NCBI GenBank assembly: GCA_030248195.1
Contig: JASAND010007849.1
Coordinates: 1-64,000, forward strand
Reading direction: 5' to 3'
From: Trissonchulus latispiculum
Lineage: Eukaryota > Nematoda > Enoplea > Enoplida > Ironidae
Length of the DNA stretch: 64,000 nucleotides
Each line of letters opens with the position of its first letter. The stretch's first letter is position 1. Position numbers and translations under genes: made by a program. Positions 1 through 64,000 of this stretch are shown here, piece by piece. The notes beneath the pieces were generated by a model. It worked only from the letters and a program-made list of their open reading frames with translations. It ran no database searches and was not told the DNA's origin.

Positions 1-162
1 ACAAACGTCTTATGAGTTTGGCAGTAGTCGTAGCAGCACCATTCGTAGGCGACTGTATGGTTTGTACTGCTAATGTATAAATCATTGCTGATTTTTACAA
101 GTGGAAACTGTTTCCATCTTTTAGTCATTAAGGAGTTTTTGCACTCACTGACGTAGGCGGAA

Positions 163-777
163 CTAGAGCTCACTAGAAGTTGTACGATCTCGTACAATGC
201 TTTTAGATCCGAAAAATCCTACACGTGTGCATACTTGCCTTTCCTTGACCCAACACGCCCATGCTTCCGAACGTAGGGGGTCTGTCACTGGCAAGTATAC
301 ATTAACGTTAGCTGTCTGCACTTTTTCAATTGGTGGCAGAGAGCAAAGTGTGACTGCAGGCACTTCGACTGCGTGTCCTGCTCTTCCACATCCACAAATT
401 TGGAATTCATGCATACCGCTTTCAGCTGATGCCGTTTTAGTGCACACAACTGCAAGCAGATGTACCACTACAATTAAACCGAGTTTTTGCATTGTTACTA
501 GAGCAGACGACACTGCGTGGCAGCAAACTGATGTTGTCCAACCTATATGGTTCTGCTCCAGACATTCAGATTTTCTATGAACGAATATAAATGGAGGTTT
601 GTGTTGCCTACGTCGACGACTTCGTCGCGTCTTCTGTTTAACTGAGCTGTTACTAGTGACTGACCCAGTGTCGTCAGATTCACACTGAGTAGCTGAATCT
701 ACCTGACTGAAAATGCGTTCGCCTTGATTTACATCGGTATTGTTGGAAATTTGACTTGTGGTGCTGTTCGTTTCCAA
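163..777 (-). CDS. Open frame downstream of Gypsy-1 gag, possibly the N-terminal part of pol
   Basis: A 204-codon open frame starts about 130 bases after the gag stop codon in the element direction. It has no ATG near its start (the first in-frame start-like codon is TTG at 777), so it would have to be translated by frameshift or readthrough from gag, or is only a fragment. It has an acidic/Ser-Thr stretch, a strongly basic patch (KTRRSRRRRQ), a hydrophobic run of about 15 residues around the middle and several cysteines. I recognise no protease motif (D-T/S-G) in it. Position suggests a gag-pol linker or pre-protease region; the function is unknown. Confidence 0.35.
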   Translation of the reverse strand: METNSTTSQISNNTDVNQGERIFSQVDSATQCESDDTGSVTSNSSVKQKTRRSRRRRQHKPPFIFVHRKSECLEQNHIGWTTSVCCHAVSSALVTMQKLGLIVVVHLLAVVCTKTASAESGMHEFQICGCGRAGHAVEVPAVTLCSLPPIEKVQTANVNVYLPVTDPLRSEAWACWVKERQVCTRVGFFGSKSIVRDRTTSSEL

Positions 778-905
778 CTGTTTATCCAGTCTTCAATAAG
801 AAGATCTGTAGTTGTACCGATTGTGTGGTTCATCTCGCTAATCTGGCTTCTGCTTTCTGTCTCTGATTTTGAAACATGAGGCTGTTCGGGTGCAATACTA
901 TGCAC

Positions 906-2171
906 TCAATATATGTGGTTCATTAGGTTTTGAAGCTTGTCTTCTAATTCCGCTATTTTTGAAGCTGAAGCGGATGATTCCGCTTTGGACTGTCCAGACG
1001 TCGATGATACCGTTGATCCATCATCTCCGGAGTCGGACTTCCTGTCATAGCTGAGTTCATTGACTGCTGACACCGCATGCCTCAGTTGCTTTTTGTACGG
1101 TTGTTTGGGTTTGTCGCTATTATTGCTTCTGTTAAATTTTGTGAATTTTTGGCCAGAACGACAGTCTCGCTTCATGTGACCAACTTTTCCACAGCTGTGA
1201 CACGCAACATTTTGTTGGCGTGTAGATTTCGCCTGAATGAAACCTTTAGACCCATTGACCCGATTGTAGTTTCCCTGACGTGCTCGAGCCATGCCGTCAA
1301 GCCGACGCTCCAGCTTCGAAATTTTATCTAGAAGATAAGAATTTCTGTCATTTCGGTTCTGGTTTCCGTCTTTTCTCGAAATTGACTTATCTCTTAGATT
1401 TTGTATCGCACCACACATTGTCTCTACCTTAGCTTCCAGCTTCGAGATTGACGCATTTTCTGTGTTAGTTGTAGATTTGCCTTCGAAATCGAGAAGCAGC
1501 CTTTGTGCTTCTTCCTTTTGGGCAGCTGAATATGCATCGTTGAAAGTCTGTGGCTCTCTGCTCAAAACTTTCTTTTTAAGTGGCCTAAGCAAGCCAGATA
1601 TGAAGAATTCTTTTTCCATGTGCGCCCTGAAATTAGAGTCATATTCAGCTACCGGATACGCGATGCGTACCTTTTCTCGTACATCCTGAGCATACACGGA
1701 TACGGACTCATTTTGCAACTGCTTGCGACTGCGCAATGCAGTTAAAGCAAAACGGGTACTTTCTTTTGGTTTCAGCAGTTCACGTAGTTTCTGAACCAGC
1801 AGTTCGTAGTTCTGCTTAACTTCATCGGAGAGGTCTCTGTAGCTTTCAAGTGCTGCCTCTTTCAAGTGAGCAGGCAACATATTTAGTTTTGTGTTCGAAT
1901 CCCAGTTGCCGGCTTTCGCAGAAAGCTCGAAATTTTCAAACCACTGATCAAAGTTTTCATTGATCCTACCATTAAAAGCAGACAGAGTAACTGGGTTAAT
2001 AGACTGAATTCTTGTACTAGCCAACAGGCCATGTAACTGCGAAAGTGATGCTGACTGAGCGTGTCTAGCCTGTTCGGCTTCCTGTGTCAGCCGATTGATA
2101 TCCGCCTGCGCCTGTTGCAGGTATTTTACCAGATTCCCATAATCTCGATCAGACGGAGAATCGGTCGCCAT
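906..2171 (-). CDS. gag: Gag polyprotein of Gypsy-1 (421 aa)
   Basis: An intact frame with an ATG start at 2171. The N-terminal third is a Gln-rich coiled-coil-like stretch. The middle resembles a retrotransposon Gag/capsid region, with a motif of the type F-N-G-R-x-N-E-N-F-D-Q-W-F followed by helices ending in a region rich in Lys and Arg. A single CCHC zinc knuckle (C-x2-C-x4-H-x4-C, core CHSCGKVGHMKRDC) lies near residues 322-336. The tail is Ser-rich and ends in a short helical segment. Gag forms the virus-like particle and binds the element RNA. No frame breaks are seen, so this copy may be young. The assignment to Gag is secure; the exact Gypsy lineage is not determined because pol is outside the window. 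Confidence 0.85.
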   Translation of the reverse strand: MATDSPSDRDYGNLVKYLQQAQADINRLTQEAEQARHAQSASLSQLHGLLASTRIQSINPVTLSAFNGRINENFDQWFENFELSAKAGNWDSNTKLNMLPAHLKEAALESYRDLSDEVKQNYELLVQKLRELLKPKESTRFALTALRSRKQLQNESVSVYAQDVREKVRIAYPVAEYDSNFRAHMEKEFFISGLLRPLKKKVLSREPQTFNDAYSAAQKEEAQRLLLDFEGKSTTNTENASISKLEAKVETMCGAIQNLRDKSISRKDGNQNRNDRNSYLLDKISKLERRLDGMARARQGNYNRVNGSKGFIQAKSTRQQNVACHSCGKVGHMKRDCRSGQKFTKFNRSNNSDKPKQPYKKQLRHAVSAVNELSYDRKSDSGDDGSTVSSTSGQSKAESSASASKIAELEDKLQNLMNHIY

Positions 2172-2681
2172 TTCAAAAGAAATGGTTTCTAAATACTAAA
2201 GTTCACAGTAATCAACGTCTTCCTTACCAGGAATGCACAGATGGACAGTAGAGAATAAACTCCTTGCAGAAAACAGCAGAGAATAAGGTTCCTTTCACAG
2301 AGAAAGAAAACTGATACTGTTTCTGACAGTATAGTCTAATACTAAACAGCTTTCAGCTCGTTGAAAACAAATACCATAGAATAAAATCTCCAGTCAGATG
2401 AATCAGCGAGAGCTTAGGGGGCGACAGTTGTCAGGCTTACTGTTCTTGGATTTACTTCAGAACTGAACGATTACAGAACTTTCAAAGCGGTTTAAATACA
2501 ATAAAATAGACAATTTCTAATTCAGCTGAGCTGAAGTTAGAAGCAACATAAATTGTGGTTCTGCAGGATCTTAATTATAAAGATCCTGTAGAACCAAAAC
2601 AATCCAACAAGATACTATTTAAAATCCAATAAGCTTAGACAAAATAAGTCTGTTTAAATGTTTTCGATAAATGTAGCAAAA

Positions 2682-2695
2682 GATGTCGGTTGCCA
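2682..2695 (-). other. Primer-binding site and LTR junction of Gypsy-1
   Basis: On the minus strand this reads TGGCAACCGACATC, beginning with the TGG that pairs with the CCA end of a tRNA primer. It lies one base inside the end of the LTR, whose minus-strand end is CTTCCAACA. The same arrangement (TGGCAACCGACCAC one base inside CTTCCAACA) recurs at 21100-21120, which supports a real retroelement signal. The tRNA species was not identified. Confidence 0.7.
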
Positions 2696-2760
2696 ATGTT
2701 GGAAGACCTAGCGAATCCAGGTTACGCACACGCACAGCGGGCTTCCAAACAATTATAGTA

Positions 2761-4000
2761 ACATGATATTTACGGTGAATTTGGGAGATTTAAGGAGTTT
2801 TAGGGAAAATCTATGAAAGTTAGGAATTGAAAAGGACTTGGAAAGGGGGTGATAGCGGGGACGGTATTACCCACATTACAAAAATTCCATATTTGACGAA
2901 AAATGGTTATGTTAAGTTTTTCAATTTTTAGTGATTTTCCAATTTATTTAACATTATTAATATAACTAGACACAACCCAGACTAGCAATGAGAAATTCAA
3001 ATATAAATAAAAACATAAATAAATCTGAATTTTAAATGTTTTGATTTTTACGCTTGAACCAGACTACTTTCGGTGAGCGGACAGCGTGCAATTTATCAGA
3101 AAATGAAATTTCCTTCGTTTAATGTTGCTTATTCATGCATATTTACTGACTGTGGATAACGTAACCCATAATACTATATTCAGACACATTCTAAGCGTGA
3201 AATTCGGGGGGGGGGGGGGGTGAAATTGCGAAAGGGGGAGTATAAATAAGATAACGTTATACGACCCCACTGCAATTTCCAAAGCGCTTGTAAACATATA
3301 TGGAAATAAATTTCTTCGCCCTTTTCTTTTTGGTCACTGCTGCGCTTTTGCTACGGCAAGCCAGCACTTAGTTAAGCAAAAATTACGTTGACCGATAAAT
3401 ACTGAAGAAGATTTATGTTTTAAATAAGGTTTTTCTCATATTTCGAGTAATACTGCGTTTTCAAATTTGGCGTAAGAATTGACCAAAACCTATTGCCGGG
3501 GCATTTTTCCTAGTTTTCTGTCTGAGTCAAAAACAACTGAGATATCGCAAATTGAATTTTGAAAATGGCATTAATGTGCGTTTTGTTAGTTTTCTTTCGA
3601 AATGCTAAAGTAGTTATATTTTAAACTCAAAAGCAAAGTGAAATCTCAGTTTGTTTGGGCTTTATTTTATCTTTCATGCTGACATTTTTTGCTTAACGCT
3701 TTGATGCCCGCTAAATAGTTCTACAGAGATAAAAGATATTTCCTATCGGATTTGTACATTGCTATCCCTGAAACTAATATCATTGTCTATTTAGCCACTC
3801 AACCACTTTTACTAATTACTTAATTACTGACTGCCCATTGGCACATATCAGCTCCAGCCCAAACACCTACTTTGGATGGCTACAGACGGGCTCAAAGTGT
3901 TGATTGCCAATTGACAGCAATGGGCATAAAAGGGTTAAAGCAGACAAGTGGCTAATGACCACGCGTAAATTTTGTCATTTTCGTTACACGTATACTTGAG
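2761..4000. other. Gene-free stretch between Gypsy-1 and lectin A
   Basis: No supported gene here. It probably includes the outer part of the Gypsy-1 LTR at its left end. It holds a 14-base G run at 3209-3222 and otherwise AT-rich unique-looking sequence without convincing ORFs or repeats. Confidence 0.5.
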
Positions 4001-4004
4001 TGAA

Positions 4005-4312
4005 GCATATGTCATAGAACACTTGATTTGTGAAGTTCTGAATTATAAAATTTAAATTGTTAGTCTGTCTGCCACTGTAGATCCTTGATTTGACAGTTGA
4101 AAATATAATGGTGAAATGCTGACTTTGCTAATTTTATTAAATCAAGGAAGTAAAAAGCAGTTACGGTATTGTTTGCAACTGTAATTATTTTGCAATCAGT
4201 CACAAATTGTCAACGAATCGTTAGCCAGTCAGAACTCGGACATTTTAAAATGGATATTAAATTATCCAACATAATCAATTTAATTCATACGAGTTAGTAC
4301 TTTCATTTGAGT
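4005..4312 (+). promoter_or_regulatory. Upstream region of lectin A, shared with lectin B
   Basis: The 300 bases before the lectin A start codon align in blocks with the 330 bases before lectin B exon 1 (31090-31418). Shared words, in the same order, include GTCATAGAACA, a block around GCTGACTTTGCTAATTTTAT (lectin B: GCTTACTTTGCTAATTTCAT), AAAAAGCAGT and a TTTAAAAT..GGA.ATTA..AT block just before the ATG. This marks a duplicated 5' flank that probably holds the common promoter. I did not find an unambiguous TATA box or initiator. Confidence 0.5.
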
Positions 4313-7300
4313 ATGGCGAAAACAACTCTAATTCTACCACTGTCTCTCCTGTGCTGTATTCTATTTGTGGTGAGCATTTAAACAGTTAGGCAACCATTAA
4401 ATACTTAGGATATTAGTGGCTAATAAACGTTTATCAAGTTTAAAATTGGATATGGCATTATTTGCTTCTCGAAGCCTCTACTATTAGTGAAGGTACACAC
4501 AAAGCCTATGCAGTACAATAGAAGTTGAACTTGCATCAAACCAGATTCGGATAAGCAGCGGTCAGTTGGCAACCAAATTCTTCTCGACTTCGACGCCTAT
4601 AAATAAAAATTCGCCACCAGGATAATCTAAGAGTCTATCTGTATTGCATCCGCGAAATGAGATTCAATTAACACGCTATTGCAAAACGGTTAACTGGTTA
4701 AGATGGCGGACCGGCACCGCAGTAGGCACAGATCGACTCATAGTGAATTTCAATATTGTAGTTTCTACTAACTGTCTTAAACATGTTCCTTGCGCTGGAC
4801 GTGGAAACAAAACGACGATTCAAATGCTTTCTAAAATTACTGATAAAGAAGCAGCATCTGCTTTGACAATGCATACATTGAAGAGACTCTGAAAAAATTG
4901 ATACTATTTATTCTGACTCATCAAGGTTTAGTAACTTCAATCAGATGGATGAATTTAGATTTTGCTCCTCATATTAATAGTAATACAACTTTCGTAATAG
5001 CAATACAACAATATATAACAATCGTCTTCAAGTCCAAATTTCAACCAATGGTTTCAGTAAATTAGTATAGGGCAAAACTAAGGTAAAGTAAGTTAAAGTG
5101 CAGTAAAAGTAAAAGCAAATTGTCGTAAATTTGTATCAGCAAATGTTTAAATCATGATATCTAAATGGTTCAGCGACGAAACATCACCTTTTAGCGGCAA
5201 TCTTGTTTTTTCTTAATCATTAACATTGTATACTGGACTTGAAAAGTATGTCAGTCACTGAATCAAGGCAAGTAAGAATTTTTACCATTCCGCTTTTGCA
5301 TAGTGTGAAAGCTTGTCTCAGAAAGTTAAGGATCTGAAGAAAAGTGTCAAGTGCGGTTATCAGTGGCGGGTTTTGGATAATGAGTAGAACTCTCTACTGC
5401 TGAGTAACGGCCCCGTACGTTGAGAATAGTTTATCTTGATTTCAACCTTTTGGAATTCACGGGGAACACTGATGTTTAGAAACCTTTAAACTCGCAGGAA
5501 CAAACTATATCATACTGGTGAGCAATATTATGCAATTGATTTTTCAGCTTTTTTCCTATTTCAAGCGCTAGATGGTAAAACCGTATATATAATAATATAT
5601 ATAATTGCAGGGTACAGCTGCCAAGTCGTCAAAAGCAAGTGCATATCATCGCTGTATCAAACGACAGACTATGAAATGCATCAAACCGTGAGTTATATTG
5701 TTTTTGCGTTAGCACGAATTAAGATAGGGTCGGATCCTGGGGGAAGGCTTGTCCCAACAATAATCTGAGGGTTTGTGCTTTGGACTGAAGTTGTCAATGG
5801 TGTTTTTACCGTGGACATAAAGCAATTTGCCACCAAATTTAATGCAATAATAATCAAAATTGCATTGCATGGGCGGCTGCGATCTTGCCGTTCCTTCGTT
5901 CTTTCTTTTCTAGTTTCTTTTGATTTGGTAAACTTTCGGTAGCTCAGGACTTTCGTTTCACATACTTTGGTCCAAGGCTTAGCCATAACCTCATGAGGTT
6001 CCGTAAATTTTATGTTATGAGAGTTTGTGCATACGCGTCAGCTAAATATTTAATCTTGCTTAGTTATCATTCCATGCCAATGTAAAAATCATCATTCATA
6101 ATCAGAGCAGTATCTTTTGTAATTTCGCTGTGCGTAGAACGGAAGCAAGTGTCTGTCGGGGTATCTGAGTGAAAATGATGGACGACACCTTAATCTGATC
6201 GTCATTGAAGCGGGGCAGAAATAGTACCGCCTCTTAACCTTTCTGTTAGGAGGACCATAATTCCACTAATCCGTCAAAACGAAGTTAAGATTTTCCATTG
6301 CAATCATGCTTTAATAACCCAACTAAATTTTCAATCAGAAACTGTGAATTTATGAATTGATCTGGTGATATTATTTCCAATTATATAGTGATAGGTTCTG
6401 GAATTCTGATAAGTTTTGACATTCTGAATATTTATTCTGCCGGAGGAGAAATCTTTGTAATGGGTGAATCCTAAACTGAATCCTAAACATACGTGCTAGA
6501 ATTGCATAACTTATGTATAGCACATAAACCCAGCTAACCTGTCTTTCTGAATGAGGAGTCTGAGAGCGAAAGCTGGTCTGAAATACTTACTTCAGATGTT
6601 GACTCAACCGAGTGTTAAGCATTTTGCAGTGGCTTTAGTTTTCCAATTTCCGAATTTTTCTGACTTACGGCTTGCGAAAGTTAAAAATGCAAATTAGGTG
6701 AGCTCGTACGAAGAGCAGTTAGTATTGCAATTTACAAGCACACACGTTGTCTGCAGGATACAGAGGAAATCTAAGGTAATATAGGGCATAACTCGATTTT
6801 TGCTGAAACCGTTTTCTTAGTAACATATGTCGGGAGACAGGAGGTCAGGCAGAATCCCTGATACCAGACATATCAGATTCGGAGCGGAGGTCCAATACGG
6901 TTCAGTTGGCCCGCAGGTAATACCTATGTCGTCGGCATTTCACGACACAAACTGGCTCCACTCTTACCTTAAAATATATTATGGTTTAGACTAATTAGTT
7001 ATGTTTATTATTCAGTTTCAAGTAAAATAAACACTTATTTTTTCAAGAATTTTTTCAAAATTGTTCACACCAGTGAACTTTGGAAATCTAAGGGAATCAG
7101 CTTTTCGGTTCTTTTTGATTCACTGAAATCTTTGCGAAAATCTAGAATACAAGTTTAATTGTATTAACTACTACGCCAGTGTTTCGGACTTCAACACAAA
7201 CGTCATAGGAATGCCAAATCCAGTATGTGATACGTGGCGGTCAAGGTGTCCAATTCGGATCAAGAAAGTATCCAGGAAATATTAGGAACTGTTTTAAACA

Positions 7301-10300
7301 CCTCCTCCTATAGTTAGTATACAAGCCAACGTGTTAAGTAGCCTGGTAGGAGGAGTATACTTCTTCGAACTCTGGACAACGCGGCCCGAATGACAAGACG
7401 TTCAGCGATTAATTAAAAATTTTCCCCAGCTGGATCCAATCTTGGTTTCGATGACAGATTTCAAAAATGGGCTAATTGCTTACAGTAGAGTGTAGGCACA
7501 GGAACCTTAGCCTCACCAAGCTTCACCTTTCCGGATGGTTCTGAAAAGCCTCGCATTGCTACCGACACGGCGCGACGGGAAGGAACAGAAGAAGAAAATT
7601 ACTGAGACATTCTAAAGTACAATACGATAATTTTAATACTTGAAGAACTAGTATAGTTGGAAATGAAGCAAGCAAATAACAAAAGTGACTCCTTTGATGG
7701 CAGATTATACTTTGCGACATATTATAGGTGCTCAAAATCATTTATTAAGAACGCTGCCACAAAGAGCCTGCGGAGACCATCCCGGAAATGCATACGTAAT
7801 GTGAAAAAGCAGATAAAATCTCTGTTCAAGACTAGCAAATCTTGCTATGGTGATTGGCGCAGCCAGTAAGTGGGGGCAACATTGTTATTAGCATATCTTT
7901 AAAGTTATGTTTTAGGAAGTGCAGCTGCTACAAAAAATTTTTTGGTCTTTAATGAAGCAACGTGTCAACCATATTCTATATAATATTCTCGCATCAACTA
8001 AAATAGGAAATAGGAAACCGAAACTTTTGTGAATAGGAAAGGTGAAATCTCTTTGCATCGCATTGTTCTAAACAATTGAGGTGAAAGTTTAGGAAAATCG
8101 TTTTTGGAATGGATAGTTAAATTGTTTACCTTTCAAACTTCGACGAAGTGCATCAACTTTTACAAAGTTATTTATGAAAATGCTGTTAATTTCTGGAACA
8201 ACTTTCGCTTATACTTTAAGTTTTATTAAAGCACATATTGTACTTTACCAGTCAATGTTTTATATAATCAAATCCATGTCTTTATGATGTAATAAAATCA
8301 TTACGTTCTCGGTGCATAAACTGGTCACCAGCAGATGTCATTCAAGCGCTACCTGATGTCTGCACTTACCTGAAAGAATGTCCATGGGATTCAGAATGTA
8401 AACATGCAATTGAATCATGTCAGCAAAAGCATGGGTGAGCATAACTTGTTTGCTTGCGAAATGTTTTTTATGATTTATTGCGTCCTCTATGATACTATCA
8501 ATCCATCATTAGAAATATATGCTACTCAAGTATACTTGTGCTATGCTTATGTGCGCATATGCTGTGCTAAAGCGCATGCATGCCCTCAGACGAATTAATC
8601 AAAATAACCCAGTTTCACTTATGTTTTAATTTATTTATAAATTTTGACAGATGTAAAGAGGATGCTGCAGTTTCTTCCGACATTACTACTTGTTTTGATA
8701 ACTTGGCACAACAAATAACTGAAAGTCATGAATGTGCCGGTTTGGCAGATCGCAGAAACATATCAACTTGCGGAATTGCTGCGACTACAAGCGAACGTAG
8801 GTGTCCTCCGTACTTTACAGCAGCCGATAATTAGAATTAAGTCAATTTATTTTGGACGATGTATTATTGATTATTGGTCAGAAAACTACTCATTGAAAAA
8901 CAGTGAACCAAAATGAAATGAAATATAAAAGAAATGAAATAAAACGAAATATGAATGAAATGAAATCAAATGAAATCTTTAAATCTGTACTGAATTTACT
9001 GATATTTAGCTGTGTCAAATAAAGCTGTTTTGTGTGCATCCTTGGATCATTCATTGCACAAGGACATGTATCTGTTGTGATCTTGGACAGGTGTTTGAGA
9101 ATGCTAACTAAGTATATCAGCCGTATCAGAACGTCTCTGAATCAGATCAGTAGCAGAATAAATGTATAAGAATGTAAAGGAACTAAACCTCAGGAAAAAC
9201 AGCAGCACTGAGAATGTAATCAATTTAATGTGGCTATTTTAATCAACCGTAGCTTTCTTCAAATGAACGTATTTGCTAAATTATAAGTGTAATAAGATTA
9301 TTTTCAGCATTTGCATGCCCAACTGGATGGACTACGTTTTCTTTCGGCTGCATTAAATTATTGGATTCCATTGGACTTGTAGACCATTCCACCGCTCTTA
9401 CTGCTTGCCAAGGAGAATATCCTAACTCACAGCTTCTAGCATTCAAGGATGAAGCTCATTTTAATGCTGTTGTCGATCTAGTGTTAGTTTAAAACCGCTG
9501 TCCTTTGACATTGAATTTGAAAACAATGCGCAATTGAGAGATAATATAGGATAGGATGCTGTTGCCAATATAATGTCAGGTTTGTGAAAATATCCTTCTT
9601 CATTTAAATGAATGCTTTCTCAGGATAAATGCGCATTTTATTTGCTTTATGTATGCTTAGAGACAAGATGACAGCAACTTGCATGGTAGACAAGTGTGTT
9701 ATCGATTGCTACAATAATTTGCGCTCGGTCGTTCCTGTTTTGGCCGCATAACAAACAATTCTCCTATTATGCAGTTAAAAATTGATACGAAATAGCAGAC
9801 AACTATGATTGAAGTATGCTTGTGTTTACTGTTAAATTTGGTTTTTCCAGGAATGTTACAGACGCAGGAGGTGAACAACCACACGTTTGGTCGGCTATTG
9901 AGAATGCAAATTTGGATGGTAACAACCAAATAATCGGCCTGGGGCCTGTTGTATAAAACACTAATAGTTGTCTAATAGTGTTTCAATAGTATAATAGTCA
10001 ACAGTTCAATAGTAGTTTATGTTGCATAAAATTCAATGAGCTACAATTGAACTGGTAGTTAATCGTGTTTCAATAATGGTTCAATAGTAGATTTCAACAG
10101 AGCTTGTTGCATAAAAATCAACACTACGGAACTATTACTATTGAAATTTGCTTTATTTTCTATGAGTGGGTGCGCACTCATAGTTGAACAATTATGTTTC
10201 AATAGTCGCCAATTTTTCAGATTTTAGGGTGTTTTTAAGCAAATTTCTTTTTTAGAAACAAATTGTTGGCTGAAATAAACTTATGATTGCACCGGTTCCC

Positions 10301-13262
10301 TATCAAAACGTCTAAATTCAAAACGTCTGACGTTCATAACGCCTACCGACGAAACGTCTAACGACAAGACGTCTATTTATTTTTTCAATTTTCAAAATAA
10401 TGTCACACGTCAAGACTACACTTTCCTACTTTGAGTCTATCAAAAGATATTCAACACACCAACCAAAAAAGATTCCACGGATTCGTTCAAGCTAGGTTTT
10501 GCCACAAAATTATTCCACGAAATTGAGCTGGCATGGCCGGAATTGCGCTGTCCAGTTTTTGTCAAAACCAAATTCCAGTGGATGGAATCCTGCTGACTGG
10601 AATAAGGCACGCAATCCATTCTCTGAATAGAGCTATGTTTCTGTGGAATTAAGCTTGTGTATGGCTTGGACTGGGTAAGACACGTAAGTTTTAAACTTAA
10701 TTGCATAAACGTTTTTGGATTTCTGCTTAAATGTTTCTTTGACTGGGCTTAGTCTTAAAATTATTTTAAGCTGGAACAGCTGGAAACCTGCTGCCAAGAA
10801 TTAGGTTTAACCAAATTCCACGGTATTAAGCTGGATCGGTAGGAATGCAGCTGGCTGGTTTTGGCCTCAAAAAGATTCCGTGGAGTAAAGCAAGCATAAT
10901 TTTGATGCGCCCCATCCGCGGATTCTTGCTTGGTTGGTGTACTCAATATCTTTTGATAGGTGCACTTCGCGTGATTATGATTCTACACCTGTAATTTTTG
11001 AAACGTTTATGCAAATGTGATTTGTTTATTGTTTTGTTAAATCGTCCTAGTTTTTGGGTTTTCGCTTTTTTGCCACCTTTTTTGAATATAGACGTTTTGA
11101 TAGGGAACCGATTGCATAAAATGGATTAAAATCTTAACTGACTTCAGCTTCGACAATGAAAACCGTCTTAACTTAAGCAAATTTGTTAATTTCGATTTTA
11201 GTCAGATTTCGTGCAACCAGCCGAATATAATATTATTTGTATTTTTGTTTGCAATGCTTATTGCAAGAATCCACCACATCGTTAAACTTTTATTAGGAGC
11301 TCCTGCTTCGTTTGAGTGCCTGCAGGTGTTCTATTCCTACTTTCGCACATGTTAGTTTGTTGTTTCAGTAGTAATTTTCTCCGTATTGTGTTTCATTCAC
11401 GAATTATTGTTTACTTTGACGTGGAAATTGAGGAAGGCAAAGTTATATATCACTTGCTCAATATGAAAGCAAAACACAACCAAGCTGAGACGCCATGCAA
11501 GTATTTTTCTTTAGCGTTAGTTAAGTTACAGTATCCAACATGTTTTGACTTTAGATTATATAGGATCAACTCATGAACATTAGGGAAGTCATCGATAATT
11601 TTAAGAATTGGCTTCGTCTTCGGCAGTAGTAGATTGACAAATTAAAATATGGTTTTCAGCAAAACTATACAACCCAACTAATTGACATTAATCAATTAAC
11701 AACAACCAATTAAGCCAAAGCGATTTTTCGGCTTTCAGTCAGCTTCATTGTGCCAACGCTCAAATTGTAGCAAACAAGACGTGCTCACTGTGCAAAAGTG
11801 CCGAAGTTTTACCGCTATCGTTATGTTGCTTATGTATGCTTATATGGTTTTGTGTGTATCATATAACATGTAACGCCGGAATGTCAACGGCCACAACTAT
11901 TAGACTATTGAACTATTGAAATTCAATAGTGCTCAAGCTCAATAGTGTTTTATGCAACAGGAATTTCTGTACTGTTGAATCGAAAATCTAATGGTTCAAT
12001 AGTTCAATAGTTAATACTATTGAATTTTATGCAACAGGCCCCTGGTATATTTTGTGTATTGATCTTAAGTTTACTTTCGATAGCACTGTGGCTGCTTTAG
12101 TTAGTGTCTCGCTTAAGGTACTAATTTGCGTTCATGCATTTTTATGGTTAAAAGCGCAGTTCTCGATGAAAGTCATTCAAATTTGCTACAATAACTTCAT
12201 TCAACCTGAGAAACATTTAAAACAATCCCGGGGTAATAGCTTGTGTTTTCGGGAAATCAGACTTAATCCGCCAAAACGTGTACTATGGCTAGCCAGAATT
12301 CGCTGCTTTCGTCAATGGCGGCTGAACTAGTCTCAATACATTTCCGGAGGGCTGCTTTCCGCCACTTGAAATCATCAATTTGTTGATGTCTACACTAAAA
12401 GAGCAACTAAAGAAGTAACCTACATAGACAAACTATAGTCATTCGAATTGACTTGCCAGCCGTTGGCAAGACGTTTCTCTTGAAGCCTGTGCCTATCGCA
12501 CTTTATCTTCCCCAAATTTTGAGAAATATATGTTCAAAACTTTGTTTTGTATTATCGCATGACAAAGTCGAACAGTCCAGTTGTGACAGCTGTAATTTTC
12601 TATTTCCAAAAATTTTGTAAATTATAGTCTTTTAAACTTTGCTGCAAATATGCTAACCAAAGGGTTCTTGAAACAAAACAAGTGGATTTTGCGAAGTATC
12701 GGTGCTATCGCTCTTTGAAATCCTCCAAAGGTAAGCCTTAGGTCAATGCACTCTGGACATGTCGATATCTTTGGATCCGTGCTCAAGCTGATCTTCTTGG
12801 TTTTTTGCAATACTGAGTTGTTTGACAGCAAAGGCTTAGGTGATGGTATATAAAGCTCGCTAACCTTTTTTAAATGTTTAATCAGTCGCATAATAACCCA
12901 GATTATTGCATAATATTTTAGGACTATTTACAATTCCATTTGCACAAGACTGTATAGCCAAGACATTGCCCTGGAATACAGATGAACCGAACAATAAAGC
13001 TGGAGATGAAAAGTGTGTCGAGCTTCGTTACGGAAAACGTCTAAACGATGTTCCTTGTGACGTAGTGCAGTCTATTGTTGCCTGCCAAATTATAAATTTC
13101 CCAACAGAAGACCTATGTGGTAAACGAGTCTGTAGACATACAATTATTGACTTTTGCTTAGCTTTCAGTATTATCATACTTAAGTTTATCAGCAACAGCG
13201 AGAGCAGAAGCCAACATGACTGTTTGTTATCCACTCTGGTTTCACACAAATTTAGATTATGA
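4313..13262 (+). CDS. Lectin A: secreted Cys-rich / C-type lectin-domain protein, multi-exon, interrupted by a transposon
   Basis: Exons read from splice sites and phase: E1 4313-4369 (signal peptide, 19 codons, very hydrophobic), E2 5611-5687, E3 7728-7865, a tentative 29-nt micro-exon 7916-7944 with a weak GTCTTT donor, E4 8332-8434, E5 8651-8796, E6 9308-9482, E7 9851-9941, E8 12922-13119 with an uncertain 3' end. Phases agree from E1 through E7. E3 to E4 joins in phase only if the micro-exon is used. E2-E5 encode a basic, Cys-rich region. E6-E8 encode a C-type lectin-like domain with a CPTGW start, an EPN sugar/calcium motif and a CVELRYGK..LND..C core. E7 ends in phase 0 but E8 needs phase 1, so one small exon is missing or was lost. 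A 2.1-kb transposon abuts the end of E7. The product would be an extracellular glycan-binding protein; the gene may now be inactive. Confidence 0.7.
5611..8796 (+). CDS. Lectin A exons 2-5: basic Cys-rich N-terminal region
   Basis: Four clear exons with consensus sites: 5611-5687 (acceptor TTGCAG, donor GTGAGT), 7728-7865 (acceptor TATAG, donor GTAAGT), 8332-8434 (acceptor ACCAG, donor GTGAGC) and 8651-8796 (acceptor GACAG, donor GTAGGT). Joined in phase they give about 150 residues with around a dozen cysteines, including HRCIKRQTMKC, CTYLKECPWDSEC and a CxxC-poor helical stretch, so a disulfide-bonded extracellular domain is likely. The spacing of Cys in E4-E5 loosely recalls GDNF-receptor-like or saposin-like helical Cys modules, but I cannot assign a family. 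The region is fused to the C-type lectin domain encoded by the next exons. Confidence 0.6.
9308..9941 (+). CDS. Lectin A exons 6-7: first half of the C-type lectin domain
   Basis: Exon 6 (9308-9482, acceptor TTTTCAG, donor GTTAGT) begins with CPTGWTTFSFGC, the usual N-terminal signature of a C-type lectin-like domain, followed by the helix with the conserved second cysteine (ALTACQ). Exon 7 (9851-9941, acceptor TTTCCAG) continues in the same frame with a W-S-A-I-E helix and N-N-Q-I-I-G-L, matching the central strand of the domain. Exon 7 ends at CTG, exactly where the transposon at 9942 begins. Before insertion the sequence would have read CTG followed by GTATAT, a plausible splice donor, so the insertion separates the exon from its donor. 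Confidence 0.7.
10293..11110. mobile_element. Nested inverted-repeat element inside the lectin A transposon
   Basis: Ends are CGGTTCCCTATCAAAACG on the left and its reverse complement on the right, extended to over 20 matching bases. Flanks are ATTGCAC and ATTGCAT, which suggests a 6-7 bp target duplication with one change. The left half is rich in AACGTCT-type words. No coding sequence is recognised. It contains a further inverted-repeat unit at 10437-10959. Confidence 0.6.
10437..10959. mobile_element. Innermost inverted-repeat unit of the nested stack
   Basis: Inverted ends: CTATCAAAAGATATTCA on the left and TGAATATC-type sequence with TTTTGATAG on the right (right end, inverted: CTATCAAAAGATATTGAG). 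The match continues into ACACCAACC, about 28 bases with three or four differences. The interior has repeated ATTCCACGG and GGAAT words. No frame is recognised. It may be a third insertion or subterminal structure of the 818-bp element. Confidence 0.45.
12922..13262 (+). CDS. Lectin A last recognised exon: calcium/sugar-binding half of the C-type lectin domain
   Basis: The acceptor TATTTTAG is followed by 198 coding bases with the long-loop part of a C-type lectin-like domain: two cysteines, LPW, the EPN motif that favours mannose-type ligands, GDEKC and L-N-D followed by the closing cysteines. A consensus-like donor (GTAAAC) follows at 13120. A short intron could end at AG near 13161 or 13169; otherwise the frame reads through to a stop at 13262 with a hydrophobic tail. 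In canonical binders the last motif is W-N-D; here the Trp is replaced by Leu, but Asn-Asp remain. It is 68% or so similar by eye to the lectin B exon at 52786. Confidence 0.75.
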
Positions 13263-16200
13263 CACTAGCTCAGTTTCAAAGCTTTTTACTCGCAGGGACC
13301 TGGAAGACCTAATGGGGATTTTATCGTATAATAACTTTGTTTCCGTATAAAAGGCAGTGTTTATAAGGTAAGGCAGGTCATTTAACACACACTATCTATG
13401 CACCATTTTTCCAGGCAATTAGTTTTGCAAAGAGAAAGCTGCAATGCCGAATTCAAGGTTCTGTTTAAACTATCAGGTCAAGCGTTAGACTTGTTGATCG
13501 CCTGGGTTTTCTGCTTAACCGGAAGGGGAGAACGATTCTACGGTGAAAATATTCCATGTGCAAGTTTCCTTCCTGCGTACTTCCCCCGTGCAAATCCCTT
13601 CAGTTCTTATCATGTAAATGATAAAATCGCATCGAAATTTTTGCTCAAAAACATTTTTCACAAACAAGCTTGTTGCGTTTTTGTAAATTTGTATTTGGTG
13701 ATGGTGTGCGGTATTAATTCTTTAGTTATTCATAGAACGGATGGAAATGTATTTATGTAAAACATTTTTGGTGTTCTTGCACTACACTAGAGTTTGTGAA
13801 ATTTCGCACTTAAGGACCGTGACTTTAGCACCGTGAAAGCTTTTTAGACCACGGATATGCCGTACATGGCAAGTTTAGATTTCGAGTCATTCCGACGAGC
13901 CATTCATTGAGTACAATTTGATTATATATCAGTTAACAAGAGGGTGCTGCCGCCAACTGGAGCAAGTTTTCGCAAATCAGCTACAGAGTTTTAGCTTATT
14001 TTGTTGAACACATATAAAAACCATGAATACCATATAAAAACCATAAAAACCAAAACCCTGTTCACCCGGATGTAAAAAATTTAACTGCGTTTAACTAAAG
14101 GAGAAGCATTTTCGAGACGTAGTTTTATGGGAATTCATCTCTGCACTGACAGCTTTCGATGGGTAGATAATATTGAAAAATTTGAAAAATGCTGTTTTCT
14201 GAAATTCAGGGTCTGAGGGTTCCAATCGGCGCGCTTAGAAGTACTGGACATAGCTGTCCGCATAATTCGTGCTACAAATTGATCCTAAGGAATTAATAAA
14301 TATGTTCGAATGTTGAATATGTTGAATTTTGCAAGATGGCTTGGTCGTAAAATGCCAAACATTCTAAAATCCAGTGATCTCTTCGTTACAGAGAAATTAG
14401 TTAAAATGTTGGCGCAAACTGGTTTTTTGTCTTTCTTATCTTTCTCCGATTTGACAAGAGACTGTCTAGAATGCAACAATCGGGGCAACTGGAAAGGGTC
14501 CCAGGGTATTTTTGAGTAGAACACATGTGCACAGCAGTCTTGGTTGCATAGTAAAATCTCCACATTCGCTGGAAGAAATTTCGCCATGTTTTTGCAGAAA
14601 CTACATGTTGTATCATTGCTTTCTACGAGATAGCAATTGCAAGATGTTTACGCCTTCGGAAATTGGCCCTGTGAGGCCTTGAAGTCAACACCTTTAATTC
14701 AATTTCTCGGCTTGTGTAGCTTAAGTAGTATTTGATTTTTGCAAATTTGGCGATTTTTGGAAGCGAAAATAAAAAGGATGACTATATATCACGTTAGAGA
14801 AGAGCTAGAAAGTTGTTTTAAAAAGCAAAAATGTAGACCACAACAAGAGTTTTCGAATAAATATAGTTATAATTGTGCAGCAACTACCAAACTGTTAAAA
14901 ACTGGCAATACCCGCCCTGAACGCAAATGTCGAAGTATGAAACGGAATTGCACGGATGGTGTTAGAACGCTAAAATAAGTGTTCTTTGAAAGATTCATCA
15001 ATTTCTTGATTTGGATTGTCAACCAACAAAACGTGCCTAAAAGGTATCACGACCTTTTTTAGAGTTTTAAGTTGACTGTGAAATGAAATAAGACTTGGAC
15101 AATAAAATATGTAAAAATGAGAAAAAAATCGGAGTTTGATGACAAAACGAATCCAAGGTGGACCCCTCCTTAACAACGCATTGCCAAAAATGAGCAGCAT
15201 ACTAAGCTTTGCGAAAAATAACTGAAACTGCGTAGATCGATTAAAATTAAATTATAATTGAAATTAATTCAACCTTAAAATCGGGTGATGTTTATTCGCT
15301 TGGCTGAATAATTTTATAATATTTCTCTTAATACGGATTGATGTTATAATCAGAAGATTTTACTAAGAAATGAATATTCCCCATATCCACAAATAACGTA
15401 GCTTTTACATCTCCGGTTACTACTTCTTTACACACTTTGCGAAATTATAGGACCCTTCAAAATGTCTACTTCGATGTGGGCATCTGCACAAGTTACAGAA
15501 GGCGTGTGGATACCTACCAAAGAATCAGCGATTAAGCTTTAGCAATTGTTGAAGTTTAGTATTAATGTAATTGCAACAGAAACGGTGCTGCTGTACACAC
15601 TAGCGCTATGACGTATTGGAGTAGTAGCGGTGGCAATCAGTAAACCCGTCTTACATGGTCAAAGCTTACTTCTTGCTGTTTTAGCCTAACTGGACAGATA
15701 ACTGGCTGACTCTTGAAATGCGATATCATCAAAACAATAGAAATAGACTGAAAGTTAAGAAAAAAATAATTAAATCATTAGTTTGTAGTAATGTCTGACT
15801 ACAATTACTTCTGGAATAAAGCCGCTGAAATTCTTAATTCTGGTAGCTGTGTTATTTAATATAATACCTAATGATCATCATCTAGAAAAAGCAACAAGAT
15901 AAAAAAGGTAAAGTCACTGCGGATGTTGAGGCTTGAAACCGCACACAACCTTCGAGATAAATTCAAGCTTACAGGCGATGATCGTAGAATCTGAAAAAAC
16001 AATTAACAAAATTAATAAGTAGATACTTTGTGGTGGTATTCTTTTGGGCTTTATCATTTTTCTATCAGTACGTAGGATACACCGGATTGGCTGATGTGGT
16101 TGGTAAGAGGACACCAAAATAAATATTTTTGCTTTTACAACCTTTGAGCTAGTGGTTAAGTCAGAATAAGTAAAAACAATTTTGAGGGTCCCAAAATGGC

Positions 16201-16657
16201 AGTTTTTTTAAAAAAACAGGTGTTTTCAAAATTACTGCCAAATCTTGAGGACAATTTTGATTTATTTGTGCTCAATCGATGCATAATTTATTGCTCATTT
16301 ATCCATGCTTATTAGCTGGAGATCGTTGCTTTAAGCTAGAAATTCTGTCGAAAAACTATTTTGGTAAAACTGTGATTGTTTTGTTTTGAATATCGATTTG
16401 TCAAAAACTACCAAACAGATCCTCGTGAACTTTGGCAGGCTGGAAACACGCACTAAAGGACATTTTCCTGGTTTGGGCTAAAACATTTGCAGTTGCGAAA
16501 AAACTCAATGCGAAGTTTCGCGTCACCACACATTTGGCGGATTTTCAGGAGCATTAAAACTTGCTAAGATATTGAATCCGAAAGTCATGAGTAAGGGAGA
16601 AGCCTGGAAGTCCAACTACAGCCCTGCATCCACTAATAGAGCTGGAAATGTAACGGA
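13263..16657. other. Gene-poor AT-rich interval
   Basis: No supported gene. Several 70-120 codon frames occur (for example at 13398-13760 and 14739-14978) but lack domain signatures and have no clear exon context. The segment at 14880-14978 follows an acceptor-like GTGCAG and encodes a basic Cys-containing stretch faintly like lectin A exon 3; this is too weak to call. No long repeats were recognised. Confidence 0.45.
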
Positions 16658-16830
16658 ACTACGTTGGCGAGTTATTCATTCGCCCCAGTACCCTAACATA
16701 GCACTACTACATTCGCCCGGGAGTGCAAACATAGCACTACTACATTCGCCCGGGAAGGGTAACATAGCACAATTATATTCGCCTGCAAGTGCACTATGGC
16801 AGCCATTCATTCGCCCATAAAAACATTTTT

Positions 16831-17175
16831 CTTTGAAAAGTTGACGGGCGGTAATAATCAGCCCGTCTGCATCGCCCGTCAAAGATTTCATGTGTTAAAG
16901 ATAGGGTTTTTATCTGGACGGGCTGACGGGCGGTCTTAGGGCCGGGCGAAGAGAGAAAATCTTGATGAAAGAAAAACATGTTTTTTTGCATTAAAAAACT
17001 TTTTTCTTTGAAAAGTAGACGGGCGGCACTTATCCGCCCGTCTGCATCGCCCGTCAAAGATTTCATGTGTTAAAGATAGGGTTTTTCATCTGGACGGGCT
17101 GACGGGCGGTCTTAGGGCCGGGCGAAGAGAGAAGATTTTGATGAAAGAAAAACATTGTTTTTTTCATTAAAAAAT
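16831..17175 (+). repeat. Tandem duplication, unit about 175 bp
   Basis: Two head-to-tail copies, starting near 16831 and 17006. Landmarks repeat at a constant offset of 175: CTTTGAAAAGT followed by GACGGGCGG, GCCCGTCTGCATCGCCCGTC (16861 and 17036), CATGTGTTAAAGATAGGG and CTTAGGGCCGGGCGAAGAGAG. GGGCG/CGCCC words make each unit locally self-complementary. It belongs to the interior of the Mutator-like element. Confidence 0.7.
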
Positions 17176-17293
17176 GTAAATGTAAAGTTATTACTGAGAA
17201 AAACAGTTTGTAAAGAAAATAATGGAATAAGAGAACACAAAATCGGATAACAAGGTTTTTTGTTATAAAAAACAGTTTTTTGTGGGCGAATGA

Positions 17294-18286
17294 TAGTGTT
17301 GGGATTGGCCGAAATTTTCCTTGGTTGGCTTGGCTTGGCTTGGCCGGAGTTTGAAGTTGGCCGGCAACTGGCCGTTGGCCGTTGGCCGGCCAACGGCCAA
17401 TGGCCAACGGCCAATTGGCTGGCCGTTGGCCGTTGGCCGATGGCCGGCCAATGGCCGTTGGCCGGCCAACGGCCAATGGCCAACGGCCAACTGGTTGGCC
17501 GTTGGCCGCTCGTTGGCCGCTCGTTGGCTGTTTCTTGGCCGTAAGCTATTGGCTGTTCTTTAGCTATTTGTCAACGTTGTCGAGCTGGAATTTACTATTT
17601 TTATTCGTGTACCGTGCTTAATTAGGCGACAACTTCATTTCAATAGTACAATTTACAATTTATTTCAATAGTACAATTTACAATTTACAATATTTGTAAA
17701 ATAGTTTTTCCAAACATTTAGCTCCAACCCGCGATAACTGTTTTAATTTTGCTGGAGGACAGCAATAAAGTGATGAGACATTCACCGCCAGACAAATTTA
17801 AAAACTAAGTTGTTAGCACACTAAAATTTGCTTGCAATTAGCAAATTTAATTGTAAAATAACGCTAATAACGATAAAAATTGTCAACATCTAAGTAAAAA
17901 TCTGTAGTACAGTATCTAATGTAACGTTTATACAGCAACATGTTTACGATATTATGCAGCAAAATTTAATTTTTCAACACAGTTAAAGCACAAGATCAGT
18001 AAATTTGAGCTTGGCCAGCATTCGGCCATTGGCCAGCCAACGGCCAACGGCCAGCCAGTTGGCCGTTGGCCGTTGGCCGGCCAACGGCCATTGGCCGGCC
18101 ATCGGCCAACGGCCAACGGCCAACGGCCAGCCAATTGGCCGTTGGGCAATGGCCGGTGGCCGGCCCAAGGCCAATGGCCGGCCAAGCCAACTGGCCGAGA
18201 TTTTCTCGGCCAACGGCCAATGGCTTGGACGGCCAATGGCCGGCCATTGGCCAGCCATTGGCCGCACCGGCCAATGCACAACACTA
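17294..18286. mobile_element. hAT-like foldback element with GGCC-repeat arms
   Basis: Starts TAGTGTTGGGATTGGCC and ends with the inverted counterpart GGCCAATGCACAACACTA. It is flanked by a perfect 8-bp duplication GCGAATGA (17286-17293 and 18287-18294), the hallmark of hAT transposition. Each arm (about 17294-17545 and 18005-18286) is built from units such as GGCCAACGGCCAATGGCC that are themselves near-palindromic, and the two arms match each other in inverted orientation over about 150 bases. The centre (17550-18000) is AT-rich and non-coding. The apparent proteins in six frames over the arms are by-products of the repeat. Confidence 0.8.
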
Positions 18287-18382
18287 GCGAATGAATAGAC
18301 AGCCACTACGTTGGCTAAAGGCAATACAGTAATAAGTCTTTAATATTGAGGGATCGATCATGCTGTGTACGTAACAGTCACG

Positions 18383-18518
18383 CAGACATGTGCAGGAGGG
18401 AAGTTCTGAGGGGGGTTCGGAAAACCGGATTTTTCCGGTTTTTTGCCCAAAAAATCCGGATTCTGGGGGGTGTAGTCCAGGTCTGGGGGGAATGAAACCT
18501 CTCTCAAGCACACGTATG
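18383..18518. mobile_element. Small hAT-like MITE (CAGACATGTGC family), 136-bp copy
   Basis: The left end CAGACATGTGC and right end GCACACGTATG are inverted repeats (9 of 11 bases). Flanks share AGTCAC on both sides, consistent with a 7-8 bp target duplication with a mismatch. The interior carries a palindromic block around AAACCGGATTTTTCCGG and G-runs. A shorter derivative sits at 24481-24540, and a related right half occurs near 18890-18990. Confidence 0.6.
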
Positions 18519-18710
18519 AGTCACATATATGACTGCATCAGCTGGGTGTTTCTTTCGTAACGTATTATTATTATTACCTGGCAGAGCCATTAAAGTGTCA
18601 ACCATAATCCTTGGTTAAACTACATATATCAATATATTTTGGCACTGGTCATTTCCTTGCTCAGTAATTGGCTAATTTTTGCTTGAAACTCGTATTTAGC
18701 TTGAAACTCG

Positions 18711-18775
18711 TATTTATTTATTTATTTATTTATCTATTTGTTTGTTTATTTATTCATTTGTTTATCTATTTGCAG
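18711..18775 (+). repeat. TTTA/TTTG tetranucleotide microsatellite
   Basis: Imperfect run of TTTA with interspersed TTTG and TCTA units over about 65 bases. Confidence 0.8.
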
Positions 18776-18889
18776 TGAACGTCAGTCATGTAGCAAATAC
18801 GAAAAATTTGATTCCAATGTCAAGTTGACGGGAATGTGGCGAGAGTCGGCCTTGTGCGAACGCAGGCTCGAGTCTCAAACAAACAAGGA

Positions 18890-19043
18890 GCCGGCGGCTA
18901 CAGGCCGCAGCGAATTTTTCCGGTTTCTTTGCCCAAAAAACCGGAAAAATACGGATTCGGGGGGATGAAACCCCTCTCAGGCACACGTGTGAGTCACATT
19001 CACATATATGACTGCATCAGTTGGGTGTTTCTTTCGTAACGTA
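18890..19043. repeat. Related copy of the CAGACATGTGC family right half plus flank
   Basis: It contains the same CCGGTTT..TTTGCCCAAAAAACCGG palindromic core, the GGGGGGATGAAACC block and GCACACGTGTGAGTCAC. It then shares with 18519-18566 the flank reading ATATATGACTGCATCAG followed by TGGGTGTTTCTTTCGTAACGTA. The shared flank shows that a larger segment was duplicated, not only the small element. Confidence 0.6.
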
Positions 19044-20075
19044 CGGTTTGTATATCTAAATTTAATCTTTATTCCTTTCTTTCCTCCTAAAAATTACTAA
19101 CTCAACACTACCTCAGCATCCAATTTTTTGTGGGGTCGCCCCACCTTCTCCATCAATTTCCCTCACAACTTTTGATATTTCCTTTGGTCCTATCCGCCCA
19201 TTTTCTTGCTATTGTCTCCCCTTTCCCTCTCTCTCATGTTTCTGCAATGGGTCTCCCGCTGTTGCCACTTTGACATTTATCAGTGGAATACCATTGTAGT
19301 AATCCTGTTATGGAGAAAGCCAGGAAGATAGATGAACATATCCCACTCTTCAATGGGGAGGTACTCTGGAAGAATAAGAAGTATAATTGTTTTTAATGAC
19401 TCATGTAGTTATGATATTACTGTATGTGATGGCTTTGATGCATAAAAAACCGTAACGGTAGCCTGATGAGACGTTTGGCGGAGGTCGAAATGAGCTGATC
19501 AAAGAGACTTCCTTCATAAATGTGTATTTGGAGAAACGATGGAATATGTTCAAGGTAGGCTGCAGTTGGGCTCATATTGTTGGTTGACGGCGTAAATCAA
19601 GACGAGGTTTGACGAAATCTCCAAAGCAGGTTCGTTTATCGTTCTAACACCCTCCACGCAATCCTCCTGCTTCAAAAATTTGAGATTTCTGTTCAAGGCG
19701 GGTTTAGTCTATTTTTGAAAGTTTGTGATTAGCTGCATAGTTATGACTATATCCATTCGAAAGATGCTTTCAGCTCTACATTTGAGCTTTTGGAAGCTTT
19801 TCCATCTTTAGTGTGAGATATAGCCTAATTTTCTTATTTTGTCATTTTCCTATTTTCTTAAACTTGTCCTTTCTGCAAACATAAAATATTCTACCATTTT
19901 CTGAGCTATGCTAGCCGCAAAATAAACTGAATAAATTTAAACTAAAGGTGTCGATCTGAAGGTCAGACAGGGGCAAATTATCCGACGCATGATCATCTTT
20001 CAATTGATATCCCGTAGGCTGCTATCATAAAAAATTTAATTTATTGCAAAAACGCAGTCAATTTTCTTTCAAAGA
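19044..20075. other. Gene-free interval
   Basis: AT-rich sequence with a pyrimidine-rich segment around 19065-19260. No supported gene, RNA or repeat was recognised. Confidence 0.45.
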
Positions 20076-20083
20076 TTGTGGAG

Positions 20084-20995
20084 TACGGTTGTCTTAATGC
20101 GGCCTCAAAAGTTATTAGATTTGATTTATTTCGATTTTCTGCACCAGAAAAAAGACTTGATTTGATTCAGTTCTATTTTCTGCAAAACAAAAAGACTTGA
20201 TTTGATTCAGTTAGATTTATTCATTTTAAAGACTTTTGATTTTGAAGCAGCTTTTACCAAAACTAATTTTTGATGCGACTTTTTATTTTTAAAATTTGCG
20301 TTTGTTAAAATTGTGCATAATTTAAAGAAACCTAATTCCTAATCAGCAGGTTGCTGTAGTGAGAATATTAAATTAGGACTTCCAAGACACTAAATTTTAT
20401 TTTCATAATATTAAATGCTTATTACTGCCCTAGAGACTCTTAATATAATTCAGAATTTTTGGCTTCAATGGCTAATCAAGATCAAAGTCAGAGCTAATGT
20501 AAAAAATAATGATCTAAGTCTCGCGAAACACAAACGGCAACATTAAAGCAATAAGCCAATTCTTGTAAAAGCCTGCAAATACACTATTCCAAACTAAAAA
20601 ATCCTTTGTTAAGATTTGCTGCCGTGGGCACTGCCATAGTGAAGAACTCAAACCTTAAACGCATTCTAGGTTAAACAGTATACTCGAAAAAATGCATGTA
20701 CGGAAAAGTATTTTTCATAGTCCATATGGATATGAGACTAAATGAAAGCTTTTAGCATATTCTGCTAAATTAAAATGTGAATCAAAACCGCATCAAAATC
20801 AAAATTACTGATTCATGGCAAAGTTTTGATTTGATTCAGTTCGATTTTGGCTTCTGAAAATTTAGTTAGATTTTATTCAGTTCGATTTTTTGCTATGGAA
20901 AATTAAATGATTTGATTCAGTTCGATTAATCAAAAATCAAAAGTTGCGTCAAAACACGTTTGATTCGATTCGAATCAAAACTTAAAACAACCGTA
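20084..20995. mobile_element. hAT-like non-autonomous transposon with perfect 8-bp duplication
   Basis: Inverted ends TACGGTTGTCTTAA (left) and TTAAAACAACCGTA (right), flanked by TTGTGGAG on both sides (20076-20083 and 20996-21003). Subterminal repeats of GATTTGATTCAGTTCGATTTT recur in both halves (three on the left, four on the right), as is usual for hAT transposase-binding repeats. No coding frame. The interior is AT-rich. Confidence 0.75.
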
Positions 20996-21087
20996 TTGTG
21001 GAGTATTCGCCATGCAAGCTGGCGGGCTGTTATTTAACAGATGAGTTCTGCACAATTATGCCCAGGGACGTTTTTTAGTTGCTCCGA

Positions 21088-21160
21088 TCTTCTAGCAAAG
21101 TGGTCGGTTGCCAGTGTTGGAAGGCCTATCAAAATGCAGGTTCCGGGTGTTGAGTGTCGT
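21088..21160 (-). mobile_element. Relic LTR/primer-site junction of the Gypsy-1 family
   Basis: The minus strand shows an LTR end CTTCCAACA, a one-base gap and TGGCAACCGACCAC, almost identical to the Gypsy-1 junction at 2682-2705. The leader diverges after about 15 bases. It is a remnant of a second Gypsy-1-type element whose internal part is missing; it abuts the 3' part of Gypsy-2. Confidence 0.55.
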
Positions 21161-21237
21161 GCTCATTCTCCCTATTCATGAGCAACAACTTCAGATAGTG
21201 CTGGTAAGCCTCAATGCCAGAGATGTGTTCCTTGGCT

Positions 21238-21576
21238 CTAAGCCTCAATGCCAGAGATGTGTTCCTTGGCTCTATCTTGCAGATTACCAGGAACTGCCTC
21301 GACATCTTCCCGTGATGGATATTCGTAGCTGAGAGCGACGGCCTTCTCCTGTGGAGTCATCAGTACAACATGAGGATAACCAGGCAGGACATGTTTATGT
21401 CCTTCGAGGACCAATGGGACACTCTGGGCAATGTCGTCCATTCCCGCCGCTAACCGTGGTAATGGTGCGTCGAACGCTCCTACCACTTTCGCCAATGAGC
21501 CGTCTGTGTCTTCGTTGATTTCCTCGACCACCATGAGCTGACCGGCTTTCATCTGAGCATCGGCCACTTCACCCAT
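21238..21576 (-). pseudogene. Gypsy-2 post-integrase coding region, part 2
   Basis: A 112-codon frame overlapping the end of part 1 and probably its continuation after a frameshift. The sequence is non-repetitive, with E-E-I-N-E-D-T-D and a Leu/Val/Pro-rich middle, so it looks like coding sequence under past selection. It ends within a 43-bp tandem duplication (AAGCCTCAATGCCAGAGATG repeated at about 21209 and 21242). No known domain. Confidence 0.4.
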
Positions 21577-22796
21577 GGGGCCTTCTGCAGGGTGGAACCA
21601 CTATCCGGTGGTGGTTGGTCGGTCTCCAGGTCCACCAGAACGGGTTTAGCCGATGACGGCCCCGCCTTTTGCTGTTTCGTTGCAGAGCGTTTGCTTTGCA
21701 TGGATGGTTTCCGCGAGGGCTCATCAGTTTCCGTAGCAGATTGCGTTGACTGCGCGCCACTGGAGTTCTTCCTAGAACCACCGCGGTTCCTCTTCTTAGA
21801 TTTCGTTGTAGCTGAAGTTGACCGAGATGACTCGGCAACTGAAGAAGCAGTATCCTGAGAAGGTATCGACTGACTCTGCATCTTCTGTAGGACCAACAGC
21901 TTTTGGCTTTGCAAGAAAGCCAATTGGGCCTCAATGTCCTTGAGAGACCAATTTGATCCAATCCCTGGATTGGGGGGTAGTGTCTTGACTTGTTCCTGGC
22001 GAACAAGTTGATGGTGGACTGCTCCTTCTAGCTGAAGCACAAGGCTTCTTCCCGTTGGAAGCCGAGCTCCGAGTGTCCGAATCTTCATCAGCGTCGCCAC
22101 TGGCAGCAACTGCCGAACGCTTGGTTCCCTGACTAGCCGGACCGACAGGATTCTGATGTTCGGGCTTGCCAGTTGGGTTAGGGACCTGGCGTCCATGGTC
22201 TATTCCGTGGCCTGTCGTCGTGGCCGGGCAGTCTCTGGGTCGTGACCAACGGATCTGAACTCTGTAGGCTCGCCAGAGACCTCAGGCAAAGACTGAGGAT
22301 CCATCTGCCCGGGGTTGGATGAGCCCACTGGGGATGGGGCTTCCGGTTGGCCTCCCAGACGTGATGACACGCTGGAACGACCCGTACCCATCCGATTTTT
22401 GTCCGAGGCGACCACGGCACTGTACGAGTCCGAGTCCTGAACTGAAGTGGAATCCAATTGTTCGAACAGTTCCGATAAGGGATTCACTGATGATTCGGGC
22501 ACCTGGTATGTCCCGGAAACACAAGGGGGTACCACTGGTTGCTGTCCCATGGGGTGGTCAGAACCCAAGTCCTCGACCACGGATTTGGGCTCCTCTGGAG
22601 GGGAAAACTGCTCCAAATCCTCGGTATCATGCGCCTGGTCTTGAACTGAACCCTCAACGACCATGGGATCTCGTCCGGTCTTCTGCTGTTTCTTGAACAA
22701 ACGATGCATGGTGACTTCTCCAGATGTAGGCACAAAATACAGAATTAATTTGATCCAGATGGCAACTAGACTACTACCAGCTGAAACAAGAAGCAA
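21549..22796 (-). pseudogene. Gypsy-2 post-integrase coding region, part 1
   Basis: Two long minus-strand frames (22796-22200 and 22196-21549) succeed one another with a frame change near 22198. The product is acidic and Ser/Pro/Gln-rich in the first part; the second has a predicted helix with Q-A-Q-L-A-F-L-Q-S-Q-type repeats and a Lys/Arg/Ser-rich stretch. It resembles no Env: there is no signal peptide or membrane anchor apart from a hydrophobic N-terminal run of uncertain meaning. The function is unknown. It may be an accessory protein of this lineage, or gag of a different element joined here. Confidence 0.4.
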
Positions 22797-23345
22797 AAAG
22801 GTGTAGGTTCAACATGCGACAAATAACCCAAATTTTGCCGTAAGGGACCACCCACCCAAGGAATAGGGAAAATTTTGTATTGAGATAAAAAATTAAAGTA
22901 ATTAGATTCTTAGGAAAAGTTTAAATTTGGGGATTAATTGGTAATTAAAATTAAAAGAAATCTTAGAGAATTGTTGAAAGAAGTAATGAATCAAAACCCT
23001 CCCAACAATTAAAAATTAACCCCCACAAAAAGAAAAGCAGACCCAAAAAATGCAAAAACACAAAAATTTTATCCCCCCAGTGATGTTAATGGTACGTTGG
23101 CGTGACCGGACCACAGAGTGGGCGCCCAAGAGGGCGAGTGCACACACATACGGTACCCTTTATGAATGTTATAAGGTAGCTAATCTCACAACAGACGTAC
23201 GTATATGACCAACATACATTCCCTACAAAAACATCACCGGTATACCGTTCAAATTTCCCATGATGGTTTTAACCACAGCATGTTGATTTCCATCCTGACC
23301 AACCTGGAGGTAGGATGACCTACCCTTCTTGGACTTGACCAAGGC
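22797..23345 (-). other. Non-coding gap between Gypsy-2 integrase and downstream frames
   Basis: No supported frame. A-rich on the plus strand. A TGGTCCGGTCACG word on the minus strand near 23100 looks like a primer-binding site but is not preceded by a recognisable LTR end. Confidence 0.4.
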
Positions 23346-24535
23346 TTAATGTAACTGCTGGGTTGGAACTTTGACTGGCCGTTCATGATATGTCTTGATC
23401 TTCTCGACATGGACCACATCCGGCTTGTCCTGTGTTCCAACTTTCTGGATTCGGAAGTTGACTTCCGACATCTTCTCCATTATGCGGTAAGGTCCTTCCC
23501 ATTTTGGTCTCATCTTGGCACACATACCGGAAGGAGTTACTCCTGTAACTTTGCGCATCACCAGCATCCCGCGCTCGAAGTGGACCTCTTTGACCTTCTT
23601 GTCGAAATTTCTTCTATTCTTCAGCGATGACGCTTCCAACGACTGACGGGCAGCCTTCCAAGCTCGCTCCAACCGAAGAAGTGGGATTGTGAGTAAGAAT
23701 CATAATTCTCCAACACCTCATCATTTCTACCATCGAAGAAATGATCCAGAGGCAACCGGATGTCGTGTCCAGTCATCAGGAAATGAGGCGTGTCTCCCAC
23801 TGAACTATGAACTGAATTCCTACATGCGCAAACCGCCCGGCTCACATAGTCGTCCCAATCCGTTTGGTAGATATCCGCATACCTCATGAAAATGGTCCGG
23901 AGAGTCTTGTTCATTCTTTCCACCACTCCATTAGCCTGCGGATGGTAAGCCGCTGTCCGCTGAAGTTTAGATCCACTAAGCTCGGACAGTTTCGTGAACA
24001 GCTTTGGCATGAAATTTGGTCCACGGTCCGACAGCAAATGCACTGGAACTCCCCAACGAGCGACGAATCCATTGAAGTAGTAGTAGTAGTTTCTGCCTTT
24101 TCGTCGGGCATCGCAAATGTCTCTGCATATCGTGTAAAAGGGTCGATGACGATCAAAATACAGGCATTGCCTCGAAGGGTCCTTCTTCGTGCAATGCATC
24201 ACATCCAGACTGACCAAATCCAGAGGTCTGTTGGCACGGACTTCATTTTGCAATCCAGCTTGAGGCCTGGCCGGGCCTTTATTGAACTTTGCACAAACCT
24301 TGCAAGTTCTGATGAAGTCAGCGAGGTCCTGTGCCATGGTCGGCCAATAATACCGTGACACGAGGCTCGCATAGCAAGCTTTATGGCTGCGATGACCACC
24401 AACCATGATGCTCGAGTGCACTTCTTCCATGATTACCTCTCGGTAATCGTAAGGCACGGCGATCGATTTGAAGGCGTCACCAGACATGTGCAGGAGGGGA
24501 AGTTCTGGGGGGGGATGAAACCCCCCCAAGCACAC
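23346..24535 (-). pseudogene. pol: Gypsy-2 integrase
   Basis: The N-terminal HHCC zinc site is visible (H..GGH..C-K-V-C). The three catalytic acids are in S-L-D-V-M-H, L-S-D-R-G-P-N-F and H-P-Q-A-N-G-V-V-E-R. Between the first and second acid the reading frame slips out and back (24156-24070), next to a GTA trinucleotide run. The C-terminal part (23672-23346) has the W-E-G-P-Y-R module of Gypsy integrases. No chromodomain was recognised. Confidence 0.8.
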
Positions 24536-25434
24536 GTATGGACGTCACCTCTTCTTCGACCTCTTTCATCCACATGCCGAACAAACAGGAGACCGTCCTG
24601 TATGAAGAAGTACGGCCGGAGTTTCTGCAACAGAGCAGCTTCCTGGTCATCATCCGGCAGGAATTTCAGTTCAATCAAGTCCACCATGGGCTTGAATTCC
24701 GGTTCTTTGCGCAGCGCGCGTTTCCACTCGGCGGAAGTGAGCACATCATCACCAATGGTACAGATTTCCGGCGAGGACATGACTTCTGTCCCATCCATTT
24801 CCATTTCCGTTGGACGGTCATAGCCTGGAAAACGTGACAATACGTCCGGAACTACATTGTCTCGACCTGGTCGATAATCCACAATGAAATCGAACTCCTG
24901 CAGGCGCAAGGCAAATCTTGCCTGTCTTCCAGCTCCCAGCACAGTTCTGTTGTTAAGAAGATCCTTAACTGCCATATGATCCGTTCTGATGATGAAGGCT
25001 CTTGTCGTCAGATAGTGGCGAAACTTCTGACATGCCCAAACCACTCCTGCTCCTTCGAGATCTGTGGCCGAATTATTCCTCTCGTACACCGTGAGTGTAC
25101 GACTGGCATACGCCACTGGACGAGTCTTCACCGTCCATGCCACGCCCAGCTTCTTCGGACTGCGAGGAATCGACACGGGCTGTTCGAGGACCGCTCCCAA
25201 GCCATGATGGCTCGCATCCACCGACAGGATGAAAATCTTGTCGAAATCCGGATACGCCAACACCGGAGCTTCGGTCAGAACTTTCTTCAGTGCGTCGAAC
25301 GCCCGTTGTCTAGCTTCGGTCCACTCGAAGACAGAATCCTTTTTGAGCAGTTCAATGACCGGTGCTGCCACCTTGGCATAGTTGGGCACAAACCTCCGAT
25401 AGTATCCTGACATTCCGAGGATGCCTTGACGCAA
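24433..25434 (-). pseudogene. pol: Gypsy-2 connection and RNase H domain
   Basis: It begins with G-M-S-G-Y-Y-R-R-F-V-P-N-Y, the segment joining reverse transcriptase to RNase H. The RNase H acidic residues are present in S-V-D-A-S-H-H-G, D-L-E-G-A, R-T-D-H and D-N-V-V-P-D-V-L-S-R. The frame reaches the start of the integrase but is interrupted by the 60-bp insertion at 24481-24540, which shifts the reading frame. Confidence 0.8.
24481..24540. mobile_element. 60-bp hAT-like micro-transposon inside Gypsy-2 pol
   Basis: The insertion begins CAGACATGTGC and ends GCACACGTATG (inverted, 9 of 11). The flanking 8-mers are GGCGTCAC (24473-24480) and GACGTCAC (24541-24548), one mismatch. It separates two pieces of pol that otherwise adjoin, and with the duplication adds 68 bases, shifting the frame. 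Sequence and ends match the 136-bp copy at 18383-18518, of which it looks like an internal deletion. Confidence 0.7.
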
Positions 25435-26231
25435 TCAGTAGGGTTAGGTAGCTTGGCCACTGCAGCTACCTTGACAGGATCTACTTCGTAGCCATCCTGA
25501 CTGATCAGATGCCCTGAGAATGGGACTTTCTTGCGGATGAAGACACATTTCTTCAGTCTGATCCGTAGTCCATTATCACGCAGCTTCTGGAAAACGACCT
25601 TGAGCATTTTCAGATGCTCACTGAAGGATCTTGATGGAATCAGGACATCATCAATGTAGACAGGCAATCCGGTCAAAACCTTTCCCATGATCCTCTGAAA
25701 GGTGGCTGGCGCATTGCACAGCCCAAAAGGCATGACGTTCATGTGGAACAGTCCCATGTGAGACACGAATGCTGTCTTCTCCCGATGCTCAGGGTATACC
25801 TCGACCTGCCAATAACCAGCTGCTAAATCTATCGTTGAAAAGATTGCACTACACTTTAGCTGGTCCATGATTTCGTCAATCTTTGGCAGTGGGTAGTTGT
25901 CCTTCTTGGTGATCTTATTCAGCCTGCGGTAGTCAATGACCAATCTGGTTGAACCATCCTTCTTTCCAACTATAATGCAGGGAAAAGACCACGGACTTGT
26001 CGAGGGTTCGCATACCCCTTCCTTGAGCATGGAGTTTATGTACTTCTCGACCTCAGCCTTCTGCTTCGGGTTCATACCATAGGCACGGCTCTTCAGAGGT
26101 CCATCCTTGTCTGTATTAATCAGATGCTGATTGATTTTGGTCCGACCAGGATTACCTGGTAGGGCCACCGCGTCGTAGTATTCCAAAAGCATCTTCTTGA
26201 ACTCCACTTTGATGTCGTCCGAGCAATCCAT
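25287..26231 (-). pseudogene. pol: Gypsy-2 reverse transcriptase
   Basis: Typical Ty3/Gypsy reverse transcriptase blocks in order: R-L-V-I-D-Y-R-R-L-N, D-L-A-A-G-Y-W-Q, F-x-V/M-M-P-F-G-L-C-N-A-P-A-T-F-Q and the catalytic Y-I-D-D, followed by the thumb. The domain itself is intact, but the frame shifts near 25440 and continues in the RNase H frame. It would copy element RNA into DNA in an intact relative. Confidence 0.85.
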
Positions 26232-26435
26232 TTTGTCAAAATCAACATTGGCCTCAATATCCTCCAGTTTTTCTTACTCCGTAGGTTCAGGACGTGGCTC
26301 CCGATCCTCAGCAGAGTAGAAATGTCCACCAATGGCCGTTTCCGAAGGCATTTCCCGATCCTTATCCGCATCAGGATCAGTTGACTTATGGATCTCGGTT
26401 CTATGTTTGGGTTCTTGGACCGCATAAGTTACTGG

Positions 26436-27107
26436 CTATTTGGGCCGCTGGACCACGGCTGCGTCAACTTGTTCCATAGATGGCTGCAATGGTAAATCCA
26501 ACGGATAAAACCCTGGAAGCATCCTGTGTAACTTGCTTACACTTTCACCAACCTGTTCCGCCCATAGCGAATATGTGGCCGGATGACCGAACCATCTATT
26601 GAGATTGTAATGGATGGTCTGCAAGTCGACCCCTGCCTCCATTACGTAGGATGTCGGCCGTTCCGTCTCACGAATCTGGACTGCTGGACAGGCCTCTCCC
26701 ATTACCATTCCTTTAGGGAGGTCAACAATTTGTAGACACGAATGTAGGTGACCTTCGGCGTCACAGTCAGGACACCAGCCTGAGGAAACACTCCACATGT
26801 TTCAATAGCATCCGGATTCGCTTCAAACAGCATGAACTGGCTCTTCGGTACGGCCAGGCCTCCTGCTATCGTAGCCTTTACCGGCGTATCCTTTTCTCGA
26901 CCAGGGAGCACTCTGACCCTTTACCTGATGCACAATGACCGCTGCAGCCAATGGGATATTGTAAACCACCAATATCCCCTGCAGTTCAGCTGAATTCAAA
27001 AACAACACTCTTCCATAGTATCTGGACATGAAACCACCACCAGGATGAATGCTGTAGCCCATATCATACAAGTCATACCCTATCAGCGTTTGTAACTCCG
27101 GAACCAC
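26436..27107 (-). pseudogene. Gypsy-2 protease-region remnant
   Basis: Overlapping frames carry a segment of the kind IGYDLYDMGYSIHP, which resembles the region after the active site of retroviral-type aspartic proteases (I-G-x-D). A clear D-T/S-G active-site triad was not found, so the domain is degenerate or the active site lies in a broken stretch near 27120. The assignment rests mainly on position between gag and reverse transcriptase. Confidence 0.4.
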
Positions 27108-28398
27108 ATAGAACCTGTAAGTTCACCGCCTCACCGTTCATGACCTGTCGAACAACTTCACGGATGTCTTTTTTGGCCGATCCGTCACGGTCAGCCTCGT
27201 CTTCGGGATGACCCGAAGTCGAGGGACGATCCATGTCGTCATCAGGTTCGGTGGCCTTGGACACCTTTGCGACCACGTTGGCGGTGTCCTCCTGTCGGCA
27301 TTTCTTCATGAAGGCACTCAGAACCTCCTCGAAATCCTCCATGTTGTCAACGACCGTCTTCGCTGCTGCCTTCGTTTTAGGGGTTTGCCGTTGAACGGCA
27401 CCCTCCATTTTCTCCAGTGTATCCTCCTCTTGACTCCAGGTGTCCTGTGCTCTGGTCAGTCGAGTCCAGTATGCCTCCAACATATTCGCGTCTACCTTGG
27501 ACAAATCCAACGGATCAAACCTATTGAACGTCGGAATATCATCCTGACCTTTGGTGGAGGTCCGGTTCGCGGCTTTTCGTGGAGTATGCCAGGTATCACC
27601 GGCTGACCGCCGAAGTTTCAATTTCGGAATAGCTGGAGGCTCCCGGTTCGCGTTCTCGGTCTTCCTGGCAGTAGCAGACGTCGATGACGACGTAGGCTGA
27701 TCACGAGGATAGTCCCCGAAGCTCGTGCTAGAAACCCGAGTTGAACTCGAGTTCGAAGCACGAGCATCCGATGAACTGGATTCCGGATTGCAATCCTTTG
27801 ATCCAGCCTCCTGAAGAGACAAGCCGTCCTTGACCGTGACAGCTTGTGTTGCCACCGAATTCATCGGTGACTGTTCCGAATCCGATTCCTGACAAACAGA
27901 CCCATCCTGTGACTGCGCTTTGCCCTTCTTCTTCTTACCATTTTTGTTGGGCTTCTTGGGTTTCTTCGGCTTTTTCGTTCCTCGAGGATCCTGAAATTCC
28001 TCAGGTTCCTGACGCTCCTGAGGCCTCAAAGGACCCTGGGTTTGCCGCTGAGGCAAGTGAAGTCTTCTAGGGAAGACCCCGACCGAATGGCGATCCTGCT
28101 TCCGTCCATTATGTAGTACACAAGCCATATGGAAGCACTTAGCTTCAGGATATCCTTCAATGCATTTCCGACGTGGGGTATGCAATTCCTCATCTGACAA
28201 CGTCCCAATATGCTGATATCGTAACATATTGACATGACCTGAGTGACGAAACTGGCTGGCTGGTCGAACCCAATGGCCGACCTGAGATCCCTGTGATCCA
28301 CGGTTCGGGAAATAGTGACCCTTGTTGTCGGGTGGCCTCGTAATCATGCTGACATGACCGGCCTGCGGTTTTTTGGCGGGGGTCCGCTCCCCCATCAT
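27073..28398 (-). pseudogene. Gypsy-2 region between gag and protease (441 aa frame)
   Basis: A long open frame continuing from the Gly/Arg-rich tail of gag. It contains a Lys/Pro repeat (KKPKKPKKPNK), an acidic/Ser-rich low-complexity block and a C-terminal helical acidic segment. No catalytic motif is visible. Position suggests a disordered gag-pol spacer. It probably continues into the protease remnant by frameshift. Confidence 0.45.
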
Positions 28399-29428
28399 TC
28401 GTTTCCCGAATTGCCACCAGTTCGTTGACCAGCATTGCTTCCACCACCATCACCTCGCTTCCTGAACCCACCACCGCCGCGACCTGATGACAGGAAGCGA
28501 CCCAAACCACGCGTTGCACCACCACCGCCGGACGGGCGTTTCACTTCGAACTGACCAGTGCCGTCCTCCTTCTGTTTCAGCAAGCATCCAAAGAATCTGC
28601 TGTTCACTATTCTGAGCCAAAGTGGGTCGTCACTCCAGAAGGTGATGTTCTTATTGTACACCGGACAATGTGCCTACCTGTGACCAGGTTCCGCGCAGTA
28701 CGTACAACGATTGGACCTGTCCTGATTAGAGGAGGCCTTTCCTGAACTTTCAGTGTTCGCCTGTTGCTCCACCAAGAAGCAGACTTCCTCCGCGTCCAAA
28801 TCTTGCATGTTCGGATCGTCCAATATCTCACAGGCTGCGACCACTTCATCGTCCCAGGTTTGCTGACCTGTTGCCATCGCCTGACCTTGGACGATCGAGT
28901 TTCTGATGTCCTGAAGCTCACGTTTGAGTTCGCGTACATACGCTGGACATTCCTGCTGATCAATGGGCTGAACCCTCTCAGCATCACCAACGCTACAAAT
29001 GGTCTCCATGGGTATTGATTGAGTATCACCATCCTCGACCGCTTCCAAGATACGCACGGCTCGCATGAAGATATCATTAGGCCTGCGATGCTCCCAATTC
29101 TCGGCGTCAGCGAACAAACTGCCACTTTTGCTCGCAATGCCGCTTTGGGTCCTCTAGAGGCCCGCTCCGCCACCTTAAGCTCACGATCCTTCAGCTCGGC
29201 CGTCGGAAAGGCTTTACTGGCGAGGGACCTCAGTTCGTTGAGATAATCCAGGCTCGATTCTGATGCGAGTTGTTTCCGTTCGAAGAATTCCCGAGCATAT
29301 TTGTCTGCCGATTTGGTGGCCGTTTGCCATTTGTGGCCATTTGTATGCCACAACAAGGGCCGTTTGAGTTCAAGCTCGGCACCACTTGCCTCCCAAGTTG
29401 ATTCAAACATCTTCAGCCATGTTGACAA
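28395..29428 (-). pseudogene. gag: Gypsy-2 gag, frameshifted
   Basis: The first frame (29428 to about 29150) gives a capsid-like segment with LDYLNELRSLASKAFP. The signal then moves into the frame 29117-28674, which ends in a CCHC knuckle (CTYCAEPGH...HC) broken by an in-frame TAG after GHR at about 28678. A Gly/Arg-rich stretch of nucleocapsid type follows in the next frame (28661-28395). The order capsid, knuckle, Gly/Arg-rich tail supports Gag. It cannot make an intact protein. Confidence 0.65.
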
Positions 29429-29550
29429 TTTGATTAGTTTTTAGTTAGTTTTGACAATAGGCTTAGTTTTTCTGAGTTGGCTTGAGTTTGGCTTGAGTTG
29501 GGAGGGGGTTTCCTGGGTTGTGGAGTTGGGAGGAGGTTGTGGAGGAGACG

Positions 29551-30120
29551 TACCGGAATCACGGTCGACCCTAGGTAAAATTTCAAAGTTGACCGTTTTC
29601 GCCCGAAAAAGTTCTTCTGGGGGATTATCAGGGACGGGGATTAAAAAATTGCCTTAGTTTTGTTCTATTTCTTAAGCTCCAGCACCCATGACCGGAACCT
29701 CGGCCGACCCAAGGTTTAAAATTAAAAATTGACTATTTTCGTCCATAAAAACTTATCTAGGGAGTTTTTGGGGTCAAGTTTTGTTTTGTTAAATCAAAGT
29801 CAAGTTTTGTTCCATTTCTAAACCGGAACCACGATCGACCCAGGGTCAATTTACAAAGTTGACCCTTTTCGCTCAAAAAATTTTACCTAGGGGGTTTTCA
29901 GGGTGGTAGTTTCTAAAAATGATCTCAGAATTTTGCTAAGATTAAAGCTCTGTGCTGACCCTTGGCCGGAACCATGGCTGACCCCAGTTTAAATTTCAAA
30001 GTTGTTGATTTTCGCTCGAAACAATTTGTCTAGGGTTAATTCAAGGACGTAGAATTCAAAAGTGAGCTTAGATTTTTGCTAAGATCAAAGGTACTTTGAC
30101 CCAAACCACGTTATCGGGAA
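29551..30120 (+). repeat. Diverged tandem repeat, period about 131-143 bp
   Basis: Units start with CCGGAACCACGRTCGACCC and contain AAATTTCAAAGTTGAC, TTTTCGCTCGAAAAA, TATCTAGGG and a GTTTTCAGGG block. Starts are near 29552, 29691, 29822 and 29965, with a weaker fifth unit from about 30099 and traces to 30250. It lies just upstream of Gypsy-2 gag, so it may be its leader/LTR or an independent satellite. Confidence 0.7.
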
Positions 30121-30409
30121 ACTATATCTAGGGTGTAGACTTCAAAACCGACCTCAGGTTTTAGTTTGGACTTAAACTCTGCAGCCATGATTGTTCATTT
30201 TGACTGAGAAAACTTTAAAGGGTTCGTAAATCTGACAATGATCGTAGAATTTTGTAGGGTGCGACCGTTAGTGAGCATTTCACAGTCCGTCTGGTACAAT
30301 ACCAGTGGGAGGCACCAATAGTGTGAACCAGTGGTGAACCTTCGCCGTTACAAGCGGCAAACCAGTGGCAAGTTTACAGCCAATACAGGCGGATGTCATT
30401 TATTGACAA

Positions 30410-30605
30410 AAAGCAGCAACAATACTATACAGTAAAAGAAGGTTCAGCAAAATATGGTACAACAACAACACTGTACAACAAAAATATGGTACGAATACTG
30501 GTCAAGAAAACACTGCACAAAACAATGTACAGCAAAAGTGTGATACGACACGAATGCTGGTCAATAACACTGCGCAAAATAATGTGCAACAATACTGTAA
30601 AACTA
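30410..30605 (+). repeat. Short diverged tandem repeat, unit about 60 bp
   Basis: Repeated order of TATGGTACGAATACTGGTCAA, AACACTGCACAAAAC and AATGTACAGCAAAA, with variants GATACGACACGAATGCTGGT, AACACTGCGCAAAAT and AATGTGCAACA. Two good units and one partial upstream unit. Confidence 0.55.
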
Positions 30606-31089
30606 CTAGTCATATTATCTACTTGAGCTCAAGAACGTCTGCAATAATTATTCGGCACGGTGTCGAGAACATTGTCGTCTGTATTGAGATGAGATTTGGG
30701 CGTGAAACCAGTAGCATGGCAGCCCGTCAACATTGACGTTTTTAGTTGTTTTACCATTTTAACTTAGAACCACATGTGAACCCGGAACTGTTCTTAAAAC
30801 TGTAGTCGTAAAAAATCCGGCAATTTTAGGCAATTTCAGCACGGTGCAGATAGGTGCAGACAGATGCAGTAAGGTTTAGTCAACCGATTTTGGGCTCATA
30901 GTTTAAAGAGCTGACTTAGGGGTCTCTTAGTTTATAAGTTCTTCGTGAAGCACCAACCTCCTAACTTTTTCTCATAAATAGCAAACTTAAGAGCTTTCAG
31001 CTTTCAGCTTAAGCCTTTGTGAAACGCCCCTCTTACCCTTCGCTACTTTCGTCTGCCTGAAATTGATAAAATAGCAGCTATGTAGTTGA

Positions 31090-31418
31090 GTGACATTTGT
31101 CATAGAACAATTAATCCTGATGTTCCGACACTAATTGTGGAATTCGTTCGCTGTCTAAAGGCTGACATTCTAGAACATTGATTTGACAACTGAAAATTTA
31201 TTGATGGAGTGCTTACTTTGCTAATTTCATAAAATAAAGGTATGTAAAAAGCAGTCAATCCACGACTTGATAGTTTAATTTGACATGTTGGGTACAGGAA
31301 ATCGCTAATTTGCAACAAGTTGTTCATTAGCTTGCCAGCAGTGTAGACTATTTAAAATCGGATTGGAAATCCAATATCACAGTTTAATTTCATCCAAGTT
31401 CGAAATTCTCTTCGAGGT
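31090..31418 (+). promoter_or_regulatory. Upstream region of lectin B, shared with lectin A
   Basis: Block-wise similar to 4005-4312 (GTCATAGAACA, TTTGACA.CTGAAAAT, CTTTGCTAATTTCATAAAATAAAGG, AAAAAGCAGT, TTTAAAATCGGAT). The conservation of order and spacing up to the start codon indicates a duplicated promoter region. Confidence 0.5.
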
Positions 31419-31475
31419 ATGATGTGGCCAAGCCTGGGACTGGCACTTCTTTGTGCTTGCCTGTTCTTGGCAGAG
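31419..31475 (+). CDS. Lectin B exon 1 (signal peptide)
   Basis: ATG at 31419 opens a 19-codon hydrophobic signal peptide (MMWPSLGLALLCACLFLAE) followed immediately by a consensus donor GTGAGT. Lectin A exon 1 has the same length (57 nt), the same phase 0 donor and a related upstream region. An alternative start is the second ATG. No exons matching lectin A exons 2-7 were found in the 3.5 kb before the giant retroelement, so the gene is probably broken. Confidence 0.6.
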
Positions 31476-31751
31476 GTGAGTACTTAAATTCTTAAATACT
31501 TAAATACATCCAGGCTCCCAAATAAAATATTCCAGTGAATTCGACGCTGATGTTTCTGATTCCTTGGTCTGATTCCAATATATTGGAAGCTTCAGCATCA
31601 AGCCAAAAGTTTTTGATTTGCGCCCGTATCGTGTTCCAATAAAGGGATAAAATGCTTTCGGATGTGCTGCACTCAGTCCTGGAACCTATGTGCGCCTTTC
31701 CCACCACGTTGACGTTTCCAACGTAATTTCTATTAGGCAAAGTACTAGAAT

Positions 31752-32506
<755 letters not shown>

Positions 32507-33171
32507 ACAGACAGATAACTCAGAACTCAGCTAAGCAAGGAATACTCAGCAGCATAGACAGTCACGTAGATTAGCACACTGTTTCCAGGATAACAATGCT
32601 TGGTGCACAGTGGCGTTATGCTTGGTGATGCTGCTCGATTCGCAATATGAAAATTGTCGTTTTATGTATAAATACTAAACTAGTTTTCACTGATGTCTTC
32701 ATTTGAATCTAAGGTGACAAAGCAAAGCTATATTATACAACTCACTCTCCTTTTTCCTATGTTAATTGCGTGCGTATATATAGCTGAGTGCACGCTACGG
32801 AGAGCATTGTTGCTCTCTTGTATCGGGCACCGTGCGGATAATTTAATTATCCGCAAGGTGCACGCTGGGAGGCCAGGACCTAAACTTTTGCTGATTTTAA
32901 ATGAACGACACCGATTTGAAGGCCGAACAGGGGCCACTTATTGGAGACAAGGACATTTTCGTATTACTAATACATCATAGATTCTAATCCTAAAAATGTA
33001 GCCGTTGCAAAAACGCCTACATTTTTATAGCCCTTCTGGACTATTTATTGTTCAAGCGGGAATTGCCATTTAACAGATGTGTTAAACAAATAATGCTCAA
33101 GTAGCTTGAGTTTTTTCGGTGCTCTGAGTGCTGCTTTCGAGCAAACGAGGTCGCTCGGAAACCATAGGATA

Positions 33172-33497
33172 ACGTGGGGGGAATTGGGGGGGGGAGGGTG
33201 CAGACCCCCCCAGGCCTACAAAACATGGGTAGACCCTCTCATCGAGAACGGAAAAAGGGTAGACCCTCTCGTCGAGAACGGAAAAAAGGGTAGACCCCTA
33301 AGCCATTTTTACCAAAAATTGCTCATTTTTTAGCAAATTTAGCGATTGTTTCAAAAATTTCTTAAAAATCGCTAAAACTCATCATTGTTTACCAATTTTT
33401 GCAAATTTTGTGGCAGACCCCTTTAAAATTTTTGAAGTTTTCAGGGGTAGACCCTTAGCCAGAGTCGGGGTAGACCCCCCCAGAATTGGACCCCGTG
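33172..33497. mobile_element. Possible inverted-repeat element with GGTAGACCC repeats
   Basis: The left end ACGTGGGGGGAATTGGGG and the right end, inverted, CACGGGGTCCAATTCTGGGG are similar. The right flank is TTAA, the left TAA. The interior repeats GGGTAGACCCTCTC..CGAGAACGGAAAAA three times, and GGTAGACCC recurs near the right end. A TTAA flank would suit a piggyBac-type element, but the left copy is not perfect. Confidence 0.35.
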
Positions 33498-33499
33498 TT

Positions 33500-34138
33500 A
33501 ATGTATGTCAGCAACCATGATTGAATCCGGGAGGTTGCTGCTGTCGCTGAGGCTTAGACTGGCTGTCGATCTTAAATAAAGCAGACAGGAAGTAAATATT
33601 TGTTCTTCCGCGCCCGCCGAATGCCTTTTCGATAGCCCTTTCCACAACAGCTTCTTATTGTCGTCTACCAGGCCAGTGCCACTTGATTTGGTTTACTTTC
33701 CGTCTATGGCGTCAATGGTTGGCCAAAGGTTTGCAGGATTTGCTAGCAGATAGAGAACCTGCTTACTCTTTACACCAGTTTCTTGTTGCTGAGGGGATGA
33801 TTCTGCTGGTTTTCTAGGAAATTTTTCTCCATTCCATCCTGTCGTGATCAGTTCTGTGTGCAAGATTCGCGACGTCTCTGCTTCATCTCTTCTGGCCGCA
33901 GCAGTGAGTTCCTTTAGACCACCACGGCAAGCGTAAATAGTTCTTTTTTTGTTAGTAATATGTCCACAGTCGAAGCAAACTCCTTCCAGTTTGCCTTAAT
34001 TCGAAGAGTTGCTGGTTCGGTAGTTGATCCTGGTCGGCGGTCCATCCGTTAGCTGCAGTAAAACTGATTTATTCCTCCAGTGTTGTTAGTTGCAATTGCA
34101 TTGTCCAATAACGATGAGTTAGCATTTTAGTCACCACA
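33500..34138. other. Gene-free stretch, possibly retroelement debris
   Basis: Minus-strand frames show fragments such as C-F-D-C-G-H and Q-Q-Q-E-T-G-V-K, but none forms a convincing domain. Nothing is supported. Confidence 0.3.
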
Positions 34139-34519
34139 ATGACTGTGGGACCACTGTGGAGGCAGTTCGGATGCCTGTCGTTGTTGTTGCTGTTGTTATT
34201 GCCGGGCTACTCAGCCAAGAGGCTATATGAGGGCGCTAACCTTTGTCTCTCCCCATCAGTCATAGCTAACACGACTCTCGCTTCGTCGCCTGAATGCTGT
34301 CCCACAAAGGGAAGCTGGTGCAGACACCTTCTTGGCCTTTCGGCTCCGGTAGTAAGACATCCATTAACTGCTCATACGCAAGGTAGAGGAGCACAGCATT
34401 TTTCGACACTCCAAGCCCCAAGCGCAGATGGGGTGGGATCAGATACAAACACGGAAAGTTGTGTGATCCATTTTGAGTGCATGACTCGTTTGCACCCAAC
34501 ACTCCCTCGCAGGAGGTAG
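34139..34519 (+). CDS. Possible small secreted protein (126 aa)
   Basis: An ATG-started frame with a strong signal-peptide-like N-terminus (a run of eight leucines ending in P-G-Y-S-A) and six or more cysteines in the rest. No family is recognised. It has no transcript evidence, its composition is ordinary, and it lies directly before a low-complexity G/T block inside the lectin B interval, so it may be a chance ORF. Confidence 0.25.
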   Translation: MTVGPLWRQFGCLSLLLLLLLPGYSAKRLYEGANLCLSPSVIANTTLASSPECCPTKGSWCRHLLGLSAPVVRHPLTAHTQGRGAQHFSTLQAPSADGVGSDTNTESCVIHFECMTRLHPTLPRRR

Positions 34520-34536
34520 GCGGACCACATTGCAGA

Positions 34537-34613
34537 AATGTGGAGGGGGGGGGGGGCGGTGGGGGGGGTGGGTAGGGGGGGGGGGGGGTGCGGTGGGTGG
34601 GGGGTTGGGGGGT

Positions 34614-34656
<43 letters not shown>

Positions 34657-35006
34657 GTGGGGGGGGGGGGGGGGGGAGTTTTGGGGTGTGTATTTTTTTT
34701 TTTTTTGGGAGAGGATTTTTGTTATGTAGCAGGAAGGGGGGAAAAAAAAAAATTAAATTTGGGGGGGGGGCGGGGGGGCGGGGGTGTTTTTTTTTTTGGG
34801 GGGGGGGGGGGGGTTTTTTTTTTTTTTTTTTATGTTGTTGTTGTTTGGGTTTTTTTGTGGGTTTGATTATTTTTTTTTATTTTTTTGGGGGGGGGGGGGG
34901 GGTGGTGGTTTGGTGGTGTTTGGTTGTTTTTGTTGTTGTGGGGGCGGGGGGGGGGGGGGGGGTTGTGTTTTGGGTTGTTTTTGTTTTTTGGTGGTTGTTT
35001 TGGGGT
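34537..35006 (+). repeat. G/T-only low-complexity block, possible assembly artefact
   Basis: Almost only G and T for 470 bases, with G runs up to about 35 and T runs up to about 18. It ends exactly where the LTR of Gypsy-3 begins (35007). The extreme homopolymers look like unreliable base calling rather than biology, and may have erased the expected target-site duplication. Confidence 0.7.
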
Positions 35007-35560
35007 TGTGAAGTTTGACTCTACTGATCTTAGTAAAATGCTGTTGCCTGACTTTTATTCTCTAGGTTAGAACTCGATTACAGGTGAACAAACGTGGTGT
35101 GTGACGCTGGAGCAATGTTCGGTCCTGACCAACTAAAAATCGAGGAAAAGATTACAACGGTTTATTGTAAATTTAGGCAAATACTTGACGACGAAAATTA
35201 GAACAAAACATAAATTTCAGTCACAAAACTATGAACTTGACAAAATACTAAACAACACAAAAATGCCCGGCAAAAGCCGGCTGAGCGACAGGATAAACTT
35301 GACCCAACCAACCAACTTAACAACCCCAAAGATTCGAACCCAAAATTCACACCCAACCACTCTTCATCAAAACTTACACCCACAACTAACTCTGACAAAC
35401 AACCCAATATGGAGGATTACAATTATTAGCTATCCGAACCTACGAATTTAGACAAGAGTAATGCGAAATGATTGAACGTTCAACAAATGAAATGTTATTT
35501 TCACTTAGGCTTAGCAGCTCATGAATAATTTATATCTTTCCTGCCGGTGCTAACTTCACA
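35007..35560 (-). repeat. 3' LTR of Gypsy-3
   Basis: 554 bases with the same ends as the 5' LTR and collinear similarity throughout, with small indels (for example an added AACCAACCAACTTAAC-type segment). Confidence 0.9.
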
Positions 35561-35561
35561 T

Positions 35562-35578
35562 AATACCCCCTCTTTTGG
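35562..35578 (-). other. Polypurine tract of Gypsy-3
   Basis: The minus strand reads CCAAAAGAGGGGGTATTA directly before the 3' LTR start, a normal plus-strand primer tract for reverse transcription. Confidence 0.7.
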
Positions 35579-38445
35579 CCCCGGGCGGCCTCGGACGGGT
35601 CCACTAAGTTAGACAACTTGATAAAAAGAATGTTACTCACAGGTACCTTAGGTACTAGTAAAGATAAAACTTTTGTGAAAATTACGTAAAGATAAAATGA
35701 AACAACTGCGGTGAACATACACCATACCACGGTTGAGCACACAACTTTTTAACATGCTAACCGGCCAACGGTAAAACTACTCGTAACTGAATCGAGACAT
35801 TTTTGACAAACTACTACAAAAACTTACTTACCTACTCAAAACCTACGTAAAATTTTAGATTCCCGCCCGAGTACACCCAGGTACCAAAAGAGTAGGGAAC
35901 ACCGACAGGAAACAGTAACAAAACAAGAACAACCCACGATTGTAAATATTAGAACTGTGGTATATAATTATGACAAATATGTAAATGTAAATATGGCAAG
36001 AAACTATTATGCATAAGACAAAAGACAAAAGAATCGAATATTGTACATGGAATTAGCAGCCAAAATGGAATGACAAGAATTGTACATAACAATGCCAAAT
36101 GAATACGAGATTAGTAGAAACGAAGAAAAATTAGTGTCATCAGGAAATTGTGATATTCGAGGAAAAACAAAGAAAATTTGAACTTCGAAAGAAAACATAA
36201 ACCGTGTAACCAGATTTAGTAGAAAACAAAACAGAAAAGAGATAGTGAAAAACTAACTATACCGACACCGACATTTACAACGGATATACCGAGGTGGCGA
36301 GCGCCCTAACGAAAGAAACAAGAAAAAGCAATCCACTGAACCCCAATTTTAAAATTTTAGTCCCTACGGCTCCCTCCCAACAATCACAACCATTATACTA
36401 GAACCCGAAAGAAATACCAATCACCTAGACATTGATTAAACAACAAGACAAAAATCACAACAGATTTGGGTGGGGGGACAGTGTCACAGGTGTGCATAAG
36501 ATGGGACACGTGCGGTTTACTCCCCAGCACCGCAGACGATGCAATTCCAGACCGTAGACTGTCACTGAGCCACGAGCCCGTCCAGCCGGACCCTACCAGA
36601 TCGCACCGTACCAGGCCTCGAAGGGTCTCCTGTCAAAGTTCACCAAGTCCAACCCAACCAAACCAGGACCAAAGTCAAACGGGACTGGGACCAGGCACGA
36701 ATTAATGGCCAAACAAGCCGTGCACCGCCTGGCCCAGCATCCCCATGGCGGCAGGTAGACCGGAAAAAGTTCACAAAGGCCAATAGGCCACCAGGCAAAG
36801 GCAAAAGGCCCCCAAGCCTTCCCAAAGGCCGGAAACCAGCGACCAAGCCTGACCAAAAGCCGACAAGATGGCAGACGGAAGCAGGCAAAATGAGCCTGCC
36901 CCACGGCAAAATAGGCAGGAGAGCCACCAGTGCCAAACCGACCATGGCACCAGTCACCAAAGACAACCAAAGGACGCAAAGCGCCCCCAACAGTCCAGAA
37001 GGCCAGACCAGGGAGACCAGCCGAGCGAGGCTCCCAAAGATGGAACAGGTGAGCAGGCAAGGCGTGCCCACCGACACAGGAGAATGGCCGGCAAGCCGCA
37101 GGCAAGACACTGGGCCGACCACCAACCCAGATGGAATCAAGGCAAAGGGCGCAGGACGCCCAAAAAGTCCAAAGAAGAGGCCAAAAAGGCCACCAAGCCA
37201 TGGTGCCAATCCACATGGCTACCACACAGAAACATTGTGCGGCCCCAAGTCAAAGCCGACGGCCAACCAGGCCGAAACAATCCCCGGCCGTCCAGTCAAA
37301 CAATCCAAAGACCAGGCCATGGTCAGAGCAGACAGTTCAAGAGGCCTGGCAGGCGGGGAACCCAGTAGGGATCCAGCACCAACAACTACCGACCAGTCAC
37401 GGCGGTACCCAACCGCGCCAGAACCAGCGCCGAAGCAAATGGCCGGAAAATCCAATCCAATCCAGCTGACACTTTTCCTGGGGAGCACACCCGGCACTGA
37501 GGATGGGGGGTCGGCACCGGCATAGCAGACAAAAGATTAGCTAAAACACACAAAAAACAAAAATTAAGGCAATCAAATAAAGCACAGAAGAATCATGATT
37601 AATAAATGGCAAAGTTAAACAAAACAAAATACTGACGAAACATAGTTACAGCCCCACCTATGACTTTAGTAGCTCCAGAGCCAATGGGAGAATCGCAGCC
37701 CCGGTATGCGGAGGAGAAACCCCATAGGCCTGTGCTTATCAAAGAGAATCTCAAGGCTAAACTAAACGAAACGGAATCAAAAAGTAAAAAGAATGTTAAG
37801 GAGCGTGCGGCCCACCTCACCCGGTATGCGGAGACCGGAGCGGCCCGCAACTTAACACTCCAAAAGCGAGTGTGAAAAATGTAGGAGCACCAAAAATTAA
37901 AAGTTGTAAAAATGTTAAAAAGAAAAAGTCCAATCTGCTGTGTGGAATTTAGAAAATCAACGAAAAGCAGAAATTAAAGTTTATTCCAGTAAGAATGTGA
38001 AAAGTCAAACAAGGTATACTCAAGAAGATGAGCTTTTAAAGTACCAAGGAGAAAGATCTATACGTACTAAAATCAAGAAAAAGAAGAAAAAGTTTGAAAT
38101 CGTTTACGAAACTCAAAGAATCCAAAGAATAAAATACTCAGATGAACAAAAGTTTATGAATTAAATCGTAAAAGCAGAGAAAAAGCACGAAATTTATCAA
38201 GGAAATCATCTAAAAGAGTCAAAAGTAGAACGACATGCGTCAAAAATCAAGTAGAATAACCCACACAGCAGATAAAAGTTAAATGTAAAAATAGTAAAAA
38301 GAAAAGAAAACGGAAGAACCCCCCACCCCCCATGGTAAAACAGTAAAGATGAAAGAAAAAGATAAAAAGACTTTTAAGCACCGATTTTTAGCACCAACCC
38401 GTACAGAAAGGGGCAAAAATATACACAGGAAAACTGCATGAGAAC
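35579..38445 (-). other. Long non-coding tail of Gypsy-3
   Basis: 2.9 kb between the second unit and the 3' LTR. 37530-38440 is A-rich on the plus strand. 36470-37530 is GC-rich and strongly depleted of T on the plus strand (A-poor in the element RNA). Long overlapping frames on both strands of that block are explained by lack of stop codons. CCCGGTATGCGGAG occurs twice (37700, 37819). No domain, no Env-like protein. Confidence 0.5.
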
Positions 38446-41400
38446 TTAGGGCGGGACGATCCGACCGATCGCCGCCCGGTGGGCCCGCTGCCTCTCATTC
38501 CAAAGTTCTTCCATTTCACGATTTAAATTTGGAAACAGCTCAGCGCGCAAGATCATCATAACTTTTCCCAACCAGTTGCGATTTTGCTGTTTATGCACGC
38601 GAATAACTTCACTAGTGATCTGATTTGGAGACAAATTGTCAATCTGCTTTTTAGACAAACCAATTCCCCAATACGGGTCACTGGTAGCTTCAACCAGCAG
38701 TCGGCAGCCAGAATCGCGCAAAAAGTCAACAAAATCTGGGCAAGATTTGGCCTTAGCCCGCAGGACTTCAAGCATCACGAACGCGCGAACATGCATATCT
38801 TTGCCCTGCCACAATTTACGAATAACTGAATCAGGTGGCAGCCAACCCAAAATTTGTTCAGCAGCGAATTTGCAATAAAACGGATTCAAATATTGCGCGC
38901 AAGCCTCAGCAGGGGCATGCCAGCAAGCAAAGAAGAAAAGTTTTCGAAATTGGTAAGCTTGCTCAGCTGTCTGAAAGTACAAACCCCACAATTCAACCCA
39001 CCCGTTTGCACCCGGAACCTTTTTCGGTTCAAGACGAAACATATTAGACGCCGGGTCAAAAGCACCTTGAAAACGAGCAATCGGATGAAAATAAGGAAAG
39101 TTAGACGCGCGCATCAAAACATGACCCAAACACTCATCAGTAACCTCCTTTGCCACCTGAACCATTGTCTTGGATCTTTCAGCCCAAACCCTAATCAAAT
39201 CTGCCGACTGCTGGAAACGCGAAAGAGATGGATAAATATTCACAAATGGAAAAAATCGCGAAACCAGATCAGCTAACGCAGCAACTTTATAGGGCGCAAA
39301 ACCAACAACTTGAAAAGACTCAAAAAGAATTTGATCATCGCGCAAAATAGCTGGAAATTTAATCGAAAGTTTCCAATATTCCGGTTCTTCCAATTGAATA
39401 CGATAAGAAGGATGAGACACCGGCTCTAATTTATCCCATGTAATAACAGGGCTTGCATCAGAGAAAAGAGTCTTAATAATGCCAAAATAATTTTCCATCG
39501 CAAAATCAGTCAATGCAAATGGAGCATGTTTCAAATTTCTAAAGTAATTATCCCAATATCGAAAAGAAGTAGTAAAATATGGATTCAAAAGCGAGGGATC
39601 CGATTCTGAAGCAAAATCAGGCAAAGTCACAACTTGCCACTCAAATTCCGAATAAACCCGCAATGGAACTGCCCTTCGATCGTTCAAAATGGCGGACCAC
39701 ACTGCCTGATGGTAAGGTGGATCAATTTCCTGCGGACCCACATACTTAGGAGCCCCTAAAAGGGCACCATCATCGGTAGTGAGAGCAATCGATGGAGGTT
39801 TCATAGACCTGATTTCCCGATCCAGAGAAAACCCACTACGATGCGTAACATGTGGCGGTGGATCCGCAGAGAAACGAGGGACCGCTTTTTCAACCAAGTA
39901 ACGCGCCGAATACTTGTACAAAACTTGCTTCGAATTTGCAGGATGGTCCCAAGGGGCCGCCAAACATTCAAACTGATTATTCAAACTCGCAAAAGATAGA
40001 AAATGTGACTCTGGCCACTGGATCGTGGGAGACGAAGGCAAAGTCGCCGAGTCTCGCAGAGAAAAAGTCTGTAAAGGGATGTCCAATTGCACAGGAGGCA
40101 AATGTTCATCTCTGTGCTGTGGAAAATCGCGTTTAGCGTACTTCGGATCAGTCGAAAGAGGTTGGGAGGCTTCCTGAGGCTCCGCAGATGCAGAAGTCCC
40201 AGGTTGTCCAGATGTGGACGAAGCCTCGTCCGAGCTAAAACGCACCGTAGCACGTGAAGCCGGGACAGAAGAAGAACGAGAAGGGCGATTTGTGCCCGGG
40301 GTAGGAGCAAACATAGGGTCGGGAGTCAATCCCAGACCAGCAGATGGGGTGCCGGCATGCGGGACGCCCCCTTGCTCCGGAAAAGTAGAACCTGGAAAAA
40401 TAATTTGCAAAAGTTGAGTCAAAGAAAAATCAGCACGAGACATCAAAACATAAACAACTTCAATAGCGTCCCACGGAGCTGGATGACCAATCCAGACTGA
40501 CAAAAGTTCCTTAGAAAAACCCAAGGAAGCAAGGAGCGCAAATTGGATATCTGTAGAAATTGGAGGCATGCGGTGCCAAAATGCATCAGAAAACGAAGTT
40601 CTAGCTGCAACGGGTAATGAGCCCAAACCTGGTGTGCGAAAATTTAAATGTGGCATATACCACTCAACTTGTGACTGAGCCGCCTGTTGTAAATTCGGCT
40701 GATTTTGCACGTTCCAGATAGGGACTGTAGGGGAAGGGGAGGGAGAGGTAGGGGCGGACTGGGAGGCGGGACGGGGAAGGGACATACGCAACGGACAACT
40801 CATACGCGGCTGAAAAATAGGTGTAGGCGCCGGCTGATTTCGTAAAAACTGAAAAGAGTCACTGAAAGTAGGAGGGCGCAACACCCCTGTTTGAGTAGAA
40901 ATCACCGGTGAAGAAGTAGACGCAGGTAAATTTAAACGTGGCGGAGCCGGCCAAGCTCCGAGTGGAGCCGGAACCGGCTGCGGCGATGGCTCAACGGCCA
41001 TTTGCCCCGCCAAAGAAAGAGAATCAGACACTAAATTTGCAGGTAGCAAAACTGAAGCATAACGCGGGGGCCCTTGTTCGGCCTGCACCGGCAGAACCAA
41101 CTGAACACAGGGCTGATCTAAATTTACCACTGAAATAGAAGAATTTTCATTCGAATGAAACACTACATCATCCAAAGCAGCTGTCGAAACACTGGTAGTC
41201 GTCGGAAAAAGTTGATCGATAATTTCTTCCTGAGAAAGAGAGGTGGGAGGGGGAGGGGCAGGAGGGGCCGAGGAGTCCTCGGTCTCCATAGGGATAGCAA
41301 CGGAAGGGGCCGGGGAAGGAATGGGGGTGGGGGGAATAATGTTAACAGTAGGAAGAGAAGAAAAGGTAGACGTTTGCGTCGAAAAAGGTTCAGTAAGCGG

Positions 41401-42549
41401 CTGAAAATTTTCAGGACCTAGACCCGGAGTGCTGCAGGCAGCACCCTCCTCGCCGACAACCGCAGCCGGCTCAGGTGGCGCCGAAGGCAAATCCCGCTCA
41501 ATGCGGGACGGAGTCTCCGCACCAGAAGAGCCGACCTGCGATGGCTGAGCCAGCGACGAAGAAGGGCCTACGAACACCGCCGAATCAGAAGGAGACTGAT
41601 TTTCTTCTGCATAAACAACGTGAAAGGCCGCTGCCGGCTGGTTTGACTGCTCAGAAAGGGGGGAGCGGGTAGCGGACGGGATAAGGGGACGGAGAGGGGT
41701 GGGGGGAAGGGACGAGTCCCCAGCTGGAACTTCCTCCTGCGAGGGAGGACGAGACGACGACTCCCATTTTGGGGGAGGCGTTTCCAGTCTGGGCTCATTT
41801 TCTGCATCAGAAGAATTTGAAGAAACATCTAAAATTTCTGAGGGAAGACCCTCTGGCACCTCATGCTGCTCAGCAGCTTTTTCGTCCAATTTGCGCTGCT
41901 CGCGCTCCTTATCCGGTTTCGGAGTTTTCGGCGTGAAAGTATATTCCGGTTCTTCACCGGCCAACTCAATTTGTTGTGCACTCGGCACCAAAACCGGATT
42001 TGGACGATCCCCAACCTTAGTAAACAAATCAGAATTTAGCTTGTCTTGATCAGGTAATAGTTCTAGAGGCGCAGATTTTGACAAAATTTTGACGTCAACC
42101 AATTTTTGTGAATGACGCTTGTCGCCGTCAATATGCGCAATCAAAAGTTCAAACAAAGGTCGAAACACAGGTTCATCCATAATATGTGGAAGCGCCGAAT
42201 TTTCAAGACGTTCCAAAGTATCTCGCTGCGAGACTTGACTCAAAGATTTTGTGCGCTGAAGTAGCTGAAAATGCTCAATACCAAAAGATGGGCACGAATG
42301 CAGCAAACGCTGGACAACTAGAACTAAATCAAGCGCGTCTTTAAGAGCATAAGCAATTTCAGACGGTTTCAGAAAAGACATAAAACCATGCGCCGAAACG
42401 TTTTTGCACAAGCGCCCCGGGTATTTCAAAACATGTTGCTGGAGCCACCCCATAGAAAGGTTCTCATGCAGTTTAGGGGGGGGGAAGACAGCGCTGCTTA
42501 TTTTCATCAAACCAGATATGAGGGCCCCGCTTTGGATGTTCAGGGTCAT
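38446..42549 (-). CDS. Gypsy-3 second unit, part 2: end of exonuclease domain, Pro/Ser-rich linker, C-terminal NADAR-like domain
   Basis: 1367 codons overlapping part 1 by 77 nt. After the C9 run residues 24-85 supply the missing nuclease end: an L-S-M-G-W-L-Q-Q-H-V-L segment like the RNase D/EXD2 helix, and Exo III Y-A-L-K-D-A (Y67, D71), the DEDDy pattern. Its own ATG lies within the overlap, so part 1 and part 2 are probably one product through a +1 shift or lost by a one-base change. Residues 190-850 are Pro/Ser-rich and probably disordered. Residues about 900-1150 look folded but are unassigned. Residues about 1170-1340 resemble NADAR/YbiA (DUF1768): E-Q-A-Y-Q (E1196), a C-x-K-F-A..I-L-G segment, R-x-F-V-M-L-E-V-L-R-A-K and L-V-E-A-T-S-D-P-Y-W-G-I-G (D1291, W1294). 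NADAR enzymes cleave N-glycosidic bonds of ADP-ribosyl/NAD-related or riboflavin-pathway substrates. Confidence 0.7.
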   Translation of the reverse strand: MTLNIQSGALISGLMKISSAVFPPPKLHENLSMGWLQQHVLKYPGRLCKNVSAHGFMSFLKPSEIAYALKDALDLVLVVQRLLHSCPSFGIEHFQLLQRTKSLSQVSQRDTLERLENSALPHIMDEPVFRPLFELLIAHIDGDKRHSQKLVDVKILSKSAPLELLPDQDKLNSDLFTKVGDRPNPVLVPSAQQIELAGEEPEYTFTPKTPKPDKEREQRKLDEKAAEQHEVPEGLPSEILDVSSNSSDAENEPRLETPPPKWESSSRPPSQEEVPAGDSSLPPTPLRPLIPSATRSPLSEQSNQPAAAFHVVYAEENQSPSDSAVFVGPSSSLAQPSQVGSSGAETPSRIERDLPSAPPEPAAVVGEEGAACSTPGLGPENFQPLTEPFSTQTSTFSSLPTVNIIPPTPIPSPAPSVAIPMETEDSSAPPAPPPPTSLSQEEIIDQLFPTTTSVSTAALDDVVFHSNENSSISVVNLDQPCVQLVLPVQAEQGPPRYASVLLPANLVSDSLSLAGQMAVEPSPQPVPAPLGAWPAPPRLNLPASTSSPVISTQTGVLRPPTFSDSFQFLRNQPAPTPIFQPRMSCPLRMSLPRPASQSAPTSPSPSPTVPIWNVQNQPNLQQAAQSQVEWYMPHLNFRTPGLGSLPVAARTSFSDAFWHRMPPISTDIQFALLASLGFSKELLSVWIGHPAPWDAIEVVYVLMSRADFSLTQLLQIIFPGSTFPEQGGVPHAGTPSAGLGLTPDPMFAPTPGTNRPSRSSSVPASRATVRFSSDEASSTSGQPGTSASAEPQEASQPLSTDPKYAKRDFPQHRDEHLPPVQLDIPLQTFSLRDSATLPSSPTIQWPESHFLSFASLNNQFECLAAPWDHPANSKQVLYKYSARYLVEKAVPRFSADPPPHVTHRSGFSLDREIRSMKPPSIALTTDDGALLGAPKYVGPQEIDPPYHQAVWSAILNDRRAVPLRVYSEFEWQVVTLPDFASESDPSLLNPYFTTSFRYWDNYFRNLKHAPFALTDFAMENYFGIIKTLFSDASPVITWDKLEPVSHPSYRIQLEEPEYWKLSIKFPAILRDDQILFESFQVVGFAPYKVAALADLVSRFFPFVNIYPSLSRFQQSADLIRVWAERSKTMVQVAKEVTDECLGHVLMRASNFPYFHPIARFQGAFDPASNMFRLEPKKVPGANGWVELWGLYFQTAEQAYQFRKLFFFACWHAPAEACAQYLNPFYCKFAAEQILGWLPPDSVIRKLWQGKDMHVRAFVMLEVLRAKAKSCPDFVDFLRDSGCRLLVEATSDPYWGIGLSKKQIDNLSPNQITSEVIRVHKQQNRNWLGKVMMILRAELFPNLNREMEELWNERQRAHRAAIGRIVPP

Positions 42550-43573
42550 TCTCCGGAGGGAGTCCCTTGAGGGCCATTCTGCGATAAGTGAAACGGTAAA
42601 AATGATTTATATCAACTAATGAATTTCTGGCATCAATGCCCAAATTTCCGAGAATCCGACGAGCATCGCACAGAGCGTTGACCACCAAAACTGGAAACGG
42701 AGTGTTATAGAGTAAAGGTTGCAACGCATAGCGTATCAATTTCCAGGAGGGAACTTGGAGGTAGATGACGTGAACCATCACCACCGTGAGTCTCAGACCG
42801 GAATCGAACCGGGATTCTAAAGTCGGATTCAGAGGGTCAATTTCTTCACGAAAAGAGGTAATATCTGTAGGTACTGCGAACTGTAAAGTCGTCGCAGACT
42901 GACCCGTAGGGATATCCATCCAATTTTGAGAATGACCCTCAACATCCAAAACAAGAAACCCAGCTTCTTTCGCCCAAAAGAACAAATTTTGTACCTCCCC
43001 CACAAGAGCTTCAATTTCAGTTACAATACAAGTGGCCGTACGTAATTTTTCATCCAGGAAAGTCGCCTGGTGAATTTGATTCAGCCAGTCTTCCCTCCAG
43101 CGTCTGTCGGCAGCTGAAGCGAAATCAATTTTGGGAGGGGGTTTTTCTTCAAAAACAAGAGCTAAATCCCCTAACGAAATGGGGGGTAGCGGTTCTGTGT
43201 TAGACTTCCGCTTTTCCGACCGTTCCCGTTTCCGAGAGCGGCGCGAAGACGCCGATTTTTGTGGACGCTTCGACTTTTGAGATTTCTTAGAAGGGGACGG
43301 ATCTGAAACTGACTCAACGTCTACCAAAACATCTTCAGATGTATCTTTCTCTGAAGGTTGATAGCTCGCATCCGACTCCGAAGTACGAGACTTTTTGGTG
43401 CGCTGAGAGCGACGCAAAGGAATCTGAGAACTAGGGGGGGCGCCCACTTCTGACAACTTTTTCCAGTCGCGGGACGCCCCTTTTTCCTGTAGAGTTTCTG
43501 CCAAGGGCTGTTCGGGACTGGACTCCCGTTCTGATGTTTCCGATTTATCCTGGTGCCTGCGTTTCCGAACCAT
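42473..43573 (-). CDS. Gypsy-3 second unit, part 1: DEDDy 3'-5' exonuclease-like domain (N-terminal part)
   Basis: The frame is open from 43585 but the first ATG is at 43573, giving 366 residues. Residues 1-125 are Lys/Arg/Ser/Glu-rich with several nuclear-localisation-like patches. From about 185 a nuclease fold is suggested: Exo I motif L-V-L-D-V-E-G (D210, E212) followed by L-Q-F-A-V-P, and Exo II motif V-N-A-L-C-D-A-R-R-I-L (D303) followed by G-I and L-V-D-I-N-H-F. These match the RNase D/EXD2/WRN-type DEDD family, which removes nucleotides from 3' ends of RNA or DNA. The frame stops directly after a C9 run (42476-42484); the rest of the domain lies in the next frame. Substrate unknown. 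Confidence 0.65.
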   Translation of the reverse strand: MVRKRRHQDKSETSERESSPEQPLAETLQEKGASRDWKKLSEVGAPPSSQIPLRRSQRTKKSRTSESDASYQPSEKDTSEDVLVDVESVSDPSPSKKSQKSKRPQKSASSRRSRKRERSEKRKSNTEPLPPISLGDLALVFEEKPPPKIDFASAADRRWREDWLNQIHQATFLDEKLRTATCIVTEIEALVGEVQNLFFWAKEAGFLVLDVEGHSQNWMDIPTGQSATTLQFAVPTDITSFREEIDPLNPTLESRFDSGLRLTVVMVHVIYLQVPSWKLIRYALQPLLYNTPFPVLVVNALCDARRILGNLGIDARNSLVDINHFYRFTYRRMALKGLPPENDPEHPKRGPHIWFDENKQRCLPPP

Positions 43574-43585
43574 TTTTGAAGCCAA

Positions 43586-44317
43586 CAGACACTGTGGGAG
43601 ACTACCTGACCCTACACTATGACAAAATCAAGAAAAATTACCACCTGATAGTTTTCCAGAACTGATCCAAAAACAAACCAAATCTGAGCAGGAACCTCGA
43701 AAGGCCTCCTGACAGCTGAACCACACGGAGATCCACCACCAAAAGATAACCAAACCAGCTCTGAAACAAGAAATAGATATAGTGCACTACATGAAAGTGA
43801 AGAAAAACGCCAAATTCATTACAGGAAACAAAAAGATTTAGAGAAAAACAGCTAAAGAAAACTAGAAACCAAAATATAAAGAAAATTTCAAGGAACGAGA
43901 AGCTCAAGGGTACCAAAAGGTACGTATTCAAAAATTTCAAAAATCAGGATATCAAAAATTAGGAAAGTACGTATTGTACAATTTAAAGATTCAACGATAT
44001 GGATTTGAAAGAATGAGAAAAACCACAAAACTTATGAAATTTAATCTAAGAGAGAATACGTATATACGTATACAAGAAAATCTAAGAAAATCTATGAAAA
44101 GGAATTTTATTTACCAAAACAGTAGAAACCAGGTTGGTGCCAAACAATATTACACACGAAAATATAAGCGCCTAAAATAGTAAGAACAAAACAAAGTTAA
44201 AAGCTAAAACAGAGAAAAGGATGAGATCACTCTAGAACAAAAAGCTATACAATGAACAAAAAGACATAGGTGAGGCATACAGACAAAATACAAAAGTACA
44301 AACAATACAATATGAAA
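43586..44317 (-). other. Spacer between gag-pol and the second coding unit
   Basis: A-rich on the plus strand, no supported frame. It could hold a splice acceptor or internal promoter for the second unit; I see no decisive signal. Confidence 0.4.
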
Positions 44318-47300
44318 CTAAGTAAGGAACGGCTTGAGACGATTTACGTGAATTTTCTCAGTAGGGGGGTCCGTTTTTGTAGTAGACTGAATTTCAACAT
44401 TTGGAGGCGCAAGAACTTTGACCACCCGAAACGGGCCCTCGAAGACTGGCAGGTATTTGCGGCTTGCACCCTTTGGAATATTCGCCTTTGCAATATCTTT
44501 CCATACTAACATGCCTTCTTTATAGTCAACTTTCTTAACATTCGCATCATAGTCATCTTTGCGCTTTTTCAAGATTTTCTCCATATGCTCTTTCAATAAA
44601 TCACGCGAAAAACGCAAACGTTTACGCAGATCTTGTACGTAGGACGAGTTGAAGGGTCTAGTTGTTGGATCAGGCATTTTCAAAAAGTTTTCAGAAAACA
44701 AACGAGGATCACGTCCGTGTAAAAGATAATATGGAGACTCTCCGGTAGAGGCATGTGGGGCTGCCCGGTATACGAACAGCACCCAAGGGAGAAGGGTGTC
44801 CCACTCCCGCTCAAAAGCCAACATACATTTGCGTAACATGCCTTTAAGGGTGCCATTGAGTCTTTCGCAAGCACCATTCGACTGTGGGTGATAAGCAGTA
44901 GTACGTACTTTTCGTGTTCCCATAAGTTTACAAAGCTCATCCATAAGAGTAGAACAAAAAGGGGTGCCCCGATCAGTCAGAATTTCGCGAGGGGCCCCAT
45001 GAACGGCGATAATTTGTTCTGCCAAAAGTTTTGCAATAGTGTTGGTCTGTTCATTAGCCATAGCGAAGGCCCACCCCCAACGCGTCAGAAAATCGACCAT
45101 CACTAAAACTTTACAGTGACCCACGGAAGTAGTAGGAGCATGCATGACATCCATGCTGATCCTCTCGAATGGTGCCTCTACCGGAGTGAAAAATTTCATG
45201 TATGCCTGAGGCTTGCGAGGACCAGGGTTGCAAGCCGCACATACCTGGCAGCATTCGAGGAACCGTGTCACATCACGAGACATAGTTTCCCAGTAATATC
45301 TAGCGGCTATTATTCCCATCATTTTAGCTCTCCCGACATGACAACCCCCCAAAAAATCATTATGACATTCCTTAAGGATATATTGACGACAATCATTAGG
45401 GACCACAATCAAACGGATAGCATCAGGTAGGGGGACTCCCTTTTTGTCAGTTTGAAAACGGTATAGCATGTCATTTTCGTAAACGAATTTTGAAGCAGAA
45501 CTACGTACGTACGAGGCCAGCTGTAAATCTTTCGGAAGTTTATCATTTTGCAAAAATTCAATCATAGCAGAAGTAAACGGATCAGCCTTAAGGGCCTCAG
45601 CCCAAATTTCCCTTGCCGCAAGCATCGGAACTGGGTGACCCGGACCATCATCAGGGCCTTCATCATCTAACAGTGCAAAAAGGTATTCTGGAATTTTCGG
45701 ATATTCAGCAAAAACCCCGGCAATGGCAGGCGGATTGCGAGACAATGCATCCGCTGCCCCGTTGACTGAACCAGGTTTTTGAATAACACGAAAACGAAAC
45801 TGTTCTATGAAAGCACGCCAACGGGCCACCCTCCCTTCAGCCGTCTTAGGTTTTGCGGCATCGCCCAGGATATATTCCAAGGCCTGATGGTCCGTGATCA
45901 CATCAAATTTATGTAAAATCAAGTAGTGTTGGAAATAGGAAATCCCAAAAAAGATAGCAAGAGCCTCCAATTCAGTAACAGTGTAGTTCTTTTCAGATGC
46001 ATGGAGGGCTCTGGCCGCGTACGCAACTGGATGAAATTTTTCCTTTTCGTCTGCCTGCTGTAAAATGGCAGCTATACCCTGATAACTAGCGTCAGTAACA
46101 AGAGTAAAAGGTTTCGTAAAATTTGGATAAATCAAAACGGGTGCTGTAATTAATTTTTCCTTCAAAGTCTCAAAAGCAACTTGACAAGCAGAATCCCAAA
46201 CAAATTCAGCACCTTTTTTCAGAAGACGAGTCAAAGGATTAGCAATTTTGGCAAAATGAGGGACAAAACGACGATAATAGCCCGCTAAACCCAAAAAACT
46301 TTGAATATCTTTGACAGATTGAGGCACAGGAAATTGACGAACCACCCGAATTTTGTCAGGATCGGTAGCAATGCCAAATTCTGAAAGAATATGACCCAAA
46401 AAGGCCATTTGTTTACGTGCAAATTCGCATTTTGACAATTTTAGCAAAACATGCTCTTTTGCACAACGTTGAAAAATGTCAAGTAGACGCTGCAGGTGGT
46501 GATTCTGAGTCGGACTAGTAACTAGAATATCATCAATATAAACAATAAACCCTTCCATAATACGATCAATTATCCGTTGGAAGGTACTGGGGGCGTTACA
46601 CAACCCAAACGGCATAACTTTGAATTCATACAACCCCGAATGAGTAATAAAAGCTGTTTTTTCCCGATCCGCCGGGTAGACAGGAATTTGATGAAACCCT
46701 GAGGCCAAATCCAATTTCGAAAAAATGCAATGACCCAAAATAAGTTCAAAAAGCCCGTCAATTCGAGGAAGAGGGTAACAATCTTTCTTAGTAACCGAAT
46801 TTAACTTGCGATAATCAACACAAAGGCGCCAATCCCCATCTTTCTTTGCTACTAGAATAATCGGGGAGGCCCACGGAGACCGAGAGGGTTGTATAAGGCC
46901 CTGCTCCAACCAAGCGGACAATTTCTCGTCTATGATTTTCTTCTGTGCTGGGTTAACTTTGTAAGCCCGAGCACGAATAGGCCGTTTTCCTGGCTCAATT
47001 TCGATATAATGATAGTCAATATCAGTTTTTCCAAAACCGCCTGTAGCGTCCCAAATATCAGGAAAATTTAAAATCATGAGTTTTAACCGCCGCTGATTTC
47101 GACGGGACAAACAACAATCTTTCAAGCTAATTTTTCCGTTCAAAAGAGCACGTTTTGCTGCATCTGCAAAAAGGGCAGTTGCTACCGATTCAGCTGCAGT
47201 CAGAGGGTCAACCTCGACCTCTTCTTCAGGAGTACGTACAATATCCCCGTTCTGAGGGATACGTGAAAAGGCCTCATCAAAAGACAAATCAGTAGGATGA

Positions 47301-50300
47301 TATTTTTCTGTGGTCACTCTATACGTACGGGGCTCGAACCCAGGTTCTCCCGGATGAATCTTGCGACGCAAAAATTTCCGAAACTTTTTAAGCGGAACAG
47401 AAGACACCTGATTGAGGTCCACGCCCTCACCCTGGGGTCCCTGACCAGCAGGGAGCTCAGGGGGAGGCTGAGACTCTGACGCCCAAGACTCTACAATATC
47501 GGAAAACGCTACTGGTACCGTTGGCCAAGAATCTTTCGTTTCCTGAGAAAAATCAACCAAATCGTCACCCGAAAACAAACATGACTGCAAAGTTTTTACC
47601 TCCCCGTCCAAAATTTTGGGGGTGACCACCCCCTCTTTTAGAGGAGACTGAGGCTCAGGAGGGGCCGTAACCCCCTTGGCACACGAAGTCGCTTCCGGGA
47701 TTTTTTCAGATTCATCAAAAATTTCGTTCGGATATAGGGGATCCACCCCCTCTTTTAGTAGGAGGTCCCCTTGAGTAGAATCAACGTCACAATTAAGAAC
47801 CAACGGGTCATCAAAAGGAGAATCAGACGAAAACCCAGTAAACGGAGAACAAATTTGCGGAGGAGGGGTCCCGAGGTCCTCATCAACTATAAACAACATG
47901 TCATCAGTATACGTATCGACATTAACCTGGGCCCTCGTAACCGCCAACGGTACCTCTAGGTTAGGGTCTGTGGCGAAATAGTCTTCAGCCGGGCTAATGG
48001 ACCCCAACACAGTAGCCTTTGACAATTCAACCGGACAATTTGTGGGATTTGCAACCAAAAAATCAAAAATTGTTTCCCGAGGCACAACAATCCCCCCATA
48101 AGGCAAAACACGATTTATATGTACAAAATCATCAAAAGGTTCGAACAAATGGGGAGTCTCGGTCAGTCTTGGGGAGACCCGGGCCTGAGCCCAGACCTCC
48201 GAGGAGGGAGGGACCACCACGTCAACTGCCAAAACCACTGCCAAAACTGTAGAATCCCGGGTATTCCATTCAGCTCTCAATTGATCAGGGGTGAGCAAAT
48301 CGTGGTTCATTGTACCCATATAAACTTTATTCTGAGAAAGAATAATATCCCACGAAAAAGCTTTCATAAAGTCAGTACCTAGCAAAATGTCCCTGTAAAA
48401 ATCGGGGGCTACGTGAAACTGCCACCCGAACTGAATTTGGCCAACTTTAAAAGGCAAAAATGCTTTCCCTGTTAATTTCAAATAATCGCTCCCTGGTGTA
48501 CGTGCTTTGATTGGATCCGGGTAATTAACCACGATTTCTGCGCCCGCCCTGAGGAGACGTTCAAGGCCCCCCGTACTGATAATCGAAATGGACGCTCCCG
48601 TATCTACAATCGCAACCAATTTTTGACCGTTGACATCAATCAGAATTGCTGGGGTGTTCTCACCCGCTGCTAGAACAGACTCAAGGTCAATTTCTGGGAC
48701 ATCCCCCGGTTCTGCGAGAGCTGAATGGCCCATTAGGTCAGAAATTTGCACCACACAATGAGGACTTACCTGCGAGGCTGGTGTAGCCTCTGTTTCTGGA
48801 GGAAGAACTTCCTCGCCTTGGTCCTCCTGGACCCAATTTGTAGCCTCAGCTGGTGCAGGTTCTTGGACAGGTGGTTCGGACGGGGCAGTATAGGGGGAAC
48901 CCGGGCCCGCCAAAATGGGAGAGCCCCCCGCACACCACGAGTCCGACGGCTCAGCTTCATTCATCCAAATATTATTTGAATCAAATTTATTTGGCCATAA
49001 ACGAAGAAAAAGGTCAGTCATATCACCAATGTGCAGACGAATAGCATCAAAATACTTATTCATGAATTCATGAGTCTGACCATGAATAGCTGCCAATGTA
49101 GAAAAATTTCGATGGAGCAACTGAAATTTTTGAGCCACTTGATGTTCTACAGAATCAGCATCAAAAGACAGATTTGCCCCCAAAACCTGTTCCGAAGTTT
49201 CCTCCGGCTGATTTGTGAGGCCTAAACGTTCATAATCGGGCTCAATCTGCAGCATATTAACCGAAAGTTGATTGACCATTTGATTTACCTGCTGAGCCGT
49301 CGGAGGTGGAGCAGTTTGGGGGTTTCTACCCCCTCTTTTAGGCTGGGCCCCGCCCCCTACCGGACCATGAGAAGATGGAACAAAATTTGCATTCAGACAG
49401 GGAGGACCGGAAGCTCTCGCCCCCGCCCCCCGGTAACGCGGCTGACCCGCTTGCAAAGGCACCCGCGGACGCGCCACAGAATCAGGAGCCGCCACACCTT
49501 GTGACTGCCACTGAGACTGCAACAGCGGCCGAGGCTGGCCCTGCGCAGCATGCTGCCACGGAGGCAGATACTGCTGAGGGGCCGCCGCATAACCCGGGGA
49601 CTGAAGCGCCGGGTCATGCTGTGGATAGTATACCGGCTGAGGAGGCATCTGAGGGTAGGCCCCCACCATATCAACTTGCGCCTGAGTATTTTGATTATTC
49701 CTACCTTTATAACCCGGAGGGGCTTTTGAAGGGTCCTTGTCCCAACAGCGATCCGGATGATGCCCCCGCTTGTTGCAGTGACGGCAAGGAGGAAAGCGTT
49801 TTTTCTTTTCTTCCTCCATTTCTTTGAGCTTATCCAAAAATTTTGTCTCAAACCAGTCCTTCATTTCCCGCAGCTCCAGCCTAGTCGCAGGAGTCGAATC
49901 AAGGGGGGCAGCCCCGTCCCTGGAGGAATTCTGGGCGCCAACATGAAAGACTGGGGCAGCAAAAGCTTGTTGATCTGCCAATCCAGGTTTTGAGATCCGA
50001 GATTCCAATTTGTCCAGGATACGTAGAATTTCGTCCAATTTGGGCTCACCTTTTCCGAAATTAGATGCCAAAGCCGTAGTATATTCCGAACGAATGCCAT
50101 CAAAAAGTTGTTGTACGCAGTGCCTGTCCCGATCTGCCTGTGATGGCCAAATTTCCAAGGCTTGAGATTGCAGCTCCGACACGTACTGGCGGACGGTTTC
50201 CCCAGGCTGCTGGACTCTTTGAGCAAAGCGATGGAATTTTTCCGAAACTGATTGTTGAGGCTTCGGGAACTGGGCGGACATCATACGTATGAATTCGTCT

Positions 50301-52163
50301 AATGACTCAACAACCTTAGGACCAACCTTCGAAGCGAAAGTGAGAGCCTTACCAGACAGTTTGTTAAACATCAGACGGGCCCATTGGTCCCTTGGGATCC
50401 CTTGCACAGTAGCTGCTGAAACAAACTGTGGTAACCAATCTTCAAAATAATCAAAAGTCGGCTCAAAACGAGGAATATCATGTAAAATTGCCATATACGT
50501 ACGGTACAATTGAGCATTATGGCGTCCAACAGAGGCATCTGTGGCTTGCATGGTGGCCGGAGTGGGATGAGGTCTCGACCGAGGACGAGCCCCCACTGAG
50601 TGGTCAGTGGCCACCCGACAAACTGCCTGGTCGGTCTGTGCCGAATTTGGAGGCTGTTGGTCCGCCGGTTGTTGAGACGGAGGGGGAGTCTGCTGAGAAG
50701 CAGGCTCTGGCGGATTCAAATAATAGCCATAATTCTGAGGTGTACCCGGCACAGGGTCCGGATACATCGGAGCCAATTGCGGCTGAGATTGCTGAGATTC
50801 AAAATATTGCTGTTGATTCAAATCAAAATACAAATTCGGATCATAATAGCCATACTGAGCATAGTAGTAGTAATTTGGATCATAATAACCATAGCCATCA
50901 GCCTGAGGGCCGCCCGCCTGATACGGCGGAGTCTGCTGTTGCTGAGGCTGCGATCCAGGCACTGCGTGAGAAGTAGATCCAGGATTAAACTGACCAGGTC
51001 CATTCTGTTGGGGAGGCGGCGTATTTGACTGAGCTGGAGGGGGGCCATTTTCCGGAGGAGGGGCCGAAGACTGCGGGATAGTATTTTCTGGCCGCGGATT
51101 CTGCTGAGACTGATTGTGCGTAGAGATCATTGTCGTCTGTCCAGTGCCGTATGAATATTGGGACTGTGGAGAGACTGGAGCTCCCCCTCCATTCGACTCC
51201 GACTGGACATGGCCGGCCACTGAGACTGAAGGACCGGCGTGAGGGGCAGCAGGGGTCGAACCCCCCGCAAGCCCTCCTGACTCTGGTGGAAGCCCAAGGG
51301 AAGCACGCCGCTCCGCAACAAGCTGATCTGTTAATCTGTCGACCATCCCCTTGTAAAAATCTGAAATTTTTTCCAAACGTTTAGGATGTCCACGAGGGAG
51401 CTCACGAATTTCCGGGTCCCGCACGACAGCAGCCGCCGCCGCGAAAATTTCCTCCTCAGATGGTAGCACAGACTGACCCGGGGGAGCTGCCGAACCCCCC
51501 GTTGCCTCCGAAGGAGACGTAATAACAACACACACCTGTTCCAAATCCGCATCCGAAGTTGAATTTTCTCCCTGAATTTCTGGAGTGGGCGTCGGGGGAA
51601 GGGGGGGTTGGGAGGGATTTTGGGGGGTTCGCCCCCCATCCTGCACCATCTGACCGGGAGAAAGAATTGGAGGGCCAAAAGCTTTATTCAACATCTGAGA
51701 ATATGACGGCCGTGGAATTTGCTGTGTATTAGAGGCCGAAGTTTGGGGCTGGGAAGAACCCCCCGCCTGGGTCCACTGGGGGGGTGGACCTCTACAACTG
51801 ACCGGGACTTGAGCCATACAACATGGAATATTTTGATTTCGCCCAGAATTTTCCCCCCAAGTTTGCAAGGGAATCGTAGTGGGGATATAGGGGATCCCCC
51901 AATTTCGGTAGGGCGCTCCCCCCCCGAGTTCCAGGTGGAACCCCGTCTTGGAGGGGCGGATCAGTATATTCCCCAAGTTCACGCGGGTCCCCCCGATCCA
52001 TAACTGGGGCCTGCTCACAACACCTCTGTCGCAAAACTAAATCGTTATACTCGTCCGGGTAATCTAAATTTTGTAAAAATTCAAAAAGCCGTTGAATATC
52101 TTGAAGTCGATCTTCTAAAGCACGAAAAAATTTAGGGTCAAGACCGTCACACTCCTCCAACAT
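44318..52163 (-). CDS. gag-pol: Gag-Pol polyprotein of Gypsy-3
   Basis: The ATG is at 52163. Its frame passes through a C8 run (51918-51925) into the 2566-codon frame that begins without an ATG at 52018, so one base is extra or missing there, or a frameshift is used. Numbering from 52018: Pro/Gln/Tyr-rich N-terminus, capsid-like region about 500-700, CCHC knuckle (CRHCNKRGHHPDRC) near 745, protease D-T-G at 1139, reverse transcriptase with Y-I-D-D at about 1830, RNase H with T-D-A-S at 1976, integrase with HHCC and D2290, D2349, E2385 (exactly 35 residues between the last two), then a GPF/Y module near the end. Protease to integrase is one uninterrupted frame with all catalytic residues present. 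The frame also holds a spacer of about 400 residues between protease and reverse transcriptase, longer than usual. Confidence 0.9.
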
Positions 52164-52171
52164 CTACCACA

Positions 52172-52186
52172 TGACACGGTCGCCAC
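52172..52186 (-). other. Primer-binding site of Gypsy-3
   Basis: Just inside the 5' LTR the minus strand reads TGGCGACCGTGTCATG, two bases after the LTR end. TGGCGACCGTGAC-type sites are common in Gypsy elements. The primer tRNA was not determined. Confidence 0.7.
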
Positions 52187-52187
52187 A

Positions 52188-52728
52188 TGTGAAGTTTGAC
52201 TATACTGATCTTAGTAAAAATGCTGCTGTCTGACTTTTACTCTCTAGGATAAGACTAAACTACAGGTAACAACAGTGGTGTGTGACGCTGGAGCAATGTT
52301 CGGCCTGACCAACTAGAAATCGATGAAATGATTACAACGGTTTATTGTAATTTAGGCAAGAACTTGACGACAAAATTAGACAAAACATAAATTTCAACAC
52401 AAAATATAAACTTTGACAAAATACTAAAAAAAACACAAAAACGCCCGGCAAAAGCCGGCTGAGCGACAAAGGTAAATTTAAACAACCCCAAAACAAGCAA
52501 CCCAAGAATTCGACCCAAAGTTCGCAACCCAACCATTCATCAAACTTACACCCACACTACTTCTGACCAACCCAATATGGAGGACTACAACAATTAGCTA
52601 TCCGATCCTACGAATTTAGACAAGAGTAATGCGAAATGATTGAACGTTTGTCAAATGAAATGTCATTTTCACTTAGGCTTAGCAGCTCATGAATAATTTA
52701 TATCTTTCCTGACGGTGCTAACTTCACA
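52188..52728 (-). repeat. 5' LTR of Gypsy-3
   Basis: 541 bases, TG..CA ends within the short inverted repeat TGTGAAGT/ACTTCACA. It aligns along its whole length with 35007-35560. It contains the conserved block CAATATGGAGGA and a GCCGGC-type stem (GCCCGGCAAAAGCCGGCTGAGC). Transcription would run leftward from here. Confidence 0.9.
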
Positions 52729-52785
52729 CCTTAGTGAAGTCGTACGTCAAACAAGCTAGCAACTTCCTTATGATGATTATTTCAG

Positions 52786-53084
52786 ACGAATTTACAATCC
52801 CGTTTGCGCAAGGATGTCTAGCCAAGGCCTTGCCATGGGGTCCGGAGGAGCCAAACAATTTAGAAGGAGATGAGAAATGTGTCGAGATTCGCTACGGAAA
52901 ACTTCTGAGCGATAATAGTTGCACTAGTTTGAGCGTGGTTGTTTGCCAGATTATAAATTTCCCAACAGATGAACTTTGTGGTAAGCAAATGATTGATGAT
53001 AAAGTTCGTTCAATTTTTACTTATTTCAGTTGGACACTATCCCTGCCGTTTGTGGCGTTATACTTAATGCTGACACTATTTTAG
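52786..53084 (+). CDS. Lectin B last recognised exon: second half of C-type lectin domain
   Basis: After acceptor TATTTCAG (52781-52785) 195 coding bases to 52980 parallel lectin A exon 8 in phase, length and sequence: IPFAQ.C.AK.LPW, EPNN..GDEKCVE.RYGK and VVCQIINFPTDELC. EPN is retained, but the W-N-D position reads L-S-D, so a calcium ligand Asn is lost and sugar binding is doubtful. A donor GTAAGC follows; a 49-nt intron ending TTTCAG at 53029 is possible, otherwise the frame reads to a stop at 53084 through a hydrophobic tail. It lies only 58 bases from the Gypsy-3 LTR. Confidence 0.7.
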
Positions 53085-54261
53085 CAGCGATTGTCAATGC
53101 AGCAGTAATTTGTTCTCACTCCTTCTATTGTTCTAGCTGTTGTTACGCAACGATAGTTTAAAACAAGTTTCATACTATTTGCAAAATTTGCAAAGTAGCA
53201 GAAATAGCAGTCATTTAGGGCTCAGATTCAGCAGGTGTGAGTACAATGCCTTGCGTGCTGGATACTTGCTTCTTAAAATTGTTTCAGCATAATTGGGAAG
53301 ATATGAAACCACCGAATGCGATATCAAGAAAGCTTGAAAAGCGATTAATAATTAAGAAAACATAATTAGTCAATTTGTGCGCTTGCCTGATCACATTTCT
53401 CTGCTGAAATTATTAACTATATGTCTTATACTCAACAATAATAAAATAACCTCAGCCTAATACTCAACCGGGTCAGGGTGATACCTGAACGTCAAGTTCC
53501 ACTGACCCTTGCGGAAGCTAATTTCGGTACCCCTTGTGGAAGCAATTTTTCTCTGAGTTTTCTTCAAAATAGGAACGTCTTTCGGGCTTGTTTTAGCAAA
53601 AAATGGTAGTTTTACGTGAAACATCCGAGAATCCGGATGAGAATCCGCAAGGCTTTTGGAAAGTTTGGTGGTAAAACCTAGTTTTTGAGCAATTTTCTTA
53701 CCCCGTGTGGCCAATTTTCTTACCCCGTGTGGGAAAAATTTCGAAACCCTTTGTGAGCTACGTCGCCAAGGGGGTGGGGGTGGGGAAATTCCCTTCTTTT
53801 CCCCTAGTCCACCTGTAGTCAGGGCCTTGTTTTAGAAAAAATAAGAGTGTAGGACCCTAACAGTCCTACATTGATCACAATTTTGTACACACATTTTTGT
53901 GTCAGGCTTTAGTTTCAAAATTATATACAGTTTTCAGTTGATATAAAAGGAACAGCGATAAATCCATTTTTTCTTAATCTCTAGCAGCAGTAAATACTGT
54001 GCGACTCAGAACATCTGCAAAGGGCTGAAGAAATAATAAGGAAAACTAATGGGAAAAATAACATTTTAGGTGGTGGTCATGGAATCAACTCACTAAGATT
54101 ATACCAAGTTTGCAGATACGAAATAAGTTAAGTTTTACAGAGCCCAGAATGCTAGGCCTTTGCGGTAATTTTGTTCTGGGGTTGTGCTATTTCATGGATT
54201 GATTTTACTTCAACGCAGAAACATAGGCAACAGGGGGTGGTGGGCATATGCACTACTTCAA

Positions 54262-54264
<3 letters not shown>

Positions 54265-54329
<65 letters not shown>
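54265..54329 (+). repeat. (TA)n microsatellite
   Basis: About 32 uninterrupted TA units. Confidence 0.95.
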
Positions 54330-54332
<3 letters not shown>

Positions 54333-54384
54333 CCACACTTTTGTTATATACCTATATATGCTTATATCGTAACATAGCATCGGA

Positions 54385-54478
54385 GCATAGCATAGCATAG
54401 CATAGCATAGCATAGCATAGCATAGCATCGTAACAAGAAACAGAGCATATAGCATCGTAACAAGCAACAGAGCATATA
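54385..54478 (+). repeat. (CATAG)n pentanucleotide and adjoining 27-bp duplication
   Basis: Nine CATAG units (54385-54429), then two copies of GCATCGTAACAAG(A/C)AACAGAGCATATA at about 54425 and 54452. Confidence 0.85.
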
Positions 54479-55148
54479 GCATCGGTGAATTCAACTGCGC
54501 TGGGTCATCAACTTTCTCATTTCTCAATATTATAACACCGAACGTTTAGTTAGAAAATTTTACATTTTGAAAATCCAACTTGGATTACTGTTGAAAATTA
54601 CTTTTTGTTAAAGTTGATTTTTATGATTTACTGCAGATGAAAGCATACCTTTTATAGCAAAAACAAATAGCACGATGCACTTCGCATTTTCCTAAAAACT
54701 TGCTTTCAATAGGAAAACGATAGGTCGGTTGTCAAGATATACAAGCCAGCCAGCCTGACAATAAGACTTAACAAAAAGTATAACTCATTGTAGATGTTTA
54801 TTATTACATGGATTTTTATATATTTTATTATCTTAATAGCAAAATGAATTATGCATAGTTGGCTGACAATATACAGGAGGTTTCCTGCAGACATGCAAGC
54901 ATAAACATACTGGACCTGTACACACACTAAAGCGTTGACATACTGCTGTACTAAGTTATTATACTCGTATTATTAATTATAATAAGGCAAATTGAATAGT
55001 ATGACAGATTATTGTTTTCACTGATCACGAGGTGGACATGATTCTGTAATCACAGTGAAGGAAAAATACAGAAACAACAATTTGATTTTCGTTGGATGCC
55101 AAAATCAAGCAAGGGGTTCTAAGTCTGGAAATATTATGTCAAGTCAGT

Positions 55149-56726
55149 TCAATGTTGACACATAATTACCCTTGCTCCATTAACCATAAAGTAGAAGGCC
55201 TGCAAAAATGAGAGTGCTGATGCTCCCAGAAATAAAGACATTGTACCTCCAATGCTACTTAGAAAGGATACAGTAGTGTAGGTATAGTATTCTTCTATTG
55301 TCAGTATATCCTCTGTAAACTCGTCTAGTTCAATCATGAGACTACCCCTGGCTACCCCTCCATTTTCTATTCTTTCCAAGCTGGAACTGTATTTGGTATA
55401 ACGACACGGAGCTTGACAGGACCTGGTGCAATTATTCATAATATCCATGCAATGTTGGTTGTATTCTGGAGCTCCATCTACCAGTACTGAACCAATATGA
55501 CAAAGGTTCTCCCAAACGCAAGCTGCTCCACCATTTTCTGTGCAGATTGTACAGTTGTAGTAACATTCTCTGTATTGCTTTACTGAACACATCTTATGAC
55601 AGTCTAGCTGCGGAAACGGTACCAATGTTGCATCTTCGCTGCACGGCTCCCTCGCTAAATTCAACTTTATGGTCTGCTCTATATGGAGTCTCACATTGTT
55701 TATGTAGCCGTATGCGAGTGATCCAACTGAATAGGATTCGATGAATACATTGAATAGTGGCTGGGATGACTGGGATCCCATGCCTTTAGCGAAGAAAGAT
55801 AGGGCCCACTTCCGCGCTCCTTTTGACTCCATTTCCTCCAAATTGATCCTGGTGCAAAGAGCGCCATTTTCCAAGTTAATCATGGGTCGAAATGGTATTT
55901 CTATTGGCCAGTCGTCTGAACCGTAGTATCCCAGAAGTGGGCTTACGTACTCGTCCAACATTTTACTGACATTGATGGCTCCATGCTCGTCCACTAATGC
56001 CAAGCACGCAGTCGTATTTTCTTTCGTGAACAAGCTGTCAAGGCTGATGTAGGGGCAGCTGTATTTCTGACAAAATTTTTCAAGGTGCTCTATGAAATTG
56101 TCCAATGTGCTGTTCCCTACTGCTTCGGGGCAAACGAACCGAAGTTGAGTATAATCTTGGTATACAACTGAGGGAGTGAACATACCGAACCCAAAAACAA
56201 GAGTTTCGTACTTAGTTTTTGCGGCATCCCCTATTTCGTAGTTATCAATGCCCAGACTTTGTGCTAACGCTGGTATTTGGTCCTTTAGCATAGCTTTAAA
56301 ATAAACGTGAGAACTCCCGTCATATCCAGTATAATCTTTTTCCGCCCTAAATGTAGAAGGGATATGATATGTAAGTGATGCAGGCTGGAGACCAAACTTT
56401 GATAAAACATACAAGTGTTGTTCAGGAGAAAGATTGCATTCTGGAATACTTATGAAATTTGGCCAGTCATTGGTGCAGAGGGTAACTTTTGGAAAACGCC
56501 AAATTTCCGCCTTGTAGATTTTGTGAGATGTTGGTTGATGAAGGAAATCTCTGGTATCGTTGACCAGTTGAATGCCCATCATTACAATGGAAATCAGTAG
56601 AAAGCATCCCCAAAGACATCGACCAAATCGATAGTCTGCAAATGTGAAATCGCTAATTCCATGAATTGTGGTCCTGCTTGCATATTCTTTCCAGAGGTAT
56701 CGCTTTGGAGCTCTGTTTGACGGCAT
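55149..56726 (-). CDS. DEG/ENaC family sodium channel subunit (525 aa)
   Basis: Amiloride-type cation channel subunit of the plasma membrane. ATG at 56726, single uninterrupted frame. The N-terminal His-Gly gating motif is at residues 22-23; TM1 about 34-56; F-P-x-V-T-L-C after TM1 is the usual start of the extracellular domain; a large Cys-rich loop follows (clusters near residues 365-440 including C-H-K-M-C and C-Y-Y-N-C). TM2 is about 485-518 with the G-A-S selectivity filter at 501-503, preceded by L-S-S-I-G-G. The cytosolic C-terminus is very short. Length is normal for the family (500-700). An out-of-frame ATG at 56760 starts a small overlapping upstream frame, and a possible leader splice acceptor lies at 56782. 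Ligand or mechanical gating cannot be inferred. The nearest named groups are pickpocket, FaNaC or degenerin. Confidence 0.92.
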   Translation of the reverse strand: MPSNRAPKRYLWKEYASRTTIHGISDFTFADYRFGRCLWGCFLLISIVMMGIQLVNDTRDFLHQPTSHKIYKAEIWRFPKVTLCTNDWPNFISIPECNLSPEQHLYVLSKFGLQPASLTYHIPSTFRAEKDYTGYDGSSHVYFKAMLKDQIPALAQSLGIDNYEIGDAAKTKYETLVFGFGMFTPSVVYQDYTQLRFVCPEAVGNSTLDNFIEHLEKFCQKYSCPYISLDSLFTKENTTACLALVDEHGAINVSKMLDEYVSPLLGYYGSDDWPIEIPFRPMINLENGALCTRINLEEMESKGARKWALSFFAKGMGSQSSQPLFNVFIESYSVGSLAYGYINNVRLHIEQTIKLNLAREPCSEDATLVPFPQLDCHKMCSVKQYRECYYNCTICTENGGAACVWENLCHIGSVLVDGAPEYNQHCMDIMNNCTRSCQAPCRYTKYSSSLERIENGGVARGSLMIELDEFTEDILTIEEYYTYTTVSFLSSIGGTMSLFLGASALSFLQAFYFMVNGARVIMCQH

Positions 56727-56880
56727 GTTGTGTTATCAGTTCTGAGGTATAGAATTTCATAAAAGGATTGATATTATGTACCTGCAACGTAAACATTGAA
56801 AAGTTTGTGGGATTTGAAAGGGGACTAAATTTTAGTCTAGTACGTATGCATTCATCCCTTTGGGAGACTGCAATGAAGTA

Positions 56881-57215
56881 TATGTCGAAGCCTAGTAATC
56901 AAATTGGTCATTTAGTTAAATGACTAAACATTTTAGCCATTTAGTCAAATGGCTAGCCCAGTCGTAAAACGCAGCGTGTTTGACTACTTGGCCAAAAGAC
57001 TCGCAGTATTTAAGCCATTTAGTAAAATGACCAGCAGCTTGTAGCCTAGTTTTCAAATGACAGTTGGCGACTATTTATTGACGATCATCATATCAGTCTT
57101 TTGGCCAAGTAGTCAAATACGCTGCGTTTTACAACTGGGCTAGCCATTTGACTAAAGGGCTAAAATGTTTAGCCATTTAACTAAATGGCCGATTTGACTA
57201 CTAGGCTTTGACGTA
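56881..57215. mobile_element. Foldback MITE with about 120-bp inverted arms
   Basis: The left arm starts TATGTCGAAGCCTAGTA and the right arm ends with its inverted match; TA flanks both sides (56879-56880 and 57216-57217). The arms match for about 120 bases (including TTTAGCCATTTAGTCAAATG and GTAAAACGCAGCGT) with under ten differences. A TA duplication suggests Tc1/mariner-type mobilisation. The loop is about 90 bases. Confidence 0.75.
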
Positions 57216-59824
57216 TATATTTCTAAAGCACCTTAGAGTACGACAAGTAACGATCTTACGAGGAATTGCAGCATATAGAAGAAATTGAAAACAATAATTA
57301 ATTATTAATGTCTCATGTACTTAAATATAAATATTCAGCTCACCTCAATGGTAAGTGCGGATGCTTGTGAGAGTGTAGATCGAGGTATAATAAGAGGTAA
57401 GCGTTCAGCTGCAGTTCGAAGAAAAGAATTATATCTAGTGGGCTGTGTTCAATCAAAGCTATAGAATGGAGGCATCGTTTGTTACCACATTGGTACCATA
57501 TAAAAGCTTTTTATTGTATCAGCTAGTCTATCCCTAGTCACAATATTAATGTGGTCGTGTTGGAGAGATTCTGACAATTAATAATCCAATGCATATCAAT
57601 GATTGTATATGTCCAGCTAGGTAATTATTGAAATTGTAAAATCTGAGACATCCATTTCTCTTGCAATTCATTAACTGCGGTCCAATGATATTTACATTGA
57701 TTAACGATCACATTTAAAGCTAACAGATTCTTTTACTAGTCTATTTTTCTACTGTCTCTGCTAGATTGTTCTTCACAATCTTTGTAAGTACTTGGCATTC
57801 AAAATGAAACAAGATTATTTCTCAAACCTTATTCATCCATATTCTGGAAGATCAGCACGTCACAATGGTTCTGAAAATCGTCGCCTCTGTATCTCTGTTG
57901 AAGTTGTTGTGTTCTTCGAAATGGAAGCGTCAAATACAAAATACCGAAGTAGAAACAACGATTGAATATAGCTACATTAAGCAAGTCAAGACAAGAACAA
58001 TTTCAAATATAGTTCCACATATTTCCAACAATACGTAGCCAGAAGGAATGGCACTACGGTTCGCTTTCATTGTCCTACTCAGGGGAGGATGGGAAACAAA
58101 GATCGTGACGGCTGTCTGGTGTGGGTGGGAGCGATGTAAACTCGGCATTCCCTTGCTAAAACCAAAAATGCAACCATTTTAACTAAAGGCTCACAGTAAA
58201 TAAGCAGAAAGAATGGTTCAACCAGATTTTACGGTGCCTGTACCTAGTGCTATCGTAGGTTTTCAATGGCTATAGTTGAACATTTTCCAAAATTTTGGCA
58301 AAATTCAAATTCAAAGTTGTTAACTTTTTCTCCTCCGTATGTGTCAAAGCAAGCACCAAGAAAATTTTACTCAATAAAAGCAAATAATTACTAAGCGACG
58401 TAGTCCATGACAAAAGATGTTTCATTAATCCAGTGTTGTAGCTTTTTCCAGAACATTGCCAAACACTAAACTTTGGCTGTTGTCAAAGTTCAAAAATTAA
58501 TTTATAAAATTAATTTTCTCCACTTATTCTAACTGATGCAAGCACGGCGTAAGCGAAAGTTACTTAATGTAGACACTCTCATATACATAAAAACTAGAAA
58601 ACTAATTTTACCTGAAATGCATTTCCTTTATGCATAGTTTTCAAAGAACAAGTTGCTGATGTGGTACATCTGAGCATTGGACTTACGTAATGAAACTTTC
58701 AAATCATATTTCGCAGCTAATCATGATTTATTTTTAATTCGTCTGTGTCCACTGTAGTTTTAATTTCCAAATACATGTATTAACTGAAATTTTTATTTTG
58801 TGCGACTTTAACTGAATCTATTTTAAACCTTTTCAAAACAAAAACTATGCAGAAGCGTGAACTGAAGCTGAAACCAAAATTATTTAGCGTCGCTGATTTA
58901 AACTGAAGCTGAAATTTTTTTGGACCATGACTGAAACTGAAATCATTTTGGGTTGTCGACTGAAACTTAAACTTAAGCTATTTTGCTATGCCGGTAGAGA
59001 CCGGAAGCTATTTTGTTATGTCGATAGGGACAACTGAAATCAACTTGGGTTACTAATTGAAAATGAAACTGAAATCAATTTGGGTTGATGACTGAAACAT
59101 AAACTTAAGGAGGCCTCCATTTTTGGGTCATTTTTTCGACTTTCTCCAATCTCGCTGATTTTCACTTTATTTTATTATCCAAGTGTTATTTTAACGAATT
59201 CTAAAAACTTAAGTCGTAACTCTTACACTTGTCGAGTTATTTCAACTCAAAGTTGAGATTTCATGGGTTAAACATAGAAAATTTAATGATTTGTCATTTT
59301 TCACGTGCGCCAAAAAATCTCCCGACAAAGGTTGATAAATTTGGACAAATTGTACATTAAAATAACGCTATAATGCTAATTTCATATTTATAAAAACAAT
59401 TACAATAATTTTTGGTTATATGCTTTGGGTCAGTGTAACAGTTTTGCATTCATTAGGTTAACATTTATTCATTAACAATGCCAGCAGCTTGATCTATTAT
59501 TGTCCCGAAAATATTCGATGTTTGGACTTTAATCAGCTTGAATAATCAGTGATGCGGAGACCAAAGTTATTTTTATTTGCGAAGATGCTTATAGATCATG
59601 GACAATGATTTGGTTTGGTCAAATTTTCTCAACTGCAGAACTTTGGAATGTGCGCAGGGACTTTTTCACACAAAATAATACAGTTTAAATAACATACCTC
59701 ATTGTTGGAATAAACTGACCATACCTCCTCAATTTCATAAACAACAGCGTCGTGGTCCTAGGCAGAAAATGGCTGGCGGCACCGTGAACACCACGGATCT
59801 ACCTGCTGCATCTGCTAAACGCAG
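57216..59824. other. Gene-free interval upstream of the channel gene
   Basis: AT-rich, no supported coding sequence. Repeated ACTGAAACTGAAAT-type words occur between about 58860 and 59110 (ACTGAAGCTGAAACC, TGACTGAAACTGAAATC, TGACTGAAACATAAAC), a diverged short tandem array. The channel promoter presumably lies at the left end. Confidence 0.45.
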
Positions 59825-60187
59825 CTAAAGCAGCAGCTGGGAGAATGAGAACAGACTGCGGTGCAGCCATTTAAGTAGTAACTAGATTTTTCGCAACGGC
59901 AGACAACACAAGTGACCTCTGGAAGAGCTACATTAGCAGGTGCCGCCGGCAGACGCTCGGATAGTTCAGGTGTTGCATCGACGGAATTTCTTCCAGATCG
60001 GAATTGTTAGAAGAAACTGGCGATGGGCAATCACATTAATCACTGGTGGCCCCTGGACTGTCGAGAGCGAAACCTGCTGCTCATTCATAAACTGGATTAC
60101 AATTGCAAGGGGTAGCACCAAGTAGTCTTGATGGCATGGGACGTCGTTTGCTTTCACAGTACAAAAGCACAGTACGCTTAGATACAT
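59825..60187 (-). CDS. Possible secreted Cys-rich peptide gene (two exons)
   Basis: ATG at 60187 begins a short signal-peptide-like segment (MYLSVLCFCTVKA). The frame continues for about 60 residues to a stop near 59966. In another frame, open from 60006 to the stop at 59825, lies a segment with eight cysteines spaced C-x2-C-x-C-x9-C-x3-C-x5-C-C-x2-C. A pyrimidine-rich tract followed by AG (near 59984) could join the two by splicing. The spacing recalls small secreted inhibitors or toxin-like scaffolds, but I do not recognise the family and assign no function. Confidence 0.35.
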
Positions 60188-60229
60188 GTTTGCTTCTATC
60201 AAGAAAAGCAAGTTGATCACAGTAAGCAA

Positions 60230-61140
60230 CAGCTCTGACTGATAGAAAATGTGAAGTGAACCGCCGTTGTCTTTATCAGGGTTAGTAATGGAGGTCGGCT
60301 TATGCTTAATTTTGTAAACACTGATTAAAGTTCAACAATTTCAATTGGTAGTGATAATATTTGTTGTTATTAAAGGCATTACTTTTCTTAACTACAAATA
60401 ACTTTGTAATCATCCGCTGGTATTACTATTAACTGACTATTAATTTTACAGTAATTATGCATTACAGGAACCCCCCTACTGTTACTGTATTGAACTAGAA
60501 AAGGTCAGAGATGATAATTAGCTATAGTATTGACCTTAGCAAATGTAAATATCCAGCTACGTTAAGTAGTTAAACATTAAATAAAACTTTTATGGTAAAT
60601 AAATACCATTTAAAGTGAAACAGAATTATATGGGGTACGCTGTTAAGACAAAGTCTGCATGTAAATCGTAAATGACCTAAAATAAATAATCATTATCACT
60701 AAGAGTTTTGTCCACTGCTATTAAACGATATCAGAAAGAAAGTTGTAAGCCGTTTAACGCCAAATATTTATAACTTCTATCCATTGCTATAGAATCGCAT
60801 GCAACATAACTTCGAATATTGCCAATTAGAAAACACTGTTACTGTTTTCTTTTTATTACAACTGAGCATATGAATGGAAAATACTTACTCGACTGCAACT
60901 GCTTTGCTTTCCATCCTTGTTTGTTCCAATTATTTGTTAAAATCTTCGCTGTAACATGTATACTGTATTTCCTGATCTGCAACAATCTTTCTGTTTGCGT
61001 TGTGGATCCCTCACACATTCCTTTGATAGGTTAATTATTGTTTTAGAATCGCAGGAAAATTTACCAGTTATCATATTTTACACTCGGCTATGTTTTATGA
61101 AAGCATGGTTTAAAATTTGCATGATACTTTAGCACACACT
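60230..61140. other. Gene-free interval
   Basis: AT-rich; nothing supported on either strand. Confidence 0.45.
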
Positions 61141-61162
61141 CTCCTTTGTTTTCTGACATTAG

Positions 61163-61947
61163 CTTGGATGAAGGTGCCCCTTCAATAGTTGTAAATGAAG
61201 AATTACAAAAGCGATACCATCGAGTTGAAGGTTCAACAGTTTTCACGTTATACAAATGCATTAATAATAGAATTTTGATGCCAAAACTGCTCCTCTACAA
61301 ACAGAAGTGAGTTTCATCTCCAGGCGTTGTGAACCGAATTTAATTTTCATTGCTAAAAAAGTGGAGTATATGTTAAAAATATCAGATGCCAAAATGTTTG
61401 TATCTCGAATTAAGCTGAGTGATCAGGCTCTGCTGCAACATAACAAAATTCTAAACTCTACAGGTTGCAGATATCCAGCACTTCGCTATGATACTAAATG
61501 TCGTACAATATTTACTTATGAGAACAGAATCTGGATTGGGTACCTTACAGTGGTTCTCTTCCAAGGCGGGTTTACGTCAGCGTATAATGGTTCTTTGTAG
61601 AATAATCCATTTTACCTATGGATTTTGGAGCTCAGAGAGTCTATGTTTAAAAAATGAAATGCTGCTTCTACATTGAACTCCACTTTGCTTGTGGAATTGC
61701 TTAGAGATAACATATTGATCTTGGGTTTTAGTGGGATGACTAGAGGGGATTTTTCATTACATGTGTTGACTTGACTCTTGATCATTCCGCTGATTGCAAC
61801 TATATTAGTCTCGAGGAATACGGAACGGTTAGAATTAATGATTATAAAGATGCCCTGGGTGCATCAATTGTCGTTTTCTGTGTAGCTGAATATAACGCTC
61901 TAATAATACTTGACAAAAATAGAAATTCCTTTTGGGAAAAGGTGTAA
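61163..61947 (+). pseudogene. Unassigned exon-like segments
   Basis: Three plus-strand coding-looking pieces. 61163-61306, between an acceptor (TGACATTAG) and a donor-like GTGAGT, encodes about 48 residues. 61324-61600 continues with good coding character (TGCRYPALRYDTKCRTIF, then W-I-G-Y). 61766-61947 encodes about 60 residues with C-V-D-L-T-L-D-H and V-V-F-C-V-A-E-Y-N. The first and second pieces are one frame apart, with only 17 bases between donor and the next AG, so they are more likely separated by a frameshift than by an intron. I do not recognise the protein; it may be a decayed gene. Confidence 0.3.
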
Positions 61948-62339
61948 AAGTTATATTTTAATTATAATTTGAATCCAACAAATGGAGAAGAAGAAAATCA
62001 TAATACTTGGTTCGGTGTCAATAAGTTTAGCAGTTTTAGTTGCGATCTTTGTTACTATCTCATTAAATATAAAGTTACTGGAGCCGTTCTCGTCACTCAC
62101 TCTTGGGTTTGTTCTCGATGGAAGTGTTGCTATAGTTCAAAATTGAATGCGAAAACTTTGTTTCTGCAGCAATTTTACTAGTTATAAAGCTTTATTCAGG
62201 ATTGCGCAGGCCAACGGTGTTACATGAGCTAATTAAACGATTTCTTATGTCCATATGTCTCCCAACAATTTGACTGGAAATGGTGTTTTACTGAGAACAA
62301 ACAAATCATGCTTGGATAGATAGGAGAACTCACTCTTAA

Positions 62340-62880
62340 AAGTGAGGACCTCCTTCACGTTATTGGGTTGCCGCTTTTTTCACAAGAAAAGCAACCCTTT
62401 CATCTGGGTATGTCCGTTTATTTATTTATTATTCATCTCGTTACCACCCCCTGTCCGCCCTCTAACTTTTGCTAGAGTTGACCAATTGGGCTGAACTTTT
62501 CAGTGTAGGTTTGGGGTGGGGTGAAGTATTGATTGAAGCGCGTGGGCTCCCCCCCCGCCGTTGCAGTATGCGAAAGTACTCGATACGGTGATGTTGCAAG
62601 TAGTCAAAATAGAAAGTAGCGGAAACCGCCCAATATGGCATCATTTGAAAGTTCTCGGTGAGTAAAGGGTATAATAGGGCCAAGACGCCAAAATGTACGA
62701 CAATTGAGTTACGGAGCTTCGAAGTGGTCAAAAATGATCAAAGTCGACCAAAATGGCCAAATATTGAAACATTTCAAAATATGATCAATCTGGTAGTCTA
62801 ATAAGAGCTCTTGATATTAAGATATCAGACTATACTGGTTCACAGAAGTTCCTCTTTGGGGAGATGACTATATATAAAGG
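62340..62880. other. Gene-free stretch, possible transposon debris
   Basis: It contains AGTTGACCAATTGGGCTGAACTTTTCAGTGTAGG-like sequence and GGTCAAAAATGATCAAAGTCGACC words typical of degenerate repeats, but no ends or duplications were found. Confidence 0.3.
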
Positions 62881-62924
62881 TAGTGGCAACCCATTCTTGT
62901 AACTTCGCTAGTTGAAACATGATA

Positions 62925-63050
62925 TGCTTCGTCAGCATTGAAAGAATGCTTGATCAGCATTATAGTGATTGACTGAACATTACAAACGCTTGGTCAGCAG
63001 GACAGGATTGCTTGGTCAGCACGACCCTTCGAGTTTGGTCACCATGACCC
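62925..63050 (+). repeat. GCTTGGTCAGCA short repeat cluster
   Basis: Five variants within 125 bases: GCTTCGTCAGCA, GCTTGATCAGCA, GCTTGGTCAGCA (twice) and GTTTGGTCACCA, spaced 19-40 bases. Confidence 0.6.
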
Positions 63051-63389
63051 CCACGTTCTAGTAATGCAGTTTCCTATAAAATCCAGGAAATTTTGAAAAA
63101 TTCATTTTCATTGGCTAAACGCGGTAGGACTTGTCTGAGATATCTAAAAGCTGTGAGTGTGCTCTTGATTTGGTTGCCCTTGGAACTTAGACACCCAAGA
63201 AGCCGTTGCGTCTATCAAACGATCTTTAATACACCACTATGGCGAGATTCCGCGGATGCGACCTATAAAAACAAATGATATGAATTCCTGGAAAATTTGA
63301 AAGCTTAAGCCCAGACGGCGTGATTCCTACCGAGACACTCAGCTTTCATGAAAGCATCTGCTGCTTAATTCTTCTGAAGGCTGTAGAGC

Positions 63390-63500
63390 CTTCACCAGGC
63401 CACCAGGCCTGCCGTGCTGTGAATTGAACCTTCGAGCCCTGGCCGGCCCGAGCGGGTGCGGCACGGTCCAGCTTGTTCAACAGCCCAGCCCGCCACTGGG
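63390..63500 (-). repeat. GC-rich segment, possibly a tRNA-derived SINE fragment
   Basis: The minus strand contains CGAAGGTTCAATTC, close to a pol III B box, preceded about 45-70 bases upstream by AGTGGCGGGCTGGG, weakly like an A box. GC content is far above the surroundings. No poly-A or duplication was found. Confidence 0.25.
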
Positions 63501-63739
63501 AGGGCACAACTCTATGTCCAACCCTTACAGAGAATTTCCGTAAAATTTAAAATTAGACTGATTGCTCAATCTATATTTGAACTGTATCATTGCCTTTATT
63601 TAGTATTGTACACGGCTTGTTGATGTATACTATGTACATGAAAACTGTGTTATTTATTGGTATTCAATGTGTACATACGCATATGCTAAAAAAATTACAA
63701 AAAGAGACTGACTGGAAAACATTACATAACAAATGATCT

Positions 63740-64000
63740 AATTAGTTATGAACAGAACAAGATTACGCAATCAGTGACACAAAATTGTGGAATAATGATT
63801 GCGCAAGTATTACGCACAGGCTACGGCGCAACAGATTATTCAGTTGTTGCGCTAATTATTAGGTCACGCAATTCATCAACATTGAGCAACAGATTATGTA
63901 ACAGTTGCGAAAATAATTGTGTAATAATTAGGTAATACATACGTAATCTATTGCAGACTTATTACGTAATTAATACCATAATCTATTGCGTAATCACTGC
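63740..64000. repeat. Cluster of ATTACGCAAT palindromic words, likely end of a transposon running off the window
   Basis: ATTACGCAAT / ATTGCGTAAT / ATTACGTAAT / TTGCGCAA words occur about ten times. At the edge the minus strand reads GCAGTGATTACGCAATAG, which resembles a hAT-type terminus (CAGTG...). Confidence 0.4.

Follow-up and report, generated by a model that had tools for sequence, protein, structure and literature searches.

The Juno, Vesta and Athena elements of bdelloid rotifers carry an ORF3, the third gene of an LTR element, which encodes a DEDDy-type exonuclease-like protein and is common to unrelated retroelements (PMC5408684). NADAR domains have been acquired by diverse retrotransposons, including an Ectocarpus Gypsy element with a conserved NADAR of the YbiA family and a Crassostrea gigas Tx1 LINE with a NADAR in its ORF1 (PMC12477816). 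NADARs free guanine of its ADP-ribose modification, both in DNA (PMC11543638) and in RNA (PMC11833690), and their role in eukaryotes, including animals, has been called unclear (PMC11125620).

Here we analyzed a window of 64,000 nucleotides (contig JASAND010007849.1 of assembly GCA_030248195.1, positions 1-64,000, forward strand) from the nematode Trissonchulus latispiculum (Ironidae), which contains a Ty3/Gypsy element on the minus strand at 35007-52728. Like the bdelloid elements, it carries an exonuclease-like third gene that is also found in other retroelements of its genome, and like the Ectocarpus element, it is a Gypsy with a conserved NADAR. It differs in joining the two: NADAR is not mentioned in the main text of the bdelloid report, and the report on Ectocarpus and Crassostrea makes no mention of an exonuclease. 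The NADARs of the latter lie N-terminally in Pol or in LINE ORF1, whereas the one described here ends a separate post-integrase gene in an animal. A first-pass annotation of this DNA had stated that Gypsy elements normally encode neither domain, which is out of date given these separate reports; its view that no Gypsy lineage with the pair has been described agrees with the literature searched, where we found no report of both domains in one retroelement. The element is laid out as follows.

52188..52728, minus strand: 5' LTR, 541 bp, with TG...CA ends
52158..52187, minus strand: putative primer binding site region (TGTGGCGACCGTG...), directly past the 5' LTR; position and TGG read from the sequence
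44318..52036, minus strand: gag-pol, one ORF of 2,572 codons from stop to stop
48362..48640, minus strand: aspartic protease (PF13975, E=6.2e-7)
46385..46849, minus strand: reverse transcriptase (PF00078, E=1.9e-31)
45797..46198, minus strand: RNase H (PF17919, E=2e-32; PF17917, E=1.2e-31)
44885..45403, minus strand: integrase, H2C2 zinc finger (PF17921, E=6.8e-14) and rve core (PF00665, E=5.6e-13)
43761-43766, minus strand: putative splice acceptor TTTCAG upstream of unit 2, by eye
43641-43647, minus strand: donor-like site CAGGTGG upstream of unit 2, by eye
42473..43627, minus strand: first ORF of unit 2, 384 aa, basic N-terminus (ATG at 43573)
42935-42952, minus strand: ExoI motif VLDVEG in the first ORF
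within 42473..43627, minus strand: ExoII-like motif NALCDARRIL
42476..42484, minus strand: C run, site of the unit 2 frame change in this copy
38446..42606, minus strand: second ORF of unit 2, 1,386 aa, proline-rich middle and C-terminal NADAR
42331-42351, minus strand: ExoIII-like motif YALKDAL in the second ORF
38536..39018, minus strand: NADAR domain, residues 1197-1357 of the 1,386-aa ORF (PF08719, E=1.6e-10, 42.0 bits against a cut-off of 35.1)
35561..35585, minus strand: polypurine tract region (CCAAAAGAGGGGG), just ahead of the 3' LTR, read from the sequence
35007..35560, minus strand: 3' LTR, 554 bp

Direct LTRs enclose gag and pol in the order protease, reverse transcriptase, RNase H and integrase, and integrase copies are dispersed in the genome (28 matches at ≥93% identity among 134 scored). 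The two LTRs, primer site, purine tract and domain order reported by the first-pass annotation are thus present, far beyond chance, with the primer site being putative. The borders are less secure than it described. Both LTRs start with TGTGAAGTT and finish with AACTTCACA, but they share 87.1% identity (560 columns), with mismatches in 12.8% of ungapped columns (K2P 0.141), and the sequences flanking this copy (TAAGG before, ACCCC after) show no target-site duplication. The 3' flank, a poly-G/T stretch at 34540-35006, resembles an artefact of sequencing or assembly. A neutral-decay simulation at half the LTR K2P distance predicted about 20 stops in gag-pol, where none is seen; given this and the LTR divergence, the LTR pair of this copy may have an origin other than one simple insertion. 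The gag start probably lies upstream of 52036 in another frame (ATG at 52163), which by eye meets the gag-pol frame near a G run at 51925; in the relative C611 the corresponding start is in a single frame. The 12 Pfam families that gag-pol matched (E≤0.1) include no dUTPase, whereas three of four bdelloid lineages encode one (PMC5408684). The window also contains a second, decayed Gypsy at about 21549-29440, in which tblastn with eight proteins (P0002-P0005, P0007 and P0009-P0011) gave no unit 2 match at E≤0.01.

The second coding unit, unit 2, lies 3' of integrase, comprises about 1,700 codons and ends in NADAR, as had been described from the first reading; it is split into two ORFs in the window copy, while intact copies occur elsewhere. 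The ORFs lie in different frames, and the switch falls at the C run inside the exonuclease-like domain. Unit 2 is uninterrupted in three copies of the same family and in two of a second family. Across ten loci, including the window copy, three break at the C run, one breaks slightly before it and six are continuous. The six continuous loci make programmed frameshifting unnecessary, but it may still occur, as the break recurs in three. The arrangement of splice acceptor and donor-like site is also present in L003, L006 and, with TTTAG, L011. No env-type fusion glycoprotein was found after integrase, NADAR being the sole Pfam family in the intact unit (E≤1).

The NADAR assignment proposed at first reading was confirmed by profile search. 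PF08719 matched the window copy, an intact relative and the second family at E=1.6e-10, 1.1e-10 and 4.3e-12, respectively, with 42.0, 42.4 and 47.0 bits all exceeding the Pfam cut-off. The window domain also matched phrog_1017 (E=1.9e-12) and TIGR02464 (E=4.5e-9), the latter with 36.7 bits, under that family's own cut-off of 73.7. Residues E1556, K1563 and E1647 are invariant in all six aligned units, are present in the window ORF, and correspond by motif and spacing to E43, K50 and E125, the catalytic residues of the NADAR from P. nicotianae (PMC11543638). The domain is among the most constrained parts of unit 2 (dN/dS 0.056-0.10 in four within-family pairs). A search of the PDB with the NADAR piece returned nine entries, led by the NADAR 8bau (E=0.016) and followed by PutA (E=0.048), the rest being unrelated by name. 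Structure prediction, which the first-pass annotation had suggested, yielded two AlphaFold models, both poor, with mean pLDDT of 47.4 for NADAR and 42.5 for the other; a fold search with the low-confidence NADAR model reached no PDB structure at E≤0.001, and the best 50 entries contained no NADAR.

The DEDDy-type identity of the N-terminal domain is suggested by motifs together with weak profile matches. The Exo I DxE, Exo II D and Exo III YxxxD motifs, assigned by eye, are present in the intact relatives P0004 and P0005. The Exo I aspartate and glutamate and the Exo III aspartate are invariant in all six units, while the Exo II aspartate is missing from L015 and the Exo III tyrosine is not kept in L015 and L024. 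The first ORF matched no Pfam family, and neither of two window protein pieces matched a Pfam exonuclease up to E=10. PF01612 gave no match up to E=1 in P0004, P0005 or the L032 and L015 units, and scored 22.1 bits in L016 and 23.4 in L025, both below its cut-off of 23.6. Against the PDB, all five entries found with profile A2 at E≤5 were named DEDDy exonucleases (E 0.031-0.26), P0003 gave one chance-like entry (E=0.024) and P0002 none. P0010 matched EXD2 at E=0.0096. The exonuclease-like start proposed earlier therefore stands on motifs and weak matches in relatives, while a DEDD Pfam match is absent. In related, shorter genes of the exonuclease-NADAR type at other places in the genome, the call is slightly better supported than in the window family.

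Unit 2 recurs in the genome, with at least 47 matches on 34 contigs among the matches listed and the same order after integrase. At 20 of 28 family-1 integrase places, a unit 2 match follows downstream on that contig in the same orientation; conversely, 14 of 35 unit 2 places among the matches listed have no integrase place on their contig, some lying at contig ends. Homologues are also present in C611 (88% integrase identity) and in C2134 (75%; from 1.1 kb read, short of the NADAR end). Within the family, dN/dS is 0.066-0.169 in all 15 pairs, and against family 2 it is 0.26-0.30 in all six, where dS is saturated. Unit 2 is therefore under purifying selection and is no one-off capture; the earlier suggestion to look for conservation in other copies, with dN/dS below 1, is answered by copies in several families. 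The bdelloid ORF3, by comparison, shows mostly neutral intragenomic variation (PMC5408684). In a set of 5.8 billion proteins, whole-protein and C-terminal searches with P0002 gave no match at the thresholds among 7,999 and 7,003 candidates. A P0010 search, with 8,000 candidates scored, found two proteins, P0012 and P0013, which align to 21% and 19% of the query; as both carry PF08719, the match presumably lies over NADAR. A viral-contig scan with A3 found 58 stretches fitting a pattern, none of which was confirmed.

NADAR itself is more widespread, with at least 150 matches across the genome, some sampled ones being located in Maverick-like and YqaJ-bearing elements. In other families, exonuclease-NADAR genes of 689-731 aa directly follow a Gypsy pol. 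A class of NADARs of about 180 aa has dN/dS of 0.12-0.42 in all ten pairs; in the shorter exonuclease-NADAR, zinc-finger-NADAR and YqaJ-linked classes, dS is saturated in all pairs but one. A six-frame search of the genome, blind to introns, found no DarT family match, and thus no host writer was identified.

We read unit 2 as an accessory gene conserved under selection, an ORF3 in the env position of a Ty3/Gypsy lineage, and put at about even chances the reading that it protects the nucleic acids of the element. Splicing would probably give an mRNA encoding a single protein, with a basic, possibly nuclear-targeting N-terminus, then the putative DEDDy-type 3'-5' exonuclease-like domain, a middle part that is long, proline-rich and probably disordered, and the C-terminal NADAR. 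Under a host ADP-ribosylation defence against elements, NADAR would clear ADP-ribose from the guanines of the element's cDNA or RNA, and 3' ends of these molecules would be bound or trimmed by the exonuclease-like domain. The counter-defence role guessed at by the first-pass annotation is plausible and gains support from the presence of NADAR in other kinds of element, while the search for DarT as its host writer came up empty. Conservation fits defence and an ordinary part in element replication alike.

It is somewhat doubtful that unit 2 is instead an auxiliary replication or export protein, with exonuclease and NADAR folds serving mainly as nucleic-acid or nucleotide binders rather than anti-defence enzymes. 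The basic N-terminus, the long low-complexity middle and the Exo II aspartate lost in L015 would suit such a protein, DEDD folds of Maelstrom and EXD1 are stated to be inactive RNA binders (PMC5408684), and Cer1 of C. elegans has a spliced accessory gene, CERV, that exports genomic RNA (PMC10309623); the invariance of the catalytic NADAR residues in six of six units and the strong constraint on that region argue against it. That NADAR benefits the element through small-molecule metabolism, acting on NAD/ADP-ribose or riboflavin intermediates, is unlikely: TIGR02464, a riboflavin-intermediate N-glycosidase family, does match, but only at about half its cut-off, and the nuclease-like fusion and the several carrier element types point to nucleic acids.

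That one genome has NADAR in its Gypsy, Maverick-like and YqaJ-bearing elements could also reflect a weapon aimed at competitors, whether elements or viruses, that share the cell (superinfection exclusion), its parts therefore being found in several element types. We regard this as quite improbable, as the NADARs tested are erasers, which fits protection better than attack (PMC11125620, PMC11833690). The missing target-site duplication and divergent LTRs of the window copy would be expected of a host gene captured once, or joined to a Gypsy element in assembly, an explanation rendered extremely improbable by the many contigs, the repeated order after integrase and the presence in three families. 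For the family, single capture is ruled out by these copies, and doubt is confined to the ends of the window copy.

Returning to protection of element nucleic acids, a broader and rather tentative extension is that the animal ADP-ribosylates guanines of mobile-element nucleic acids as an innate defence, and that, to withstand it, several unrelated classes of element (at least two Gypsy lineages, Maverick-like transposons and YqaJ-bearing elements) each acquired or exchanged NADAR erasers. Since no RNA intermediate occurs in Maverick-like elements, DNA would be the substrate common to all, likeliest single-stranded cDNA or replication intermediates, and the system would be a eukaryotic counterpart of DarT-NADAR with a non-DarT writer. 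NADAR in mobile elements of further types within this genome hints at such a nucleic-acid-tagging defence, and its carriage and retention by several of them makes the eukaryotic NADAR role testable, with the bearing elements pointing to the molecules worth protecting.

A close functional parallel is DarTG1 (DarT1-NADAR) and the phage NADARs, in which NADAR erases guanine ADP-ribosylation in conflicts between mobile elements and hosts (PMC11543638, PMC11125620); here that role is inferred, the carrier is a eukaryotic retroelement and the genome gave no DarT match in six frames. The giant Burro Gypsy elements of planarians are likewise oversized animal Gypsies with accessory domains, although these are MATH/TRAF, BCL-2 and dUTPase-like domains and an in-frame env, and NADAR is not mentioned in that account (PMC6431247). 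A large Phalaenopsis Gypsy likewise devotes an extra ORF to a modification eraser, the AlkB m6A demethylase, for which a link to host surveillance has been proposed; the modification, the enzyme and the plant host differ from those described here (PMC9289625). If the proposed defence is real, hosts and transposons would be seen to contest guanine ADP-ribosylation, a reversible nucleic-acid modification, alongside m6A.

All of the elements that the first-pass annotation had placed in 35007..52728, namely both LTRs, a primer site, a purine tract and a protease-RT-RNase H-integrase set, were located in the window:

52188-52728, minus strand: 5' LTR (LTR pair comparison)
44318-52036, minus strand: gag-pol ORF, 2,572 codons (protease, RT, RNase H and integrase by Pfam)
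42473-43627, minus strand: first ORF of unit 2, the second coding unit, 384 codons (ORF reading)
38446-42606, minus strand: second ORF of unit 2, 1,386 codons, in another frame than the first (ORF reading)
35007-35560, minus strand: 3' LTR (LTR pair comparison)

Both LTRs start with TGTGAAGTT and end with AACTTCACA; on inspection of the sequence, a TGG site, the putative primer site, directly follows the 5' LTR and the purine tract adjoins the 3' LTR on its 5' side. About 690 bases separate the gag-pol ORF from unit 2, whose second ORF carries the anticipated C-terminal NADAR domain (PF08719, E=1.6e-10, 42.0 bits against a cut-off of 35.1). A 318-aa open frame on the plus strand (36569-37525) lies between unit 2 and the 3' LTR.

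Elsewhere in the window, a second, decayed Gypsy pol (21549-29440, minus strand), with an RT 45% identical to the first, contained no exonuclease-NADAR match. At 906-2195, an ORF encodes a zinc knuckle and weakly matches a Ty3 capsid; it is perhaps the gag remnant of a further element. A DEG/ENaC channel ORF of the amiloride-sensitive sodium channel family (PF00858) occupies 55149-56732 and points to an animal as the host; 339 bases at 56879-57217 align to their own reverse complement with 79% identity.

Unit 2 belongs to the Gypsy family and not to the window copy only. Across the genome (733.8 Mb, 21,732 contigs), its second ORF gave at least 47 matches on at least 34 contigs (34 scored of 2,606 candidates). 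With the intact protein of locus L003 as query, copies open throughout were found on contigs C2983, C5245 and C8755 in the window element's own family, with frames of 1,721-1,727 aa, and on C611 and C15388 in a second family, with 1,695 aa and 48-49% identity; in the window copy, the unit of about 1,700 codons is divided between two frames. Further copies were sought through the integrase, as proposed in the first-pass annotation: at 20 of the 28 integrase places of at least 93% identity, a match to unit 2 follows 1.7-9.0 kb downstream on the contig and strand of the integrase (pairing from listed coordinates, limit 13 kb). Among the other eight, C8611 stops 880 bases past the integrase, and 701 sampled bases of C14688 held no unit-2 match; 14 of 35 unit-2 places, among the matches listed, had no integrase place on their own contig. 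Homologous units also lie downstream of less similar integrases, on C611 (integrase identity 88%) and C2134 (integrase identity 75%; unit 25% identical, E=1.2e-14, with 1.1 kb covered and the NADAR end outside).

NG86 estimates were obtained for seven sequences picked for open frames from 11 loci: the whole unit of L003, L005 and L006, the second ORF of the window copy, L002 and L004, and L011 of the second family, with L007-L010 omitted. Conservation with dN/dS below 1, the check suggested earlier, was found in all 15 within-family pairs (0.066-0.169), values biased downward because open copies were chosen. The six pairs with L011 gave 0.26-0.30, at a dS of 1.64 or more. Between families, dN was about 0.50 for unit 2 vs 0.089 for the integrase C-terminus (291 codons), a five to six times faster protein change, which is as expected for accessory or conflict genes and alone proves nothing.

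Seven NADAR residues (E1556, K1563, E1647, W1654, G1655, N1685 and G1688, L003 protein numbering) are invariant in all six aligned units, comprising the intact proteins P0004 and P0005, the shorter unit of L032 (P0010), P0011, and the units of L016 and L024; the same motifs are present in the window's ORF. Judged by motif and spacing, the counterparts of E1556, K1563 and E1647 in the P. nicotianae NADAR are E43, K50 and E125 (PMC11543638). The start of unit 2 probably adopts an exonuclease fold. The DEDDy assignment made earlier agrees with the motifs LDVEG, NALCDARRIL and YALKDAL, which by our assignment fit ExoI-III. In the window element's family no exonuclease matched by Pfam; in the shorter homologous units of L016 (22.1 bits) and L025 (23.4 bits), PF01612 scored slightly under its cut-off of 23.6. 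PF01612 did not match the units of L032 and L015, and in L015 the ExoII Asp is replaced by His. The L032 unit matched EXD2 at E=0.0096, and a six-sequence profile searched against the PDB at E<=5 returned five entries that without exception are named as DEDDy exonucleases: two of NrnC, one of EXD2 and two of WRN, with E 0.031-0.26.

A genome search with PF08719 gave at least 150 matches, those listed all above the cut-off (150 scored out of 2,478 first-look candidates), and 20 loci (L013-L032), selected for varied frame length, were examined. Seven carry an exonuclease-NADAR gene, which is split in L019. It lies directly 3' of an RT-RNase H-integrase ORF in L015, L019, L032 (pol called by Pfam) and L024 (by 91% protein identity). 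L016, L017 and L025 share a 7.5-kb stretch around the gene, in which no RT ORF was found by Pfam scans of L016 and L025 and, for L017, via 97% DNA identity. The L015 and L016 units are 39% identical, and pol of the exonuclease-NADAR elements is 37-38% identical to the window pol. Another seven loci are Maverick/Polinton-like, called from Pox_A32-type ATPase and/or integrase-chromodomain matches (L013, L014, L018, L023, L030) or from DNA similarity to those five (L029, L031). Three (L020, L021, L028) lie next to ORFs with matches to YqaJ and to viral alkaline exonuclease, and L022, L026 and L027 are left unassigned. A protein-kinase-like ORF lies 3' of the exonuclease-NADAR gene in L016, L019 and L032 (by Pfam) and in L024 and L025 (by similarity), with the following positions:

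L016:5798-6952, downstream kinase-like ORF
L019:6122-7258, downstream kinase-like ORF
L024:3148-4224, downstream kinase-like ORF
L032:8041-9426, downstream kinase-like ORF

A second such ORF lies upstream of the gene in L016 and L025; the window copy has none. The best PDB matches of the two compared were Tribbles homologs (L019, E=7.5e-22; L016, E=3.2e-22), and, by eye, the standard HRD and DFG motifs are missing from both.

In the window copy, unit 2 shifts frame at a run of C (42476-42484) within the exonuclease-like domain. All ten loci L001-L010, L001 being the window's own copy, span this run: the exact break occurs in three (L001, L002, L004) and a slightly earlier one in L009, and reading is continuous in six, of which L008 has stops. 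The shared break may reflect shared ancestry, slippage, sequencing error or a regulated shift. Since the longest G/C runs of both window coding units, at 42484 and 51925, lie at or near the two frame changes (that of gag placed by eye), homopolymer error or slippage is likely for the window copy. The LTRs differ by 32 transitions and 37 transversions in 538 ungapped columns (12.8%, K2P 0.141). Random substitution at half this distance (200 runs) put on average 20.3 stops into gag-pol, never fewer than 11, and 10.9 into the second ORF of unit 2, never fewer than 2; none was observed in either, so the LTRs have diverged further than the open frames would allow. The copy could be recombinant or misjoined, the LTRs could already have differed at insertion, or their sequence could contain errors. 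The borders, previously considered firm, are marked by both LTRs and weakened by this divergence, by the lack of a visible target-site duplication at the ends and by poly-G/T beside the 3' LTR (34540-35006), which resembles an artefact of sequencing or assembly.

NADARs erase guanine ADP-ribose from DNA (PMC11543638) and RNA (PMC11833690), and phage NADARs have been proposed to shield phage DNA against host transferases (PMC11125620). By analogy, we propose that unit 2 would protect the nucleic acid of its own element. Against this protective role we count that a six-frame, intron-blind search of the genome gave no match to DarT; the main rival explanation is that unit 2 has a replication or export role without catalysis. 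Maverick-like elements have no RNA stage, so if unit 2 is protective, the NADAR substrate common to Gypsy and Maverick-like elements would be DNA.

Each domain has precedents in the literature: LTR elements of bdelloids have a DEDDy ORF3 (PMC5408684), a DnaQ-like exonuclease is named among LTR-element accessory domains (PMC6338049), and NADAR occurs in oyster Tx1 LINEs and Ectocarpus Gypsy (PMC12477816). In view of the bdelloid and Ectocarpus elements, the initial statement that Gypsy elements normally encode neither domain is out of date. The statement that no described Gypsy lineage has the pair agrees with the literature matches listed, none of which combines both in one element; preprints, Repbase and most subscription journals lay outside this coverage. 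The unit-2 protein begins with MVRKRRHQ or MPRKRKTP, a basic start that is possibly nuclear-targeting. Two putative splice sites recur upstream of its ATG in the window, L003 and L006: an acceptor, the pyrimidine-rich TTTCAG, and a donor-like CAGGTGGTA. L011 of the second family has the same arrangement with TTTAG replacing TTTCAG. These putative sites are compatible with a spliced unit-2 mRNA, such as the one described for Cer1 CERV (PMC10309623).
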